From Lichenibacterium dinghuense (GTDB lineage Bacteria; Pseudomonadota; Alphaproteobacteria; Rhizobiales; Beijerinckiaceae), in contig NZ_JAJLMN010000001.1 of NCBI RefSeq assembly GCF_021730615.1, positions 1,736,501 to 1,800,500 on the forward strand: 64,000 nt of DNA. Reading direction: 5' to 3'. Position numbers and translations under genes: made by a program. The notes under the pieces were generated by a model, which was given only the letters and a program-made list of their open reading frames with translations, did no database searches and had not been told where the DNA came from. This document shows, piece by piece, positions 1 through 64,000 of the stretch (positions are counted from its first letter, which is position 1; every line of letters begins with the position of its first letter).

Positions 1-182
1 ACAACCGGCACGGGCGGGCTTGGTTCCGTTTCGCGCCGGGGTGAGCTTCGGCTAAGCCGCTGATCCCGGACGGTTTCGGCGGCCCGTCCCCTCGGCCCAC
101 CCCGGCGCAAGCTCGGCGGCCCACCCTGGCGCCAGGACCGGACCGGCCTCCGCGCGGGGGACGGCCGCGGCGGCGGGACACC

Positions 183-2315
183 ATGAGCATCGCGACCATC
201 ACACCGGCGAGGGCGCCGCAGACCAAAGCCGCGCTCCCCGGCGCCTCCGCCCGCGCCCCGCGGCGCGGCGGCCGCGACGTCGGCTTCGCCATCGGCATCG
301 TGGCGATCCTGTCGATCTTCTTCCTGCCGATCCCGTCCTTCATGATCGACATGGGGCTGGCCTTCTCGATCGCGCTGTCGGTGCTCATCCTGATGGTGGC
401 GCTGTGGATCGAGCGGCCGCTGGAGTTCTCGGCCTTCCCCACCGTGCTGCTGGTCGCCACGCTGCTGCGCCTGTCGCTCAACATCGCCACGACGCGGCTG
501 ATCCTGTCCGACGGCCAGGAGGGCGCCAACGCGGCGGGCTTCATCATCGGGGGCTTCTCGCGCCTCGTGATGGGCGGCGACTTCGTGATCGGGCTGATCG
601 TCTTCGCGATCCTGCTCACCATCAATTTCGTGGTCATCACCAAGGGCGCGACCCGCATCGCCGAGGTCGGCGCCCGCTTCACGCTCGACGCGATCCCCGG
701 CAAGCAGATGGCGATCGACGCCGACCTGTCGGCCGGCCTCATCAACGACAAGGAGGCGCAGCGCCGCCGCCGCGAGCTGGAAGAGGAGAGCGCCTTCTTC
801 GGCTCCATGGACGGCGCCTCGAAGTTCGTGCGCGGCGACGCGGTGGCGGGCCTCATCATCCTGGCCGTCAACGTGTTCGGCGGCATCGTCATCGGCGTCA
901 CGCGCCACGGCATGCCGCTCGGCCAGGCGGCCGACGTCTTCGCCAAGCTGTCGGTCGGCGACGGCCTCGTGTCGCAGATCCCGTCCCTCATCGTGTCGCT
1001 CGGCGCGGCGCTGCTCGTGTCCAAGGGCGGCACGCGCGGCTCGGCCGAGAAGGCGGTGATGAACCAGCTCGTGCACTTCCCGCGCGCGCTGCTGGTCGCG
1101 GCCCTGATGATGTTCCTGCTGGCGCTGGTGCCGGGCCTGCCCTTCCTGCCCTTCGCGGTCCTCGGCGGCCTGATGGCGGCGGCCGGCACCGTGCTGCCGC
1201 GCCGCCTCGCCGCCGCCCGCGCCGCCGAGGCGGTCGAGGCGGCGCAGAAGGCCGACGCCGCCGCGGCGGCCGAGACGCGGGATTCGGTGAAGGAGTTCCT
1301 GCGCACGGCCGAGATCGAGATCGCCATGGGCAAGCAGCTCGCCGCCCGGCTGCTGCCGTCCCAGGCCGAGCTCGCCCACCGCGTCACCAAGATGCGGCGC
1401 AAGTTCGCGCGCCAGTACGGCTTCGTGGTGCCCGAGATCAAGGTGTCGGACAGCGTCGACGTGCCGGCGAAGTCCTACCAGATCCGCATCCACGGCACGG
1501 TGGTGGTGTCGCAGGAGCTGCGCCTCGGCGAGTCGCTGATCATCACCGGCGACGGCCGCAAGCCCGACCTGCCCGGCACGGAGACGCGCGAGCCCGCCTT
1601 CGGCATGAAGGCCCTGTGGGTATCGGACGCCTACGCGGCCGAAGCCAAGCGGCAGAACTTCCAGACCGTCGACACGCTGTCGATCCTGCTCACCCACCTC
1701 AGCGAGGTGATCCGCAACAACCTGTCCCAGCTCCTGTCCTACAAGGACATGCGCGCGCTGCTCGACCGGCTGGAGCCGGAGTACAAGAAGCTGATCGACG
1801 ACATGTGCCCCGGCCAGATCTCGTATTCGGGGCTGCAGGCGGTGCTGAAGCTCCTGCTCGGCGAGCGCGTGTCGATCCGCAACCTCCACCTGATCCTGGA
1901 AGCCATCGCCGAGATCGTGCCCCATTCGCGGCGCTCCGAGCAGGTGGCCGAGCACGTGCGGGTGCGGATGAGCCAGCAGATCTGCGGCGACCTCGCCGAC
2001 GACGGCGTGCTCAAGGTGCTGCGCCTCGGCAACCGCTGGGACCTCGCCTTCCACCAGAGCGTCAAGCGCGACGCCAAGGGCGAGGTGACCGAGTTCGAGC
2101 TCGACCCGCGGCTCGTCGAGCAGTTCGGCCAGGAGGCCTCCGCCGCCATCCGCGAGCGCATGGACGCGGGTCACAGTTTCGTCCTGATCGCGGCGCCCGA
2201 GGTGCGGACCTACGTCCGCATGATCGTGGAGCGCATGTTCGCCACCCTGCCGGTGCTCAGCCACCTCGAAGTCGCCCGCGGCCTGGAGATCAAGCCGCTG
2301 GGCACGGTGTCGTGA
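183..2315 (+). CDS. flhA: Flagellar export apparatus protein FlhA
   Basis: FlhA is the large inner-membrane component of the flagellar type III export gate; its cytoplasmic part forms the nonameric ring that docks substrate-chaperone complexes. The 710-residue product matches the family length. About eight hydrophobic segments lie between residues 35 and 340. Between them is the conserved cytoplasmic loop with [18 protein letters not shown], the FHIPEP-family signature. Residues 370-710 are the soluble C-terminal domain. The N-terminal 30 residues are basic and Ala/Pro-rich. The ATG at 183 is the first start upstream of the conserved membrane domain. The gene is followed, after a palindromic repeat, by fliR and a fliJ-like gene on the same strand, so it heads an export-apparatus operon. 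Identification is secure. Confidence 0.97.
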
Positions 2316-2322
2316 GCCCCCT

Positions 2323-2445
2323 CCGTCGTCGTGAGCGCAGCGAAGCGATGCAGCCGGACGGCCCAGGGCGGAGCGCGAGCGCGGCGCCGCGACCCGTCGC
2401 GGCTCCCGACGCTCCTGGATCGCTGCGCTGCGCTCGCGACGACGG
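2323..2445. repeat. Palindromic dispersed repeat between flhA and fliR
   Basis: Two imperfectly complementary arms, at 2323-2353 and 2415-2445, surround about 60 bases. The arms contain GAGCGCAGCGAAGCGAT and, inverted, ATCGCTGCGCTGCGCTC. A related unit lies at 61581-61692. This kind of intergenic palindrome is common in Hyphomicrobiales genomes. When transcribed it would form a long hairpin between flhA and fliR and could affect mRNA stability; that role is inference. Confidence 0.7.
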
Positions 2446-2475
2446 TGAGCCGAGCGGGCGAGGCCGTCGGAAGCG

Positions 2476-3231
2476 ATGAACGACGCCGCCTCCGTCTCGG
2501 TGCTGGCGGCCTTCGTGGTGTTCAGCCGCGTCGGCGCCTGCCTGCTCGTCATGCCGGGCTTCTCGTCGCCGCGCATCCCCGTGCAGGTCCGCCTGTTCAT
2601 CGCGGTGGCGGTGTCGCTGGCGCTGACGCCGCTGCAGATCGACGCCATCCGGCCGATCGTGGCCGACGGGCAGCCGGTCCACCTGCTGCGCGTGATGGCC
2701 TCCGAGCTGTTCATCGGCGCCGCCATCGGGCTGTTCGGGCGCGTGTTCTTCGCCGCCCTGGAGTTCATCGGCGTCGCGGTGGCGATGTCGGTGGGGCTGA
2801 GCGCCAACCTCGGCGCGCCGGTCGAGGCCGACGACACGCTGCCGGCGCTGACCACGCTGCTGACGCTGGCCGCCACCGCGCTGATGTTCCTGACCGACCT
2901 GCACCTCGAAGTGTTCCGCGCCCTCCAGGCCTCCTACGGCAGCCTGCCGGTCGCCGACGGCTTCAGCCCGCGCTTCGCGCTCGACCAGCTCGTGTCCAAG
3001 GCGGCCGCGGCCTTCATGCTGGCGCTGCGGATCGGCAGCCCGTTCCTGATCTTCTCGCTGGTCGTCAACGTCGCCATGGGGCTGGTCGGGCGCCTCGTGC
3101 CCGGCATCCAGAGCTTCTTCCTGTCGACGCCGTTCCTGCTGATCGGCGGGCTGATCCTGCTGTCGATCGTCATCAAGCCCATGCTGCTGATCTTCATCGA
3201 CGCCTTCGGGCGCTTCCTGGTGACGGGATGA
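2476..3231 (+). CDS. fliR: Flagellar biosynthetic protein FliR
   Basis: FliR is an integral-membrane subunit of the FliPQR export-gate core of the flagellar type III secretion system. The product has 251 residues, the usual size, with six or so hydrophobic helices (residues 10-30, 38-58, 70-95, 125-150, 175-210, 212-245). Family features include the RVGACLLVMPGFSSP segment near residue 15 and the strongly hydrophobic C-terminal third. The ATG at 2476 lies 160 bases after flhA, separated by a palindromic repeat. It is probably co-transcribed with flhA and with the fliJ-like gene 28 bases downstream. The order flhA-fliR supports the call. Confidence 0.93.
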   Translation: MNDAASVSVLAAFVVFSRVGACLLVMPGFSSPRIPVQVRLFIAVAVSLALTPLQIDAIRPIVADGQPVHLLRVMASELFIGAAIGLFGRVFFAALEFIGVAVAMSVGLSANLGAPVEADDTLPALTTLLTLAATALMFLTDLHLEVFRALQASYGSLPVADGFSPRFALDQLVSKAAAAFMLALRIGSPFLIFSLVVNVAMGLVGRLVPGIQSFFLSTPFLLIGGLILLSIVIKPMLLIFIDAFGRFLVTG

Positions 3232-3259
3232 GGGACACCGCCGCGGCGAGGTCGCACCC

Positions 3260-3667
3260 GTGACCGACCGCCTCCGCGCCATGAGGCGCGTCCTCGCGGT
3301 GCAGGACGGGCTCAAGCGCTCGGCCGACTGGCGCCTGGCCGAGGCCGAGCGGGCCGCCGCCGACGTCGAGGCCGCGCGGGGCGACCTCGCGCGCTTCCGC
3401 GACGCCGAGCTGCCGACGGGGGCGCTCGCGGCCGCCGCGGCCGCGCAGGCCCGGCGGCTCGACGCGCGCGCCGCCGCCGCCGCCGCCGCGGTCGCGGCCG
3501 GGGCGGAGGCGATGCGCGAGGCGACCGCGCGCCAGAAGCTGTTCGGCAGGGCCGTGGAGGCGCTGGCCCGCGAGGAGGCCGCCGCGCGCGAGCGGCGCGA
3601 CCTGGAGCGGCTCGTCGAGGACCTCGCGGCGGCGGCGTCCCGCGCGCCCCCGCGGCACGAGGGCTGA
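3260..3667 (+). CDS. FliJ-like flagellar export coiled-coil protein
   Basis: A 135-residue protein that is almost entirely helical, charged and Ala/Arg/Glu-rich, consistent with the antiparallel coiled coil of FliJ, the general chaperone/ATPase stalk of flagellar export. The N-terminal segment (RLRAMRRVLAVQDGLKR) resembles the start of alphaproteobacterial FliJ-like proteins. It begins with GTG at 3260, with a GAGG about nine bases upstream, and follows fliR by 28 bases. Position in an flhA-fliR operon is the main support, because coiled coils are weak evidence for homology. It ends at tandem hairpins that separate it from the convergent kinase gene. Confidence 0.6.
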   Translation: MTDRLRAMRRVLAVQDGLKRSADWRLAEAERAAADVEAARGDLARFRDAELPTGALAAAAAAQARRLDARAAAAAAAVAAGAEAMREATARQKLFGRAVEALAREEAAARERRDLERLVEDLAAAASRAPPRHEG

Positions 3668-3682
3668 CCGCCGCCGTCATAT

Positions 3683-3785
3683 GAAATCCGTTCGATCCCT
3701 TCGGGATGCGGATTTCGGCTTCGCTCATGCGCCGCGCGGGCTGGTGATACGGCACCCCGGCCTGTTCGGCCGGATACCGTATCAC
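3683..3785. terminator. Tandem hairpins between convergent genes
   Basis: Two strong stem-loops lie back to back. The first (3683-3716) pairs GAAATCCG with CGGATTTC around an inner GATCCC-TTC-GGGAT stem. The second (3744-3785) pairs GTGATACGG with CCGTATCAC and contains an inner CCGGCC/GGCCGG stem. The second one overlaps the stop codon of the minus-strand kinase gene. They probably act as a bidirectional terminator between the fliJ-like gene and the kinase, although no long T tract follows. Confidence 0.5.
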
Positions 3786-6700
3786 ACGAGGTTCAGCAGC
3801 GCGACCTCGTCGGTCAGCGGCATCCGGACCGTGCAGCGGAGCCCGGCGGCGTCGAAGTCGAGCGCGCATTCGGCCCTGAGGTCGTAGGCGAGCGTGTGCT
3901 CCAGGAGTTCCATCCCGAACCCCCGGCGGCCGCCGGACACGTCGACCGGGGGGCCCCCGACCTCCTGCCACGTGAAGGTCAGCCGCGACGCGCCGTTCCC
4001 GCCGTCGGGGCGTCCGATGCGCCAGATCACGTCCACGTGGCCTTCGGCCGACAGCGCCCCGTGCTTCACGGCGTTGATGGCGAGTTCGTGGATTGCGAGC
4101 CCCAGCGTTTCGGCCGCCTTCGACTTCAGGCGCACGACCGGGCCGGAGATGCGCCAATGCGCCGCTCCGGCGTTGCGGTAGGCGGCGAGCTCGTCCCGCA
4201 CGAGCTGTTCGAGGTCGACGCCCGCCTCGGGGTCGCGCGTCACGAGCGCCTGGGTGCGGGCGAAGGCGGCGAGGCGCCCGTCGAGGTTCTCGGCGAAGTC
4301 GTCCACCGTGCCGCTCGACTCGGCCGTGCGGCGCGCGATGGTCCGCACCACGCTCAGCGTGTTGCGCACGCGGTGCTGGAGCTCGGCCAGCAGCAGCTTG
4401 CCCCGCTCCTCGGCCCGGCTCATGGCGGTGACGTCGACGAAGGTCATCACCGCGCCGGCGATGAAGTTGTCGACGCTGCGGTAGGGCAGGATGCGGACGA
4501 TGTAGCGGGTGTTGGTGTCGGGCGCGACCATCTCCCGCTCGACCGTGGACAGCGTGCGCAGCACGCGGCGCACGTCCTCGAACAGGTCCTCGATCGGCAC
4601 CCGCGCCTTGATGTGGGAGACCGGCCGGCCGATGTCGGTCTCGACGAGGTGGAACACCTGCGTCACCGCCGGCGTGTAGTTCATCACCTGCAGGTCGTTG
4701 TCGAGGAACACCGTCGCGATCTGGGTGGATTCGAGGAAGTTCTTGAGGTCGCTGGTGGCGCGGGTGAGGTCCTGGACGCGGTGCGCCAGCTCGCCGTTGA
4801 CGGTGGTCAGCTCCTCGTTGACCGACTGCAGCTCCTCGCGCGAGGTTTCCAGCTCCTCGTTGGCGGATTGAAGCTCCTCGTTCAGCGACTGGAACTCTTC
4901 GTTGGAGGACTTCAGCTCCTCGTTTGTGCTTTCGAGTTCCTCGATGGTCGCCTGGAGGCGGTCGCGCGAGTCGCGCAGCTCGGTTTCGAGGCGCTCGACG
5001 TGCTCGCTGCGCACCAGCGCGCCGCCGTCCCGCTCGGCCCTGTCGCTCGGCTGCGCCGGGCCGTCCTTGAACAGCACCATCAGGTGGTGCGGCCCCTCCG
5101 CCCGCTCCTCGATCGGCTCGACCGTGATGTCGACCAGGATCGAGCTGCCGTTGCGGCCGAGCTGCACGCGCTCGGCCAGGGCCGTGCGGCCCGTCTCGAC
5201 CGCGCGGCCGAGCACGGCCCTGAGCTCCAGGCGCAGGTCGCGATGGACGAGGTTCAGCAGATCAAGGCTGGCGGCCCCGGTGGCCGGCTCCAGGTAGCGC
5301 CCCGTGCGCCCGGAGAAGTTCACCACCTCGAAGTGCTCGTTGACGATGAGGTAGGCCGGCGCGTAGCGCTCGGCGATGCGCTGCGCCCGCCGCTCCAGCC
5401 CCTGGTCGGGAGGGTTGGTGCGGGCCGGCAGGGCGCGCAGCTCCGCGCCCAGGCGCGCGACGCCCATGCCGATGGGGAACTCGGGCGGCAGGCGGGTGCC
5501 GGTGTCCAGCCGCTTGAAGATGCGGGCGCGGCGGTCCACCGGCACGAACAGCTTCGGGTGGCGGGTGACGTTCTCGGAGTTGCCGAGGAACAGGTAGCGG
5601 TCGGGCAGCAGCGCGAAGTGGAACAGCGGGATCACCCGGTTCTGCAGATCGGCGTTCAGGTAGATGAGCAGGTTGCGGCACGACACGATGTCGAGCTTGG
5701 AGAAGGGCGCGTCCTTGATGACGTTGTGCTGCGAGAAGATGCACATCTCCCGCAGGTCCTTCACCACGCAATAGGTGTCGCCCTCGCGCACGAACCAGCG
5801 CGCCAGCCGCTCGGGCGTGACGTCCTCCTCGATGGCGGTGCGGTAGCGGCCGACCCGTGCGGAGGCCAAGGCGCGCCCGTCGATGTCGGTCGCGAAGATC
5901 TGCACCTGCGGCACCGATTCGAGGGTCGCCATGTGTTCGCGCAGCAGGATGCCGATCGAATAGGCCTCCTCGCCGGTGGCGCAGCCGAGCACCCACACGC
6001 GCACCTGCTGGCCCGAGCCCTTCCCCGCGAACAGCCGGGGGATGATCTGGCTTCCCAGGATGTCGAATTCCTGCTTGTCCCGGAAGAACTGCGTGACGCC
6101 GATCAGGAGGTCGTTGAAGAGGTACTGCACCTCGTGCTTGTCCGCGGACAGGTGCTCGACGTAGGCGTCGATCTCGTCGATCTGCACCACCTTCATCCGG
6201 CGCTGGACGCGGCGCAGGAAGGTGTTCTGCTTGTAGCCGTGGAAGTCGTTGCCGGTCCTGTTGCGCAGGACGTCGGCGATGCGGCCGAGGGCCTCCGTGG
6301 CGGCGGCCAGCGTGGCGTCGAAGTCCCGGCGCTCCCCCGCCCGGCGCAGGTGGCGCACGTAGACGCGGACGTGCTCGGTGATGTCCTCGGGCGGCAGCAG
6401 GAAGTCCGCCAGCGCGGCCGGCGAGTTGCTGTTCTCGAGGTGCTCGTGCTCGGGGTCCGGCCGGACCGCGATCGTGAGGCCGCCCTGGTCCTTCAGGGCC
6501 GCCATGCCGAGCGTGCCGTCGCCGCCCGTGCCGGCCAGCATCACCCCGACGGCTTCCTCGCCCCGGTCCTCGGCCAGGGACACCAGGAAGCTGTCGATCG
6601 TGCCGCGCAGGCCCGGTATCTGCTCGGCCTTGCGCACCGAGAAATGTCCGTCCTGGACCGTGGTGATCCGGTCGGGCTCGCACAGGTAGACGGTCCCGCC

Positions 6701-6958
6701 GGCGACCGGCAGGCCCTGCTCGACCGGCATGACCTCGATGTGGTCGACGCGGTCCAGGGTTTCGCGCATCGCCGCCTCGTTCAGCGCCTCGCGGTGCTGG
6801 ACGACGAGCACGACCGCCAAGGCGGCGTCCGGCCGATAGCCGGAGAAGAAGCGCTCGATGTTGTCCGGGGCCGCCGCCGAGGCGCCGACGCCGACGATGA
6901 TCGGCACCTCGCGGAAACGCGCCGGTGTGGAAGGCGGGGAGCCGTCGGTGTCCGCCAT
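3782..6958 (-). CDS. CheB/CheR fusion sensor histidine kinase (PAS, HWE-type)
   Basis: A 1058-residue multidomain signalling protein. Domains in order: CheB methylesterase-like (about 18-205, with a conserved QH and the AGTGGDGTLGM loop); CheR methyltransferase (about 225-500, SAM motif GCATGEEAYSI and SCRNLLIY); a PAS region (about 540-660); a long Glu-rich coiled coil (about 690-780, repeated NEEL units); a second PAS (about 790-900); and an HWE/HisKA_2 kinase (H-box ELQHRVRNTL, N-box HELAINAVKHGALS, WQE, then RRGFGMELLEHTL). In the CheB part the usual GG after the nucleophile Ser is AA (GASAAAPDN), so esterase activity is uncertain. The ATG at 6958 precedes the CheB domain directly; longer in-frame reading upstream is low-complexity. 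Neighbours are a coiled-coil protein, a stand-alone CheB and a divergent receiver, which suggests one stress or chemosensory pathway. The output is unknown. Confidence 0.9.
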   Translation of the reverse strand: MADTDGSPPSTPARFREVPIIVGVGASAAAPDNIERFFSGYRPDAALAVVLVVQHREALNEAAMRETLDRVDHIEVMPVEQGLPVAGGTVYLCEPDRITTVQDGHFSVRKAEQIPGLRGTIDSFLVSLAEDRGEEAVGVMLAGTGGDGTLGMAALKDQGGLTIAVRPDPEHEHLENSNSPAALADFLLPPEDITEHVRVYVRHLRRAGERRDFDATLAAATEALGRIADVLRNRTGNDFHGYKQNTFLRRVQRRMKVVQIDEIDAYVEHLSADKHEVQYLFNDLLIGVTQFFRDKQEFDILGSQIIPRLFAGKGSGQQVRVWVLGCATGEEAYSIGILLREHMATLESVPQVQIFATDIDGRALASARVGRYRTAIEEDVTPERLARWFVREGDTYCVVKDLREMCIFSQHNVIKDAPFSKLDIVSCRNLLIYLNADLQNRVIPLFHFALLPDRYLFLGNSENVTRHPKLFVPVDRRARIFKRLDTGTRLPPEFPIGMGVARLGAELRALPARTNPPDQGLERRAQRIAERYAPAYLIVNEHFEVVNFSGRTGRYLEPATGAASLDLLNLVHRDLRLELRAVLGRAVETGRTALAERVQLGRNGSSILVDITVEPIEERAEGPHHLMVLFKDGPAQPSDRAERDGGALVRSEHVERLETELRDSRDRLQATIEELESTNEELKSSNEEFQSLNEELQSANEELETSREELQSVNEELTTVNGELAHRVQDLTRATSDLKNFLESTQIATVFLDNDLQVMNYTPAVTQVFHLVETDIGRPVSHIKARVPIEDLFEDVRRVLRTLSTVEREMVAPDTNTRYIVRILPYRSVDNFIAGAVMTFVDVTAMSRAEERGKLLLAELQHRVRNTLSVVRTIARRTAESSGTVDDFAENLDGRLAAFARTQALVTRDPEAGVDLEQLVRDELAAYRNAGAAHWRISGPVVRLKSKAAETLGLAIHELAINAVKHGALSAEGHVDVIWRIGRPDGGNGASRLTFTWQEVGGPPVDVSGGRRGFGMELLEHTLAYDLRAECALDFDAAGLRCTVRMPLTDEVALLNLV

Positions 6959-7119
6959 CGCGGCCTCGTCGCATGGGCTGGGGAGCGCGGGAGCGCTGTC
7001 GCGTCTTCGACTTACGACAGGTGGAAGGTCGGGAAAAGGCGCGATCGGGCGGGGCCGGTCCGGCCCTCCGCCGGCCGGCGAGATTTCGGCGGTCGGCAGG
7101 GCGCGCCGCCGGGCGGCGC

Positions 7120-7425
7120 CTACCCAGGAGTCACACCGCTCGGCACGTCCGGCGGCGGCGCGAGGGTCGACGACTTGGCTTCCAGGTAGCCGACGCGCTG
7201 CAGGATCAGGACGCGGTGCTGCTGCCACTGGTGCAGCGTTTCGCGCATGAGCCGCAGCAGGCGTTCCGCTTCCCTCACGTCCGCTCCCCTGGACCGGAGG
7301 TCGGACACGAGCCGGTCCTGCGCCTGGACGCGCAGCCGTCCCTGGAGGACATCGCGGTCGGCCCTGGCCAGGACCTCACGCTCGCGGGCGAGTTCAGACC
7401 GAGCATCCATCACCGCGTCACCCAT
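7120..7425 (-). CDS. Small coiled-coil protein of unknown function
   Basis: A 101-residue charged protein (96 residues if the second ATG at 7410 is used). Residues 8-80 are predicted helical with heptad-like spacing of Leu and Arg (REREVLARADRDVLQ, then LRLMRETLHQWQQHRVLI). The tail is Pro-rich. I recognise no family. It starts 14 bases after the stop of the CheB-like gene and is on the same strand as the large kinase, so the three probably form one transcript. The start is ambiguous, since neither ATG has a strong ribosome-binding site. A role as an adaptor for the kinase is only a guess. Confidence 0.65.
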   Translation of the reverse strand: MGDAVMDARSELAREREVLARADRDVLQGRLRVQAQDRLVSDLRSRGADVREAERLLRLMRETLHQWQQHRVLILQRVGYLEAKSSTLAPPPDVPSGVTPG

Positions 7426-7439
7426 CGGTCGCACCGGGA

Positions 7440-8453
7440 TCATCCGTCGGAGGGGTCCTCGTCCGGGGCGTCGCGCATGGACCGCAACACCGCCTGCCGG
7501 ATCGTCTCGGCATTGGACCGATATTCCGCGGCGCGCGCCTCGTACATCTCGGCGACGGCGCGCCGCCCGCTGTGGCGCCCCTCCTCGGCCATGCGGTGGA
7601 CGAGTTCGGCCCGCTCCTCGATGATGCGCAGGGCGACCCGCAGCGCCTCGTCGACCCGGCCCTCCTGCTCCTGGGCCAGCGCGTCGGCCGCATAACCGTG
7701 GCCGACCTGGCAGCGGAACCGCAGCGGGCCGTGCGTCCGCACCTTCGACAGCACGCCGCCGCAACTCGGGCAGGTCAGGGCCACGGGGTCGGCGATGGCG
7801 GCCAGCCGATCGGAGCCGATGCGCTCCCCGGCCGCGATCGCGACCTCCAGCCGCAGCTCGGGCGGGATCGGCAGCGCCGTCCCGGCGGCCTCCTGTGCCA
7901 AGTCGGACAGCACGTCGCCGAGGCGGGCGCCCGGCACGCACAGGTCCACGGTGGCGGCTTCGAGGGCGCGGCGCGGCATCTCGTCGGCGGCCGCGTCGCT
8001 CGGGTCCTGCACCAGCGCCAGGCCGCCGCAGCGCTTGATGGCGCTGAGGCCGGAGGCGCCGTCGGACAGGAGGCCGCTCAGCACGACGCCGATCACCCGC
8101 GGGCCGTGCGCGATGGCGGCGGAGCGGAACAGCGGGTCGATGGCGGGCCGCACCATGTTCTCGCGCGGGCCGCGGCCGAGCCGGATGCGGCCGTCGTCGA
8201 CCAGCATGTGGTGGTCCGGCGCGCCGATGTAGACGTGGCCCCGCTCGATCCTCATCCCGTCCTCGGCCTGCCGCACCGGCAGGGGACCGGCGGCGGCCGC
8301 CACGGTGGACAGCATGCCGAGGCCGCGGGCCGGGATGTGCAGGACGATCAGCACGGCCGCCGGAAGGCCCGCCGGCAGGCTGCCGAGGATCTGCTTGAGG
8401 GGGGCCGTGGCGCCGGCCGAGCCCCCGATGACGATGAGGTCGCGGTTGCCCAT
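7440..8453 (-). CDS. Stand-alone CheB-type methylesterase with zinc-ribbon tail
   Basis: A 337-residue CheB C-terminal domain without a receiver. The catalytic elements are visible: GGSAGATAPL around the nucleophile Ser (about residue 11), LHIPARGLGML with the His (about 38), and VLSGLLSDGASGL with the Asp (about 130). The C-terminal part has a CPSCGG pair and a later Cys (FRCQVGHGY), resembling a one-sided zinc ribbon. Family members remove methyl groups or deamidate chemoreceptor glutamates. Without a receiver, control must come from elsewhere, perhaps from the neighbouring CheB/CheR kinase. The ATG at 8453 is followed directly by the conserved fold. The gene is divergent from the response regulator at 8576, with 122 bases between them. 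Confidence 0.85.
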   Translation of the reverse strand: MGNRDLIVIGGSAGATAPLKQILGSLPAGLPAAVLIVLHIPARGLGMLSTVAAAAGPLPVRQAEDGMRIERGHVYIGAPDHHMLVDDGRIRLGRGPRENMVRPAIDPLFRSAAIAHGPRVIGVVLSGLLSDGASGLSAIKRCGGLALVQDPSDAAADEMPRRALEAATVDLCVPGARLGDVLSDLAQEAAGTALPIPPELRLEVAIAAGERIGSDRLAAIADPVALTCPSCGGVLSKVRTHGPLRFRCQVGHGYAADALAQEQEGRVDEALRVALRIIEERAELVHRMAEEGRHSGRRAVAEMYEARAAEYRSNAETIRQAVLRSMRDAPDEDPSDG

Positions 8454-8522
8454 CGATCGATCCCTCCGGCCTGTTCGGGGTGACAGTCCCCCGCCACAGC
8501 CGATGTTCCCCCTGGCCCGGAC

Positions 8523-8548
8523 GGAACAATGATAATCCCGGCCGGTTC
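8523..8548 (+). promoter_or_regulatory. Candidate EcfG (general stress response) promoter
   Basis: GGAAC at 8523-8527 is followed after 16 bases by GGTT (8544-8547). This fits the published alphaproteobacterial EcfG consensus (GGAAC, 16-17 bases, CGTT) except for one base in the -10. Transcription would start about 20 bases before the ribosome-binding site of the response regulator at 8576. The match is by eye only. Confidence 0.5.
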
Positions 8549-8575
8549 AAAAATCGAACACATCCGGGGGACGCC

Positions 8576-8971
8576 ATGGATGAAAGTCGAGCAGACGGCG
8601 CGCTGGCCGCGCTCCGGGGGCTGACCATCCTGGTCGTCGAGGACGAATATTTCCTCGCGACCGAGATCAGCCGGAAGCTGCAGAAGGCGGGCGTCGCGGT
8701 GGTGGGCCCCTTCCCGGCGGTCGAGGACGCCTTGAAGGCCGTCGAGGGGGGCAGGATCCTCGATGCGGCCCTGCTCGACATCAACCTCCGGGGCAACATG
8801 GTCTACCCGGTGGCGGACCTGCTGCGCCAGCGCGGCACGCCCATCGTGTTCATGACGGGCTACGACAGGGCGGCCCTGCCCCCGGCCTACCGGGACGTCC
8901 CGCTCTGCGACAAGCCGGTGGAGGTCGCGGACCTCGTCCGCCACGTCGCCGGGCGGCCCTCCGGCGCCTGA
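8576..8971 (+). CDS. Single-domain response regulator (FAT GUY type)
   Basis: A 131-residue receiver domain with no output domain. Residues VVEDE near 22-26 hold the acidic pair, LLDIN near 64 the phosphoacceptor Asp, FMTGYD near 97-102 the conserved Thr region, and DKPV near 115 the Lys. The FxTGY pattern is the hallmark of the FAT GUY family of single-domain regulators, which act with HWE/HisKA2 kinases in the general stress response of alphaproteobacteria. The ATG at 8576 has a GGGGGA ribosome-binding site 5 bases upstream. The gene is divergent from the CheB-like gene and has an EcfG-like promoter. It is probably a phosphorylation partner or sink for the neighbouring kinase; that is inference. 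Confidence 0.87.
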   Translation: MDESRADGALAALRGLTILVVEDEYFLATEISRKLQKAGVAVVGPFPAVEDALKAVEGGRILDAALLDINLRGNMVYPVADLLRQRGTPIVFMTGYDRAALPPAYRDVPLCDKPVEVADLVRHVAGRPSGA

Positions 8972-9156
8972 CGGCCGCGGCGGCGGGCAGGCGCCGGAGG
9001 GCCCGCTGTTGCGCCGCGGCATGGATCGGCGCTATCGTCGGACCAATCGACTGGACCCGGTGAGACCCCGGGTGGCTCCTCCGGCCGCCGATCCGCCGGA
9101 CCACGCAGGGGGTTCCGCCGCGCAGCGCGCCGGCCGTCCCCGCGAGACTCTCATCC

Positions 9157-10623
9157 ATGTCCCTCTCCACCCTGCGCCGGGAGTGGCTCCGCCGCCCCGT
9201 GCGCGAGATGCTGGCCGGCGCCGTCGCCACGGTGGCGCTGATCCCGGAAGTGATCGCCTTCTCGGCCGCCGCCGGGGTCGACCCGCAGGTCGGCCTCTTC
9301 GCCTCCTTCGTGATCGGGGTCGTCATCGCCTTCGCGGGCGGGCGGCCCGCCATGATCTCGGCCGCGGCCGGCTCCGTCGCGCTGGTCGCGGCGCCGCTGG
9401 TGCACGCCCACGGCCTCCGCTACCTGTTCGCCGCGGGGCTTCTGGCCGGCGCCGTCCAGGTGGCCTTCGGGCTGCTGCGGCTCGGCGTGCTGATGCGCTT
9501 CGTGTCGACCTCGGTGCGCACCGGCTTCGTCAACGCGCTGGCGATCCTGATCTTCTCCGCCCAGTTGCCCCAGGTGCTCGGCGCCGCCTGGCCCACCTGG
9601 GCGGTGCTCGGCGCCGGGCTCGCGCTGATCTACCTCGTGCCCTTCGCGACCAGGGCCGTGCCGTCGCCGCTCGTCGCCGTCCTGGCCCTCACCGCGGCCT
9701 CGATCGCGTTCCACCTGCCGGTCCGCACGGTGGCGGACCTCGGCCGGCTGCCGGACGCGCTGCCGCTCTTCGCCCTGCCGGCCGTGCCGCTGGACCTCGA
9801 CACGCTGCGCATCGTGCTCGGGCCCGCCCTCGCCATCGCGGCCGTGGGCCTCCTGGAATCGCTGATGACCGCCGGCGTCGTCGACGACCTCACCGAGACG
9901 GCGAGCGGCAGGGACCGCGAGTGCTGGGGCCTCGGCCTCGCCAACGCGGCGTCGAGCCTGTTCGGCGGCATCGCGGGCTGCGGCATGATCGGGCAAACCG
10001 TGTCCAACGTGAAATACGGCGGGCGCGGCCGCCTCTCGACGCTCTTCGCCGGCGCCTTCCTCCTGGTCCTCACGGTGCTGCTCAAGCCCTGGATGTCGCA
10101 GGTGCCGGTGGCGGCGCTGGTGGCCGTGATGGTGATGGTGTCGGTCGACACCTTCGACTGGTCGTCGCTGCGCGCGCTGGCGGTCCACCCCAAGGTGTCG
10201 GGCGCCGTGATGCTGGCCACCGTGGCCGTGACGGTGGCGAGCGCCAACCTGGCGCTCGGCGTCGGGGTCGGCGTGCTGCTCAGCGGCGTGTTCTTCGCCT
10301 TCAAGGTGGCGCGCCTGCTCGACATCGCCCCCGAGCGCGACGAGGCGGCCGGACGCCTCACCTATCGCGTGACCGGCCAGGTGTTCTTCGCCTCCGCGGA
10401 CGCCTTCGTGGAGGGTTTCGACACGGGTGCGGCGGCCGGCCTCGCCGTCGCGATCGACGTGTCGGGCGCGCATTTCTGGGACGTCACGGCGGTGGCGGCG
10501 CTCGACAAGGTCGTGGCGCGCTTCCGGGCGGCGGGGGCCGCGGTGGAGGTGGTGGGGCTGAACCGGGCGAGCGCGACCCTGGTCGACCGGCTCGACAAGC
10601 GGGCCGCTCTCGGCGGGGCGTGA
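9157..10623 (+). CDS. SulP-family anion transporter with STAS domain
   Basis: A 488-residue member of the SLC26/SulP family. Ten to fourteen hydrophobic helices cover residues 15-390, starting with the conserved AGAVATVALIPEVIAFS motif in TM1 and FVSTSVRTGFVNALAILI later. Residues about 395-485 form a cytoplasmic STAS domain (VAIDVSGAHFWDVTAVAAL). Substrates in the family include sulfate, bicarbonate and dicarboxylates; the sequence does not identify which. No carbonic anhydrase or sulfate-assimilation gene is adjacent. The ATG at 9157 fits the normal N-terminus. The downstream gene begins 46 bases later on the same strand. Confidence 0.9.
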   Translation: MSLSTLRREWLRRPVREMLAGAVATVALIPEVIAFSAAAGVDPQVGLFASFVIGVVIAFAGGRPAMISAAAGSVALVAAPLVHAHGLRYLFAAGLLAGAVQVAFGLLRLGVLMRFVSTSVRTGFVNALAILIFSAQLPQVLGAAWPTWAVLGAGLALIYLVPFATRAVPSPLVAVLALTAASIAFHLPVRTVADLGRLPDALPLFALPAVPLDLDTLRIVLGPALAIAAVGLLESLMTAGVVDDLTETASGRDRECWGLGLANAASSLFGGIAGCGMIGQTVSNVKYGGRGRLSTLFAGAFLLVLTVLLKPWMSQVPVAALVAVMVMVSVDTFDWSSLRALAVHPKVSGAVMLATVAVTVASANLALGVGVGVLLSGVFFAFKVARLLDIAPERDEAAGRLTYRVTGQVFFASADAFVEGFDTGAAAGLAVAIDVSGAHFWDVTAVAALDKVVARFRAAGAAVEVVGLNRASATLVDRLDKRAALGGA

Positions 10624-10669
10624 CGCCTCGCCCTCGCCGGGACACACTCGCGTCCCGGAGGGCCGCGCC

Positions 10670-11374
10670 TTGATCGACTCCACGCTCTCGCCCGATGAGG
10701 CCGGCCGCGCGGCGGCGACCCTGGCGCGCCTCCGCGGTTCGGGCCTCGATCCCGCGCTGACGGGCGGCATGGCGATCGCGTGGCACATGGCGGGGGTCGA
10801 CGGCGCCGGGCCGACGCGGCGCCCCCTCCACGACCTCGACCTCGTGGTGGAAGGTGTCGGTTCGATCCCGGACGGGCTGGGCGCGGATTTCGAGATCCGG
10901 CACCTGCACCCCGACGCGCCGCCCGGCCGCATGCTGGCCCAGCTCTGGGATCCGTCGACGGCGCTGCGGGTCGACGTCTTCGGCGCCCACGGGGACACGC
11001 TGTCCCGCTGCGCCGAGGCGTCCCTGTCGGAGGGCCGCCTGCGGGTGGTCTCGCGGGAGGACCTCGCCGCGCGGCTGGCCTCCCTGCTGCTCGACCTCGC
11101 CCTCGGCGAGGCCGTCGCCCCCAAGCACGCCAGCGACTTCTCGGCCCTTGTGCCGGGGGTCGACGCGGCCGCGATGGCGGCGGCCTGGGCCGACCATCGC
11201 CGCCGCCGACATCCGGAGAGTTTCGCCGAGGCCCGCGCGGCCGTGCTGGACCTCGTCGCGGCGCGCCCGGACCTGCTCGTCACCCCCGACAGCCCCTATC
11301 GCATCTCCCCGTGTCCGCGATGCCGCGGACGCCCCCCGCTCGGCCTCCGAGCACGGGAGGCCGGGGGGCTCTGA
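10670..11374 (+). CDS. Nucleotidyltransferase-fold-like protein
   Basis: A 234-residue soluble protein. Residues 29-62 contain TGGMAIAWH followed by HDLDLVVEG, the GG...DLDL arrangement seen in nucleotidyltransferase-fold proteins such as the AbiEii/MNT groups. Residues 130-160 (VVSREDLAARLASLLLDLALGE) resemble the region that follows the core in those families. The start is TTG at 10670, chosen because GGAGG lies 8 bases upstream and no ATG is placed correctly. The C-terminal 30 residues are Pro/Arg-rich. No antitoxin partner is adjacent, so a toxin role is not supported. Function unknown. Confidence 0.65.
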   Translation: MIDSTLSPDEAGRAAATLARLRGSGLDPALTGGMAIAWHMAGVDGAGPTRRPLHDLDLVVEGVGSIPDGLGADFEIRHLHPDAPPGRMLAQLWDPSTALRVDVFGAHGDTLSRCAEASLSEGRLRVVSREDLAARLASLLLDLALGEAVAPKHASDFSALVPGVDAAAMAAAWADHRRRRHPESFAEARAAVLDLVAARPDLLVTPDSPYRISPCPRCRGRPPLGLRAREAGGL

Positions 11375-11380
11375 CCGCGG

Positions 11381-12169
11381 TCAGTCCAGCCACGCTTTCA
11401 CGGCCGCGGCGTAGCTCCCGTCGAGCTGCTTCAGGTGGATGTACTGGTCCACGAAGAGCTTGAAGGCGATGTCGCGCGGCAGCAGCCACGCCTTCTCGGC
11501 GCGGTCGAAGGGCCTGTCGGGGTGGATCGCGCAGAGGCCGGGGTTCAGCTTCTCCACGCCGTCGGTGATCATCACGTCGGCCCGGCCCTCCGCCACCTCG
11601 CGGAAGATCGTCTTGTTGTCGGGGAAGGTCAGGATCTGCGCGTTGTGCAGGTGCGCGCGGTCGAAGCGCTCGTTGGTGCCGCCGGGGTTCACCACCACGC
11701 GCACGCCCGGCCGGTCGATGGCGTCGAGGCCGTCGTAGCGCTCAGCGTCCGCGCAGCGCGCGATGGCGGCCTTGCCGTCGACGTCGGTCGGCACCGAGAA
11801 GAAGCCGTCCCGCTGCCGGTCGAGCGTCACCGACACGCCGCCCGCCAGCACGTCGAACTTGCCCGCCTGAAAGTCCGCCATCAGGGTCGGCCAGCTCGTC
11901 TTGACGAAGACCGGCTCGGCGCCGAGCGCCTTGGCGAGCCCCGTCGTGAGGTCGACGTCGAGCCCCGTGAAGGCGCCCGTCGCGGAGTCCTGGAGGCTGA
12001 AGGGGCGGTAGTCGCCGGTGAGTCCGACGCGGAGCTGGTGGGTGGCGACGACGCGGTCGAGCAGCGTCTGGGGGGCCGCCTGCGGTGCGGCGGCCTCCTC
12101 GGCCGAGGCCGCCCCCGCGGCGAGCAGCGCCAGGGCCGCCGCCATCCCGATCCACCGATGTCCCGCCAT
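11381..12169 (-). CDS. pheC: Periplasmic cyclohexadienyl/arogenate dehydratase (PheC-like)
   Basis: A 262-residue protein with a Sec signal peptide (about 1-23, ending ASA) and a type II periplasmic binding-protein fold. Its sequence follows the PheC cyclohexadienyl dehydratase pattern rather than a transport receptor: TGDYRPFS at the start, [49 protein letters not shown] and the late ELCAIHP-like LCAIHP block. PheC converts prephenate to phenylpyruvate or arogenate to phenylalanine in the periplasm. No ABC permease or ATPase gene is nearby, which supports the enzyme reading. The ATG at 12169 has a CGGAG ribosome-binding site. It is divergent from rpmB. An amino-acid-binding protein is the alternative. 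Confidence 0.8.
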
Positions 12170-12365
12170 GCTCCGCGCCTCCGTGCTGCCGGGCGCAGCA
12201 TGGACCGGAGCGGGGCCGCGCGTCGAGCCGGCCGCGACCGCCGCGCTTGACGCTCCCCGCCGCCCTCCCTATAGACCGCGGCTCAATCACACGCGCCGCA
12301 GGCGATCGGGGGATGGCGTTCGGCCGCGCTTCGACGGGACCCGCGACAGCTCCAAAGGACACAAC

Positions 12366-12677
12366 ATGGCACGCCGCTGCGAACTGACCGGCAAGGCCGT
12401 TCAGGTTGGCCACCTCGTCAGCCACTCGAACATCAAGACCAAGACCCGCTTCCTGCCCAACCTCGTCGCCGTGAGCCTGATCTCGGACGCGCTGGGCCGC
12501 ACCGTGCGCCTGCGCGTCGCCGCCGCCACGCTGCGCTCGGTTGAGCACCGCGGCGGCCTCGACGCCTTCCTGATCAAGGCCAAGGACGAGGACCTGTCGG
12601 CGAAGACCCGCGCCCTCAAGCGCGAGATCGGCAAGAAGCTCGCCGCTTCCGCCGCCGAGACGCCCGCGGCCGCCTGA
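12366..12677 (+). CDS. rpmB: 50S ribosomal protein L28
   Basis: A 103-residue basic protein matching bL28: start [16 protein letters not shown], then [15 protein letters not shown], and the C-terminal [15 protein letters not shown] typical of the longer alphaproteobacterial form. It binds 23S rRNA in the large subunit. The ATG at 12366 is preceded by AAAGGA nine bases upstream. It is monocistronic here, divergent from pheC and followed by a strong terminator hairpin. Confidence 0.97.
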
Positions 12678-12708
12678 TCCGGCCCCCCGCGACGGATCAA
12701 ACGCTTCC

Positions 12709-12750
12709 GATCCCGCCGCGGCCCAGATGGGCCGCCGGCGGGATCTTCGT
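12709..12750 (+). terminator. Terminator of rpmB
   Basis: A long stem pairs GATCCCGCCG...GGCCC (from 12709) with GGGCC...CGGCGGGATC (to 12745) around a four-base loop, followed by TTCGTTT. It lies 32 bases after the rpmB stop. Confidence 0.75.
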
Positions 12751-12772
12751 TTCGAGGGATGCCATCGCGCGG

Positions 12773-14725
12773 ATGACCGACACGGCGCGAGAGGCCGCGG
12801 CGACGCCCCATCGGCCGGGCGAGGGCCGCGGCGGGTTCTACCGGCCGGACATCGACGGCCTGAGGGCCGTCGCGGTCTCGGTCGTGGTGCTGTTCCACTA
12901 CGGCCTGGCGGGCCTGCCCGGCGGCTTCGTCGGGGTGGACGTCTTCTTCGTCATCTCGGGCTACCTCATCACGGCCATCACGCGGGGCGAGCTCGCCCGC
13001 GGCCGCTTCTCGCTCGCGGGCTTCTACGAGCGGCGGGTGCGCCGCATCGTGCCGGCCTTCGCGCTCGTGCTGCTCGCCACGGCGCTCGCGAGCCCCTTCG
13101 TGTTCCTGCCCGAGGACCTGCGGCTGCTCGGCAAGAGCACCGAGGCGTCGGCCCTGTTCGGCTCCAACATCCTGTTCGCGCGGCTCGCCGCCGACTATTT
13201 CGACGCCGACAACCTCGTCCTCCAGCCGCTTCTGCACACTTGGTCGCTGGCCGTCGAGGGACAGTTCTACCTGCTCTATCCGCTGCTGCTCCTGCCGCTC
13301 GCGCGGCGCCCGCGGCTCACGGCGGCGGCGCTGGCGATCCTCGCCGCGGCGTCCTTCGCAGACGGCAGTTGGGACGCCGTGCACCGCCCGGTCTCGGCCT
13401 TCTACCTCCTGCCCGGCCGCGCCTGGGAGCTGCTCGCCGGCGGCCTGCTGACGCTCCTGCCGGCGCGGGCCGTGCGGGGACGCGCCGCGGACGCGGCCGT
13501 GCTGCTCGGCCTCGCCGCGATCGGCGCGGCCGCGGCCCTCTACACCGCCGCCACGCCCTTCCCCGGCCCGGCCGCGCTGCTGCCCTGCCTCGGCGCCGCG
13601 CTGGCGATCGTCGGGGGAGGCCCCGGCGGGCGGGTGTCGGCGCTGCTGGGCTCCGCTCCCCTGGCCTGGCTCGGGCGCATCTCCTATTCGCTCTACCTGT
13701 GGCACTGGCCGGTGATCGTGCTGGCGCGCTACGGCGGCGGGCCGGATCTGCGGATCGCGACGCGCCTCCTCCTGCTCGCCGCCACGGTGGCGCTGGCCGG
13801 CCTGTCCTACGCCCTCGTCGAGCGTCCCTTCATCGCGAAGCGCGCCCTGCCCCGGCGGCGCGGCCTGCTGCTCGCCGCCGCCGGGGCCACGGCGGCGTCG
13901 CTCGCGCTCGGGCAGGCGCTCGACCTCGCGGGGCGCGGCCTGCTGCCGCTCGGCCGCCTGCCCCCGGCCGTGGCGACGCTGGCGGCGGGCCACTTCGACC
14001 GGCTGGAGGGGGAATGCCCCGTGCCGGCCGCGGGCGCGGCGCCCCTGCCCTACCCGTGCCGCTTCGGCGCCGCCGGCGTCGAGCCCGCCGTCGCGCTGTG
14101 GGGCAACAGCTACGCCCGCATGTGGGTGCCGGCGCTCGGGGCCGACGCGCGGGCGCGCGGCACCGCCGGCGTGGCGCTGATCTTCTCGAAGTGCCCGCCG
14201 CTCGCCGGCCTCGACACGCCGTCGCTGCCCGGCTGCGCGCGCTTCGACCGCGACGCCGTCGCCTACCTCACGACCCACCCGGCGATCCGCAGCGTGGTGC
14301 TCGGCTCCGACTGGTTCGTCCAGAGCCCCACCGACCTTGCCCACCTCGACGGCACGCTCGCGGCGCTCGACGCCGCCGGGCTCCACGTGTCCATCCTGCT
14401 CGCGCCCCCGCAGGCCGACTATTCCGTGCCGCGCACCCTGGCCCTGGCGGCCCTGCACGGGACCGCGCCGCCGCCGCTCCTCACGGTAGAGGAGGCCCGC
14501 CGGCGCCAGAGCGCCTCGACGGCCCTCATCGAGGCCGCCGCGGCCCGCCATGGCGCGACCGTGATCGACCCCGCGGCGCGGCTCTGCGAGGGGGGGACCT
14601 GCCCGGTCGCGCGCGACGGGCGCCCGCTGTTCTACGACGCCGGGCACATCACGGTCTTCGCCGCCGAGGGCATCCGCGGCCTGTTCGCCCCCGTCTTCCC
14701 CCCGGCTTCCGAGCCGTCCCGCTAA
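12773..14725 (+). CDS. OafA/YrhL-type membrane acyltransferase with SGNH domain
   Basis: A 650-residue two-domain protein. Residues about 20-390 are an acyltransferase-3 domain with ten or so membrane helices; it opens with YRPDIDGLRAVAV and carries the conserved VVLFHYG His and a later SLAVEGQFYLLYPL. Residues about 430-645 are a periplasmic SGNH-like domain with GNSYARMW (the GNS block) and a final DAGHITVFA with the catalytic Asp-His. Such proteins O-acetylate surface polysaccharides or peptidoglycan-linked glycans. The ATG at 12773 is followed by a short polar tail before the domain. There are no polysaccharide genes next to it, so the acceptor is unknown. Confidence 0.9.
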   Translation: MTDTAREAAATPHRPGEGRGGFYRPDIDGLRAVAVSVVVLFHYGLAGLPGGFVGVDVFFVISGYLITAITRGELARGRFSLAGFYERRVRRIVPAFALVLLATALASPFVFLPEDLRLLGKSTEASALFGSNILFARLAADYFDADNLVLQPLLHTWSLAVEGQFYLLYPLLLLPLARRPRLTAAALAILAAASFADGSWDAVHRPVSAFYLLPGRAWELLAGGLLTLLPARAVRGRAADAAVLLGLAAIGAAAALYTAATPFPGPAALLPCLGAALAIVGGGPGGRVSALLGSAPLAWLGRISYSLYLWHWPVIVLARYGGGPDLRIATRLLLLAATVALAGLSYALVERPFIAKRALPRRRGLLLAAAGATAASLALGQALDLAGRGLLPLGRLPPAVATLAAGHFDRLEGECPVPAAGAAPLPYPCRFGAAGVEPAVALWGNSYARMWVPALGADARARGTAGVALIFSKCPPLAGLDTPSLPGCARFDRDAVAYLTTHPAIRSVVLGSDWFVQSPTDLAHLDGTLAALDAAGLHVSILLAPPQADYSVPRTLALAALHGTAPPPLLTVEEARRRQSASTALIEAAAARHGATVIDPAARLCEGGTCPVARDGRPLFYDAGHITVFAAEGIRGLFAPVFPPASEPSR

Positions 14726-14837
14726 CCGCGCGTTGACCCTGCGGGAGGATCGCCCACCGGCGGTAACGGCCGGCTGAGCCTGCGGAGACCATGCTCCCCG
14801 GCACGATCATCCCGCGTCCGGGATGCGGGGTAGCGGC

Positions 14838-15758
14838 ATGTCGGCTCTCGCGCGGTTCTCCTCCCTCGATCCCCGGTCCGGCCTCGCGCGGTTCGGCACG
14901 GCGCAGGCGGGGGCCGGCGTGCTGCGGCGCCTCGCGCGCGGGCGGGGGCTGCGCCTCCTGGCGCGGACCGGGCTGATGGCGCTCGCCGCGGCGCTGCTGG
15001 TGGCGGGCGGGCTCGGCGCCGCCTCCGGCCTGCTGCCGGGCCGGCCGGCCGCGGGCGCGGCGATGACGGCCGCGGGCCCGGCCCCGCGCTGGGCCGAGAT
15101 CCGGCGCCCCCTGGCGCTCTACGACCTCGCCGGCACGGAATTCTCCAAGCTGCCCAGCTCCTACCGGGCGCGGCGCCGCGAGCCCGACGGCGCGCGGGAG
15201 GACGTCATGACCTTCGGCCGCCTCGGCGACGCGAGGCCCTTCCTGCAGGTGTCGCTGCTGCGCCCCGGCGCCGGTCCCTCGGACGACGCCGACGGCGCGG
15301 CCGACGGGCTCGCCGACGGCCTGGCGAGGCTGGCCGGCACCCGAGGCCTGACGGCCACGCGCGTCCGCCCCGCGGCGCCGATGGACACCCGCCTCGGCCG
15401 CTTCGAGGCCGCCGACCTCCTGCTCTGGGACGGCGGGGCCTCGACCCCCTGCCTAGGCTTCCGCGGCGGCGGGGCGGCGCTGCGCGTGGCGGGCTTCGCC
15501 TGCGGGGCGCCGGGCCGCCCGATGGGCCGGGCGGCGCTGGCCTGCGCGGTCGACCGCATCGACCTCGTGTCGGCGGGGGACGACGCGGCCCTGCGCGCCG
15601 TGTTCGTGGCGGCGGAGCAGCGGAGCGGTGCCACCTGCCTCGGTGGCCCCTCGATGGCCGCGATGGGACCGGGCGGGCGCAGGCTCGGCTGGCTCGACCC
15701 GGACGGCGACCTGCCGCCGCTGCGCGGCCTCTTCGAGGCCGTGAGCCGTCGACGATGA
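14838..15758 (+). CDS. Single-pass membrane protein of unknown function
   Basis: A 306-residue protein with one hydrophobic helix near residues 45-65 (LMALAAALLVAGGLGAA) and a C-terminal region of about 230 residues on the far side. That region has several Cys (STPCLGF, GFACGAPG, ALACAVD, ATCLGG), which could form disulfides in the periplasm. I recognise no family. The start at 14838 was chosen over an in-frame ATG five codons earlier because the upstream one overlaps its own would-be ribosome-binding site. The gene stands between the acyltransferase and a small secreted protein, all on the plus strand. Confidence 0.7.
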   Translation: MSALARFSSLDPRSGLARFGTAQAGAGVLRRLARGRGLRLLARTGLMALAAALLVAGGLGAASGLLPGRPAAGAAMTAAGPAPRWAEIRRPLALYDLAGTEFSKLPSSYRARRREPDGAREDVMTFGRLGDARPFLQVSLLRPGAGPSDDADGAADGLADGLARLAGTRGLTATRVRPAAPMDTRLGRFEAADLLLWDGGASTPCLGFRGGGAALRVAGFACGAPGRPMGRAALACAVDRIDLVSAGDDAALRAVFVAAEQRSGATCLGGPSMAAMGPGGRRLGWLDPDGDLPPLRGLFEAVSRRR

Positions 15759-15840
15759 GTCGCGGGCGCGGCGCGGCAAGGGAAACTTAATCGCGATGGC
15801 ACAGTTGTGTTGTCAAGACGCAGCTGAGGCCGAGGCCACC

Positions 15841-16245
15841 ATGGCGATTCGCTTTTCCACACTGGTGTCGGCCGCCGCGGCCCTCACGCTCCTCACCGCC
15901 GGCGCCGCCCAGGCGCAGACCACCCGCAAGGTCGCCCCGACCCCCAGGCAGCAGGCCGCCCGCGCCCATCACCCCGTGGTGATCGCCGAGATCTCGGACG
16001 CCACGTTCCAGAAGCCGCTGGTCATCCAGAAGCGCTCGTTCCTCGACCCCGGCAACGTCGTGCCCGTGGGCGCCGATACGCCGGCCAACATCGTCTACAA
16101 CACCTCCGGGTACAGGCCGGTCTACACGTCCTACGCTCCCGCCTTCTTCGGCACGTCCGAGCTTCCGGGCCGCTTCGACCTGCCCCCGACCAACCCGCGC
16201 TTCAACCCCTCCGCGGAGCCGCGCATCCCGCTGCCCTTCGAGTGA
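15841..16245 (+). CDS. Small secreted protein of unknown function
   Basis: A 134-residue protein with a clear Sec signal peptide (residues 1-25, cleaved after AQA). The mature part is Pro/Thr-rich, with short hydrophobic stretches (HHPVVIAEISDATFQKPLV) and no cysteines. No family was recognised. The ATG at 15841 was chosen because the signal peptide begins directly there; an earlier in-frame start at 15796 would put 15 polar residues in front of it. A terminator follows at 16283. Confidence 0.7.
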   Translation: MAIRFSTLVSAAAALTLLTAGAAQAQTTRKVAPTPRQQAARAHHPVVIAEISDATFQKPLVIQKRSFLDPGNVVPVGADTPANIVYNTSGYRPVYTSYAPAFFGTSELPGRFDLPPTNPRFNPSAEPRIPLPFE

Positions 16246-16282
16246 CGGCCCGCCCGGCGGGCCGCCGGGATCGATCCTCCAG

Positions 16283-16314
16283 AGCCGGCCCGGAGCGATC
16301 CGCGGCCGGCTTTT
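16283..16314 (+). terminator. Rho-independent terminator
   Basis: AGCCGGCC (16283-16290) pairs with GGCCGGCT (16304-16311), followed by TTTT. It lies 38 bases after the stop of the small secreted protein gene. Confidence 0.75.
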
Positions 16315-16531
16315 CCATGCGCGGCCGGGCGGCCAACGCCGCTCCGTCCGAGCCACCGCCGGAGGACATGGCCGCCATGGCGACAGGGCACTGCTCGCCG
16401 ACCTTGAGGAGCCTATAAGTCAGGCCAGAGCCTGCCGAACCCCCACCGTCCATCGCAGATCGAGAGACCCTGCCCGCGCTCGGATCCAGGAGCCCGCGGA
16501 CGAGCCCCCCGGTCGCCGACCGCCCGAGTCC

Positions 16532-18013
16532 ATGACCGATGCCAACCCGCCGGCCGCCCGGCCGGCCCCGCAGCCGCTGAACTTCCGCTTCATCGCCCTG
16601 ATCGTGGCCAGCGCCATGTTCATGGAACAGCTCGACGCCACCATCCTGGCGACCGCGCTGCCCACCATGGCGCGCGACTTCGGCGTGCTGGCGCCCAACA
16701 TGAGCGTGGCGCTGACCGCCTACCTGCTCAGCCTCGCCATCTTCATCCCGGCCAGCGGCAAGGTGGCGGACAAGTTCGGGGCGCGAACCGTCTTCGCCGC
16801 CGCCATCGCGGTCTTCATGCTGGGCTCGGTGCTCTGCGCCCAGGCGCCCAACCTGCCCCTGTTCGTCGCGGCGCGCGCCTTTCAGGGCCTCGGCGGCGCG
16901 ATGATGATGCCGGTCGGCCGGCTCGTCCTCCTGCGCTCGGTCGAGCGCCGCAACCTCGTCTCCGCCATGTCCTGGCTGCTGGTGCCGGCCATGATCGGCC
17001 CGATCCTCGGCCCGCCGGTGGGCGGCTTCATCGTCACCTACCTCGACTGGCGCTGGATCTTCTACATCAACGTCCCCATCGGCCTCCTCGGCCTCGGGCT
17101 CGTGCTCCGCTTCATCGCCAACACCCACGGCGAATCCGCCGGGCCCTTCGACTGGTCCGGCATGGCGCTGTCCGGGATCGCGCTCGGCTGCCTGTTCTTC
17201 GGCTTCGAGCTCGCCAGCCACCCGGACCTCGTGCGCCTCGTGGTCGCGCTGCTGGCGGTGGGCTTCAGCGTCGGCTTCCTCTACGTCCGCCACGCCCGCC
17301 GCACGCCCGACCCGATCATGGACCTGTCGCTGATGCGGCTGCCCTCCTTCGGCACCTCCGTCATCGCCGGCTCGCTGACGCGCATCACGCAGGGCGCGCA
17401 GCCGTTCCTGCTGCCGCTGATGCTGCAGCTCGACTTCGGGCTCTCGGCCGCGCAGAGCGGCGGCATCGTGGTCGCGACGGCGCTGGGCTCCATGTCCATG
17501 AAGGCCTTCGCGCCCGGCATCCTGCGCCGCGTCGGCTTCCGCCGGAGCCTCATCGCCAACGGCGTGATCTCGTCGCTCGGCTACGCCACCTGCGCGCTGT
17601 TCCGCCCGAACTGGCCGTTCCCGGTCATCTTCGGCATCCTGATGCTGTGCGGCTTCTTCATGTCGTTCCAGTTCACCGCCTACAACACGGTGGCCTACGA
17701 CGCCGTGCCGCCCTCGCGCATGAGCGCGGCGACGAGCTTCTACACGACGTTCCAGCAGCTCATGCTGTCGGTCGGCATCTGCACGGCGGCGCTGGCGCTG
17801 GAGGCCTCCATGGTGTTCACCGGCCACGCCCACCCGCAGCTCGGCGACTTCTCGGCCGCCTTCCTGGTGGTCACGGCCGTGTCGATCTGCTCGACCTTCT
17901 GGAACGTGCGCTTCGCGCCAAGCGCCGGCGCCGAGATCAGCGGCCACCGCCGCCCCCGCAAGGTGACGGCCGCGGCCCTCAGCGACGGCTACGACCGCGC
18001 CGAGTCGGCGTGA
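16532..18013 (+). CDS. MFS drug-efflux-type transporter (DHA2/EmrB-like)
   Basis: A 493-residue major-facilitator protein with about 14 helices, as in the DHA2 subgroup. TM1 carries LDATILATALPTMARDFG, the DHA2 motif, and loop 2-3 carries GKVADKFGARTVF (motif A). TM5 has the antiporter-type motif C (VPAMIGPILGPPVGGFI). The predicted activity is proton-driven export of a small hydrophobic compound. Its stop codon overlaps the GTG start of a cytochrome P450 gene in a GTGA arrangement, so the two are translationally coupled and may handle the same compound. There is no adjacent membrane-fusion protein. Confidence 0.9.
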   Translation: MTDANPPAARPAPQPLNFRFIALIVASAMFMEQLDATILATALPTMARDFGVLAPNMSVALTAYLLSLAIFIPASGKVADKFGARTVFAAAIAVFMLGSVLCAQAPNLPLFVAARAFQGLGGAMMMPVGRLVLLRSVERRNLVSAMSWLLVPAMIGPILGPPVGGFIVTYLDWRWIFYINVPIGLLGLGLVLRFIANTHGESAGPFDWSGMALSGIALGCLFFGFELASHPDLVRLVVALLAVGFSVGFLYVRHARRTPDPIMDLSLMRLPSFGTSVIAGSLTRITQGAQPFLLPLMLQLDFGLSAAQSGGIVVATALGSMSMKAFAPGILRRVGFRRSLIANGVISSLGYATCALFRPNWPFPVIFGILMLCGFFMSFQFTAYNTVAYDAVPPSRMSAATSFYTTFQQLMLSVGICTAALALEASMVFTGHAHPQLGDFSAAFLVVTAVSICSTFWNVRFAPSAGAEISGHRRPRKVTAAALSDGYDRAESA

Positions 18014-19236
18014 CGGCCGGCGCGGCCCTCCCGCCCACGCTCCGCATCGACGCCGCGCGCGCCCGCGTGCGGCTGTCGCCGACCGACCCGGCCTTCGTGG
18101 CCGACCCCTATCCGAGCTATCGCGCGATCCGCGAGGCCTGCCCGCTGTTCGTCTGGGAGGACTACGGCCACCTCTGCGCGGCCGACGCCGCCACGGTCGA
18201 CGCGCTGTTCCGCGACCGGCGCTTCGGCCGCGAGGCGCCGGGCCGCCCGCCCCCGCCCGAGCACACGCGGCCCTTCCACGACCTCGACGCCCTGTCGATG
18301 CTGGAGCGCGAGCCCCCGGCCCACACGCGGCTCCGCCGCCTCGTCAACAGGGCCTTCGTGTCCCGCGCCGTGGAGCGCCTGCGCCCGCGCGTCGAGGCCC
18401 TGGCCGACGCGTTGCTCGACGCCTTCCCGTCGTCCGGCCCCTTCGACCTCCTGCCGCTCTACGCCGAGCCGATCCCGGTGGCCCTCATCGCCGAGCTGCT
18501 CGGCGTGCCGGGCGCGGACGCGCCGCACCTCCTCGACTGGTCGCACCGCATGGTGGCCATGTACCGCCCCGGACGGACCCGCGCCGACGAGGACGCGGCC
18601 GTCGTGGCGGCGCTCGGCTTCTCGGCCTACCTGCGCGGCCACCTCGCGGAGCGCCGCGCGCGGCCCCGCGACGACCTCCTGACCCTTCTCGCGACGGCTC
18701 CCGCCTCGGAGATCTCGGAGGACGAGGCGGCGGCCAACGCGGCGCTGCTGCTCAACGCCGGCCACGAGGCGACCGTGCACGCCCTCGGCCTCGCCGCCGC
18801 ATCGGTGCTCGGCTCGGGGCTCGACCCTCGGGCGCTGTTCGCGACGCCGGAGCGAACGGCCGCGACGGTCGAGGAAGCGCTGCGCTTCGAGCCGCCGCTC
18901 CACCTCTTCACCCGCACCTGCCTGGAGCCCGCGCGGGTGGCGGGCGTGGATTTCGCGCCGGGGACGACGGTCGGCCTGCTGATCGGGGCGGCCGACCGCG
19001 ACCCCGCCCGCTGGCCGGCGCCGGACCGCTTCGATCCCTTCCGTGCCCCGGCCGCGCATGTCGCCTTCGGCGGCGGCATCCACTTCTGCCTCGGCGCGCC
19101 CCTCGCCCGGCTGGAGCTGGAGGTGGCGCTGCCGCGGCTCTTCGCGCGGCGCCCGCGGCTGCGCCTGGCCGGCGAGCCCCGCTTCGCCGACCGCTACCAC
19201 TTCCGCGCGCTGGAAGCGCTGGAGGTGAGAGGCTAG
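18010..19236 (+). CDS. Cytochrome P450 (bacterial class I type)
   Basis: A 408-residue soluble P450. Diagnostic parts: I-helix LLNAGHEATVHALG (about 250), K-helix EEALRF (ExxR), and the heme loop FGGGIHFCLGAPLARLE with the Cys ligand (about 357). The pattern and length fit the bacterial CYP107-like soluble enzymes that take electrons from ferredoxin. The start GTG at 18010 overlaps the upstream MFS stop, and the first conserved P450 motif (DPAFVADPYPSYRAIRE) begins about 25 residues in. No ferredoxin or ferredoxin reductase gene is adjacent. The substrate is unknown. Confidence 0.92.
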   Translation: MTAGAALPPTLRIDAARARVRLSPTDPAFVADPYPSYRAIREACPLFVWEDYGHLCAADAATVDALFRDRRFGREAPGRPPPPEHTRPFHDLDALSMLEREPPAHTRLRRLVNRAFVSRAVERLRPRVEALADALLDAFPSSGPFDLLPLYAEPIPVALIAELLGVPGADAPHLLDWSHRMVAMYRPGRTRADEDAAVVAALGFSAYLRGHLAERRARPRDDLLTLLATAPASEISEDEAAANAALLLNAGHEATVHALGLAAASVLGSGLDPRALFATPERTAATVEEALRFEPPLHLFTRTCLEPARVAGVDFAPGTTVGLLIGAADRDPARWPAPDRFDPFRAPAAHVAFGGGIHFCLGAPLARLELEVALPRLFARRPRLRLAGEPRFADRYHFRALEALEVRG

Positions 19237-19249
19237 GCCCTCCGTCCCG

Positions 19250-19330
19250 TCACTGCGGACGGCGGCGCGTCATCGACATGGCGAGGACGAAGCCCAGGAT
19301 GAGGGCGGCGGTCCAGAGCGTGCGGGCCAT
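19250..19330 (-). CDS. Possible 26-residue membrane peptide
   Basis: A short open frame begins with ATG at 19330, preceded by an AGGGGA ribosome-binding site. It encodes one hydrophobic helix (TAALILGFVLAMSM) followed by a basic TRRRPQ tail, a positive-inside layout typical of small single-pass peptides. It lies convergent with the P450 gene. It is too short for statistics, so it remains a candidate. Confidence 0.35.
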   Translation of the reverse strand: MARTLWTAALILGFVLAMSMTRRRPQ

Positions 19331-19456
19331 GATGTCGTCCCCTGTTCGACGTGTCGCGTTTGGCGGTTTCCGGACTGGACAAACCGCGCGAAGGCGCATC
19401 CGTTCCCGCCGGGGCGGGCCGAATCGCCCCACCGTCGCCGCAGGAGCGCCGCAGCC

Positions 19457-20158
19457 GTGACGATCGACCTCGTGTGCCTCGATGCCGACGACACGCTGTG
19501 GCACAACATGCGCCACTTCGAGGCCGCCGAGCGCGCCCTCTTCGACCTGCTCGCGCCCTTCGCCGCGGCGGGCGTGTCGCGGGCGGCGCTCGACGCCGCG
19601 GAAGCGCGCAACCTCCCCCTCTACGGCTACGGCGCCAAGGGCTTCACCCTGTCGATGGTCGAGGCCGCCGCGGACCTGCTCGGCCCGGCGCTGACGGCCG
19701 GCACGGTCACCGCGATCCTCCGCGCCGGCCGCGACCTCCTGGCCCACCCGGTCGAGCTGCTGCCGGGCGTGGACGCCGCGCTCGACGCGCTGGCGGGCCG
19801 CGCGAAGCTCGTGCTCGTCACCAAGGGCGACCTGCTCCACCAGGAGACCAAGCTCGCCGCCTCCGGCCTCGGGAGCCGCTTCGCCGGCGTCGAGATCGTG
19901 TCCGACAAGACCGCCGCCACCTACGCCCGCGTGTTCCGAACTCACGGCGTCCCGCCGGAGCGGGCCCTGATGGCGGGCGACTCGCTGCGCTCCGACGTGC
20001 TGCCGGCGCTCCAGGCGGGCGCCTTCGCGGCCCACGTGCCGCACGGGGTGCCCTGGTCGCACGAGCGCGCGGAGGAGCCGGACCACCCGCGCTACCGCCG
20101 GCTCGCCGCGCTGGCGGAGCTGCCGGGCTGGATCGACGCGATCGGCAGGGGGCTTTAA
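19457..20158 (+). CDS. HAD-superfamily phosphatase
   Basis: A 233-residue HAD hydrolase. Motif I is DADDTLWHN (residues 6-14) with both catalytic aspartates; motif II is LVTKGD; the motif III Lys lies in SDKTAATY; motif IV is MAGDSLRSDVLPAL. The inserted helical cap between motifs I and II makes it a subclass I member like phosphoglycolate phosphatase and related enzymes. The substrate is unclear. GTG at 19457 is the start, with CAGGAG ten bases upstream. The thioesterase gene follows 31 bases after the stop. Confidence 0.88.
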   Translation: MTIDLVCLDADDTLWHNMRHFEAAERALFDLLAPFAAAGVSRAALDAAEARNLPLYGYGAKGFTLSMVEAAADLLGPALTAGTVTAILRAGRDLLAHPVELLPGVDAALDALAGRAKLVLVTKGDLLHQETKLAASGLGSRFAGVEIVSDKTAATYARVFRTHGVPPERALMAGDSLRSDVLPALQAGAFAAHVPHGVPWSHERAEEPDHPRYRRLAALAELPGWIDAIGRGL

Positions 20159-20189
20159 GCTCGCGGCCCCGCATCCGAGGCATCGCCGC

Positions 20190-20591
20190 ATGAGCCCGAT
20201 CCCCGCCCCGCCCGGCCTGCCCGAGGCCGCGCCCCACGTCCGCGTCATCGCCATGCCGGCCGACACCAACCCGGCAGGCGACATCTTCGGCGGCTGGCTG
20301 ATGGCGCAGATGGACCTCGCGGCCGGCAACGCCGCGGCGCGGCGGGCGCGGGGGCGCTGCGCCACCGTGGCGGTGAACGAGATGACGTTCCACCAGCCCG
20401 TGCTGGTGGGCGACGAGGTGAGCTTCTACGCCGCGATCGAGCGGGTGGGGCGCACCTCCATGGTGATCCGCGTCGAGGCGTGGCGCCGCTCGCGCGACGC
20501 CGACGAGGTGGGCCGCGTCACGGGCGCCACCTTCACCTTCGTGGCGATCGGCGACGACCGCCGCCCCCGCGCCATCCCGCCCGAGGGCTGA
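20190..20591 (+). CDS. YciA-like acyl-CoA thioesterase
   Basis: A 133-residue hotdog-fold protein. The conserved hexamer-type signature is present: MPADTNPAGDIFGGWLMAQM (residues 23-42), with the catalytic Asn/Asp region, then VNEMTFHQPVLVGDEVSFYA. Members hydrolyse acyl-CoA esters of various lengths. Length and motifs match YciA and cytosolic acyl-CoA thioesterases. ATG at 20190. The gene lies between a HAD phosphatase and motA, all on the plus strand. Confidence 0.9.
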   Translation: MSPIPAPPGLPEAAPHVRVIAMPADTNPAGDIFGGWLMAQMDLAAGNAAARRARGRCATVAVNEMTFHQPVLVGDEVSFYAAIERVGRTSMVIRVEAWRRSRDADEVGRVTGATFTFVAIGDDRRPRAIPPEG

Positions 20592-20684
20592 CGCTCCCCT
20601 GCCAGCCCCGCGCAAGCGGCCTGCCGTCCCATGGACCTCGCGAGAGCCGCACCCGTCCCCGCGGTGCGGCCGGAGGTCCATCCC

Positions 20685-21566
20685 TTGAGCTTCATCATCG
20701 GCATCGTCGTGGCCCTGGGCTGCATGATCGGCGGCTACGTCGCCGCCGGCGGCCACCTCGGGGTGATCTGGCAGCCCTACGAGCTGATCATCATCTGCGG
20801 CATGGCGCTCGGCACCTTCATCGTCGCCAACCCCCTGTCCACCATCAAGGACACCGGCAAGGCGATCGGCCAGGCCATCATGGGCAAGACGCCCAAGAAC
20901 CGCGACTACCTCGACCTGCTCGGCATCCTGTACACGCTGATGAAGGAGCTGCGCGGCAACGCCCGCAACGAGGTCGAGGGCCACATCGACAATCCGAAGG
21001 AGTCGGCCTTCTTCCAGAAATATCCGAAGGTGCTGGCCGACACCGACATGACGGCCTTCATCTGCGACTATTGCCGGCTGATCATGATCGGCAACGCGCG
21101 CAGCCACGAGATCGAGTCGCTGATGGACGAGGAGATCAACACCATCATGCGCGACAAGCTGAAGCCCTACCAGGCGCTGCAGAACACGGCGGACGGCCTG
21201 CCGGCGCTCGGCATCGTGGCGGCCGTGCTCGGCATCGTCCACGCCATGGGCTCGCTCGACCAGCCGCCCGAGGTGCTGGGCGAGCTGATCGGCGCCGCGC
21301 TGGTCGGCACCTTCGCGGGCATCTTCCTGTCCTACGGGCTCGTCGGCCCGCTCGCCACCATGGTCAAGGTCACGCGCGACAAGCGCGCGCGGCTCTACGT
21401 CATCATCAAGCAGTCGCTGCTCGCCTTCATGAACGGCGCCGTGCCGCTGATCGCGCTGGAACACGGCCGCAAGACCATCTCGGCCTACAGCCGGCCCTCG
21501 ATCGACGAGGTCGAGAACGAGACGATGGGCGGCGGCGCGGCCGAGCCCGCCAAGAAGGCGGCGTGA
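20685..21566 (+). CDS. motA: Flagellar stator protein MotA
   Basis: A 293-residue MotA with four membrane helices (about 2-22, 30-55, 180-200, 215-240). The proton-channel Pro segment is [18 protein letters not shown] in TM3, and the large cytoplasmic loop lies between residues 60 and 175. With MotB it forms the proton-driven stator of the flagellar motor. I chose TTG at 20685 because GGAGG sits 8 bases upstream and TM1 ([16 protein letters not shown]) begins at once; an upstream ATG would add 18 Pro-rich residues before TM1. fliM starts one base after its stop. motB is not in this window. Confidence 0.95.
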
Positions 21567-21567
21567 G

Positions 21568-22482
21568 GTGACGGCGACCCCGTCCCCGGAGGCGCCGCGG
21601 CGCTGGTTCGACCGCGGCGCCCCGAGCCTCGCCGACCGCATCCCGCTCTTCGCCGAGGCCATGGGCCTCGTCGCCGCGGCCTGGACCGACGGCTTCGCGG
21701 CGCTGACCGCGACGCCCGCCGCCTTCACCTTCGCGGGGCTCACGGAAGCGCGCGTCGCGGCGCTGCCGCTGCGGCGCGGGCGCGACCCCGTCTTCGCGGT
21801 GCTCGACGCGCCGGGCTGGGGCGCCGCCCTCGCGCTGCAGTTCGACCGGGCCTTCGTGTCGACCGTGGTGGAAGCCCTGTTCGGCGGCGACGACGGCGAG
21901 GGGGACGCGGAGGTGCAGGCGGGGCCGCTCACCGCGGTCGAGCGGCGCATCGCCGAGGTGGTGGCCGTGCAGGCGTCCGACGCGCTGAAGGCCGGCTTCG
22001 CCGACGTGCTGCCCTCGTCCTTCCCGTTCGAGCGGGTGCAGGTGAAGCCCGACCTCGCCGTGCTGGGCCGCCCCAACGCGGCCGCCGTGGTGGCGCGCAT
22101 CGTGCTGAAGACGCTCGGCCGCACGGCCGAGATCGACCTCGTCGTCGCCCGCGCGACGCTCGACGGCTTCGCCGACCGGCTGAGCGTGCTGCCCGCCGAC
22201 GAGCCGGAGAACACCGACCCGCGCTGGTCGGAGCGGCTGGAGGGCCAGGTGTCGCGCGCCCCGATGGCGCTGACGGCCGTCGTGGAGCTCGAGCCGATGA
22301 CGCTCGGCGCCCTGGCGGGGCTGAAGGTCGGCCAGACGATGGCGCTGCCGCGCGACGCCGTGCGCGACGTGCGGCTCCTGTGCGCGGGGCGCGAGCTGTT
22401 CCGCTGCGACCTCGGCCAGTCGGGCGGCCACCACACGGTGCGGGTCGACGAGCCCGTGCCGGGCGCGCTGGCCGGCCTCTGA
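21568..22482 (+). CDS. fliM: Flagellar motor switch protein FliM (alphaproteobacterial)
   Basis: A 304-residue product starting with GTG at 21568, directly after motA. The middle domain (about 20-215) is CheC-like, and residues about 230-300 form a SpoA domain (MALTAVVELEPMTLGALAGLKVG, with the GRELFRCDLGQS segment). FliM is the C-ring protein that receives CheY-P. The usual N-terminal EIDALL peptide that binds CheY-P is not visible, so either the alphaproteobacterial variant is divergent or CheY binding differs. fliN and fliG are not adjacent; the next gene is convergent. The motA-fliM neighbourhood supports the call. Confidence 0.85.
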   Translation: MTATPSPEAPRRWFDRGAPSLADRIPLFAEAMGLVAAAWTDGFAALTATPAAFTFAGLTEARVAALPLRRGRDPVFAVLDAPGWGAALALQFDRAFVSTVVEALFGGDDGEGDAEVQAGPLTAVERRIAEVVAVQASDALKAGFADVLPSSFPFERVQVKPDLAVLGRPNAAAVVARIVLKTLGRTAEIDLVVARATLDGFADRLSVLPADEPENTDPRWSERLEGQVSRAPMALTAVVELEPMTLGALAGLKVGQTMALPRDAVRDVRLLCAGRELFRCDLGQSGGHHTVRVDEPVPGALAGL

Positions 22483-22488
22483 ACCCGG

Positions 22489-23568
22489 TCAGGGCTCCTG
22501 CCAGGGCGCCAGCGGGTAGGGCGTGGAGGCGACGGCGCCGTTGCCGTCGATCTGCGACAGCGCGAGGCGGCACAGCACCAGCAGGGCGAAGAGCCCCCAG
22601 TCCCAGCGCTCCATCGCGGGCCCGCGCGCCTGGTGGCGCAGGAAGGCCAGGGCGGGCCCGAGCGTCAGCAGGCACAGCACGCGGGTGTGGTCGAGCGTCG
22701 CCACGCAGCCGACGACCAGCATGGCCGCGGCCCAGCACCCGAGCAGCGCCGCCCCGCCCCGCCCGCCGTAGCGGAACGGCCCCGCGAAGCACCGCACGAG
22801 GAAGAAGGGCACCAGCGCGGCCGAGACCAGCGAGGGCGGCCCGAGCAGCGCCGCGTCGTGCAGGAGGCCCGCGACGAGCCCCCGCGCGTAGCCGGCGCGG
22901 TCGACGAGGCCCGGCAGGACGCGGTGCGCGAGGGCGAGATCGGCCACCCCCGCCAGAAGCACGGCGCCGGACTGCGCCCAGCGCAGCCGCCGCGCCAGCG
23001 CGAGGTCGACCGCCGCGACGCCCGCCGTCGACAGCACGGCGAGGATCGGGTTGCAGAAGGCGGCCAGCACCGAGCCCGCGAGCGCCGGCGCGGGGCGGCG
23101 CCAGGCGGACAGCAGCAGGAACGCCATCAGCCACGGGTCGAACTTGCCGATCCACAGCGCCAGCGTGTCGACGAGGTGCGAGAAGGCGACGAGGAGCAGG
23201 AGGTCGCGGAAGGCGAACTCGCCGCGCCGCAGCCCCACGGCCGCCACGCCGGCGAACAGCAGGAGGCCGAGCCCCCACCAGGTGAGCGCGAGCGCGCCCT
23301 CCGGCACGCCGGCCGCCGCGAGGGCGGAGCCGATGCCGTCGAACAGCAGCCCTTCGAGCAGGAAGCCGCGCGCGGGCGGCACGGGGGCGCCGCGCGCGAG
23401 GCCGACGATGAAGCCCGGCAGGTCGGCGTCCATGACGCGCAGCCCGTCGACCAGCACCACCGGCAGGGCGAGCAGCGCCAGCAGGGCGAGGCGGCCGCCC
23501 CGCGTCGGCAGGAGGCGCAGCGCGGCGGCGCGCGGCCAGGCGGGGAGGGTGTCGGAGCGGTCGAGCAT
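22489..23568 (-). CDS. Polytopic membrane protein of unknown function
   Basis: A 359-residue protein with about nine hydrophobic segments spread across its length. The best visible stretches are near residues 25-45, 85-125, 135-150, 160-175, 195-215, 270-290 and 320-340. Tryptophan-containing loops (IGKFDPWLMAFL) recall GT87-like or DUF2029 glycosyltransferases, but the catalytic Asp motif expected there is not evident. ATG at 23568. It ends 6 bases from fliM, convergently. The P450 gene upstream on the same strand is 84 bases away. Confidence 0.7.
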   Translation of the reverse strand: MLDRSDTLPAWPRAAALRLLPTRGGRLALLALLALPVVLVDGLRVMDADLPGFIVGLARGAPVPPARGFLLEGLLFDGIGSALAAAGVPEGALALTWWGLGLLLFAGVAAVGLRRGEFAFRDLLLLVAFSHLVDTLALWIGKFDPWLMAFLLLSAWRRPAPALAGSVLAAFCNPILAVLSTAGVAAVDLALARRLRWAQSGAVLLAGVADLALAHRVLPGLVDRAGYARGLVAGLLHDAALLGPPSLVSAALVPFFLVRCFAGPFRYGGRGGAALLGCWAAAMLVVGCVATLDHTRVLCLLTLGPALAFLRHQARGPAMERWDWGLFALLVLCRLALSQIDGNGAVASTPYPLAPWQEP

Positions 23569-23652
23569 GCGGCGAGTGTACCGCCGAACGGCGTCAGGGG
23601 AACGCGGCTTCGGCCGGGACGATCCGACCGCCGCCGCGGGCCGAGGCCCCCC

Positions 23653-25095
23653 TCACCGATGCCGCAGCATCATCGGCATGCCGCCGCGCGAGCGCAGGGT
23701 GATGCGCTGCACGGGCATCACCGCGTGGCCGGGGGCGTGGTCGAAGCGGACGTGGCGCAGCGCCGTGGCGAGCAGGATCACCGCCTCCTGCAGCGCGAAG
23801 GAGGCCGCGATGCACACGCGCGGCCCCGCGCCGAAGGGCAGAAAGGCGAAGCGGTCGATGCGGCCGCGGTTCTCGGGCAGGAAGCGCTCGGGGTGGAAGT
23901 GGTCCGGCGCGTCCCACAGCGTCCTGTGGCGGTGGAGCACGTAGGGCGACACGACCACCAGCGTGCGGGCCTTGATGCGCAGCGTGCCGAGCATGTCGGG
24001 CCCCAGCGCCTCGCGGGTGATGGAGGCGGCCGGCGGGTAGAGGCGCATCGCTTCCTCGAGCGCCGCGCGGGTGCGGACGAAGTCGTCGACGCGGGTCGGG
24101 TCGACGCGCCCGTCCGGCATCAGCGCGTCGACCTCGCGCTCGACGGCCTCGCGCTCCTCCGGGTGCTGCGACAGGAGGTAGAGCGCCCAGGTGAGCGTGT
24201 TCGAGGTCGTCTCGTGGCCGGCGATCAGGAAGGTGACGACGTTGGCGCGCACGTCGTCGTCCGACAGGCCGACGCCGGTCTCGGGGTCGCGGGCGGCGAG
24301 CAGCAGGGACAGGATGTCCTGCGGGGCCGGCGCGCCGGAGGCGAGCAGCGCGCGGCGCTTCTCCAGGATGGCGGAAACCTCCTCCTCGAAGTAGCGCAGC
24401 AGCGGGCGCGTGCGGTTGGCGGCGAGGCGCGGCACCCAGGACGGCATGCCGAGCACGTCGAGAGGGTCGAGCTGGCCGGCGGCCTCCAGGAAGGCCGAGA
24501 CCGCGTGCGCGAACCGGTCCTCCGGGCCGCTCATGGCCTCGGAGAAGACCGTGCGGCCGAGCACCCGCAGGGTGGCGCGCGCCATCTCGTTGGCGACGTC
24601 GATGCGGCGGCCGTCCCGCAAGCTCGACCAGCGCCCCACCATCTCGTCCGCCACCTCGACCATGGAGCGCTTGAAGCCCTCGACGTGGCGGGGCGAGAAC
24701 AGCGGCGCCAGCGCGCGGCGCTGCGCGCGCCACTGCTCGCCCTCGGCCAGAAGCAGGCCGGTGCCGAGGCCGCCGCCCAGCGTGCGGCGCTGCAGCTCGC
24801 CCTTGTCGTAGTTGGCGGCGTTGCCGACCAGCACGTGGCGGATGATGGCCGGGTCGCTCACCACGGCGGCGGAGCCCAGCACGTTGCGGCCGTGGACGAT
24901 CGGCTGCTCGAAGTGCCAGCGCGTCCAGGTGGCGACGGGGTTGTCGCGCAAGCCCTTCAGGAGCGCCAGCGTGCCCGGCACCTCCGCGAGCGGCACTGGC
25001 GCCGGCGGCCGCGGACGGCGACCCGCGGCCGCCGGGGCGCGGCGCGGGGGCGCCGGCGGGACTCGGGCCGGCGCGGGATCGAGGGCGAGGGACAT
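23653..25095 (-). CDS. Cytochrome P450
   Basis: A 480-residue P450, longer than the one at 18010 and of the fatty-acid-hydroxylase/CYP102-heme type by pattern. I-helix FLIAGHETTSNTL, K-helix EEAMRLYPP, the PERFLPENR region and the heme loop FGAGPRVCIAASFAL with the Cys are all present. The enzyme would hydroxylate or epoxidise a hydrophobic substrate. ATG at 25095 is chosen since CGGAG lies upstream and the preceding in-frame stretch is Pro/Arg-rich. The N-terminal 35 residues are also Pro/Arg-rich and likely disordered. No reductase domain is fused. It is the last core gene before the accessory island. Confidence 0.9.
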   Translation of the reverse strand: MSLALDPAPARVPPAPPRRAPAAAGRRPRPPAPVPLAEVPGTLALLKGLRDNPVATWTRWHFEQPIVHGRNVLGSAAVVSDPAIIRHVLVGNAANYDKGELQRRTLGGGLGTGLLLAEGEQWRAQRRALAPLFSPRHVEGFKRSMVEVADEMVGRWSSLRDGRRIDVANEMARATLRVLGRTVFSEAMSGPEDRFAHAVSAFLEAAGQLDPLDVLGMPSWVPRLAANRTRPLLRYFEEEVSAILEKRRALLASGAPAPQDILSLLLAARDPETGVGLSDDDVRANVVTFLIAGHETTSNTLTWALYLLSQHPEEREAVEREVDALMPDGRVDPTRVDDFVRTRAALEEAMRLYPPAASITREALGPDMLGTLRIKARTLVVVSPYVLHRHRTLWDAPDHFHPERFLPENRGRIDRFAFLPFGAGPRVCIAASFALQEAVILLATALRHVRFDHAPGHAVMPVQRITLRSRGGMPMMLRHR

Positions 25096-25378
25096 GCGGA
25101 ACTCCGGGCGGCGTCGTCCGGAGGAGATGGGAGGGGGCCGAGGGGGCGGCAAGCGAGGCATGATGACAGGGGGCGCGGAGGCGGGCTTCCGCGGTCAGAC
25201 CGCGAGGCGGCCGGCGACGACCGCCTCCAGTAGGTCCACAGCCGTGTCCGCGACCCGGTCGCCGGTATGGCGGAGGTAGACGGGCGCCGCGGCGTCCTCC
25301 AGGCAGACCATGGGCAAGTCCGAGTCGATCATCACGTTGAACCGCTCCGGGTTTCTCGGAGGCTGATTGGCTTGGAAT

Positions 25379-26601
<1,223 letters not shown>

Positions 26602-27255
26602 GGCTCCAGTCTCGCAAGATCAGGAGCCTCCAGGAAACCCGGAGCGGTTCACGTCGCCGATCGCGTGGCAGTGCCGGCCGTCGATCGTCTCCTCCGGCGT
26701 GAACGCGCCGTCGCCGATCGGGCCGGTTCCGCTTCGTTCGATGCCCAGGCGAACGAAGTGGCTCCGCCCCGACGAGGTGTCAAACCGTCGATCGGAGAGC
26801 TTCCGGAGTCGTGCATCAGTGGGTGTGGGCAGGCTCGGCGTGGGCTGGTGTACGGAGCTGGTGGACCGGTCCTAGGGTCTGTTAGGGCTTGGCTGCAGTC
26901 CCTATCTGGGGTGTATGACCCAGTCTGAAGCGATCGACTTTTCCAACGACGAGGTGTGGGCGCTGTGGGCGCCGCTGATTGAAGCAGTCCGGCCCAAGGG
27001 CAAGACTCTGCCCCAGGACCTGCGGCGCACCCTGTCGGCCATCGTGTGGCGCCACGACAACGGCGCCAAGTGGCGGAGCGTGCCGCCTCACCTGGGCCCG
27101 TGGTGGCGGGCTGCGCAACTGTCGATCCGCTGGTCCAAGCTCGGCGTGTGGCAGCGCCTTCTGGAACTGTGCCAGGAGGGCAACCTGTCGCTGGGCCTCG
27201 TGTTTCTGGACGGCACCGTGATCCGGGCTCACCACAAGGCGGCGGGCGCGGAAAA

Positions 27256-27504
27256 CGTATGGCCCGCCCCGTCGGCAAGCGGTTTCTCGGGTCCAGCTTG
27301 ATCTGTCTGCACAAACGTATCCGGCCTTCCGGCGAGCCGTTGGCCAAGATGGAGAGCCGCGCGTCCTGGTCCCGATAAAAGGGACGGCATCGAGTGCCAT
27401 TTTCCGCGAAGGTTTCCAGGACGCCGGTTGACAGTCAGGCCATCTCCTCGTCGCCACCCACAGACATCGAGGGCCGACGCTCGTTCCGCGTCAGCCGATC
27501 CGGT
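27256..27504 (-). ncRNA. Candidate bridge/seekRNA region of the IS1111-group element
   Basis: This is the 249-bp non-coding end downstream of the transposase. In the IS1111 group, published work places the guide RNA (seekRNA, related to bridge RNAs of IS110) at this end. I see no protein frame of note. The position is the evidence; the structure and guide loops were not derived by eye. Confidence 0.45.
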
Positions 27505-28530
27505 TCAGGCCGCCACGGGCGCGGCCTTGTAGACGTCGCCGTGGCGCAGCAGCGCCCACACGGTGCGGGCCATCTTGGCCGCTAGGGCTACCACGGCCGC
27601 GTTCAGATGTGCCCGGCTGAGCAGCCCGCGCAGCCACGCACCTACCGGCGTGTCCCCCGCCTTCAGCGTCGGCAGGGCGGATCGCGCGCCTTGGATCAGC
27701 ATCTTGCGCAGGTACTTGCTCCCCCGCTTGGTGATGCCGAGCAGCTTCGGTCGACCGCCCGTCGTCACCTGCCGCGGCACGAGGCCCAGCCAGGCCGCGA
27801 GGTCCCGTCCTCGTGCGAAGGTGCTGGCGTCGCCGACGGCTGCCACGAGGGCAGTGGCGTTCAGCGCGCCGATGCCGGGGATGGACAGCAGCCGCTTCGC
27901 GCCGTCCTGCGCCTTGGCGGCGGCGGTGAACTCCGCGTCGAAGGCCTTGATGCGCTCGTCGAGGGCAACCCACTGGCGGCGCATGTCGACGATCAGCTCG
28001 TGGATCCGAGCGGCCAGGACACGTTCCTTCCCGTCGAGTAGCTCGGCCAGGGCGACGGTCAGCCTGGCGCGCCCTTGCGCTACGATGTGGCCGCGCTCCA
28101 GCAGCAGGCTGCGGATCTGGTTCATCAGCGACGTCCGATCACCGACCAGCCTGTCGCGCACGCGGTGGAGCGTCTGCATGTCGAGTTGCTCCTCCGACTT
28201 CATCGTCACGAAGCGCATGGTGGGCCGACCTGCCGCTTCGGCGATGGCTTCGGCATCCCGGTCATCGTTCTTCTGTGCCTTGACATAAGGCCGGACGTAT
28301 TCGGGCGACATGAGCCTGATCTCGTGTCCCTTGGCGGCCAGTGCACGGCCGATGTGGTGCGCCCCGCAGCAGGCCTCCATGGCGACGATGCTGCCCGGGT
28401 ACCTGGAGCAGAACGCGACGACGGTGTCGCGGCGCATGCGCCGGCGCACCAGGACCTTACCGGCCGTATCCACGCCGACGAGGCTGCACGATGTCTTGCC
28501 GAGATCGATGCCGATGATGGAGAGTTGCAT
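27505..28530 (-). CDS. IS110-family transposase (DEDD recombinase)
   Basis: A 341-residue transposase. The N-terminal RuvC-like DEDD domain has GIDLGKTSCSL (first Asp, residue 9), AMEACCGAH (Glu) and KNDDRDAEAIAEAA (later Asp pair). A coiled linker spans about 125-215, and the C-terminal domain has SIPGIGALNATALVA and LAAWLGLVPRQVTTGGRPK followed by ITKRGSKYLRKML, the region of the catalytic Ser. It works with an element-encoded RNA that selects target and donor. Full length, no disruption; the start ATG at 28530 is 78 bp inside the element. Confidence 0.93.
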   Translation of the reverse strand: MQLSIIGIDLGKTSCSLVGVDTAGKVLVRRRMRRDTVVAFCSRYPGSIVAMEACCGAHHIGRALAAKGHEIRLMSPEYVRPYVKAQKNDDRDAEAIAEAAGRPTMRFVTMKSEEQLDMQTLHRVRDRLVGDRTSLMNQIRSLLLERGHIVAQGRARLTVALAELLDGKERVLAARIHELIVDMRRQWVALDERIKAFDAEFTAAAKAQDGAKRLLSIPGIGALNATALVAAVGDASTFARGRDLAAWLGLVPRQVTTGGRPKLLGITKRGSKYLRKMLIQGARSALPTLKAGDTPVGAWLRGLLSRAHLNAAVVALAAKMARTVWALLRHGDVYKAAPVAA

Positions 28531-29218
28531 GGATTTGCTCCGTCCTCACCCGGGTTGCAGCAGCATGCTATCAGCTGCTGCAGAGGGAGGGGCGGGCCAT
28601 CCATAAAAGGGGGTCTCGGGGCCGGAGCGAGACGAGCGTGAAGCGCTGGGCCGCTCTCGTGGCGGCTACGGCACCAAGGCCTGCATGATCTGCGACGGCC
28701 GCGGCCGGCCCGTGGCGTTCCGCCTCGTGCCCGGGCAGGCGCACGAGTTGCCGCAGGCCGGCCCCTTGCTGGCGGGTCTGCCGCGGGCGCCGCAATGGGT
28801 GGTGGCCGACAAAGGCTATGCGGCCCACAGCTTCCGCGACGCGATCTGGGACATGGGCTCCAGACCCGCCGTCCCGACCAAGAGCAACGAGGCGCCCGTC
28901 CGCTGTCCGGCCTGGATCTACAACAACCGTCACCAGATCGAGAACGCCTGGGCGCGCCTCAAGGAATGGCGGGCCGTCGCGGCCCGCTACGAAAAGACTG
29001 CCGCATCCTTCATGGGTGTGCTCTGCCTCGCCGCCGTCGTGCAATGGATCAAGCCCTAACAGGCCCTAGCGCATGGCGGACTTCAGGAGTGTCAGCTTCC
29101 TGGCAGTCCATTTGCACAATGGGACTCTTGCACCAAACGACGACATCCTGCGATAGGCATTATTGAAAACGATTATGTAATTTCGTGGAAAGGGTGCAAA
29201 TGCCTGCACTTCGCAGCA

Positions 29219-30565
29219 TCAACTCTTCAAACGTTCTCTCAGTACCTCCGAATGTCTCGACAGTTGCCCTCGGATAGACGTCTCGCCAACGCCTCCCATT
29301 TTCTTCCTCGCCAGCCTCGCATACCCGCTAATGAAACTGCGCGGGCCGAGATGGGAGTGACGCGCCAGAACCTCACGCTGGTGTAGTACCTTCCGCCCCT
29401 TGATCTCCCCGTGCTTGGCCAGCTTCAACCTCTGCTTGGCCACCCTGACGCCATTCCGCATGCGCCGGTAATACCGAGCCAGCGTTCCGCTCCGGATCAG
29501 CGCCCGGCGGCCATCGAAGGTGAAACCGAGATACTGGAGCGGTTTGACCCGACCTGTCACGGGGCAAGGCAAAAGCGCCGGACCCGGTTTCGAGAACAGC
29601 GCCTCCTCCCGCTTTTGTTCGTTCAGCCACAGGGTCCTCCCGTGCAGCTTCAGCGCCCGATTCACCTCGCCTTCGAGAGCGGCGATGTGCTCGGGCGCGC
29701 AGAGGATGAGGATGTCGTCAGAATAGCGTCTGTAACTGCCTCCGCATGCATCGACTGCTGCCTTCACGGCCGTATCGAATTCGAGCATCGAAATGTTTGC
29801 CGCCGTCGCCGAAAGTGGCGTGCCTTGAGGAATGCCGTGGTTCGCCCTATGGGTGGACAACAGCTTGGAAGGAGCCGCGCTATCGCTTCGGTGGCGGCGG
29901 TATTCGTCGATCGAGCATAGGGGGCGCGGCAGGTCGGCGTCCCTCTTCTTCGGCGAGAGGCCAAGCCGCTCAAGCAGATCAGCGCGATCCATCGTCGCGT
30001 ATCTGGTCAGCGCGCGAAAGACTTTGTAGTGGTCACTGGGCAGTTGCCCCCCGCCGAGCAGGGACGACCAGCAAGCCTTCAAGACCTCATGGCTGATATT
30101 ATCGAAAAAGCCCTTGATGTCGAGGCAGACCGCCGCGCAATCGCCCCGCGCTTGGATCTCGCGAAAAGCCTCCAGCGCGCGGTCGATATTCGACGAGCCT
30201 TTTCGATAACCGATGATGGAATCGCCAAGACCCCGGAGCGCCAACTCGACCTCATATAGTGAGCCCAGACGCTCAGCGTAATATGCGAAAATATATCCGT
30301 CGCGGTTTGACGGATAGGCCAGACCTCGCTCCTTGGTGCTCGCGACCGGCTTCTTCTTGCCAAAATCCCGACGGTAACGCCGCTCGCGTTTCGTGAACGA
30401 GATAAGCGGCAAGAAATCATGCTGGGCGATCGTCGCGGGATTTGACACCAAGCGAAGAGCGTCCGCCTTCGGAAGGCGGCGATCGACATGGACACGCCCC
30501 TTGGCGCTGTACCAGTCGGAGCGTCGAATGATATGGCGCTTTCTCGTTGAGATCAGCATTGGCAA
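29219..30565 (-). CDS. Reverse transcriptase, probably defence-associated (DRT/UG type)
   Basis: A 448-residue RNA-directed DNA polymerase. RT motifs: CLDIKGFFDNISHE (first catalytic Asp, residue 149), HGIPQGTPLSATAANI (243-258), RYSDDILIL (catalytic Asp pair 283-284), LWLNEQKRE and QYLGFTFDG (344-352). There is no maturase or HNH domain and no intron RNA structure, and the retron NAxxH and VTG-family motifs are absent, so it is neither a group II intron nor an obvious retron RT. The N-terminal SDWYSAKGRVHVDRR and the C-terminal YYRRMRNGVR segments resemble RTs of the unknown-group/Abi set, DRT2-like in my recollection, but the subtype is unproven. It lies in an IS-rich island, has lower GC than its neighbours, and is preceded by about 430 bp without a clear gene. 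ATG at 30565; the ATG two codons later is an alternative. Confidence 0.75.
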   Translation of the reverse strand: MPMLISTRKRHIIRRSDWYSAKGRVHVDRRLPKADALRLVSNPATIAQHDFLPLISFTKRERRYRRDFGKKKPVASTKERGLAYPSNRDGYIFAYYAERLGSLYEVELALRGLGDSIIGYRKGSSNIDRALEAFREIQARGDCAAVCLDIKGFFDNISHEVLKACWSSLLGGGQLPSDHYKVFRALTRYATMDRADLLERLGLSPKKRDADLPRPLCSIDEYRRHRSDSAAPSKLLSTHRANHGIPQGTPLSATAANISMLEFDTAVKAAVDACGGSYRRYSDDILILCAPEHIAALEGEVNRALKLHGRTLWLNEQKREEALFSKPGPALLPCPVTGRVKPLQYLGFTFDGRRALIRSGTLARYYRRMRNGVRVAKQRLKLAKHGEIKGRKVLHQREVLARHSHLGPRSFISGYARLARKKMGGVGETSIRGQLSRHSEVLRERLKS

Positions 30566-30994
30566 ACCCGGGGAAGCAGGGGTGTGCGTATACCCCTCCT
30601 TGCGGACGAGGGCCTCCCCGGTGTCTTTGACGCTCCGAAGAACGCCAACGGCTCAGCTCAAAACAGCGTGTCGCGAAACCGCCTATCGATCCTTGCCACA
30701 CATACTCACGGCCCCAACAGGCCGCGACGCAACAGCCAACGTGCGGTGTTATGCTGACCTCGCGGAGGAGGTCATCGTGAAAGTGCTCAGCAACATCGTC
30801 GCTCGGCTCGGCATGTGCGTCATCCGCGCATGCGTCGAAGCCGTCGCGAACTGGTCGCTTGACACCGTCAACACCATCCCCTGACGCAGATCGCCAGGGC
30901 TGGGCTTACATGGGAGGTGAGATGAAAGGTACAAGGGGTCTGCGGAAAAAAAGCGCATTCGGATGGGGGCGCCCAGCAATCGCGGCAATGCGGC
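30566..30994 (-). other. RT upstream region: candidate templating ncRNA
   Basis: There is no convincing protein gene here. On the RT strand it could encode a structured RNA: GACCTC(CTCCGC)GAGGTC near 30755-30772 and GGGGTatacgcacACCCC just before the RT gene can form hairpins. Defence RTs of the DRT2 and DRT9 kinds carry their template RNA directly upstream, so this is where to look. One minus-strand frame is stop-free from about 30911 through to 30417, and one plus-strand frame from 30393 to 30884. No start codon leads the minus frame. Confidence 0.35.
30777..30884 (+). CDS. Possible 35-residue peptide opposite the RT leader
   Basis: GTG at 30777 is preceded by GGAGGAGG seven bases upstream. 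The frame encodes a short, mildly hydrophobic peptide (KVLSNIVARLGMCVIRACV) and ends at 30884. It lies antisense to the presumed RT leader. The GGAGGAGG is also half of a hairpin, so the ribosome-binding site may be coincidental. Low confidence. Confidence 0.2.
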   Translation: MKVLSNIVARLGMCVIRACVEAVANWSLDTVNTIP

Positions 30995-31120
30995 TCAGAA
31001 CGGGAGTTCGTCGTCCTCGACCTTCACCTCTGCCCAAGTGGAAATCACCCGGGACGGCTCTGCACGTCCCTCTGAACGTCCGCAAGATGACGACCCCTGA
31101 ACGTCGGGACCCGGCGCAAA
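30995..31120 (-). pseudogene. Remnant C-terminus ending in an SSB-like acidic tail
   Basis: A minus-strand frame ending at 30995 reads STWAEVKVEDDELPF before its stop. An acidic tail ending in a hydrophobic pair (DDxLPF) is typical of single-stranded DNA-binding proteins, which use it to recruit partners. Upstream codons show no oligonucleotide-binding fold. It may be the cut-off end of an ssb-like gene of a former mobile element. Weak evidence. Confidence 0.2.
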
Positions 31121-31136
31121 CCGGCTTTCCCTCCCC

Positions 31137-32570
31137 TCACCCCATGGGCAGGATCTTCCCCGGGTTCATGATGTCGAGCGGGTCGATCGCCCGCTTCACG
31201 GCGGCCATCATCGCCAGCGCGGCGGGCGGGTGCTCGTCCTTGAGGTAGCCGGCCTTGCCCTGGCCCACCCCGTGCTCGCCCGTGCAGGTCCCCTCCATGC
31301 GGAGCGCGCGGCGCACCAGCCGGTCGAGGAAGGCCTCGACGCGGGCCGTCTCGCCGGCGTCGGTGTCGTCGAACAGGACGCCGAGGTGGAAGTTGCCGTC
31401 GCCCACGTGGCCGACGATGGGCGCCACGAGGCCGGAGTCCGCGATGTCGGCCTGCGTCTCGGTCACGCAGTCGGCGAGGCGCGAGATCGGCACGCACAGG
31501 TCGGTCGAGATGATCTGCGCGCCCGGCCGAAGCGTCAGGCTGGCCCAGTAGGCGTCGTGCCGCGCCTGCCACAGGCGCGAGCGGTCCTCGGGCTGCGTCG
31601 CCCAGTCGAAGGGGCCGCCGCCGAGCTCCCCGGCGATGGCGCCGAAGCTTTCCACCTGCTCGGCCACGGAGGCCGGCGAGCCGGTGAACTCCACGAACAG
31701 GGTCGGCACCTCGGGCAGGCCCAGGCGCGAATAGGTGTTGGAGGCGCGCACCTGCGCCTCGTCGAGCAGCTCGATCCGCGCCACCGGGATGCCGGACTGG
31801 ATGGTGAGGATCGTGGCGTCGCAGGCCGCCTTCACGCTCGGGAAGGGGCACACGCCCGCCGCCGTCGCCTCGGGCAGGCCGCTGAGCTTCAGCGTGATGC
31901 CGGTGATGACGCCGAGCGTGCCCTCCGAGCCCACCATCAGCCGCGTGAGGTCGTAGCCGGCCGAGGACTTCTTGGCGCGCCGCGCCGTCTGCATCACCTC
32001 GCCCTGCGGGGTGACGATCTCCAGGGCCAGCACGTTGTCCTTCATGGTGCCGTAGCGCACCGCGCCCGTGCCGGAGGCGCGCGTCGCCACCATGCCGCCG
32101 AGCGAGGCGTCCGCGCCGGGGTCGACGGGGAAGAACAGGCCGTGGTGGCGCAGGTGGGCGTTCAGCGCCTTGCGGGTGACGCCCGGCTCCACCACGCAGT
32201 CGAGGTCCTCGGCGTGGACGGCGAGCACGCGGTCCATGCGGGCGGTGTCGATCGAGATGCCGCCGAAGGGCGCGTTGACGTGGCCCTCCAGCGAGGTGCC
32301 GGTGCCGTAGGGGATCACCGGCACGCGGTGCCCGGCGCAGAGCCTCACGATCTCGGCCACCTCGGCGGTGGTGTTCGGGAAGACCACGCCGTCCGGCGCC
32401 TCCAACCGGATCTGCGTGCGGGTGTGGCCGTGCTGGTCGAGCACCGAGCGGTTGCGCGAGAAGCGGTCCCCGAAGCGCGCCGCCAGCGCCGCCAGCACCG
32501 CGTCGAGCGCGGCCGCGGGCGGGCGGCGGGCCGCGATGAGGGCGGCGCGCGCGTCGTCGTGGATCAGCAT
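31137..32570 (-). CDS. FAD-linked oxidase, D-lactate dehydrogenase type
   Basis: A 477-residue flavoprotein of the GlcD/DLD family. The FAD-binding (PP-loop) domain covers about 35-220, with VIPYGTGTSLEGHVN, DPGADASLGGMVATRASGTG and GSEGTLGVIT. The C-terminal substrate domain has VGHVGDGNFH and TGEHGVGQGK, the metal/substrate His motifs of D-lactate and 2-hydroxyacid dehydrogenases. Such enzymes oxidise D-lactate (or D-2-hydroxyacids) and pass electrons to cytochrome c or quinone. The lone gene lacks GlcE/GlcF partners, which favours D-lactate dehydrogenase over glycolate oxidase. ATG at 32570. It is the first core gene right of the island. Confidence 0.88.
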   Translation of the reverse strand: MLIHDDARAALIAARRPPAAALDAVLAALAARFGDRFSRNRSVLDQHGHTRTQIRLEAPDGVVFPNTTAEVAEIVRLCAGHRVPVIPYGTGTSLEGHVNAPFGGISIDTARMDRVLAVHAEDLDCVVEPGVTRKALNAHLRHHGLFFPVDPGADASLGGMVATRASGTGAVRYGTMKDNVLALEIVTPQGEVMQTARRAKKSSAGYDLTRLMVGSEGTLGVITGITLKLSGLPEATAAGVCPFPSVKAACDATILTIQSGIPVARIELLDEAQVRASNTYSRLGLPEVPTLFVEFTGSPASVAEQVESFGAIAGELGGGPFDWATQPEDRSRLWQARHDAYWASLTLRPGAQIISTDLCVPISRLADCVTETQADIADSGLVAPIVGHVGDGNFHLGVLFDDTDAGETARVEAFLDRLVRRALRMEGTCTGEHGVGQGKAGYLKDEHPPAALAMMAAVKRAIDPLDIMNPGKILPMG

Positions 32571-32601
32571 GCCCCGTCCCTCCCCCCGATGTTGTCCTCA
32601 C

Positions 32602-32726
32602 CCTCCCTCATCCTGAGCCGGGGCCGGAGGCCCCGTGTCGAAGGACGCAGCAGCGGCCCGGTCCCGCGCGGGGAGCGCCTGCGTCCTTCGACACGGCCCT
32701 CCGGGCCGGCTCAGGATGAAGGAGGG
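32602..32726. repeat. Palindromic dispersed repeat
   Basis: The arms CCTCCCTCATCCTGAGCCGG (from 32602) and the complementary CCGGCTCAGGATGAAGGAGG (to 32726) enclose GTGTCGAAGGACGCA and its inverse. This is the well-known alphaproteobacterial intergenic palindrome with CATCCTGAG ends, and differs from the repeat at 2323. It separates the oxidase from the methyltransferase gene. Confidence 0.75.
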
Positions 32727-32747
32727 TGCGAGCGGTCCATCAGCGCG

Positions 32748-33425
32748 TCAGCCCTCGCGCCGCAGCCGCACGAGGTTGAACAGGCCGAAGGGGCGGATGC
32801 GCCGCCGCTCGACGAGCCGCATCCCCGGCGTGTCCCGCACCCAGTCGCCCAGCACCGCGAAGGGGAACTGCGGGTGCCAGCCGAGCGAGGCCGAGCGCTT
32901 GCCCAGCCAGCCCTCGACGGCCGCCACCGGCCCCCGGTCGGCGCCGAAGTGGTTGACCAGCACGATCTCGCCGCCCGGCCGCACCACGCGGCGCACCTCG
33001 TCCATCATGCGGTGCGGCTCCGGCACCACGGTCAGCACGTAGGGCACCACCGCGGCGTCGAAGGCCCCGTCCGGGAAGGCGAGCCGCGTCGCGTCCATCA
33101 CCAGGAGGCCGTCCACGTTGGCGAGGTGCTCGCGCTTCACCCGCCGCTGCGCGCCGCGCAGCATCGGCTCCGACAGGTCGATGCCGGTGATCCGCGTGCG
33201 GCGCTCGAACATGGGCAGCTCCAGCCCCGTCCCCACCCCGACGTCGACCACGCGCCCGCCCGGCCCCGCGGCCCGGCTCGCCGCCTCGGCGGCCGCGAGC
33301 CGCCCCGCGCGCATCACCGCCGCGAAGGCGAGGTCGTAGACCGGCGCCCAGCGCCCGTAGGCCTCGACGACCTGCCCGGCCTCCGTGATGGCCGCCTTGT
33401 CCTTGGTCCGCTCGGCCACGCTCAC
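32748..33425 (-). CDS. Class I SAM-dependent methyltransferase
   Basis: A 225-residue methyltransferase. Motif I is [15 protein letters not shown] (about 58-72), motif [13 protein letters not shown], motif [20 protein letters not shown], and [16 protein letters not shown] follows. It resembles the phosphatidylethanolamine N-methyltransferase (PmtA) group of alphaproteobacteria, with [12 protein letters not shown] near the N-terminus; this points to phosphatidylcholine synthesis but is not certain. The GTG start at 33425 overlaps the mnmA stop (GTGA), so it is translationally coupled to mnmA. The two are unrelated in function as far as is known. Confidence 0.82.
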
Positions 33426-34642
33426 GCGGGAATCCTCTCGATCTCGGCATCGGCGGCCGACACGGTGGCCCGCACCACGCCGCCGCCGAGCACGCGCGCG
33501 TCGTCGGCCGTGCCGTCGTAGAACACGCAGGCCTGCCCCGGCGACACGCCGCCCTCGGGCTCCAGGAGCTCGACGCGCGCCCCGTCCGGGCTGCCGCGCA
33601 GCACGGCCGGTACGGGCGGGCGGGTCGAGCGCAGCCGCACCGCCACGCGGGCGCCCTCGGCGAAGGCGCCGTCGCCGATCCAGTTGACGTCGCGCAGGCT
33701 CACCGCGGCGGTGCCGAGCGCCGCGCGCGGCCCGACGACGACGCGCCCCCGCTCCGCGTCGAGCCGCAGCACGAACAGCGGCTCGCCGCCGCCGGCGGTG
33801 GATTCGGCGAGGCCGAGCCCGCGGCGCTGGCCCACCGTGTAGTTCATAATGCCGCCGTGCCGCCCGAGCACGCGCCCGCCGAGGTCGACGATGTCGCCCC
33901 CCTGCCCCGCCTCGGGCCGGAGCCTGGCGATGAGGTCGGTGTAGCGGCCCGTCGGCACGAAGCAGATGTCCTGGCTGTCGGCCTTGTCGGCCACCGCGAG
34001 GCCGAAGCGCCGCGCGAGCTCGCGCGTCTCGGCCTTGGTCATCCCGCCGAGCGGGAAGCGCAGACAGTCGAGCTGCGCCTGCGTCGTGGCGTAGAGGAAG
34101 TAGCTCTGGTCCCGCTCGCGCTCGCGCGCCCGGTGGAGCGCCCGGTGGCCGCCCGCCGCCGCGCGGGACTGCACGTAGTGGCCCGTCGCCATGGCGTCGG
34201 CGCCGAGGTCCAACGCCGTGTCGAGCAGGTCGGCGAACTTGACGTGCTGGTTGCAGCTCACGCAGGGGATCGGCGTCTCGCCCGCGAGGTAGCTGTCCGC
34301 GAAGGGCGCGATCACCCGCTCGCGGAAGCGGCTCTCGTAGTCGAGCACGTAATGCGGGATGCCGAGCCGCGCCGCCACGGCGCGGGCGTCGTGGATGTCC
34401 CGCCCCGCGCAGCAGCTCTTGGCGCGCGTGCCGGAGGCCTCGCCCCCGCCGTAGAGCTGCAGCGTGATGCCGACGACGTCGTAGCCCTGCTCGTGCAGCA
34501 GCGCCGCCACCACCGACGAATCCACGCCGCCCGACATGGCCACCACGACCCGCGTTTCGGCGGGCGGCTTCGCGATGTCGAGCGAGTTGGGGATAAGTGT
34601 GTGATCCATCGGCAACAGCGGCGCGGAACCCTCGGGGTGCAT
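33422..34642 (-). CDS. mnmA: tRNA 2-thiouridylase MnmA
   Basis: A 406-residue MnmA, which puts sulfur on U34 of tRNA-Lys, -Glu and -Gln using ATP. The PP-loop [16 protein letters not shown] is at about 33-48. The catalytic cysteines lie in [15 protein letters not shown] and GQACVFYDG; the tRNA-binding segment is [17 protein letters not shown]. Two starts are possible: 34642, with GGGAGGGG some 14 bases upstream, or the in-frame ATG at 34609. Length is slightly above the E. coli protein. The methyltransferase gene overlaps its end. Confidence 0.96.
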
Positions 34643-34910
34643 CCGGGCATCTAGCCCCTCCCGGACCCTTTATCCAGCCCCGCCGGACCTGAACGGGAGC
34701 CGGCCGAAACGGGGCGAAAATCCGGCATCCACCAGGGGCAAGCCTCGCGCAAGCCGGCCGTCCGGCAGGTCTGGCACACCGGGCCAAAGCGGCTCTTCAC
34801 CGCTTCGAAACCAAAAACCTATTGGAATGCAAGGCGTTGGAGTGACCAACTCTTAAGCCGCCGCACCTAGCGTCTGATCGTTCGCAAGAGTCGAGTTCGC
34901 GAGTGACACA

Positions 34911-35186
34911 ATGGTAGACATGCATCGCCCCCGGGCGAAATACGTGATCGGGCCGGACGGCAGCCCCCTCACGATCGCCGACCTCCCCCCGCCCTCCACG
35001 AAGCGCTGGGTGATCCGGCGCAAGGCCGAGGTGGTCGCGGCGGTGCGCGGCGGCCTGCTGTCGCTGGAGGAGGCCTGCTCGCGCTACACGCTCACCGTGG
35101 ACGAGTTCCTGTCCTGGCAGATGTCGATCGACCAGCACGGCCTGGCCGGCCTGCGCACCACCCGGATCCAGCACTACAGGCAGTGA
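34911..35186 (+). CDS. sciP: CtrA inhibitor SciP (DUF1153)
   Basis: A 91-residue protein with the conserved core VIGPDGSPLTIADLPPPS and KAEVVAAVRGGLLSLEEACS (helix-turn-helix, about 38-75), ending in HGLAGLRTTRIQHYR. SciP is a small DNA-binding protein that blocks CtrA activity during the early cell cycle of alphaproteobacteria. The ATG at 34911 directly follows GACACA. A GAGTC site for the CcrM methyltransferase (GANTC) lies at 34888-34892, 19 bases upstream, and TTAA occurs at 34853; both fit cell-cycle control but are short enough to arise by chance. Confidence 0.93.
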   Translation: MVDMHRPRAKYVIGPDGSPLTIADLPPPSTKRWVIRRKAEVVAAVRGGLLSLEEACSRYTLTVDEFLSWQMSIDQHGLAGLRTTRIQHYRQ

Positions 35187-35252
35187 TGCCCGGACGCGCG
35201 GACGAACCCGACGGGCGCATGCGGACCGCCCGGACGGCGCATCGGACGCGAA

Positions 35253-35276
35253 AAAGCCGCCCGTGAGGGCGGCTTT
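35253..35276. terminator. Bidirectional terminator between sciP and the 117-aa gene
   Basis: A perfect 10-bp stem, AAAGCCGCCC with GGGCGGCTTT around GTGA. It is followed by TTTTT on the minus strand and TTT on the plus strand, so it can stop both the plus-strand sciP and the minus-strand gene ending at 35309. Confidence 0.85.
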
Positions 35277-35308
35277 CGTCGTTCCGGCGTCCGCGTCGCG
35301 GGCGGGTG

Positions 35309-35662
35309 TCAGGCTTGGCGCTGCACCAGCTGCACGCGGGACGGGCCCATGGCGGCGGCGAGGCCGTCGGCCGCGGGAGCCTCGGTGGCGGCCGGGGCGG
35401 CGCCGAGATCGCTCCACTCCTTGCGGACGGCCGACACCTCGGATTCCTTCTTCTTCACGACCTGCGAGCGCAGGGCGTTCCAGTGCTGCTCCACCATGGT
35501 GGAGATGGCCTGGCTGAGGACGGCGTAGCCCGGATGGTCGCTGCCGGCGGTCCATTCCACCGTCACAGTGCCGGGGTCGGTCACGTCGGCGGGAAACAGC
35601 TTGAGGGACTCGAGCTCGTCCAGCCGGTCGGCCAGGGCGCGAAGGAGCGAGGCTTCACTCAT
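35309..35662 (-). CDS. Conserved-looking small protein of unknown function
   Basis: A 117-residue soluble protein. The N-terminus (ASLLRALADRLDELESLKL) is helical, followed by a short strand region (TVTVEWTAGSDHPGY) and a helix with many charged residues (HWNALRSQVVKKKESEV). The C-terminus is Ala/Pro-rich and probably disordered. No family recognised. ATG at 35662. The terminator at 35253 follows its stop. Confidence 0.65.
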   Translation of the reverse strand: MSEASLLRALADRLDELESLKLFPADVTDPGTVTVEWTAGSDHPGYAVLSQAISTMVEQHWNALRSQVVKKKESEVSAVRKEWSDLGAAPAATEAPAADGLAAAMGPSRVQLVQRQA

Positions 35663-36023
35663 CGGGACTCTCCGTCATCACTGGGGGCGGCGCGCGGGCC
35701 ATCCCGTTCCTGCTTGATCCGGGCGGCGGCGCGCCGCCCGGCGTCCCCTGGGGGCCACGGTCACGGAGTCTGACCGGGGGTGGTTGACGAAAGGTTACCG
35801 GGACGGCGCGAAAGCGGAGGACCGATTCGCCCCGACATTCGCCCCGCGGTCGCCCACGCGATGCGTGCCGCGCGGCGGGGCGCCGGCGGCCGGAAGGGTC
35901 GGGGTCGAGCCGTTTTCGAGAGGCCCAAGCCTTTCGCGGGATCCGGAGCCGCGCCCCGGAGGCCGGTGATGCGGGGCGGCGCCCCGCACTCCGCCGAAGG
36001 GCGAAGCCCCTCGGGGGACGGGT
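35663..36023. other. Gene-free interval
   Basis: A 361-base GC-rich stretch between two minus-strand genes. The only structure I see is a perfect hairpin, TGCGGGGC-GGC-GCCCCGCA at 35970-35988, which could end transcription of the gene stopping at 36024. A GGTTGACG...TTACC pattern near 35780 could be a promoter for the gene at 35662 only if read on the other strand, so I make nothing of it. Confidence 0.4.
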
Positions 36024-36551
36024 TCAGGCGGCCTGCGACTTCAGGAAGTTGCGGGTGTCGAAGGACGTGACGATCTTGTCGTAGAAGCATTCGAGCCAGT
36101 CGCGCGCCTCCTTGGCGTTGCGCTCGGCCGCCTCGGCGCGGCGCTCGGCCGCCTCGGCGCGCTGGCGCAGCTCTTCGAGCTTGTTCTCGCTGCCCGCGGC
36201 CCGCACCTCCCACTCGCGCGCCTGGGCGTAGGCGACCGCGATGTCCTTCTCGGCGCGGTCGGCGACGCCCTTGGCGTAGTCCTCGACCTGCTGGTAGCGC
36301 GACTGCATGAGGTCCATCGCCTTCGAGGCGCGGTTCAGCATGTCGAGCGCGGCGTCGAGGTCCGGCGGGGTGACGCGGCGGGGCTCGGCGCCCGGCGCGC
36401 GCACGCGCTCGGGGGCCGGCTGCGGCTGGGGGGCGGGCTGCGCCGCCGTCAGCCGAAAGATGTTGTCGAGGTCCTGTCCGACGCTGCGCTCGCCCCGGGC
36501 GGCGCCGTCCGACGAATCCTGGGTGCGGAGGAACGGGTGATGGGGCGACAT
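36024..36551 (-). CDS. Coiled-coil protein of unknown function
   Basis: A 175-residue protein. Residues 1-65 are polar, with a Pro/Gln/Ala run (AAQPAPQPQPAPERV); residues 70-160 are a long charged helix with tandem AEAAERRAEAAERNAKEA repeats, clearly coiled coil. The end (CFYDKIVTSF) is compact. ATG at 36551 with GAGG upstream; an in-frame ATG 20 codons earlier is possible. A DivIVA-like or scaffold role is imaginable, but nothing shows it. Confidence 0.7.
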   Translation of the reverse strand: MSPHHPFLRTQDSSDGAARGERSVGQDLDNIFRLTAAQPAPQPQPAPERVRAPGAEPRRVTPPDLDAALDMLNRASKAMDLMQSRYQQVEDYAKGVADRAEKDIAVAYAQAREWEVRAAGSENKLEELRQRAEAAERRAEAAERNAKEARDWLECFYDKIVTSFDTRNFLKSQAA

Positions 36552-36622
36552 GGGGGCCTCGCGGGTGTCCGAACAGCTCGTTAACTGACCTTCACTCTCC
36601 GCATCCATGGTTAACAAGCCGT

Positions 36623-37333
36623 TTACCCGCCCGCCCGCGGGCTCCGAAATCCCAGAACGGCCCGCCACACGGCCGCGACCACGAGCCAAGTGAGCAGCGC
36701 CGCCAGCAGCGTGTCGGACAGGAAATGCCCGCCGAACCCCATGCGCAGCAGCCCGGTGGCGGCGGCGTAGAGGAGGGCCGCCGCGAGCGCGGGCCTGCGG
36801 AACGGCGGCGCCACCATCAGGGCCGGGGCCACGCTCCAGAAGGACGAGGCCCCCTCCCCCGACACGAAGGAGCAGTTGCGCGCGCAATCCCCGCCGGGCA
36901 GCCCCACGGGACGGAAGCGCTCGGTGCCGCCGAACTCCGCCACCTGCACGGGGCGCGGCCGGTGCCAGTGGTCCTTCAGCGCCACGTTGACCAGCAGGCC
37001 CGGCCCCAGCGCGAGGCTCAGCGCCAGCGCCAGCAGCGCCCGGCCGGTGGGCGCCGGCACGCGCGGGCCGCTCCGCCGCAGGGTGTAGAGCAGGCCCGCG
37101 CCGAGCAGCAGCGCGAAGGGCGCGAGGGAGAACAGCCGCCGCAGCGTCTCGCCGGCGGGCGTCACGGCGGCGAAGCGCCCCTCCCCCGCGTAGAAGAAGC
37201 CCGCCGCCGCGAGGTCGAGCCCGGGGACGAGCGCGAAGACGGCGACCACGGCGACGGCCAGCGCCAGCGCCAGCGCGACGCCGCGGTTCGACACCATGAA
37301 GGGGAGCCGCGCATCCCCGCCCTCGATCCCCAT
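36623..37333 (-). CDS. PAP2-family membrane phosphatase
   Basis: A 236-residue membrane protein with five or six helices. The three PAP2 motifs are seen: KDHWHRPRP (about 123), SFVSGEGASSFW (about 151, in place of PSGH: the His is replaced by Glu-Gly) and GLLRMGFGGHFLSD (about 198, SR-H-D with an Arg). It resembles lipid A 1-phosphatase (LpxE) and undecaprenyl-pyrophosphate phosphatases of the PAP2 type. The SGE variant is found in several LpxE-like proteins. Role in envelope lipid dephosphorylation is inferred. ATG at 37333; moeB is divergent, 73 bases away. Confidence 0.83.
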   Translation of the reverse strand: MGIEGGDARLPFMVSNRGVALALALAVAVVAVFALVPGLDLAAAGFFYAGEGRFAAVTPAGETLRRLFSLAPFALLLGAGLLYTLRRSGPRVPAPTGRALLALALSLALGPGLLVNVALKDHWHRPRPVQVAEFGGTERFRPVGLPGGDCARNCSFVSGEGASSFWSVAPALMVAPPFRRPALAAALLYAAATGLLRMGFGGHFLSDTLLAALLTWLVVAAVWRAVLGFRSPRAGG

Positions 37334-37406
37334 GTCGTCCCCGTTTGCGTCCCGCCCGGCCCGCGCTTAAGCCGGCGCGGGACCTATACGCGAGGGGCGC
37401 CGGCGC

Positions 37407-38186
37407 ATGAACCTGTCGAGCGAAGAGATCGAGCGCTACGCCCGCCACATCGTGCTGCGCGAGATCGGCGGCCCCGGCCAGGCGCGGCTGAAGGGAGCGC
37501 GCGTGCTGGTGGTCGGCGCGGGCGGGCTCGGCGCGCCCGTGCTGCAGTATCTCGCCGCGGCCGGCGTCGGCACGCTCGGCGCGGTGGACCACGACCACGT
37601 GTCGCTGTCGAACCTGCAGCGGCAGGTGGTCTTCGCCACCGGCGACGTCGGCCGGCCCAAGGTCGAGGCCGCCGCCGAGGCCCTGAGCCGCCTCAACCCC
37701 CACGTCGCGCTGGAGCTCCACCCCCACCGCATCGGGGACGACAACGCGGAAGCGCTCGCGTCCCGCTACGACGTCGTGGTGGACGGCTCCGACAACTGGG
37801 CGACGCGCTACGCCGTGTCGGACGCCTGCTTCCGGGCGCGGCGGCCGCTGGTGACGGGCTCAGTCGGCACCTTCGACGGCGCCGTGACGGTGCTGAAGCC
37901 CCACGAGGCGGGGCCGGACGGGCGCCCGAACCCCACCTACCGCTGCCTGTTTCCGTCTCCGCCCCCGGACGGCTCCGTGCCGACCTGCGCCGAGGCCGGC
38001 GTGCTCGGGGCTTTGACCGGGCTCGTCGGCTCGCTGATGGCCCTGGAGGCGATCCGCTGCATCGTGCCCTTCGGCGAGGGGCTGGTCGGGCGGCTGCTGC
38101 TCGTCGACGCGCGCTCGATGCGCTTCGAAACGCTGCGCTACGCCTGGGACCCGGAGAACCCGCTGAACGGCGAGGCGGCCGGCTGA
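37407..38186 (+). CDS. moeB: MoeB/ThiF-type adenylyltransferase
   Basis: A 259-residue E1-like enzyme. The ATP-binding motif VVGAGGLGAPVLQYLAAAG is at about 35-53; DHDHVSLSNLQRQVVF carries the Asp and Arg of the active site; and DGSDNWATRYAVSDAC follows. MoeB activates the C-terminus of the MoaD subunit in molybdopterin synthesis; ThiF and HesA are close relatives. The zinc-binding CxxC pairs seen in MoeB are only partly evident (YRCLFP, PTCAEAG), so the product could serve another sulfur-carrier. No moaD/moaE are adjacent. ATG at 37407; the GST gene follows closely. Confidence 0.87.
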   Translation: MNLSSEEIERYARHIVLREIGGPGQARLKGARVLVVGAGGLGAPVLQYLAAAGVGTLGAVDHDHVSLSNLQRQVVFATGDVGRPKVEAAAEALSRLNPHVALELHPHRIGDDNAEALASRYDVVVDGSDNWATRYAVSDACFRARRPLVTGSVGTFDGAVTVLKPHEAGPDGRPNPTYRCLFPSPPPDGSVPTCAEAGVLGALTGLVGSLMALEAIRCIVPFGEGLVGRLLLVDARSMRFETLRYAWDPENPLNGEAAG

Positions 38187-38213
38187 CCGGCGGCACGTGA
38201 AAGGACCATCGCC

Positions 38214-38999
38214 ATGGCGCCCCTGCTCTACGACCACCCGCTCTCCTCCTACAGCCAGAAGGTCAAGATCGCGCTGCGCGAGAAGGGCGTGGCGTTCCGA
38301 GCCGAGCTGCCGGAGGGCTTCGGCACCGGCCGCCGCGACGGCGCCTTCGCGGAAGCCTCGCCGCGCGGCGAGGTGCCGGCGCTGCTCGACGGCGGGCTCG
38401 CGATCTTCGATTCCACGGTGATCCTCGAATATGTCGAGGACCGCTGGCCGGAGCCGCCGCTGCTCCCGCGCGATCCCGCCGCGCGGGCGCGGGCGCGCAT
38501 GGTCGAGGAGGTCTGCGACGCGCAATACGAGGCGATCAACTGGGGCTTCGGCGAGATCCTGTGGTTCCGCCGGGCGACCGGCGCCCTCGCCGAGGAGATG
38601 CGCGCCACCGCGGCGCGCCAGACGCGGGTGATGCAGGGCTGGCTCGCGGAGCGGCTCGGCGGCGCGCCCTGGCTCGGCGGCGACGCCTTCGGCTGGGCCG
38701 ACGCCGCGGCGGCGCCGATGGTCAACCGCTCGGTCCACTACGGGCTCGGCCCGGAGCCGGGCTCCCCGCTCGCCCTGTGGCACGCGCGGCTCCGGACACG
38801 GCCGTCCGTGGCGGAAACGTTCCGCGAGTTCGACGCCGCCGCGGAGCGCATGGCGGCGGCCTCCGAACTCTACACCACCGGCGGCCGGCGCCGCGAATAC
38901 CGCGACCACCGGCTCGACTGGATGGTGCGCTCGGGCGGGCTGTCGATCGTGGAAGCGGGCCTCCGGGACGGCAACATCCGCTTCTCGTGGCCGGACTGA
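38214..38999 (+). CDS. Glutathione S-transferase family protein
   Basis: A 261-residue two-domain GST. The thioredoxin-fold N-terminal domain begins YDHPLSSYSQKVKIALREKG with the Ser of the active site, and has VPALLDGGLAIFDSTVILEY (the cis-Pro and glutathione-binding ESxxI region). The all-helical C-terminal domain runs from about 95, and the end (RRREYRDHRLDWMV) extends beyond most GSTs. Substrate unknown. ATG at 38214, 27 bases after the moeB stop. Confidence 0.88.
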   Translation: MAPLLYDHPLSSYSQKVKIALREKGVAFRAELPEGFGTGRRDGAFAEASPRGEVPALLDGGLAIFDSTVILEYVEDRWPEPPLLPRDPAARARARMVEEVCDAQYEAINWGFGEILWFRRATGALAEEMRATAARQTRVMQGWLAERLGGAPWLGGDAFGWADAAAAPMVNRSVHYGLGPEPGSPLALWHARLRTRPSVAETFREFDAAAERMAAASELYTTGGRRREYRDHRLDWMVRSGGLSIVEAGLRDGNIRFSWPD

Positions 39000-39036
39000 G
39001 CCGGGACCCGGCCGGCCGGTGCGGACCGCCGGTGCC

Positions 39037-39363
39037 TCACCGGAACGAGCGCGTCGGAGGCCCGCCCTCCCCCTGGATCGGCCTCGCCGCGACGGGCGGA
39101 CGGCGCCCCGTGGCGGCCGTCTCCGCCACGACGAAATCCATGCGAAACAGGATCAGGCCGACGTCGTCCGTCACGGTGATGCACCAGTCTTCGCCGAGGT
39201 CGGACCGGATGCCGGCGTCCTTGATGATGTCCCCGGCGAGCTTCAGCGCCTCGGCACGGGCGATCACGATGTCGTGAAACACCGTCCCCTCCTCGTCGAT
39301 CTGTTCGACGCCGTCGTGAACGTGGAAGAAGTATCGAGGCATGGAGGCCACCAGTCCGAGCAC
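39037..39363 (-). CDS. DUF6894-like small protein
   Basis: A 108-residue protein whose conserved part starts MPRYFFHVHDGVEQIDEEGT (residues 8-27), the signature of DUF6894. Further in, ARAEALKLAGDIIKDAG and WCITVTDDVGLILFRMDF are typical. Function of the family is unknown. Start: GTG at 39363 has AAGGAG only 3-4 bases upstream, while the family N-terminus begins at the ATG at 39342, so the shorter version is plausible. Convergent with the GST gene. Confidence 0.75.
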   Translation of the reverse strand: MLGLVASMPRYFFHVHDGVEQIDEEGTVFHDIVIARAEALKLAGDIIKDAGIRSDLGEDWCITVTDDVGLILFRMDFVVAETAATGRRPPVAARPIQGEGGPPTRSFR

Positions 39364-39869
39364 GCTCTCCTTTTAAGAGTTTCCCGACGAAGCTCATTCA
39401 CCTTTCATGGAGTTGCGACGCCCTGGCGCAGCAGAATTGCCGGAACGCCCGATCGATCCGTCGAACAACAGGGATCGCACCTCCATCCGGACCGTCGAAT
39501 ATTGTTCGAGGGCGGGCCCGGGCCTCGATCGGCCGGCCTGCGCGGGAACCGGATAGCGCCCGACCGGCGCGGGTCGCCGCCGCCTTGTCGACGGCGCCGA
39601 GCACGGCCAGCACCGCGAGCCCGTCCGCCGCCGCGAAACAGGCGGGCCTCGGTCGAGGCCTCGGGGCAGACCACCGGCTCGATGCCGGCGCCGCGCAGCC
39701 GGTCGAGCCCGTCGGCGTGGACGGGCTGCCCGATCAGGCGGCGCGGAGCCGTCGCGGCGATCGACGGACGGCCCGCACGGACAGGCACGGCGGTGACGGA
39801 CCGCGCGCCGGTGGGCGAACACCGCACGGGTTTCGAGCGTTGCAACCCCGTCATCGAAGGGAGTTCCTC
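39364..39869. other. Gene-free interval with a possible decayed gene
   Basis: Just over 500 bases with no good reading frame. On the minus strand a fragment IGQPVHADGLDRLRGAGIEP (near 39660-39740) looks like the N-terminus of a D-2-hydroxyacid dehydrogenase, and a frame-shifted LAVLAVLGAVDKAAATRAG could be its continuation. This suggests a decayed gene but is weak. A promoter for the small plus-strand gene at 39870 may lie in the last 60 bases. Confidence 0.3.
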
Positions 39870-40052
39870 ATGCGTTCCATCGTCCTCGCCGTCGCGGCCC
39901 TGGCCTTCCTCGGCACCGTCGACGCCGCCTCGGCGGGCTGCCTCACCGGCGCCGCGGTCGGCGCCGTCGCGGGCCACATGGCCGGCCACGGCAAGATGGG
40001 CGCCGCCGCCGGCTGCGCGGTCGGCCACCACAACGCCAAGAAGAAGGGCTGA
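39870..40052 (+). CDS. Small secreted Gly/Ala-rich protein
   Basis: A 60-residue protein with a signal peptide (RSIVLAVAALAFLGTVDAASA, cleaved near residue 22). The mature part is Gly/Ala/His-rich (GAVAGHMAGHGKMGAAAG) with two Cys and a basic end (NAKKKG). It resembles small glycine-zipper-like secreted proteins. ATG at 39870 with AAGGGAG seven bases before it. No further function can be given. Confidence 0.7.
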   Translation: MRSIVLAVAALAFLGTVDAASAGCLTGAAVGAVAGHMAGHGKMGAAAGCAVGHHNAKKKG

Positions 40053-40093
40053 GGTCCGCGGAGGCGGGCCCCGGCCCGCCTCACCCGGGGCGC

Positions 40094-40504
40094 TCAGGCG
40101 CCCCGGCGCGTCCTGAGCACGCGGATGCCGACGCTGCGGCAGTCCGGATACACGTCCACCTTGCGGACGTAGACCTCCACGGCCGCCACGTCGCGCGGCG
40201 CGAGGCACAGGGCGGCGACCCGCTCGGCCAGCGTTTCCTGCAGCGCGACGTGCGGCTCCCCCGCCAGGGCGGCGATGCCGCGGTGGATCGCGTCGTAGTC
40301 CACCACCTCGGCGAGGTCGTCCGCGCCGAGCGGCGCCGCCGGCACCACCAGCAGCTCCGCCGAGATCCGCACCCGCTGCGGCGCGTGGCGCTCGGCCTCG
40401 TAGGCGCCGATGCGGATCGCGAGCTCGATGTCCTCGAAGACGATCACGCGCGCCGCCTCGTCGTTGGACAGCAGCGCGGCGCGCAGGCTCGGGAAGGGCG
40501 ACAC
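40094..40504 (-). CDS. folB: Dihydroneopterin aldolase
   Basis: A 136-residue FolB-type protein. Residues 20-40 (VIVFEDIELAIRIGAYEAER) and the later VVDYDAIHRGI and LQETLAERVAALCLAP segments follow the T-fold family, with the catalytic Glu/Lys positions EA and VRKVDVYP. It acts in tetrahydrofolate synthesis, turning dihydroneopterin to hydroxymethyl-dihydropterin. Start ATG at 40504. The remaining folate genes are elsewhere. It is followed upstream by a long inverted repeat shared with the PfkB gene. Confidence 0.88.
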   Translation of the reverse strand: MSPFPSLRAALLSNDEAARVIVFEDIELAIRIGAYEAERHAPQRVRISAELLVVPAAPLGADDLAEVVDYDAIHRGIAALAGEPHVALQETLAERVAALCLAPRDVAAVEVYVRKVDVYPDCRSVGIRVLRTRRGA

Positions 40505-40534
40505 GGGCGGCTCCGTCAGGGGATCGGGACATGT

Positions 40535-40644
40535 CGCACCCGGTCCGCCTCCTCCACCACCCTTCGGGCGGTCCCCCTGCTCCGCGAGCGGAGGAGGATC
40601 AGGCGGCGACCGGGAAGCGCGGTGGAGGGGGCGGACCGGGTGCG
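40535..40644. repeat. Long inverted repeat between folB and the PfkB kinase gene
   Basis: The arm at 40535-40558 (CGCACCCGGTCCGCCTCC...) is the complement of the arm at 40621-40644 (GG...GGCGGACCGGGTGCG), about 24 bp each with one mismatch. The 62-base spacer also contains an internal inverted pair (CTCCGCGAGCGGAG). It could be a terminator for the kinase gene or another intergenic palindrome of a dispersed family; only one copy was found in this window. Confidence 0.6.
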
Positions 40645-40663
40645 GCCTCTCAGCTTCATGCGC

Positions 40664-41665
40664 TCAGATCGCGAAACCCTCGCCTCGCGCCAGCGCGGCC
40701 AGGTCCGCGACCGGGCGGGCGCCGACGTGGGCGATGATCTCGGCCGCCGCGATGGCGCCGAGCCGGGCGCAGTCGGCCGCGTCGCGCCCGCGCGCCAGCC
40801 CGGCCAGGAAGCCGGCCGCGAAGAGGTCGCCCGCGCCCGTCGAGTCCACGACGGCCTCGACCGGCGAGGCCGGCACGGCGCGCACGCGCCCGCCCTCGAC
40901 CGCCACGGCGCCCTCGGCGCCGCGCGTCACGGCGGCGAGCGCGCAGTCGGCGCCGAGCGCCGTCACGGCGGCGTCGAAGTCCGCCGTCTCGTAGAGGGCC
41001 AGCAGCTCGGCCTCGTTCGCGAAGACGATGTCGACCTTCTTCGAGCGGATGAGGTCGAGGAACTCGTCGCGGTAGCGGCCGACGCACAAGCTGTCGGACA
41101 GCGACAGCGCCACGCGACGGCCGGCCGCGTGGGCGAGCTCGGACGCCTTGCGAAAGGCGTCCTTGGCGTGGGGCGGGTCCCACAGGTAGCCTTCGAGGTA
41201 GATGACGCCCGCGGAGGCCACCAGCGCCGGGTCGACGTCGTCGGGGGTCAGGTTCTGGCAGGCGCCGAGGTAGGTGTTCATGGTGCGCTGCCCGTCGGGC
41301 GTCACCAGGATGTAGGAGCGGGCCGTGGCGGGGCCGTCGGCGGCCGGGGCGGTCGCGAAGCCGACGCCGGTCGCGCGCAGGTCGCGGGTGAAGTAGCCGC
41401 CCACCTCGTCGTCCCGCACCTTGCCGACGAAGGCCGCCGCCGCGCCGAGCCGCGCCGCGCCCACCGCCGTGTTGGCCGCCGAGCCGCCCGACACGATGGC
41501 GGTCCGGCCCATGGCGCCGTAGAGCGCCTCGGCGCGCGCCTCGTCGATGAGGTTCATGCCGCCCTTGGCGATCCCGCGCTCCGTCAGGAAGGCGTCGTCG
41601 ACGGTGGCGAGGACGTCGACGATGGCGTTCCCCAGGCAGAGGAGGTCGAGGGCTCTAGCGGTCAT
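40664..41665 (-). CDS. PfkB-family carbohydrate/nucleoside kinase (adenosine-kinase-like)
   Basis: A 333-residue ribokinase-fold protein. Substrate motifs CLGNAIVDVLATVDD and SGGSAANTAVGAARLG sit near the N-terminus; the anion hole and base VVDSTGAGDLFAAGFLAGLA sit near residue 290. The pattern IAKGGMNLIDE and QRTMNTYLGACQNL is that of the alphaproteobacterial proteins annotated as adenosine kinase. It probably phosphorylates adenosine or a sugar. ATG at 41665 is chosen because the family start LDLLCLGNAIVDV follows at once. Confidence 0.87.
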   Translation of the reverse strand: MTARALDLLCLGNAIVDVLATVDDAFLTERGIAKGGMNLIDEARAEALYGAMGRTAIVSGGSAANTAVGAARLGAAAAFVGKVRDDEVGGYFTRDLRATGVGFATAPAADGPATARSYILVTPDGQRTMNTYLGACQNLTPDDVDPALVASAGVIYLEGYLWDPPHAKDAFRKASELAHAAGRRVALSLSDSLCVGRYRDEFLDLIRSKKVDIVFANEAELLALYETADFDAAVTALGADCALAAVTRGAEGAVAVEGGRVRAVPASPVEAVVDSTGAGDLFAAGFLAGLARGRDAADCARLGAIAAAEIIAHVGARPVADLAALARGEGFAI

Positions 41666-41737
41666 GCGGGCTCGCGCGGCGATGGGGAGGGCCGCCGCGT
41701 CTCGCACCATCGCGCGCCCGCGGTCAAGCCGGGCGGG

Positions 41738-42541
41738 TCACGTCGGGGAGCCGCCGGCCGGGCGCTCGGCCGCGATCCGCTCAGCCCCGGCGACGAAGCC
41801 GGACAGGAGCCGCGTCATCTCGGCCGTGACGGCGGGCGGCGCCGTGCGGGGCGAGCCCGCCGCGAAGGGCGGGTGAGGGTCGTATTCGCAGCCGAGCTGG
41901 ACCAGTTCGGCATAGTCGGCGCCGCGGAGGTCGGCCAGGATCTCCAGCCCGAGGTCGAGCCCCGCGGTGACGCCGGCGCCCGTGATCCTGTTGCGGTCGC
42001 GCACCACGCGGGCCTCGGTCGGCACGGCGCCGAAGCCGGCCAGAGCGCCGCGGGCCGCCCAGTGCGAAGTCGCCCGGTAGCCGCGCAGCAGCCCCGCGGC
42101 GGCCAGCAGCAGGGAGCCCGTGCACACGGAGGCGACGAGCCCCGCGCGGGCCCCGCGGTCGGCCAGGAAGGCGAGGGTGTCGGCGTCCCGCATGGCCGCG
42201 AGCGTGCCGTCCGTGCCGCCGGGCGCGAACAGGATCGCGAGGTCGGACGGGCAGGACGCGAAGTCGAGCGTCGGCGTGAGCACCAGACCCGTGTCGCTCG
42301 TCACCGGCGCCAGCGTCCTGCCGACGAGGTGGACCCGGCATCCGTCGAGCGCCGCGAACATGTATTGCGGCCCGACGAGGTCGAGCGCCGTCAGGCCGGG
42401 GTAGACCAGCATCGCGACGTCGCGCGTCCCGCTCGCCGTGGGAGCCGCCTCGGCGGCGGGCGCCTGCGCGCGGGCTGCCGCGGCCGCGCCGAACGGGGCC
42501 AGCAGGGCCAGCAGCGCCGCCGATCGGCGGTCGATGCCCAC
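41738..42541 (-). CDS. Exported DJ-1/PfpI-family protein (isonitrile hydratase-like)
   Basis: A 267-residue protein. Residues 1-30 look like an export signal with a twin Arg (DRRSAALLALLAPFGAAAA), possibly Tat. The DJ-1/PfpI core follows: VAMLVYPGLTALDLVGPQY, then the nucleophile elbow SVCTGSLLLAAAGLL with its Cys, and ATSHWAARGAL. The Asp/Cys pattern matches the isonitrile hydratase InhA subgroup. GTG at 42541 is the start and lies two bases after the stop of the small gene upstream, so they are probably coupled. Periplasmic location is inferred. Confidence 0.83.
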   Translation of the reverse strand: MGIDRRSAALLALLAPFGAAAAARAQAPAAEAAPTASGTRDVAMLVYPGLTALDLVGPQYMFAALDGCRVHLVGRTLAPVTSDTGLVLTPTLDFASCPSDLAILFAPGGTDGTLAAMRDADTLAFLADRGARAGLVASVCTGSLLLAAAGLLRGYRATSHWAARGALAGFGAVPTEARVVRDRNRITGAGVTAGLDLGLEILADLRGADYAELVQLGCEYDPHPPFAAGSPRTAPPAVTAEMTRLLSGFVAGAERIAAERPAGGSPT

Positions 42542-42543
42542 CG

Positions 42544-42741
42544 TCAGGCGGCGCGGACCCGCGACGGCCCGGCGAGCTCGGCGGCCCGGGTCTCGCATTC
42601 CTCCGCGAGGGCCTTCAGCGCCTCGGCGGCGCGCTGGTCCAGCGACTGGGCCGCGAGGCGGCGGCAGCGCAGCGCCTTGGTGAGGAGCGCCTGCGCTTCG
42701 GCGCCGGCCACGCCCGGGAGGGATCTGAGATCGTCGGTCAT
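42544..42741 (-). CDS. Small helical protein of unknown function
   Basis: A 65-residue, probably all-helical protein (AQALLTKALRCRRLAAQSLD, then AEALKALAEECETRAAELAG) with two Cys. It ends two bases before the start of the DJ-1/PfpI gene and is probably in the same operon. Similar short Ala/Leu-rich proteins are common in Hyphomicrobiales. No function can be given. ATG at 42741. Confidence 0.65.
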   Translation of the reverse strand: MTDDLRSLPGVAGAEAQALLTKALRCRRLAAQSLDQRAAEALKALAEECETRAAELAGPSRVRAA

Positions 42742-42958
42742 CGCGATATCCGAGTGTGGAACCCTCAACGGCCGACCGGCGATAAGGTTCGGCCCCGCGG
42801 GCCGCGACGCCGCGTCGGCGGCCCGGCCGTGGCGACCGCGCCACGGAGACACGAAAGCGCTTGCGCCGATGGATCCGGACCGCGCCGCGCCGGTTGACCG
42901 CGGGCGCGCAGCGCGGCCCGGGCGGGGCCGGCGCGCCATCCACCGGAGCCTTCCGACC

Positions 42959-43435
42959 ATGACCCTTCGCTTCCCGACCCTCGCCGCCGCGGCCCTGCTC
43001 GCCGGCGCGGCCCTGGCGCCCTCCGCCGCGCTCGCCGGCCCGGTGGGCCAGCTGTTCTGCAACGTGTCGGGCGGCACCGGCTTCGTGATCACCTCCAGCA
43101 AGGGGCTGAACTGCGAATATTCGCCGGCCAACGGCGGACCCCGGCAGCATTACGTCGGCACCATCAACAGCTTCGGGCTGCACCTCGGCACGCAGGGCCC
43201 CGGCCAGCTCACCTGGGACGTGGCGTCGGTCGGCGGCGCCGTGGGCCCGGGCGCGCTCGCGGGCTCGTTCAAGGGCGCCTCGGCCTCGGCCAGCGTCGGC
43301 GCGGGCATCGGCACCAACGCGCTGTTCGGCGGGCTGAACGGCGGCCTCACCCTGCAGCCCCTGTCGGTGCAGACCGAGACCGGCGTGAACGTCGCCGCCG
43401 GCGTCACCGACATGACGCTGGACTACGCGCCCTGA
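42959..43435 (+). CDS. Secreted DUF992-family protein
   Basis: A 158-residue protein with a signal peptide (1-24, cleaved after ALA). The mature part opens GPVGQLFCNVSGGTGFVI and contains LNCEYSP, the two Cys and Gly-rich strands typical of DUF992. A paralogue of the same length is at 59240-59716 on the other strand. Family function is unknown; a periplasmic or outer-membrane role is likely. ATG at 42959. Confidence 0.85.
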   Translation: MTLRFPTLAAAALLAGAALAPSAALAGPVGQLFCNVSGGTGFVITSSKGLNCEYSPANGGPRQHYVGTINSFGLHLGTQGPGQLTWDVASVGGAVGPGALAGSFKGASASASVGAGIGTNALFGGLNGGLTLQPLSVQTETGVNVAAGVTDMTLDYAP

Positions 43436-43450
43436 GGGCGCGGATCCCGG

Positions 43451-43825
43451 TCAGAACTTGAAGCCCATCCCCGGCGTCAGCCCGCCGCTGCCGCCGAGGG
43501 TGACCCCGGCGGAGGTCGCATCGGCGTCGGGCGCCGCCTCGTCGGGCTTCGCCGTGAAGAAGGCCCTGCGCCGCCGCTCGAGCGACGAGGCCTCGGTCTC
43601 GCCGCCCCCGATCGGCGCGGAGCCGGCCGCCGATGCCGCGGCGCTCTCGGCCGAAGGCTTGGCGGCCTTCTTGGCATGCGCCTTCCGGGGCTTCGCCGCG
43701 GTCCTGGCCGTCGGCGCGGGGGCGGCCCGCGGCGTCGGCGCGTCCGCGGCCTGAGCGAAGGCGGGACGCGGGATCAGGCCGAGCGACGCGACGGCCAGCA
43801 CGATCGCGATGCGTCGGGTCGCCAT
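43451..43825 (-). CDS. Secreted Ala/Lys/Pro-rich protein
   Basis: A 124-residue protein with a signal peptide (1-25, ending AFAQ). Residues 28-75 are low-complexity (PRKAHAKKAAKPSAESAAAS), rather like a basic histone-H1-like or disordered linker. The tail carries VTLGGSGGLTPGMGFKF. No family recognised. ATG at 43825. It ends 16 bases from the DUF992 gene, convergently. Confidence 0.6.
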   Translation of the reverse strand: MATRRIAIVLAVASLGLIPRPAFAQAADAPTPRAAPAPTARTAAKPRKAHAKKAAKPSAESAAASAAGSAPIGGGETEASSLERRRRAFFTAKPDEAAPDADATSAGVTLGGSGGLTPGMGFKF

Positions 43826-43934
43826 AGGACTTCTCCTCGTGGGCCGCGGCGGCCCGGAGCCCGCATCCCTGGCGCGCCGGTGTGACGCGCCCGTGTCGGC
43901 GGCGTTTCAGCCCCGCGTCGACGGCCCGCCCGTG

Positions 43935-44345
43935 TCAGCGGGCGATGAAAGCCGCCCGCGCCCGCTCGACCGCGTCCCGGTTCTGTTCCGCCCAGATCCA
44001 CACGCCGCAGAAGGCCGCTCCGAGGCTGCGCCCGAGGTCGGTCAGCGCGTAGTCGACGCGGGGCGGGATCACCGGATGCACGGTGCGGCGCACGAGGCCG
44101 TCGCATTCCATCTGCCGCACCGTCTTGGTGAGCATCTTCTGGCTGATGCCGCCGACGTGCCGTCCGAGTTCCGTGAAGCGCAGCGTTCCCTGCTCCTCCA
44201 GCACATCCAGGATCAGCATGGTCCACCGGTCGGCCACCTTGCCGATGATGTCGTGCACCAGCGCTTCCACGGCGGGGTCGACGTCGTCCGGGATCGGGTC
44301 GCAGGGGCGCACAGCGGTCGCGGAATCGGGCTCGGTCCGGGGCAT
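43935..44345 (-). CDS. HxlR-family transcriptional regulator
   Basis: A 136-residue winged helix-turn-helix protein. KVADRWTMLILDVLEEQGT and FTELGRHVGGISQKMLTKTV are the HxlR family core, followed by RVDYALTDLGRSL. HxlR proteins often sense reactive electrophiles or oxidants through Cys residues. Here there are Cys in the N-terminus (RPCDPI), at MECDG and near the end (AAFCGVW). It is divergent from a short-chain dehydrogenase gene, the usual target arrangement, and an inverted repeat between them is a likely operator. ATG at 44345. Confidence 0.9.
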   Translation of the reverse strand: MPRTEPDSATAVRPCDPIPDDVDPAVEALVHDIIGKVADRWTMLILDVLEEQGTLRFTELGRHVGGISQKMLTKTVRQMECDGLVRRTVHPVIPPRVDYALTDLGRSLGAAFCGVWIWAEQNRDAVERARAAFIAR

Positions 44346-44347
44346 GG

Positions 44348-44407
44348 GTCACTCTCCATTCGGTGCGTATGGATCTCCGAAGTGCCTTCTTACCACCGGA
44401 GAGTGAC
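44348..44407. promoter_or_regulatory. Inverted repeat, likely HxlR operator
   Basis: GTCACTCTCC at 44348-44357 and its exact complement GGAGAGTGAC at 44398-44407 are separated by 40 bases, in the region between the two divergent starts. Two perfect 10-base half-sites there are unlikely by chance and fit binding of an HxlR dimer pair. Confidence 0.55.
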
Positions 44408-44447
44408 GACCCTATCCTGCGGGCCTCGACAGCGACAGGAGCGCAGC

Positions 44448-45203
44448 ATGCGCATGACGGGCAACACCATCCTGATCACCGGCGGCGGCTCCGGCATCGG
44501 CCGCGCCCTGGCCGAAAGCTTCCATCGGCTCGGCAACCAGGTGATCGTGTCGGGCCGGCGGCTCGCCGCGCTGGAGGAGGTCACGGCCGCCAACCCCGGC
44601 ATGGCGGCGCTGGAACTCGACGTCGCCGACCCGGCCGACGTCGCGCGCTTCGCGGCCGAACTCGTGCGGCGCCACCCCGAGCTCGACGCGGTGATCCATA
44701 ACGCCGGCATCATGAAGCCGGAGGACGCGACGGCTGACGACTGGGGCGCGGGCGTCGCCGAGGCCACGGTGGCCACAAACCTGCTCGGGCCCATCCGGCT
44801 CACGGCGGCGCTGCTGCCCCATCTGCGCTCGCGCCCGCGCTCGGCCATCCTGACGATGTCGTCGGGCCTCGCCTTCGTGCCCCTGGCCGCGACGCCGGCC
44901 TACAGCGCCACCAAGGCGGCGATCCATTCCTGGTCGATGGCGCTGCGCCGCCAGTTGAAGGGCACCACCACGGAGGTGATCGAGATCGCCCCACCCTACG
45001 TGCAGACCGAACTCATGGGCGCCCAACAGGCCGCGGACCCGCGCGCCATGCCGCTCGACGCTTTCATCTCCGAAGTGATGACGATCCTGACCGAGCGCCC
45101 GGACGCCGAGGAGGTCATCGTGGAGCGCTGCCGCCCGCTGCGCTTCGCCGCCGAGGAAGGCCGCCTGGCGACGATGTTCGACACCGTCAACGCGATGCAC
45201 TGA
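44448..45203 (+). CDS. Short-chain dehydrogenase/reductase (DltE-like)
   Basis: A 251-residue SDR. Cofactor motif TGGGSGIGRALAE (residues 11-23), HNAGIM (NAG), and catalytic AYSATKAAIHSW (Tyr/Lys) are present, with MSSGLAFVP giving the Ser. By pattern it belongs with the DltE/YbbO-like oxidoreductases. Substrate unknown. The ATG at 44448 has AGGAG 7 bases upstream. Its expression is presumably controlled by the divergent HxlR regulator, perhaps in response to an aldehyde or quinone. Confidence 0.9.
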   Translation: MRMTGNTILITGGGSGIGRALAESFHRLGNQVIVSGRRLAALEEVTAANPGMAALELDVADPADVARFAAELVRRHPELDAVIHNAGIMKPEDATADDWGAGVAEATVATNLLGPIRLTAALLPHLRSRPRSAILTMSSGLAFVPLAATPAYSATKAAIHSWSMALRRQLKGTTTEVIEIAPPYVQTELMGAQQAADPRAMPLDAFISEVMTILTERPDAEEVIVERCRPLRFAAEEGRLATMFDTVNAMH

Positions 45204-45272
45204 ACCCGTGAAGCGTCGTGCGGCGGCGGGCGCGGCCCCCTGACGTGTGCGCGGCCATGGACGGCCCGGCGC

Positions 45273-45530
45273 TCAATCCGCCGTGCGGCGCTTCGGGCCG
45301 TCGTTGGGGTCGAGCTTGAGGTCGTCCTCGTCCTCGGCCTCCACGGTGGCGCAGAAGCCGGCGTTCCATTCGCGGCGCCTGGCCGAGCCCGCCGCGTAGG
45401 GGTTGTCGTGGACCGAACGGCCGTCGAGGCGCGCGTCCATCCCCTCCTGGAAACAGTCGTCGAGCGGCTTCGGATCGGTCGGGTGCATGGCGCGCGCTTC
45501 CGGATCGTCGTTCATCGGCCGGGCCGTCAT
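45273..45530 (-). CDS. Small CrpP/ribosome-modulation-factor-like protein
   Basis: An 85-residue protein. The middle part, [20 protein letters not shown], followed by REWNAGF, matches the G-x-x-A-x-x-G...NPY...W-x-x-GF pattern of the RMF/CrpP superfamily. RMF dimerises ribosomes in stationary phase; CrpP homologues are mostly uncharacterised. The acidic tail ([16 protein letters not shown]) is unlike RMF. The start is ambiguous (ATG at 45530 or 45515), as neither has a good ribosome-binding site. Convergent with the SDR gene. Confidence 0.6.
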
Positions 45531-45774
45531 ATCACCATCCGGGATGGAAACCCGCGACGCGCGGAGATATTTTCGGGATCTCACCCAAATGGGTGAGGCG
45601 GGCCGCCGCGGTCCGGGTCTAGCCTCGGGATCGCGGCGGTCGGGCGCCCCGTTCTTCGGCAGAAGCGGCATATTTCAAGCTTCGACCACCCTTTCAGGCC
45701 CGGCCGCCGCGCCCGTTCGGGGACTGCACTCCGTCGTCTTGACCTCGTCGCCTTTCCCCACCATTGAGTGCGGC

Positions 45775-47076
45775 ATGACGATCAGCGGAGACCTGCCTCC
45801 CATGTCCGAGGCTTCCTCGACCATCCCCGACGGCCGCGCCGGCCCGGCGCCGCGGCGGCGGACGGTGGCGGTGAAGGTCGGCCACGTGACGGTGGGCGGC
45901 GGCGCGCCGGTGGTGGTCCAGTCCATGACCAACACCGACACGGCCGACATCGACGGCACCGTGCGGCAGGTCGCGGCCCTGGCCCGCGCCGGCTCCGAGA
46001 TCGTCCGCATCACGGTGGACCGGGACGAGGCCGCCGCGGCGGTGCCGAAGATCCGCGAGCGGCTCGACCGCATCGGCTGCGACGTGCCCCTCGTCGGCGA
46101 CTTCCACTACATCGGCCACAAGCTGCTGGCGGACCACCCCGCCTGCGCCGAGGCGCTGGCAAAGTACCGCATCAACCCCGGCAACGTCGGCTTCAAGGAC
46201 AAGAAGGACAGGCAGTTCTCGGCCATCGTCGAGACCGCCATCCGCTACGGCAAGGCGGTCCGCATCGGCGCCAACTGGGGCTCGCTCGACGGCGAGCTGC
46301 TGACCAGCCTGATGGACCAGAACGCCCGCTCGCCGAACCCGGTCGAGGCGCGAGCCGTGACGCGCGAGGCCATGGTGCGCTCCGCGCTCTACTCGGCCGA
46401 GCGCGCCGAGGAGATCGGCCTCGCCAAGGACCGCATCATCCTGTCCGCCAAGGTGTCGGCCGTGCAGGACCTCATCGCCGTCTACCAGACGTTGGCGTCG
46501 CGTTCCGACTACGCCATTCACCTCGGCCTGACCGAGGCCGGCATGGGCTCGAAGGGCATCGTCGCCTCCTCGGCGGCGCTCGGCATCCTGCTCCAGGACG
46601 GCATCGGCGACACGATCCGCGTGTCGCTGACCCCGGAGCCGGGCGGCGACCGCACGCTGGAGGTCAAGGTCGCGCAGGAGATCCTGCAGACCATGGGGTT
46701 CCGCACCTTCGTGCCGCTCGTGGCCGCCTGCCCGGGCTGCGGCCGCACGACGTCGACCACCTTCCAGGAGCTGGCCCGCGACATCCAGGGCTACATCGTC
46801 CACTCGATGCCGGAGTGGAAGACCAAGTTCCCCGGCGTCGAGAACCTCAACGTCGCCGTGATGGGCTGCATCGTCAACGGTCCGGGCGAGTCCAAGCACG
46901 CCGACATCGGCATCTCGCTGCCCGGCACCGGCGAAACCCCGGCCGCCCCCGTGTTCATCGACGGGCAGAAGGCCATGACGCTGCGCGGCGCCAACATCGC
47001 GGCCGAGTTCAAGCAGCTCGTCGACGACTACATCGTCAACCGCTACGGCGCGGGAAAGCGCGACGCGGCGGAGTGA
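45775..47076 (+). CDS. ispG: 4-hydroxy-3-methylbut-2-en-1-yl diphosphate synthase IspG
   Basis: A 433-residue IspG (GcpE), the penultimate enzyme of the MEP isoprenoid pathway, containing a [4Fe-4S] cluster. The TIM-barrel part opens [19 protein letters not shown]; the cluster Cys lie in ACPGCGRTT and [10 protein letters not shown]. It uses flavodoxin or ferredoxin as electron donor. The ATG at 45775 and the ATG at 45802 are both possible; GGAG sits 11 bases before the second. Its 3' end is followed by the tRNA-Sec gene. Confidence 0.96.
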
Positions 47077-47215
47077 GGCTTCGAGCCGAGGCTCCCTCCC
47101 CCGCTCATCTTCGTGCGCGGGGATGAGCGGCGGGCGGAGGTCGAGACGGCTTGCGACCGCCTTTCCATGCCGATGAGGGCTGGACGTCCCACCCCGGCGC
47201 GCTAAGATCGATCCC

Positions 47216-47312
47216 GGAGGAGAAACGTTCCCCGGTGGGGCGTCCGGACTTCAAATCCGGGAAGGGCTGCGAGCCGGTTCTTGGTGGGTTCGACCCCCAC
47301 TCTCTTCCGCCA
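47216..47312 (+). tRNA. selC: Selenocysteine tRNA (anticodon UCA)
   Basis: A 97-base tRNA. The acceptor is 8 bp (GGAGGAGA with TCTCTTCC), the long D stem CCCC/GGGG is present, the anticodon loop CTTCAAA gives UCA (stem CCGGA/TCCGG), there is a long variable arm, and the T stem GTGGG/CCCAC encloses TTCGACC. The encoded end is GCCA. These features identify tRNA-Sec, which decodes in-frame UGA. It implies SelA, SelB and a SECIS-bearing gene (often formate dehydrogenase) elsewhere; none was seen in this window. Confidence 0.95.
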
Positions 47313-47494
47313 CTCCTGCTCGAACATCGGGCAGCGCCTCGCTTCCCGTCCACCCTCCGTCGCACTATCTCCCTCATGTCAGGGAGCATGAGGGGCGGAG
47401 CTGTCAAGATGCCAGCGCGGACGTTTCGAGACCCCTCCGTCGGCCGTGTGGCCGTGCGCCGTCGAAGGCCCGGTTCGGGGGCGACGCCGCGCCG

Positions 47495-48154
47495 ATGAGG
47501 ACCGCGCTCTCGCCCGCCGCCGCGGCCGCCCTGGTGCCGGACGGCGCCACCGTGATGATCGGCGGCTTCATGGGGGTCGGCACGCCCCACCGCACGATCG
47601 CGGCGCTGGTGGAGCGCGGCGCGCGCGGGCTCACGATCATCGCCAACGACACGGCGCGCCCCGGCGTCGGCATCGGCCGCTTGATCGGCGCCGGCTGCGT
47701 CGCGCGCGTGGTCGCGTCCCACATCGGCACCAACCCCGAAACGCAGAAGGGCATGATCGCGGGGACGATCGCGGTCGACCTCGTGCCGCAGGGCACGCTC
47801 GCCGAGCGCATCCGGGCCGGCGGCTCGGGGCTGGGCGGCGTGCTGACCGCCACCGGCCTCGGCACGCCCGCGGCCGAGGGGCGGCAGGTCGTCGAGGTCG
47901 ACGGGCTCCCATACCTGATCGAGCCGGCGCTGCGGGCGGAGTTCGCGCTGGTGGCGGCGCGCAGCGCCGACTACGCCGGCAACCTCGTCTACTCGCTCAC
48001 GGCGCGGAACTTCAACCCGCTGATGGCCATGGCGGCCGACACGGTGATCGCGGAAGCGAACGAGATCGTCCCGCTCGGCGTGCTGACGCCGGACATGATC
48101 CACACGCCCGGCGTGGTGATCGACCACCTGCTCGAACGGCCGCAGCTCGTCTGA
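47495..48154 (+). CDS. CoA-transferase subunit A (acetate/3-oxoacid type)
   Basis: A 219-residue alpha subunit of a type I CoA-transferase. GATVMIGGFMGVGTPHRTIA is the N-terminal CoA-binding segment, and GLGTPAAEGRQVVEVDG the later loop. It pairs with the B subunit at 48158; together they exchange CoA between an acyl-CoA (acetyl, succinyl or butyryl) and a short-chain acid or 3-oxoacid, like AtoDA or ScoAB. Start ATG at 47495. The B gene starts 3 bases after its stop. Confidence 0.92.
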   Translation: MRTALSPAAAAALVPDGATVMIGGFMGVGTPHRTIAALVERGARGLTIIANDTARPGVGIGRLIGAGCVARVVASHIGTNPETQKGMIAGTIAVDLVPQGTLAERIRAGGSGLGGVLTATGLGTPAAEGRQVVEVDGLPYLIEPALRAEFALVAARSADYAGNLVYSLTARNFNPLMAMAADTVIAEANEIVPLGVLTPDMIHTPGVVIDHLLERPQLV

Positions 48155-48157
48155 GGG

Positions 48158-48814
48158 ATGACAGCCATGGATGCGAGGGAGCTCATCGCCCGCCGCGTGG
48201 CGCGCGAGCTGCGCGACAACACGCTGGTGAACCTCGGCATCGGCCTGCCGACCGAGGTGGCGCGCTTCGTGCCGGACGGCCTGCGCGTTTATTTCCAGTC
48301 CGAGAACGGCATCATCGGCTTCGGGGCGCGCCCGCCCGAGGGCATGGAGGACGTGCACCTCACCGACGCGGGCGGCGCCTTCGTCTCCGCGCTGCCGGGC
48401 GCCGTCTCCTTCGATTCCGCGATGTCCTTCGCGCTGATCCGCGGCGGCCACCTCGACATGACGGTGCTGGGCGGCCTCCAGATCGACCGGCGCGGCCGGC
48501 TCGCCAACTGGATGGTGCCCGGCAAGCTCGTGCCCGGCATGGGCGGCGCCATGGACCTCGTGGCGGGCGCCCGCCGGGTCATCGTGGCGATGAACCACAC
48601 CCAGAAGGGCGAGCCCAAGATCGTGGCCGAGCTGACCCTGCCGCCGACCGCGGCCCGGCCCGTGACGCTGATCGTCACCGACATGGCCGTGATCGAGCCG
48701 ACGCCGGACGGGCTGGCTCTGCGCGAGACGGCGCCGGGCGTGACGGTGGACGAGGTGCGGGCCGCGACGGGCGCGCCGCTGATCGTGGGCGAAGTGGCGG
48801 AGATGGGAGTGTAA
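48158..48814 (+). CDS. CoA-transferase subunit B (acetate/3-oxoacid type)
   Basis: A 218-residue beta subunit. The catalytic Glu is in the segment FQSENGIIGFG (about residue 47), followed by GGHLDMTVLGGLQIDRRG and GMGGAMDLVAGA, the family signature. The start ATG at 48158 is directly after the A-subunit stop, so the two are translated together. The complex likely acts in acetoacetate or short-chain fatty-acid use. Confidence 0.93.
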   Translation: MTAMDARELIARRVARELRDNTLVNLGIGLPTEVARFVPDGLRVYFQSENGIIGFGARPPEGMEDVHLTDAGGAFVSALPGAVSFDSAMSFALIRGGHLDMTVLGGLQIDRRGRLANWMVPGKLVPGMGGAMDLVAGARRVIVAMNHTQKGEPKIVAELTLPPTAARPVTLIVTDMAVIEPTPDGLALRETAPGVTVDEVRAATGAPLIVGEVAEMGV

Positions 48815-48984
48815 GGCCGCGCCTTGGCGCCAAGCATCAAACATTCCGTCTCCGGCAAGACGTCAATGACGGAGTATTCTTTCTCCTGAATCAAACAAGC
48901 CGCAGCCATGATCGCCCACGCGACATATACTCTGTGAGTGAGACTATCATCTGTAATGGACCCAAAAATGATAATTCGTCACTA
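48815..48984. other. AT-rich scar left of the IS630-family element
   Basis: After a few GC-rich bases the sequence becomes markedly AT-rich compared with the window average. It carries no gene I can support. Together with the AT-rich DNA at 50045-50184 on the other side of the IS630-family element, it was one continuous foreign segment before the insertion. Confidence 0.5.
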
Positions 48985-50042
48985 GAGCTGTTTCCGTCCG
49001 GTTTGAGTCGTGCGGTGTAGCGGGTTCGGCCGGGTTGTGATTCGGTGAGGGCAACCTTTGCGGGATGCCCCTGATGCCGAGAGCCCTGTCTGTGGACCTA
49101 CGCGAGCGTGTTCTGGCCGCTGTCGAGGCGGGCTCCTCCTGCCGCCAGGCGGCCGAGCGTTTCGGTGTCGGGATCGCGACGGCGATCCGCTGGCAAGCCC
49201 GCTTCCGGGCCGAGGGCGTGGTCGCGGCCAAGCCGATGGGCGGAGACCAGCGCTCCCGCAACATCGAGGCCCACGCGGAGATGATCCTGCAGGCGTGCGA
49301 GGCGGAGCCGCAGGCGTACCTGCGCGAGCTGCGTGAAAGCTTGCGCGAGAAGGGTGTCAGCACCAGCACGAGCGGGCTGCACCGCTTCTTCGCGCGCCAC
49401 AAGATCAGCCGTAAAAAAGGGATCTGCACGCCGCCGAGCAAAGCCGTCCCGACGTGATGAAGGCGCGCGAGGACTGGTTCGAGGGTCAACTCGACGTGGA
49501 CCCCGAGCGGGTCGTCTTTCTCGATGAGACAGCGGCGGCCACCAACATGACCCGCCGCCATGGCCGGGCCAGGCGTGGCGAGCGCTGCCGCATCGCGGTG
49601 CCGCACGGGCACTACAAGACCACCACGGTCACGGCGGCCCTGCGGGGAAGCGGTCCCTTTGCGATCGAACTGATGGACGGCGCCACAAACGGGGCTCGGT
49701 TTCTGGCCAACGTCACCGACGTCCTCATCCCGGCCCTCGAGCCCGGCGACACGGTCGTGATGGACAACCTGAGTGCTCACAAGGTGAAAGGCGTGCGGGA
49801 GGCCATCGAAACAGCGGGGGCTCGCTTGCTCTACCTTCCGGCATACAGCCCTGACTTCAATCCTATCGAGAACGCCTTCGCCAAGCTGAAGGCCTTGCTT
49901 CGCACGGCGGCGGCCCGCACCGTCACGGATCTGCGCGTCGCCATCCGGGAAGCCTTCACCCGCTTCACTCCTGACGAGTGCCGCAACTACCTCGCCGCGG
50001 CTGGCTACGATGCCTACGACCCAACCTGATCGGAAATAGCTC
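48985..50042 (+). mobile_element. IS630-family insertion sequence
   Basis: A 1058-bp element. Terminal repeats start GAGCTGTTTCCG at 48985, with a complementary GAGCTATTTCCG end at 50042, and are flanked by TA on both sides (48983-48984 and 50043-50044), the fixed target of this family. It holds one transposase made from two overlapping frames. Apparently intact. Confidence 0.9.
49065..50029 (+). CDS. IS630-family transposase, made by -1 frameshifting
   Basis: Two frames. The first (49065-49457, 130 residues) has the helix-turn-helix domain ([34 protein letters not shown]). The second, in the -1 frame (49454-50029), has [23 protein letters not shown] and [15 protein letters not shown], the DDE catalytic triad. 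AAAAAAGGG at 49413-49421 is a typical -1 slippery site, and reading -1 there joins ISRKK to [18 protein letters not shown] without a stop. A fusion of about 320 residues is therefore expected. The second frame's own ATG overlaps the first frame's stop but is probably not the real start. Confidence 0.9.
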
Positions 50043-50055
50043 TAGACTTCTCAGA

Positions 50056-50184
50056 ATGCACCCAAAGCACAATCAAATATTCACAGATCACGATATTCCA
50101 GATAAGTCACACCTGATCAAATTCAAAGCCAAAACAATACCATGGGAAAAGTTGATAAAAGCAATAAAAAACATTAAGGATTAG
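50056..50184 (+). CDS. Short AT-rich reading-frame remnant
   Basis: A 42-codon frame (MHPKHNQIFTDHDIPDKSHL, then IPWEKLIKAIKNIKD) of low GC, unlike everything around it. It is Lys/Ile-rich, like the C-terminal end of a protein from an AT-rich genome. Either a fragment or a tiny gene; the ATG has no ribosome-binding site. The antitoxin-like gene on the other strand overlaps its stop. Confidence 0.3.
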   Translation: MHPKHNQIFTDHDIPDKSHLIKFKAKTIPWEKLIKAIKNIKD

Positions 50185-50444
50185 AAAACAGCAACAGTAG
50201 CTAGGTCTGCCTCATGCCGTTCCGCCGTCTTCGCGATGAGGGCGCGCATGAACGCAGGGCCGTCCACGCCTTCGCCCCGGTCGAGCGAGGCGAACCCCTC
50301 CGTGACGGCAGACCGCAGGGAGGCCACACGCTCGAGATAGGCTTCCAGGGCTCGGGTGACGACCTCCTGCTCGGACGCGAAGGCACCAGCGGCGACCTGC
50401 TCGCGCGCGAAAGCCTCGAAGACGGGAGGAACGACGGCCTGCAT
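50181..50444 (-). CDS. ParD-like antitoxin, apparently orphan
   Basis: An 87-residue protein. The ribbon-helix-helix part is VVPPVFEAFAREQVAAGAFAS with EQEVVTRALEAYLERVASL, the pattern of ParD/CC2985 antitoxins; the rest is the toxin-binding tail. ParD usually sits directly before parE, but its 3' end runs into the AT-rich scar and no ParE gene follows. Start ATG at 50444, chosen at the conserved N-terminus. The last few residues come from scar DNA, so the C-terminus may be truncated. Confidence 0.75.
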   Translation of the reverse strand: MQAVVPPVFEAFAREQVAAGAFASEQEVVTRALEAYLERVASLRSAVTEGFASLDRGEGVDGPAFMRALIAKTAERHEADLATVAVF

Positions 50445-50497
50445 CGAGACATCATACCGATTGCAGCGCTGTCGCCAAGATCTCGGATCGAAGCCTC

Positions 50498-52534
50498 TCA
50501 CCCCTCAGGTACGTTCCGCTCCAGCTCCTCCAGCCACATCCGCGCGTTGCCGTCGGAGGGCGCCCGCCAGTCGCCGCGCGGCGACAGGGCGCCGCCCGCC
50601 GACACCTTCGGCCCGTTCGGCAGCGCCGAGCGCTTGAACTGGCTGAAGCCGAAGAAGCGCTGCACGAACACCCGCAGCCACTTGCGGATGTGGGCGAGGT
50701 CGTGCGCCCGCCGCCGGTCCGCCGGAAAGCCCTCCGGCCAATGGCCGTCCGCGACGTCCCCCCAGGCCATCAGGCTCAGGAAGGCGATCTTGGACGGCTT
50801 GAAGCCGTAGCGCAGCGTGTAGAACAGGTTGAAGTCCTGCAGCTCGTAGGGGCCGACGCGCTCCTCCGTGCTCTGCGGCTTCGACCCCGCCTCGACCGGC
50901 ACCAGCTCGGGCGAGATCTCCGTGTCGAGGATCGACAGCAGCGTCGCGTCCGCGTCGCCGCTGAGCTGGCGGCTCGACACGACCCAGCGGATCAGGTGCT
51001 GGATCAGCGTCTTCGGCACGCCGGCGTTGACGTTGTAGTGGCTCATCTGGTCGCCGACCCCGTAGGTGCACCAGCCGAGCGCGAGCTCGGACAGGTCGCC
51101 GGTGCCGAGCACGATGGCGTTCTGGTGGTTGGCGAGGCGGAACAGGTAGTCGGTGCGCAACCCCGCCTGCACGTTCTCGAAGGTGACGTCGTATTGCGCC
51201 CGCCCCTCGGCGTAGGGGTGGCCGAGGTCGCGCAGCATCTGCTCCGCCGCCGGGCGGATGTCGAGCTCGTGCGCGGTGACGCCGAGCGCCGCCATCAGGC
51301 GATGCGCGTTGCTCCTCGTGTCGTCGCCCGTGGCGAAGCCCGGCATCGTGTAGGCCAGGATGTTGGTGCGCGGCAGGCCGAGCAGGTCGAAGGCCTTGGC
51401 GGCGACGATCAGCGCGTGGGTCGAGTCGAGCCCGCCCGACACGCCGACCGTGATGTGCTCCACGCCGATGGCCTTAAGCCGCTGCTTCAGCCCGGCGACC
51501 TGGATGTTGTAGGCCTCGTAGCAGTCCTGCTCCAGCAGCGCCCGGTCGGACGGCACGAAGGGGAAGCGCTCCACCCGGCGCCGGAATCCGACGTCCGCAT
51601 CCGGGGCCCCGAGGCGGAACGGCACGGTGCGGAATGTGCCCGCGCCGGCCCGCGCGTTGTCGTCGAAGGAGCCGGTCGAGATCCGCTCCTGGCGCAGCAG
51701 GTCGAGGTCGACGTCGGCCATTGTCGCCTGCCCGGCGGCGGCGAAGCGCTCGCCTTCCGCGAGCAGCACGCCGCTCTCGTAGACCACGGTCTGGCCGTCC
51801 CAGCTGAGGTCGGTCGTGGACTCGCCCGCCCCGGCCGCCGCGTAGACGTAGGCGCAGAGGCAGCGCGCCGAGGTGGCTTGGCACAGGAGGTTGCGGCTCC
51901 GCGCGCGGCCGACCGTGATGGGGCTGCCGCTGAGGTTGGCGATCACGGTGGCGCCGCCGAGCGCCAGCGCGCCCGAGGGCGGCGCCGGCACCCACAGGTC
52001 CTCGCACACCTCGACGCCGAGCACGAAGCCCGGCACGTCCCCGGCCGCGAACAGGAGGTCGGTGCCGAAGGGCGCCTCCGCGCCGCCTGCGCGGATCGTT
52101 TCGCCGCGGAGGCCGGCGCCGGCGGCGAAGTGGCGCTTCTCGTAGAACTCGCGGTAGTTCGGCAGGAAGCTCTTCGGCACCACGCCCAGCACCGCGCCGC
52201 GGTGGATCACCACGGCCGAGTTGTAGAGCCGGTGGCGGTGGCGCAGCGGCGCACCGACCACCAGCACGGGCAGGAGGTCGCGCGAGCCCGCCACGATCGC
52301 GTCGAGCGCCGCCCCGACGGCCTCGTGCAGCGCGTCCTGCAGGAACAGGTCCTCCAGCGCGTAGCCCGACACGGAGAGTTCGGGGAAGACCGCGAGGCCG
52401 ACGCCGTCCCGGTCGCAGTCGCGGGCGATGGCGAGGATCGAGGCGGCGTTGCTGGCCGGCTCCGCGATGGCGGTCAGGGCCGTGCAGGCCGCGACGCGCA
52501 GGAAGCCGTGCGTGTAGATCGATCGGAAATCCAT
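50498..52534 (-). CDS. nadE: Glutamine-dependent NAD+ synthetase
   Basis: A 678-residue two-domain enzyme that makes NAD from deamido-NAD, with ammonia from glutamine. The N-terminal glutaminase (nitrilase fold) has the catalytic Glu in FPELSVSGYALEDL, the Lys in PKSFLPNYREFYEKRHF and the Cys in VEVCEDLW. The C-terminal synthetase has GVSGGLDSTHALIV (PP-loop, about residue 345) and GTGDLSELALGW. Length is as usual for this long class. ATG at 52534 with GAGGG upstream. Cytoplasmic housekeeping enzyme. Confidence 0.96.
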   Translation of the reverse strand: MDFRSIYTHGFLRVAACTALTAIAEPASNAASILAIARDCDRDGVGLAVFPELSVSGYALEDLFLQDALHEAVGAALDAIVAGSRDLLPVLVVGAPLRHRHRLYNSAVVIHRGAVLGVVPKSFLPNYREFYEKRHFAAGAGLRGETIRAGGAEAPFGTDLLFAAGDVPGFVLGVEVCEDLWVPAPPSGALALGGATVIANLSGSPITVGRARSRNLLCQATSARCLCAYVYAAAGAGESTTDLSWDGQTVVYESGVLLAEGERFAAAGQATMADVDLDLLRQERISTGSFDDNARAGAGTFRTVPFRLGAPDADVGFRRRVERFPFVPSDRALLEQDCYEAYNIQVAGLKQRLKAIGVEHITVGVSGGLDSTHALIVAAKAFDLLGLPRTNILAYTMPGFATGDDTRSNAHRLMAALGVTAHELDIRPAAEQMLRDLGHPYAEGRAQYDVTFENVQAGLRTDYLFRLANHQNAIVLGTGDLSELALGWCTYGVGDQMSHYNVNAGVPKTLIQHLIRWVVSSRQLSGDADATLLSILDTEISPELVPVEAGSKPQSTEERVGPYELQDFNLFYTLRYGFKPSKIAFLSLMAWGDVADGHWPEGFPADRRRAHDLAHIRKWLRVFVQRFFGFSQFKRSALPNGPKVSAGGALSPRGDWRAPSDGNARMWLEELERNVPEG

Positions 52535-52678
52535 GGCGCCCTCGCGGCCCGGCGACGCCGCGCCGGTCACCCGTCGTGAGTGCGCCCCGTGCTCTACGGG
52601 GTCAAGACGCTTGGGCCGGCCGGCCGGCGCCGCGGCACCGGCCGGTTCCGGCGACCGGAACGCGGGGCTTCGACCGCC

Positions 52679-52909
52679 TCAGCCCTTCACGCCCTTCGCG
52701 TTGGTGAGTTCGGAGCCGCCGGTGGCGCGGCTGGCACCGAGCGCGGGATCCCTGACCGGGCCGCCTTCGGGCAGGTCGCCGCCGTCGCGGTCGCCCTCGG
52801 CGCCGCCGAGGCTGAATCCGGGCCGCTCCTCGGAGCCTTCGGACGGGCGCTCAGCCGCCTCCGGGTCGGGCTTCTCCACCGGGACCTTCGGTTCGTCGGA
52901 CGATGCCAT
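52679..52909 (-). CDS. Small acidic, disordered protein
   Basis: A 76-residue protein rich in Glu, Asp, Pro and Gly (DEPKVPVEKPDPEAAERPSE, then EGDRDGGDLPEGGPV), with no hydrophobic core; it should be intrinsically disordered. The start is well supported: GGGAGGAA lies 6 bases before the ATG at 52909. No family or function recognised. It is divergent from the L,D-transpeptidase gene. Confidence 0.6.
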   Translation of the reverse strand: MASSDEPKVPVEKPDPEAAERPSEGSEERPGFSLGGAEGDRDGGDLPEGGPVRDPALGASRATGGSELTNAKGVKG

Positions 52910-53046
52910 GTCGGTTCCTCCCCTCTCGATGCTCCGGGCAACGTCGGGCCGCGGCGGGCTGTTCCGGCCGGCCCCGCGGCCGGCGAGGAACTCACCTTCG
53001 CGTCCACGCGTCTCCCCCTCGACTTCCGCGCGAACCCGAGACGACG

Positions 53047-53688
53047 ATGCGCCGCCTTTCGACCCTGATCCTGTTCGCCCTCGCGTCGGCGGCCGTCCTG
53101 CCGGGCACCGCCTCGGCCGACGTCCTGGTCACGATCGACAAGGCGACGCAGCGCATGAACGTCGCGGTCGACGGGCAGGACCGCTATTCCTGGCCGGTGT
53201 CCACCGGCGTCCCCGGCCATGACACGCCGAGCGGCTCCTACACGCCGTTCCGGATGGACCGCGACCACTTCTCGAAGGAATGGGACGACGCGCCCATGCC
53301 CAACTCGATCTTCTTCACCGAGATGGGCCACGCGATCCACGGCACGGGCCACGTGGCGGCGCTCGGCCGTCCCGCCTCGCACGGCTGCGTGCGGCTGTCG
53401 CGCGCCCATTCGGCGGAGCTGTTCGCGCTGGTCAAGGCCGAGGGGATGGGCCACACGCGCGTGGTGGTCGAGGGCGACGACGGGTCCGTGGCGGAGCCGG
53501 CCGAGACCGCGATGGCGGCGCCGCGCTACGGTCGCGCCCGCTATGACCGGGTGGACGACGGAGCCGGCGGCTACTACGCCGACGACGGCAACTGGGTCGA
53601 CGCATCGCGCCGCCACCGCCCGGCCCGCCTCCGAAGCGCCGCGCCGCCGCCGGACGACGGCTACGACGACAGCTACGGCGCCTACTGA
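53047..53688 (+). CDS. L,D-transpeptidase (YkuD)
   Basis: A 213-residue exported protein. Signal peptide residues 1-24 (ends TASA). The YkuD catalytic domain is about 25-145, with HGTGHVAALGRPASHGCVRLS carrying the His and Cys of the ErfK/YbiS/YcfS/YnhG signature. It cross-links peptidoglycan stem peptides (3-3 bonds) or attaches lipoproteins in the periplasm. The C-terminal 60 residues are Tyr/Asp/Arg-rich and probably disordered. ATG at 53047. Its end overlaps the convergent glycosyltransferase gene by 7 bases. Confidence 0.93.
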   Translation: MRRLSTLILFALASAAVLPGTASADVLVTIDKATQRMNVAVDGQDRYSWPVSTGVPGHDTPSGSYTPFRMDRDHFSKEWDDAPMPNSIFFTEMGHAIHGTGHVAALGRPASHGCVRLSRAHSAELFALVKAEGMGHTRVVVEGDDGSVAEPAETAMAAPRYGRARYDRVDDGAGGYYADDGNWVDASRRHRPARLRSAAPPPDDGYDDSYGAY

Positions 53689-54596
53689 AGGCCCGAAGCC
53701 GCCAGCTCCAGCACCCGCCGGGACCCCTCCTCCGCGTCTTCGACCGCGATGGCCGCCATGTCGTCGCCCGCGCGCAGCACCCAGCCGGCCGCGCGCCCGG
53801 CGGGCTCGACGCGGGCCGCCTGATCGGGGAAGTGCGCCCGGAGCCCCAGCGTCGGGATGCCGGCCGCCGCCGCAATATGCATGAGCCCGGAATCGTTGCT
53901 GACCGCCAGCGCGCAGCGCGCGAGGCAGGCCGACACCTCCGGAAGCGACAGCGCGCCGACGAGGTCGACGGCGTCCGGCAGCGCCCGGAGCAGCGGCGCC
54001 GCGCCCTCGCGCTCGCGCGCGCCCGGCCCGCCGAACACCGCCGCGCGCGCGCCGGGCAGCGCGCCGGACGCCAGGCGCCGGAACAGCGCCGCGAAGCGCT
54101 CGGCGGGCCACATCTTCGGCGTCCAGCTCGCCGTGGGGCAGAGCGCCACGACCGGCGCGCCGTCCCCGAGCAGCGCCGCGGCCCGCGCCCGCTCGGCGGC
54201 GCCCGTCCAGACCACCGGCAGCGGCGCGGGGTCGAGCCCGAGCAGGGCCGCGTGCTGCTCGAACAGGCGCAGCCCCGGCATCGGCCGGCGCATGAAGCGC
54301 TGCCGCGCCAGCACGGCGTAGGGCAGGCCCGAGCCCTTGAGGTCGACCGCGAGGTCCCAGCGCGTCCGCACCACCTCGGCCCAGAGCTTGAGCCAGTGGG
54401 CGTGGTCCTGCCGCTTGCGCACCGCGATCAGGCGGTGGAGGCCCGGCATGTGGGTGAACAGGGCGGCGGCCTCGGGGGAGGCCGCCACGGTGACGCGGGC
54501 GCCGGGGCGGGCCGCGACGAGGCGGTCGAGCGCGCCCGAGGCCATCACGGCGTCGCCGATCATGCGCGGCGCCACGAACAGGATCTTCTCCGACAA
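53682..54596 (-). CDS. GT9 glycosyltransferase (heptosyltransferase-like)
   Basis: A 304-residue member of glycosyltransferase family 9 (ADP-heptose:LPS transferases). Visible parts: ILFVAPRMIGDAVMASGALD at the N-terminus, VALCPTASWTPKMWPAERFA in the middle and VSNDSGLMHIAAAAGIPTLGL with the nucleotide-binding DSG/H residues. It would add a heptose or related sugar to the LPS core. The start is taken as TTG at 54596, since GAGGGGCGGG is just before it; the next ATG would cut off the ILFVAPR strand. Confidence 0.87.
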   Translation of the reverse strand: MSEKILFVAPRMIGDAVMASGALDRLVAARPGARVTVAASPEAAALFTHMPGLHRLIAVRKRQDHAHWLKLWAEVVRTRWDLAVDLKGSGLPYAVLARQRFMRRPMPGLRLFEQHAALLGLDPAPLPVVWTGAAERARAAALLGDGAPVVALCPTASWTPKMWPAERFAALFRRLASGALPGARAAVFGGPGAREREGAAPLLRALPDAVDLVGALSLPEVSACLARCALAVSNDSGLMHIAAAAGIPTLGLRAHFPDQAARVEPAGRAAGWVLRAGDDMAAIAVEDAEEGSRRVLELAASGLQ

Positions 54597-54625
54597 ACCC
54601 GCCCCTCTGCTCGACCGCTGCGGTT

Positions 54626-55261
54626 CTATCCCCTCGCGTCCGCGCCGGGAACCGGCTCGTCCCCGGCCGAGCGCCAGGCCGCGATGGGCAGCGGCCGGGC
54701 GTCGGGGCGCATGCGCCACAGGTCGCACAGCCGGTGCAGCCCTTCGCGCAGGCGCTCCAGCGCCAGCGCGTCGGCGGTGCGGGCGTGGCCGGTGTCGCCG
54801 ACGAGGCCGCGCAGGCTCGCGACCGGCCGCCCGGCCACCACCACGCCCTCGACGTAGGGCATCAACCGCGGGCCGACCGCTTCCGCGGCGCGGCGGAGTT
54901 CGTCGCGATGGCGCTGCACGGCCTCGCCCGCGGGGGCGGGCCCGCCCCCGCCGCCGTCGACGCTGGGGCGGGCAAGGTCCACCGCCGACAGGCCGTCGAG
55001 GCGCCCCCCGTGCCAGTGCCGGCGCAGCCGGTCCTCGGCGTGCCACAGCGTCTCGTTGGCGGCGATGTCGAGCCGGTCGAGCAGGTTGCGGCTGCGCAGG
55101 GCGTCGAAGGGGTCGCCGATGCGCCGCACGCCGGAAGCGTCGACCCGCGCCTCCCCGCCCTCGCGCGCCCGGGCGAGGCGCTGCGGCGTCGCGTCCTCGT
55201 GGCCCCGCGGCACCTGCCCCCCCGCGAGCGTCACCGCATCCCGTCTGCGTCTCGGCATCAT
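54626..55261 (-). CDS. DUF6456-like protein of the repressor-linked operon
   Basis: A 211-residue protein. The N-terminus is basic (MMPRRRRDAVTLAGGQ); the rest has helices with DPFDALRSRNLLDRLD, NETLWHAEDRLRRHWHGG and a final LREGLHRLCDLWRM. This is like the DUF6456 proteins found near helix-turn-helix regulators in alphaproteobacteria, but the match is by impression. Start ATG at 55261 overlaps the previous stop (TGATG); GGAGGAG is just before it. Third gene in a compact three-gene operon. Confidence 0.6.
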   Translation of the reverse strand: MMPRRRRDAVTLAGGQVPRGHEDATPQRLARAREGGEARVDASGVRRIGDPFDALRSRNLLDRLDIAANETLWHAEDRLRRHWHGGRLDGLSAVDLARPSVDGGGGGPAPAGEAVQRHRDELRRAAEAVGPRLMPYVEGVVVAGRPVASLRGLVGDTGHARTADALALERLREGLHRLCDLWRMRPDARPLPIAAWRSAGDEPVPGADARG

Positions 55262-55695
55262 CAGCTCCTCCGGAAGGCGGCGTCGGGCGTCGGCCCGGCG
55301 GGCGGCGCCTCGGGCCGGGGTTCGACGCCGAGGCGCCGCAGGGCCGACCGCCCTTCCGCCAGGCTCGACACGGTGGCGTGGGGGATGCGCATGGCCCGGC
55401 AGCGGTCGGCCAGCGCGATCGACTCGGGGTCCGGCCGGTCGGGGTCGCGGTCGATCCGCAGCACGGCCACTTGGCCGCGGGGCAGCAGCAGCGCCAGCGT
55501 GCGGCCGCCGGCGGCGTCGGCCCGCGCCGGGTCCGATACGCCGGGCGGGGTGGGGACGGGCCACACCTCCGGGAGCCGGCCGGCCAGGAAGCTGCGCAGT
55601 TCCGCCTCCACCCGCGCGGGGTCGGGGAACCGCCGCTCGTCGAGGCCGAAGCTGCCCCGGCGGCGCGGCGCCCTCTCGACGCGCGGCGCCGTCAC
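55261..55695 (-). CDS. Protein of the repressor-linked operon, possibly VRR-NUC-like
   Basis: A 144-residue protein with GTG start at 55695 overlapping the upstream stop (GTGA). The strand pattern RTLALLLPRGQVAVLRIDRD followed by a helix and PHATVSSLAEGRSALRRLGV recalls VRR-NUC endonuclease folds, but the usual ExK catalytic strand is replaced (LRIDRD), so it is either a degenerate relative or unrelated. The middle gene of a three-gene operon under a probable S24 repressor. Confidence 0.55.
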   Translation of the reverse strand: MTAPRVERAPRRRGSFGLDERRFPDPARVEAELRSFLAGRLPEVWPVPTPPGVSDPARADAAGGRTLALLLPRGQVAVLRIDRDPDRPDPESIALADRCRAMRIPHATVSSLAEGRSALRRLGVEPRPEAPPAGPTPDAAFRRS

Positions 55696-55937
55696 GCCCG
55701 GCCTCCGCGGCGGGACGCGCCCGCGCGGGCGAGGCGGGCGTGGACGGCGCAGTAGCTTCCGCGGAGCCGCCGCGCCGCGCCGCAGAAGGCGAAGCCCGCG
55801 TCGGCCGGCTCGCCCAGCGGCCAGCGGCATCCGCGCGGCCCGAGCGCCGCCACGGCGGCGGCGGCGGGCGGGAAATGGGGGAAGGGCGCGAAGGCGCGTT
55901 CCCCGGCCAGGACCGGCGGTGACACCACGTCGAACAT
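55692..55937 (-). CDS. GcrA C-terminal-like zinc-motif protein
   Basis: An 81-residue protein. The core GCRWPLGEPADAGFAFCG followed by GSYCAVHARLA is the C-terminal motif (CRWPxGDP...FCG...YCxxH) of GcrA, the alphaproteobacterial cell-cycle regulator. The N-terminal helix-turn-helix of GcrA is missing; only 25 residues precede the motif. It may retain just the sigma-factor-contacting or zinc part. ATG at 55937; no clear ribosome-binding site. First gene of the operon, 129 bases from the divergent repressor gene. Confidence 0.7.
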   Translation of the reverse strand: MFDVVSPPVLAGERAFAPFPHFPPAAAAVAALGPRGCRWPLGEPADAGFAFCGAARRLRGSYCAVHARLARAGASRRGGRA

Positions 55938-56000
55938 CCGATGTCGTGAGGGGGGATTTCCGGCTGCGAGGCTGGACGACTCGCCGGCCGTAAGCGTAAT

Positions 56001-56048
56001 GTGCCCGTAACGGGCACAGGTGTCAAGGCGTGTGCCCATCATGGGTGG
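56001..56048. promoter_or_regulatory. Pair of operators for the S24 repressor
   Basis: Operator 1, GTGCCCGTAACGGGCAC, spans 56001-56017; operator 2, GTGCCCATCATGGGTGG, spans 56032-56048. They are 31 bases apart, about three helical turns. A TTGACA (minus strand, 56026-56021) lies between them, and operator 1 would cover its -10 region. This fits repression of the leftward operon and autoregulation of the repressor. Confidence 0.75.
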
Positions 56049-56065
56049 ATAAGTGGAGATCTGCC

Positions 56066-56635
56066 GTGGCCAACAATCTGCGGATGCTGAGGGACGGCCG
56101 CGGCTGGACGCAGGGCGAGGCGGCGGCCGCGCTCGGCACCACCCGCAACCAGTACGCGAAGCTGGAGGGCGGCAGTCGCCGCCTGTCCGACAAGTGGATC
56201 AAGCTCGCCAGCGACGCCTACGGGGTCGACCCCGGCGAGGTGGTGACGGAACGCGCCGGCACCGTCCCGGTGGTGGGCTACGTCGGCGCCGGCACCGCGA
56301 TGCACTTCTATGCGGAGGGACAGGGTCCGCTCGACGAGGTGCCGGCGCCCGAGGACGCCACGCCGCTGACCGTGGCGGCGGAGATCCGCGGCGACAGCCT
56401 CGGGCCGATCTTCGCGGGCTGGCGCGTCTTCTACGACGACCGCCGCGAGGCCGTGACGGACGACCTGATCGGGCGGCTCTGCATCGCCGGGCTGGCGGAC
56501 GGCCGCGTGCTGGTCAAGAAGGTGCTGCGCGGGCGGGCCGAGGGCCGCTTCGACCTCCACGGCCAGTTCGGCGAGCCGGTGCTCGACGCCGAGGTGCTGT
56601 GGGCCGCCAAGGTGACCGGCTTGACGCCGGCGTGA
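56066..56635 (+). CDS. XRE/S24 (CI-like) repressor
   Basis: A 189-residue protein. Residues 4-55 are an XRE helix-turn-helix (NNLRMLRDGRGWTQGEAAAA, then TTRNQYAKLEGGSRRL). Residues 75-185 are an S24 peptidase domain: the possible cleavage site Ala-Gly in VGYVGAGTAM, the catalytic Ser in RGDSLGPIF and the Lys in VLVKKVLRG. This is the plan of phage CI-type repressors and their domesticated relatives, which are inactivated by RecA-stimulated autocleavage. Start GTG at 56066 with GGAG 7 bases before; an upstream in-frame ATG would overlap the operators. Confidence 0.88.
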   Translation: MANNLRMLRDGRGWTQGEAAAALGTTRNQYAKLEGGSRRLSDKWIKLASDAYGVDPGEVVTERAGTVPVVGYVGAGTAMHFYAEGQGPLDEVPAPEDATPLTVAAEIRGDSLGPIFAGWRVFYDDRREAVTDDLIGRLCIAGLADGRVLVKKVLRGRAEGRFDLHGQFGEPVLDAEVLWAAKVTGLTPA

Positions 56636-56657
56636 CGCGGGGCGGACCGGGAGGCCC

Positions 56658-56954
56658 CTAGAGCCCGCTCTTCTCCGAGCGCTCGATGGCGCGGTGGAGT
56701 TCGACGTCGACCTCGCGGATGTCGCCCGCCGACAGGCCCTCGGAGAAGGCGATGCAGCGGTCGGACGCGATCGCCAGGGCGCGCTCGCGCTCGGTGCCGC
56801 GCCGCATCAGCGGGATGGTCTCGCCGAACATGCAGCCGGCGTAGCGCTCCGCGCGCGTGTAGCGATGGGTGGCCGCGGAGGCCTCGTCGAGGGCGCCGGC
56901 GAGGCCGAGGAGAGCGAGGGCGACCGGGACGCGCATGGACGAAAAATAGCGCAT
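56658..56954 (-). CDS. Small secreted protein of unknown function
   Basis: A 98-residue protein with a signal peptide (residues 5-30, ending ASA). The mature part has two Cys (RYAGCMFGE, SDRCIAFSE) and is charged. No family recognised. Start ATG at 56954 with GAGG upstream; ATG at 56936 is an alternative. It is convergent with the repressor gene and divergent from the SnoaL-FMO gene. Confidence 0.65.
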   Translation of the reverse strand: MRYFSSMRVPVALALLGLAGALDEASAATHRYTRAERYAGCMFGETIPLMRRGTERERALAIASDRCIAFSEGLSAGDIREVDVELHRAIERSEKSGL

Positions 56955-57059
56955 CGCCGCGCCTCGTCCAGGCCGCCGGTCGGGGCTGGACAGGGCCCGC
57001 GATTGGGAGGACGCTCCACGCCATCCCGGCGACGGAGAGCGCCGGGCGGAGGATCCGTC

Positions 57060-58892
57060 ATGACGGCACTGGCACGGTCGCCTGACCAACTGTCACCGGC
57101 CCAAATCTCGCCCACGGACGAGCGCGTGCTCGCCTGGCTCGATCGCTTCGAAGGCGCGCTGGCGGCGCGGGACGCGGGCGCCGCTGCGGCCTGCTTCGCC
57201 CCGACCTGCTTCTGGCGGGACCTCGTCGCCTTCACATGGAACATCACGACGCTGGAAGGTCGCGACGCGGTCCGCGCCATGCTGGACGCGCAGCTCGACG
57301 CGATCCGCCCCCGGCATTGGACGCTGGAGGAGCCCGCCGCGGAGGCGGACGGCGTCACCGAGGCGTGGATCGCCTTCGAAACCGAGCACGCGCGGGGGCG
57401 CGGCCACCTCAGGCTGAAGGGCGACGGCGCCTGGACGCTGCTCACGGCGTCGCGCGAGCTGAAGGGCTTCGAGGAGAAGGCGGGCCCGCGGCGCATCAAG
57501 GGCGTGCACCACGGCGTCGAGGAGGGGCGCCGCACCTGGGCGGAGCGCCGCGCCGCCGAGGAGGCCGAGCTCGGCCGCAGCGTCCAGCCCTACGCGCTGG
57601 TGATCGGCGGCGGCCAGGGCGGCATCGCGCTCGGCGCCCGGCTGAAGCGGCTCGGCGTGCCGGCCCTGATCGTCGACAAGCACGACCGGCCGGGCGACCA
57701 GTGGCGCAAGCGCTACAAGTCGCTGCACCTGCACGACCCGGTCTGGTACGACCACCTGCCCTACCTGCCCTTCCCCGACCACTGGCCGGTCTTCGCGCCC
57801 AAGGACCAGATCGGCGACTGGCTGGAGATGTACACCAAGGTCATGGAGCTGAACTACTGGCCCCGGACCGAGTGCCGCTCCGCCCGCTACGACGAGGCGG
57901 CCGGCGAATGGACCGTGGAGCTCCTGCGCGACGGCGAGGCGCTGACGCTGCATCCGAAGCAGTTCGTGCTCGCCACCGGCATGTCGGGCGTCGCCAACAT
58001 GCCGGACTATCCGGGCATGGACGCGTTCAAGGGCGACAGCCACCATTCCAGCCGGCATCCGGGCGGGGAAGCCTACCGGGGCAAGCGGGCCGTGGTGATC
58101 GGCTCCAACAACTCGGCCCACGACATCTGCGCCGACTTCCACGAGAGCGGCGCCGACGTCACCATGGTGCAGCGGACCTCGACCCACGTCGCCCGTTCGG
58201 AATCGCTGATGGAGCTGGGCCTCGCCGGGCTGTATTCGGAGGACGCCCTCGCCAAGAACATCAGCACCGACAAGGCGGATATGACCTTCGCCTCGATCCC
58301 GTACCGGATCATGCACGAGTTCCAGATCCCCATCTACGAGGCGATGAGGGAGCGCGACAGGGACTTCTACGACCGGCTGGAGAAGGCGGGGTTCCTGCTC
58401 GACTTCGGCGACGACGGCTCGGGCCTGTTCATGAAGTACCTGCGCCGCGGCTCGGGCTACTACATCGACGTCGGCGCCTCCGAGCTGATTGCGGACGGCA
58501 AGATCAAGCTCGCCCACGGCCGCGTGAAGGAGATCGCCGAGGACGCCGTGGTGCTGGAGGACGGCACGCGCCTGCCCGCCGACGTCATCGTCTACGCGAC
58601 CGGATACGGCTCCATGAACGGCTGGGCCGCCAAGCTCATCAGCCAGGAGGTCGCCGACCGGGTCGGCAAGTGCTGGGGCCTCGGCTCCGACACGACGAAG
58701 GACCCCGGCCCCTGGGAGGGCGAGCTGCGCAACATGTGGAAGCCGACCCGGCAGGAGGCGCTGTGGTTCCACGGCGGGAACCTCCACCAGTCGCGGCACT
58801 ACTCGCTCTACCTCGCGCTGCAGCTCAAGGCCCGGATGGAGGGAATCCCCACGCCGGTCTACGGGCTGGCGGAGACGCACCACGCGGGCTGA
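57060..58892 (+). CDS. SnoaL-like/flavin monooxygenase fusion protein
   Basis: A 610-residue two-part protein. Residues about 20-150 form an NTF2/SnoaL-like domain (WLDRFEGALAARDAGAAAAC at the start). Residues about 175-610 form an FMO-type flavoprotein: FAD motif VIGGGQGGIALGARLKRLG, FKGDSHHSSRHP (the FxGxxxHxxxxP FMO-like motif), NADPH motif VIGSNNSAHDICADF, and IVYATGYGS. The second half resembles YUCCA/CzcO-type monooxygenases; such SnoaL-FMO fusions are known in alphaproteobacteria and fungi. Substrate unknown. ATG at 57060 with GGAGGA upstream. Confidence 0.88.
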   Translation: MTALARSPDQLSPAQISPTDERVLAWLDRFEGALAARDAGAAAACFAPTCFWRDLVAFTWNITTLEGRDAVRAMLDAQLDAIRPRHWTLEEPAAEADGVTEAWIAFETEHARGRGHLRLKGDGAWTLLTASRELKGFEEKAGPRRIKGVHHGVEEGRRTWAERRAAEEAELGRSVQPYALVIGGGQGGIALGARLKRLGVPALIVDKHDRPGDQWRKRYKSLHLHDPVWYDHLPYLPFPDHWPVFAPKDQIGDWLEMYTKVMELNYWPRTECRSARYDEAAGEWTVELLRDGEALTLHPKQFVLATGMSGVANMPDYPGMDAFKGDSHHSSRHPGGEAYRGKRAVVIGSNNSAHDICADFHESGADVTMVQRTSTHVARSESLMELGLAGLYSEDALAKNISTDKADMTFASIPYRIMHEFQIPIYEAMRERDRDFYDRLEKAGFLLDFGDDGSGLFMKYLRRGSGYYIDVGASELIADGKIKLAHGRVKEIAEDAVVLEDGTRLPADVIVYATGYGSMNGWAAKLISQEVADRVGKCWGLGSDTTKDPGPWEGELRNMWKPTRQEALWFHGGNLHQSRHYSLYLALQLKARMEGIPTPVYGLAETHHAG

Positions 58893-59023
58893 CCCGCGCG
58901 GCGGAGCCGGCGTCGGCCTCGTCCTGCATGCAAAGCCGCGATCTTTTCGTCGGACAAACCGTTGTCGGGATGGCCGCTGCGGCGAGGCGGCAGGCACCCC
59001 GAAGCGGCATCCGATCGGAGATC

Positions 59024-59233
59024 ATGGCGGACGACATCGATGCCCGGATCGGCCGCAACCTGCGGGCGATGCGGATGGACGCGGCCTTGACCGTCGACGC
59101 GCTCGCCACCAGGACCGGCCTGCAGCCCGCCGTGCTCGCGCTCTACGAGGCGGGGCGGCGGCACATGCCGGTCGAGGTGCTGACGCAGCTCGCCGCGGCG
59201 CTGGACCGGCCGATCGCGGACTTCTTCGGCTGA
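59024..59233 (+). CDS. Small XRE-family helix-turn-helix protein
   Basis: A 69-residue protein made almost only of an XRE domain: IGRNLRAMRMDAALTVDALA, then QPAVLALYEAGRRHMPVEV and a final LAAALDRPIADFFG. It would bind DNA as a dimer. It lacks an effector domain, so it may be autoregulatory or part of a larger system; no partner is adjacent. The ATG at 59024 has GGAGA just before it. Convergent with the DUF992 paralogue. Confidence 0.82.
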   Translation: MADDIDARIGRNLRAMRMDAALTVDALATRTGLQPAVLALYEAGRRHMPVEVLTQLAAALDRPIADFFG

Positions 59234-59239
59234 GGGGGC

Positions 59240-59716
59240 TCAGGGCGTGTATTCGAGCGACATCGCGCCGATGCCGGCCGCGACGTTGAGGCCCGACTGG
59301 GATTCCACGGACAGGGGCTGGAGCTGCACGCCGCCGTTCGCGCCGCCCACCAGGGCGTTGGCGCCGACGCCGACGCCCACCGTGGCGGAGGCCGAGGCGC
59401 CGGCATAGCTGCCCGACAGCGCGCCGGGCCCGACAGCGCCGCCGAGCGACACCACGTCCCAGGTCAGCCTGCCGGGTCCCTGCGGGCCGAGGTCGAGACC
59501 GTAGCGGCTGATCGTGCCGAGGTAATGCTGGTGCGGGCCGCCGTTCGACGGCGCGTAGTCGCAGTTCAGCGCGCGGCGCGAGGTGATGACGAAGCCGATG
59601 CCGCCCGACACGTTGCAGGAGAGCTGCCCCACGGGGCCGGCGCTCGCCGCGGCCGGCAGCAGCGCGGTGCCGGCCAGGGCCGCCGCGGCGGCGAGGAGGA
59701 TCTTGGTCTGGACCAT
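59240..59716 (-). CDS. Secreted DUF992-family protein (paralogue)
   Basis: A 158-residue protein with a signal peptide (1-25, ending ASA). The mature part, GPVGQLSCNVSGGIGFVI, with LNCDYAP and PLSVESQSGLNVAAG, is closely related to the protein at 42959-43435 and identical in length, so the two are paralogues about 16 kb apart on opposite strands. The two Cys are conserved. Function unknown. ATG at 59716, the signal-peptide start. Confidence 0.87.
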   Translation of the reverse strand: MVQTKILLAAAAALAGTALLPAAASAGPVGQLSCNVSGGIGFVITSRRALNCDYAPSNGGPHQHYLGTISRYGLDLGPQGPGRLTWDVVSLGGAVGPGALSGSYAGASASATVGVGVGANALVGGANGGVQLQPLSVESQSGLNVAAGIGAMSLEYTP

Positions 59717-59852
59717 GGTGCGGACTCCGAGGGCGCGCGGCGCGCGCCGCGAGGCCGCCACAGACAGGCCGATTGTGGCCGTCGCCGCGCCCGGCCGCGT
59801 CGCCTTCGTGTCGGCGCCGGCCCGTGGCCTTTCGGCCACAGGCCGGGGAGCC

Positions 59853-61097
<1,245 letters not shown>

Positions 61098-61155
61098 CTA
61101 TAGGACACCGCGGCGGCGGCCGGAAGCCGCGCGTTCCATCGCGATCGGGGATCAC

Positions 61156-61572
61156 ATGGCGGAGAGTGCGACGCCCGGGCGGGCGAGGTCGCTGCTGCGG
61201 GGCCTGGCGCTGGTGGTCGCCGGGATGCTGCTGGCCGCGACGCTCGGCGGCGTCGCCCTGCTGGCCGACATCCGGTTCGACGGCGGCCGGGTCATCCGCG
61301 CCGCCATGGGGGGCGGCGACCTCGCGGACGCCTGCCGCCCGCCGCTGGTGCGGCGGCTGGCGGAGCGGGGCTTCCAGCCCGACGACGTCGAGTTCGGTCC
61401 CGACCCCACGCTGGGCTCGCCCTGGGCGCGCGAGCGCAGCTTCGGCGCCAGCTTCACGTTCCGCGACGGCGCGGCGGGCACGCGGGTCGACGGCGTCGTG
61501 GCCTGCGTGGTGTCGGCGGCGGGGGTGTCGGTGGATTTCCGCGTGGCGCAGAACCCGCGCCGGGCGGCGTGA
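61156..61572 (+). CDS. Single-pass membrane protein of unknown function
   Basis: A 138-residue protein with one N-terminal hydrophobic helix (LLRGLALVVAGMLLAATLGG, residues 13-32), acting as signal anchor, and a soluble part with two Cys (ADACRPPL, VVACVVSA). I recognise no family. ATG at 61156. It is divergent from the aminotransferase gene, with 100 bases between them. Confidence 0.6.
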   Translation: MAESATPGRARSLLRGLALVVAGMLLAATLGGVALLADIRFDGGRVIRAAMGGGDLADACRPPLVRRLAERGFQPDDVEFGPDPTLGSPWARERSFGASFTFRDGAAGTRVDGVVACVVSAAGVSVDFRVAQNPRRAA

Positions 61573-61580
61573 GCGCCCGG

Positions 61581-61692
61581 GCGAGCACAGCGTAGCGATC
61601 CAGGGGGGAGCAGGAGCCGCAAGGCGGCGCAGGGCCTCGAGCGAAGCGACTTTTTCAGGAAGCGCGGGCTGGATCGCTTCGCTGCGCTCGCG
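61581..61692. repeat. Palindromic dispersed repeat
   Basis: The arms at 61581-61603 (GCACAGCGTAGCGATCCAG) and 61669-61692 (CTGGATCGCTTCGCTGCGCT) are largely complementary. They belong to the same family as the repeat at 2323-2445. Confidence 0.65.
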
Positions 61693-61803
61693 ATGGCGCG
61701 GAACGGTCGGAATGGAGGGCCACGGCGGAGGTCGGGCCTGTCTCGTATCGGAGCCCGGTCGCTCCCGTCGCCACGCTCGCTGAAATCGGGGGCGCACAAA
61801 TGC

Positions 61804-61835
61804 GAAGGGCGCATCGATCGAACGATGCGCCCTTC
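61804..61835. terminator. Strong hairpin, possible terminator
   Basis: A perfect 13-bp stem, GAAGGGCGCATCG with CGATGCGCCCTTC around ATCGAA. No T tract follows on either strand. It lies after the stop of a small minus-strand peptide gene (61910) and may end its transcript. Confidence 0.5.
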
Positions 61836-61909
61836 AGGCCGGCTCTCGCTTCGCTGTGCCGGGGTCTGCGGTCGATCCGACCTGCCCCACGGCGGACACC
61901 ACGTCCGCC

Positions 61910-61984
61910 TCACATCATCGCGGCCGCACCGATCATCAACCAGGCCGTGAAAGCGCCCGCCGCGATCCACATCGACTTGTCCAT
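61910..61984 (-). CDS. Possible 24-residue membrane peptide
   Basis: ATG at 61984 with GGAG about 8 bases upstream. The frame encodes a short polar start (MDKSM) and one hydrophobic helix (WIAAGAFTAWLMIGAAAMM). It is similar in plan to the peptide at 19250-19330. A strong hairpin follows at 61804-61835. Too short to be sure. Confidence 0.35.
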   Translation of the reverse strand: MDKSMWIAAGAFTAWLMIGAAAMM

Positions 61985-62127
61985 GCCCGTCTCCATCCGT
62001 TGACGGAGCCTTAACGACACGCCACGGGAAAAGTTCGCGGCCCGGCCAAAATGAAGTTGACGCCGCCGGAACGGTGTGAATTTGCCCTCGCGGGATCGGA
62101 ACCAATTCGCCTCGAAATCGAGCGAGG

Positions 62128-62655
62128 TCAGGCCGGCGCGGGCGCCTTGCGGGCGCCGCGTCTCCGGCTCGCCAGGACCTCAGGGAGGGTGACGGGCCGG
62201 AAGCCCTGGGCGTCGACGCCGACGTCGTACTGCTTCGGCATGGGCGTGAGCTTGTTGTGGGAATGGCCGTGCAGGTTCACGGCGCCCCGGCCGATGCCGT
62301 TCCAGGTGCGGAAGGCGTAGTGGCAGAGCACCAGCATGCGGTCCTCGACCACGAGCTCGGCATAGTGGCGCACCGAGGCCCAGCCCGGCAGCGACAGGGT
62401 CGCGGCGTCGTCGTTGTTGCCGGCGACGAGGTGCTTCTCGCCGTGCAGCGCGTCGAGGAGGGCGGCGCAGCGCTCGGGGCCGGGGCCGAGCGCGAAGTCG
62501 CCGAGGTGCCACACCGTGTCGCCCGGCCCCACCCGCTCGTTCCAGCGCGCCACCAGGGCTTCGTCGTGCTCGGCGAGGTCCGCGAAGGGCCGGTGGTCGA
62601 ACCGCAGCACCCGCATGTCGCCGAAATGCGTGTCGCTGGTGAAGAAGGTGGTCAT
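62128..62655 (-). CDS. Calcineurin-like metallophosphoesterase
   Basis: A 175-residue phosphoesterase. The metal ligands are visible: TSDTHFGDMRVL (D, H), HLGDFALGPG (GD), VAGNNDD (GNxD instead of GNHD), LCHYAF (H) and NLHGHSHNKL (GHxH). This is the YvnB/MJ0936-like small metallophosphatase class; substrate unknown. The ATG at 62655 is 7 bases after the MFS gene, so the two may be co-transcribed. Confidence 0.92.
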   Translation of the reverse strand: MTTFFTSDTHFGDMRVLRFDHRPFADLAEHDEALVARWNERVGPGDTVWHLGDFALGPGPERCAALLDALHGEKHLVAGNNDDAATLSLPGWASVRHYAELVVEDRMLVLCHYAFRTWNGIGRGAVNLHGHSHNKLTPMPKQYDVGVDAQGFRPVTLPEVLASRRRGARKAPAPA

Positions 62656-62662
62656 CCCTCCC

Positions 62663-64000
62663 CTACGCGCGGGGCCGGGCCGGCGATCCCACCTCGGCCG
62701 CGGCTGCCGCGCGCGGGCCGCGGCCGAGCGCCAGCACGGCGACGAGGCCCGCCGCCGACAGCGCCGCGATGGGCATGAGGCCCAGCGCGTAGGAGCCGGT
62801 CGCGTCCTTGATCACGCCGAGCAGCGAGGTGCCGACGAAGCCGCCGATGTTGCCCATGGCGTTGATCTGGGCGATGCCGGCCGCGGCGGCTCCCGCCGCC
62901 AGCCACTCGGTCGACAGCGCCCAGAACGGCCCCTTGAACACGTAGGTGGCCGTCACGGCGAGGCACAGCAGCACCATGGTGGGCGGCAGCGCGTCCGTGA
63001 GCAGCGCGGCGCACAGGCTGCCCGCCAGCAGGGCCAGCGGCAGCGCCGTGTGCCACACGCGCTCGCGCGTGCGGTCCGAGTTGCGGCCCCAGAGCACCAT
63101 CAGCACGGAAGCGATGCCGAAGGGCAGCGCGTTGAGCCAGCCCGTGGCGCTGGTGCTGAGCGCGAAGGACTTGATGATCTGCGGCTGCCACAGCGACAGG
63201 CACTGGCTGGCGCCGGACGCGCCCGCGTAGATCAGCGAGGCCGCCAGCACGTAGGGGTTCGACAGGACGCGCCACAGCGACAGGTGGCCCCCCGCCGGCT
63301 TCGGCCTGGCGCCGTCGCGGGCGAGGCGCTCCCGCAGCAGCTCGCGCTCGGCCGGCGACAGCCAAGCGGCGTCGCGCGGGCCGTCCGGCAGGACAGCGAG
63401 CGAGGCGATGCCGAGCGCCACGGCCGGCACGGCTTCGAGCACGAACAGCCACTGCCAGCCGTGCAGGCCGAGCCAGCCGTCCGTGCCGAGCAGCGCCGCC
63501 GAGATCGGCGAGCCGAGGAAGGACGAGACGGGGATCGCCACCATGAAGATGGCCACGATGCGCCCGCGCGCCTCGGCCGGGAACCAGTAGGTGAGGTACA
63601 GGATCACGCCGGGGAAGAAGCCGGCCTCGGCGGCGCCGAGCAGGAGCCGCACGGCGTAGAACGAGTAGGGCCCGACCACGGCCGCCATCAGGCCCGACAC
63701 GAGCCCCCAGGAGATCATGATGCGGGCGATCCAGAGCCGCGCCCCGACCCGCTCCATGGCGAGGTTGCTCGGCACCTCGCAGAGAACGTAGCTGACGTAG
63801 AAGAGCCCGCCGCCGAGCCCGAAGGCCGAGGCCGAGATGCCCACGTCGTGGTTCATCTGCAATGCCGCGAAGCCGGCGTTCACCCGGTCCACGAAGGCGA
63901 TGAAGTAGCACAGCATGAGGAAGGGCAGGATGCGCCACGTCACCTTGCGGGTGACGGCCGCGAGCGCGGCTTCCGAGTGCGTCGCGGCCGCGGGCGCAGC
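62663..64000 (-). CDS. MFS transporter of the anion:cation symporter (ACS) type, partial at the right edge
   Basis: At least 445 codons of a major-facilitator protein, open through position 64000, so its start lies outside the window. About 12 helices; WRILPFLMLCYFIAFVDRVN in TM1 and LCEVPSNLAMERVGARLWI in loop 2-3 are typical of the ACS group (D-galactonate, 4-hydroxyphenylacetate, phthalate carriers). Predicted to import a carboxylate with protons. An in-frame GTG at 63943 is a possible internal start, but the reading upstream is equally coding-like. Confidence 0.88.
   Translation of the reverse strand, partial: AAPAAATHSEAALAAVTRKVTWRILPFLMLCYFIAFVDRVNAGFAALQMNHDVGISASAFGLGGGLFYVSYVLCEVPSNLAMERVGARLWIARIMISWGLVSGLMAAVVGPYSFYAVRLLLGAAEAGFFPGVILYLTYWFPAEARGRIVAIFMVAIPVSSFLGSPISAALLGTDGWLGLHGWQWLFVLEAVPAVALGIASLAVLPDGPRDAAWLSPAERELLRERLARDGARPKPAGGHLSLWRVLSNPYVLAASLIYAGASGASQCLSLWQPQIIKSFALSTSATGWLNALPFGIASVLMVLWGRNSDRTRERVWHTALPLALLAGSLCAALLTDALPPTMVLLCLAVTATYVFKGPFWALSTEWLAAGAAAAGIAQINAMGNIGGFVGTSLLGVIKDATGSYALGLMPIAALSAAGLVAVLALGRGPRAAAAAEVGSPARPRA

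Follow-up and report, generated by a model that had tools for sequence, protein, structure and literature searches.

The window analysed here is a stretch of 64,000 nucleotides from Lichenibacterium dinghuense (contig NZ_JAJLMN010000001.1), and it contains, on the minus strand, a real and intact reverse transcriptase (RT) gene at the place given by the earlier note. An uninterrupted ORF covers positions 29219-30565 and encodes 448 aa when counted from its TTG codon; the ATG at 30559, two codons inside the ORF, is the likelier start. The translation contains all three motifs named in that note (LDIKGFFD, PQGTPLSA and YSDD), and the description of a single-domain protein agrees with RVT_1 being the sole Pfam match at E <= 0.01.

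The surroundings are an IS-rich island, as had been proposed. One flank of the RT gene carries three transposase elements: at 25379-26601 an IS3-type element with two ORFs (so named on account of its domains), at 27505-28530 a transposase of the IS110 family, and at 28685-29059 a short ORF for a DDE transposase. The two ORFs of the IS3-type element overlap at 26275-26278, and the overlap is spanned by an Rfam ALIL pseudoknot (26204-26320, 111 bits), a frameshift signal of such elements. On the opposite flank there is a gene block whose first gene encodes an FAD-linked oxidase. Homology to the same genus begins at 31144-31148, just beyond the ncRNA predicted below, in all five stretches compared, and positions 18001-31143 of the window had no match in any of them. 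The RT was likewise absent from the five same-genus genomes at E <= 1e-20; a match at this threshold was found in 8 of the 299 genomes searched, including its own. A blastn search of the locus against plasmids gave no match, and a scan of viral contigs returned two distant RTs only. Elsewhere in the window, ARAGORN and Rfam both placed a selenocysteine tRNA at 47216-47308, which suggests selenoproteins in this genome, and Rfam reported the sul1 RNA motif at 9050-9105 (73 bits), a name that refers to an RNA family and not to a resistance gene.

Judging by curated family models, the RT is a DRT2 (UG2) enzyme. It scored 405.1 bits against the NCBIfam equivalog NF041746 (Drt2; cut-off 390), and the PADLOC Drt2 model matched it at 7.2e-122 (406 bits), with the next family, RT_UG17, at 66 bits. 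The chains of the solved Klebsiella pneumoniae DRT2 (PDB 9c0i) matched at 7.6e-74 in an alignment spanning residues 17-421 of 448, in which LDIKGFFD and YSDD fall on LDLSGFFD and YCDD. The catalytic aspartates of K. pneumoniae DRT2, described as D140, D269 and D270 (PMC12596737), thus have their counterparts in the window RT. The group II intron RT/maturase model reached 63.9 bits against a cut-off of 300 and the retron RT model 50 bits against 235 (both NCBIfam), while a DGR model was absent among the six NCBIfam matches. This outcome upholds the view of a lone defence-type RT and the hunch of a resemblance to DRT2. The suggestion that YSDD and the C-terminal part might place the protein elsewhere has to be given up: K. 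pneumoniae DRT2 has YCDD at the same point, and the alignment extends to residue 421. An undescribed UG class, the other option raised earlier, was rejected because both libraries assign the RT to Drt2, in NCBIfam above the cut-off, and the group II intron and retron models remain far under theirs. What the earlier note overlooked altogether was the upstream ncRNA with its neo template.

The putative DRT2 ncRNA lies immediately upstream of the RT gene, its predicted 3' end adjoining the start codon (Table 1). The hairpin of the 5' handle is matched in folding by 4 of 200 shuffles, and a hairpin occurs at this position in 8 other loci folded as well; the fold of the 3' scaffold (z -2.96) was equalled by none of 200 shuffles. 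The tower stem of the scaffold was found in the same place, with 8/8 pairs, in all eight loci compared, window included (the Rhizobium-type loci described below stand outside this set), and both of its sides vary at seven of the eight positions. It is followed in the loci compared by a GGTTTTGC-like motif. The stems were counted by a script with a short minimum loop, 8-bp arms and a one-base slack at the 3' arm; under a longer minimum loop the stem was missed in two of the eight loci, L002 and L135. The pairs were counted in this way because the MAFFT alignment of the tower is unaware of the stem. Since the script takes the best stem in each locus, part of the compensatory change arises by construction, and the weight of the tower stem rests on its constant place. 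Each single stem is modestly unusual, being matched by 32-173 of 2000 shuffles (54 of 2000 for the window). An ACA-containing basal stem, which is part of the published DRT2 ncRNA, was not evident in the window. Overall, the predicted 5' hairpin, template and 3' tower are consistent with a structured ncRNA.

Table 1. Position of the RT gene and of the predicted ncRNA and neo elements in the window
Feature	Position	Strand	Remark
DRT2 reverse transcriptase CDS	29219..30559	-	ATG at 30559; in-frame TTG at 30565
Predicted DRT2 ncRNA (5' handle, template, 3' scaffold)	30561..30900	-	Ends approximate, inferred from other loci
5' handle hairpin, CCCTGGCG-ATCTG-CGTCAGGG	30879..30899	-	Fold z -2.28
3' scaffold tower hairpin, stem CCGGGGAGG/CTTCCCCGG	30568..30621	-	
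GGGTTTGCC, counterpart of the GGTTTTGC-like motif after the tower	30561..30569	-	
Candidate ncRNA template, 132 nt	30741..30872	-	Complement (+) = predicted neo repeat unit, 44 stop-free codons, VRCYADLAEEVIVKVLSNIVARLGMCVIRACVEAVANWSLDTVN
GTTG-1, 5' copy of the putative jump microhomology	30869..30872	-	CAAC on +
GTTG-2, 3' copy of the putative jump microhomology	30737..30740	-	
-35 of the predicted junction promoter, TTGACA	30859..30864	+	
-10 of the predicted junction promoter, TATGCT	30750..30755	+	17 bp past the -35 only once repeats join
Putative neo ribosome-binding site, GGAGGAGG	30764..30771	+	Read from sequence
Putative neo start codon, GTG	30777..30779	+	

When copies of the candidate template are placed head to tail in silico, the pair TTGACA-17-TATGCT forms over each joint and is followed by GGAGGAGG, a GTG codon and 44 stop-free codons. 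The concatenated template is thus predicted to form a neo gene that is absent from the chromosome. A consensus scan of linear 30500-31200 found no sigma-70-type promoter on either strand, that is, none for the ncRNA itself either. According to the published work on close orthologues of K. pneumoniae DRT2, the template there is bounded by ACA, its concatenated complement yields -35 and -10 boxes spaced 17 bp apart, and the concatenated repeat is stop-free and divisible by three (PMC12039810, PMC11100668); the neo preprint describes ACA-1 and ACA-2 as strongly conserved (PMC11100668). The template of the window is flanked by GTTG and not by ACA, so that the locus, though a DRT2, stands outside the K. 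pneumoniae-like subgroup. Other readings of the jump site were considered: the runner-up candidate in the region scored 8.9 on the scale introduced below, and a further GTTG lying 7 nt downstream of GTTG-2, read from the sequence, would give 139 nt, which is not divisible by three. An inverted repeat, GGTGTT/AACACC, was also read at 30745-30750 and 30870-30875 and could serve to close the template.

Candidate neo layouts were scored on the direct repeat, a length divisible by three, an open circular frame, the junction promoter and the ribosome-binding site. The weights of this score are not blind, because the candidate of the window had been seen by eye before the score was written; independent evidence comes from the homologues and from the E. 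coli controls. The layout upstream of the window RT scored 10.5, a value reached by none of 1000 dinucleotide shuffles (best 10.0) and by none of the 344 other tiles of the window, four of which scored at least 9. Among 384 tiles from loci of other RTs, 23 scored at least 9 and one at least 10; this single tile, at 1441-2160 of the non-DRT2 RT locus L095, scored 10.3, probably by chance. Two E. coli loci that RefSeq annotates as drt2 served as positive controls, and in both the best candidate was the published ACA-bounded repeat of 117 nt.

The DRT2 homologues were drawn from plasmid records with a match (28, of which 10 were retrieved), phage records (3, none retrieved) and E. coli records (3, two retrieved), besides the genomes searched. 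Duplicates (L001, L072, L070 and L077) were left out of the comparison of neo candidates, as were L063, L067, L069, L071 and, initially, L002, where homology begins after query residue 60. A score of at least 9 was found in 17 of 23 upstream regions (window included) versus 36 of 2320 shuffles, a comparison without L135 on account of its short upstream region. In the set of 27 loci, made up of these 23 regions and the later additions L002, L135, L143 and L144, 21 scored at least 8.9. In 19 of these 21 the open frame keeps one common register relative to the -10, a property outside the score. Of 176 shuffles with equal scores, 39 share this register, or 59 if those with additional open frames are included. 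L133 and L138 also pass the score but in a different frame, and their candidates may have been picked wrongly. Hydrophobicity lies outside the score too: the predicted Neo of the window is 61% hydrophobic versus a mean of 42% for shuffled repeats, none of 176 reaching 60.5%. Some passing loci were equalled by shuffles (2/60 for L132, 1/60 for L064, 4/60 for L004 and 2/60 for L135). Six of the 27 loci had no strong candidate, scoring below 8.9 (L142, L140, L136, L074, L068 and L003); L140 and L068 rise to 9.7 and 9.3 when a two-base repeat is allowed. No excess of synonymous change was found in the close pairs L137/L139 (6 synonymous and 8 nonsynonymous codons) and L143/L144 (2 and 11).

Two clades were starred in the RT tree, which had 25 rows, left out L003 and L068 and let E. 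coli drt2 stand in for K. pneumoniae. The E. coli-like clade contained L131, L134, L143 and L144 (96/97). The Rhizobium-type clade comprised seven rows (100/99), among them the Rhizobiaceae plasmids L137 and L139 as well as L065, L066, L073 and L102, whose source genomes belong to the same family or class as the window. The window RT falls outside both clades; its branch is long (1.23), and it shares 37-42% identity with its nearest relatives. It pairs with locus L002 of a Marinimicrobia MAG (CANJRX010000001.1) at 94/89, just under the star of the tree tool. L002 has a neo layout of its own (score 9.6, reached by 0 of 60 shuffles), with TTGACG-17-TATAAT, a 120-nt repeat and the junction peptide LDVLN-VNCY where the window has LDTVN-VRCY. 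The RT of L002 (5990-7310) is frameshifted in the MAG while the neo template looks intact, and the frameshift is either a sequencing error or a recent loss. The microhomology of the Rhizobium-type clade is CGTT, read as AACG, AAACG or TCAACG in the cDNA sense in six of its seven rows; the seventh, L074, is one of the loci lacking a strong candidate. From one clade to the next, the geometry is thus retained but the microhomology changes. Directly downstream of the Rhizobium plasmid drt2 in L139, we also observed a gene for an FRG-domain protein (3840-5222), possibly a second defence gene.

One might argue that the window RT, although a DRT2, defends through another cDNA product, and that its neo-like layout is a chance product of GC-rich DNA or is simply unused. 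Long open frames do come easily in such DNA, no strong candidate emerged in six of the 27 DRT2 loci, and the neo preprint states that Neo is harder to annotate in the divergent clades of DRT2, for which it suggests other mechanisms (PMC11100668). We nevertheless consider this explanation unlikely, as 0 of 1000 shuffles attain the score of the window, the frame register is shared by 19 of 21 loci versus 39 of 176 shuffles, and the tree neighbour L002 has the same layout. Still less probable is a DRT2 copy left to decay among IS elements, formerly a defence system and now inactive in its host: the RT is uninterrupted with its catalytic residues in place, and the template is stop-free, divisible by three and equipped with the junction promoter, ribosome-binding site and scaffold hairpin, even though IS elements adjoin the locus, all five same-genus genomes lack it and some related RTs are broken (the frameshifted L002 and the G213 match, which is split and contains stops). 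Finally, a new UG/DRT class or another kind of RT, such as that of a group II intron or a retron, is scarcely credible despite the long branch, the low identity and a margin of only 15 bits over the Drt2 cut-off, given that this curated cut-off is exceeded, the group II and retron models stay far under theirs, RT_UG17 obtains 66 bits against 406 for Drt2 in PADLOC, and a DRT2-type ncRNA layout lies upstream.

The reading we favour, with a probability of about 85%, is that the window locus represents a complete DRT2 anti-phage system making neo by template jumping. At the level of sequence, the RT family, the template geometry, the junction promoter, the open frame, the scaffold hairpin and the recurrence of the layout in many DRT2 loci all point to it; cDNA synthesis, jumping, expression, toxicity and defence are what we infer by homology to K. 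pneumoniae DRT2. In such a system, the RT would bind the ncRNA transcribed just upstream and copy the 132-nt template. The nascent cDNA at the template 5' end would finish in CAAC, the copy of GTTG-1, which would re-anneal to GTTG-2 and let the RT restart, leading to a concatemer whose joints read ...CCGTCAAC-GTGCGGTG... with a 132-nt period. Phage infection would then permit second-strand formation, whereupon each joint would bear the junction promoter and RNA polymerase could make a repeat mRNA. Translation from GGAGGAGG...GTG would yield Neo, an endless hydrophobic protein that brings the cell to a halt.

The window locus and its relatives point to one and the same neo mechanism continuing with another microhomology. 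We consider it fairly probable, if less so than the presence of the system itself, that the ACA jump signal is inessential to DRT2: a microhomology of 3-4 bases (ACA, CGTT, GTTG and others) would drift while spacing, frame and RNA layout are kept. If so, neo genes would be hidden in deep DRT2 lineages where annotation has proved hard, the lineage of the window included, and they could be found by a simple recipe that combines a direct repeat, a promoter spanning the joint and a repeat unit free of stops with a length divisible by three. The locus, otherwise one more DRT2, would then make it possible to test directly how the template jump is determined. No mention of non-ACA DRT2 microhomologies was met in the literature searched, in which the neo study figured as a preprint.

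Overall, the window locus resembles K. pneumoniae DRT2 in its single RT, in an upstream ncRNA with a 5' handle hairpin, a template and a 3' tower, and in the predicted 17-bp junction promoter, stop-free repeat divisible by three and hydrophobic Neo. It differs in having GTTG in place of ACA, YSDD in place of YCDD, a GTG start and TATGCT, as well as a template of 132 nt versus 111-129 nt in the published close orthologues (PMC12039810, PMC11100668). The template end lies 181 nt from the RT ATG, whereas both E. coli loci have about 150 nt there, and the ncRNA is predicted to abut the RT start codon, unlike that of K. pneumoniae DRT2. L002 shares with the window a GTT in the same place, the frame and a junction peptide of the form LD[TV][VL]NV[RN]CY, and departs from it in repeat length, promoter sequence and the frameshifted RT. 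The Rhizobium-type loci, which form a separate RT clade with another 3' scaffold sequence and an ATG start, have the same geometry and frame as the window, and their CGTT overlaps the position of its GTTG.
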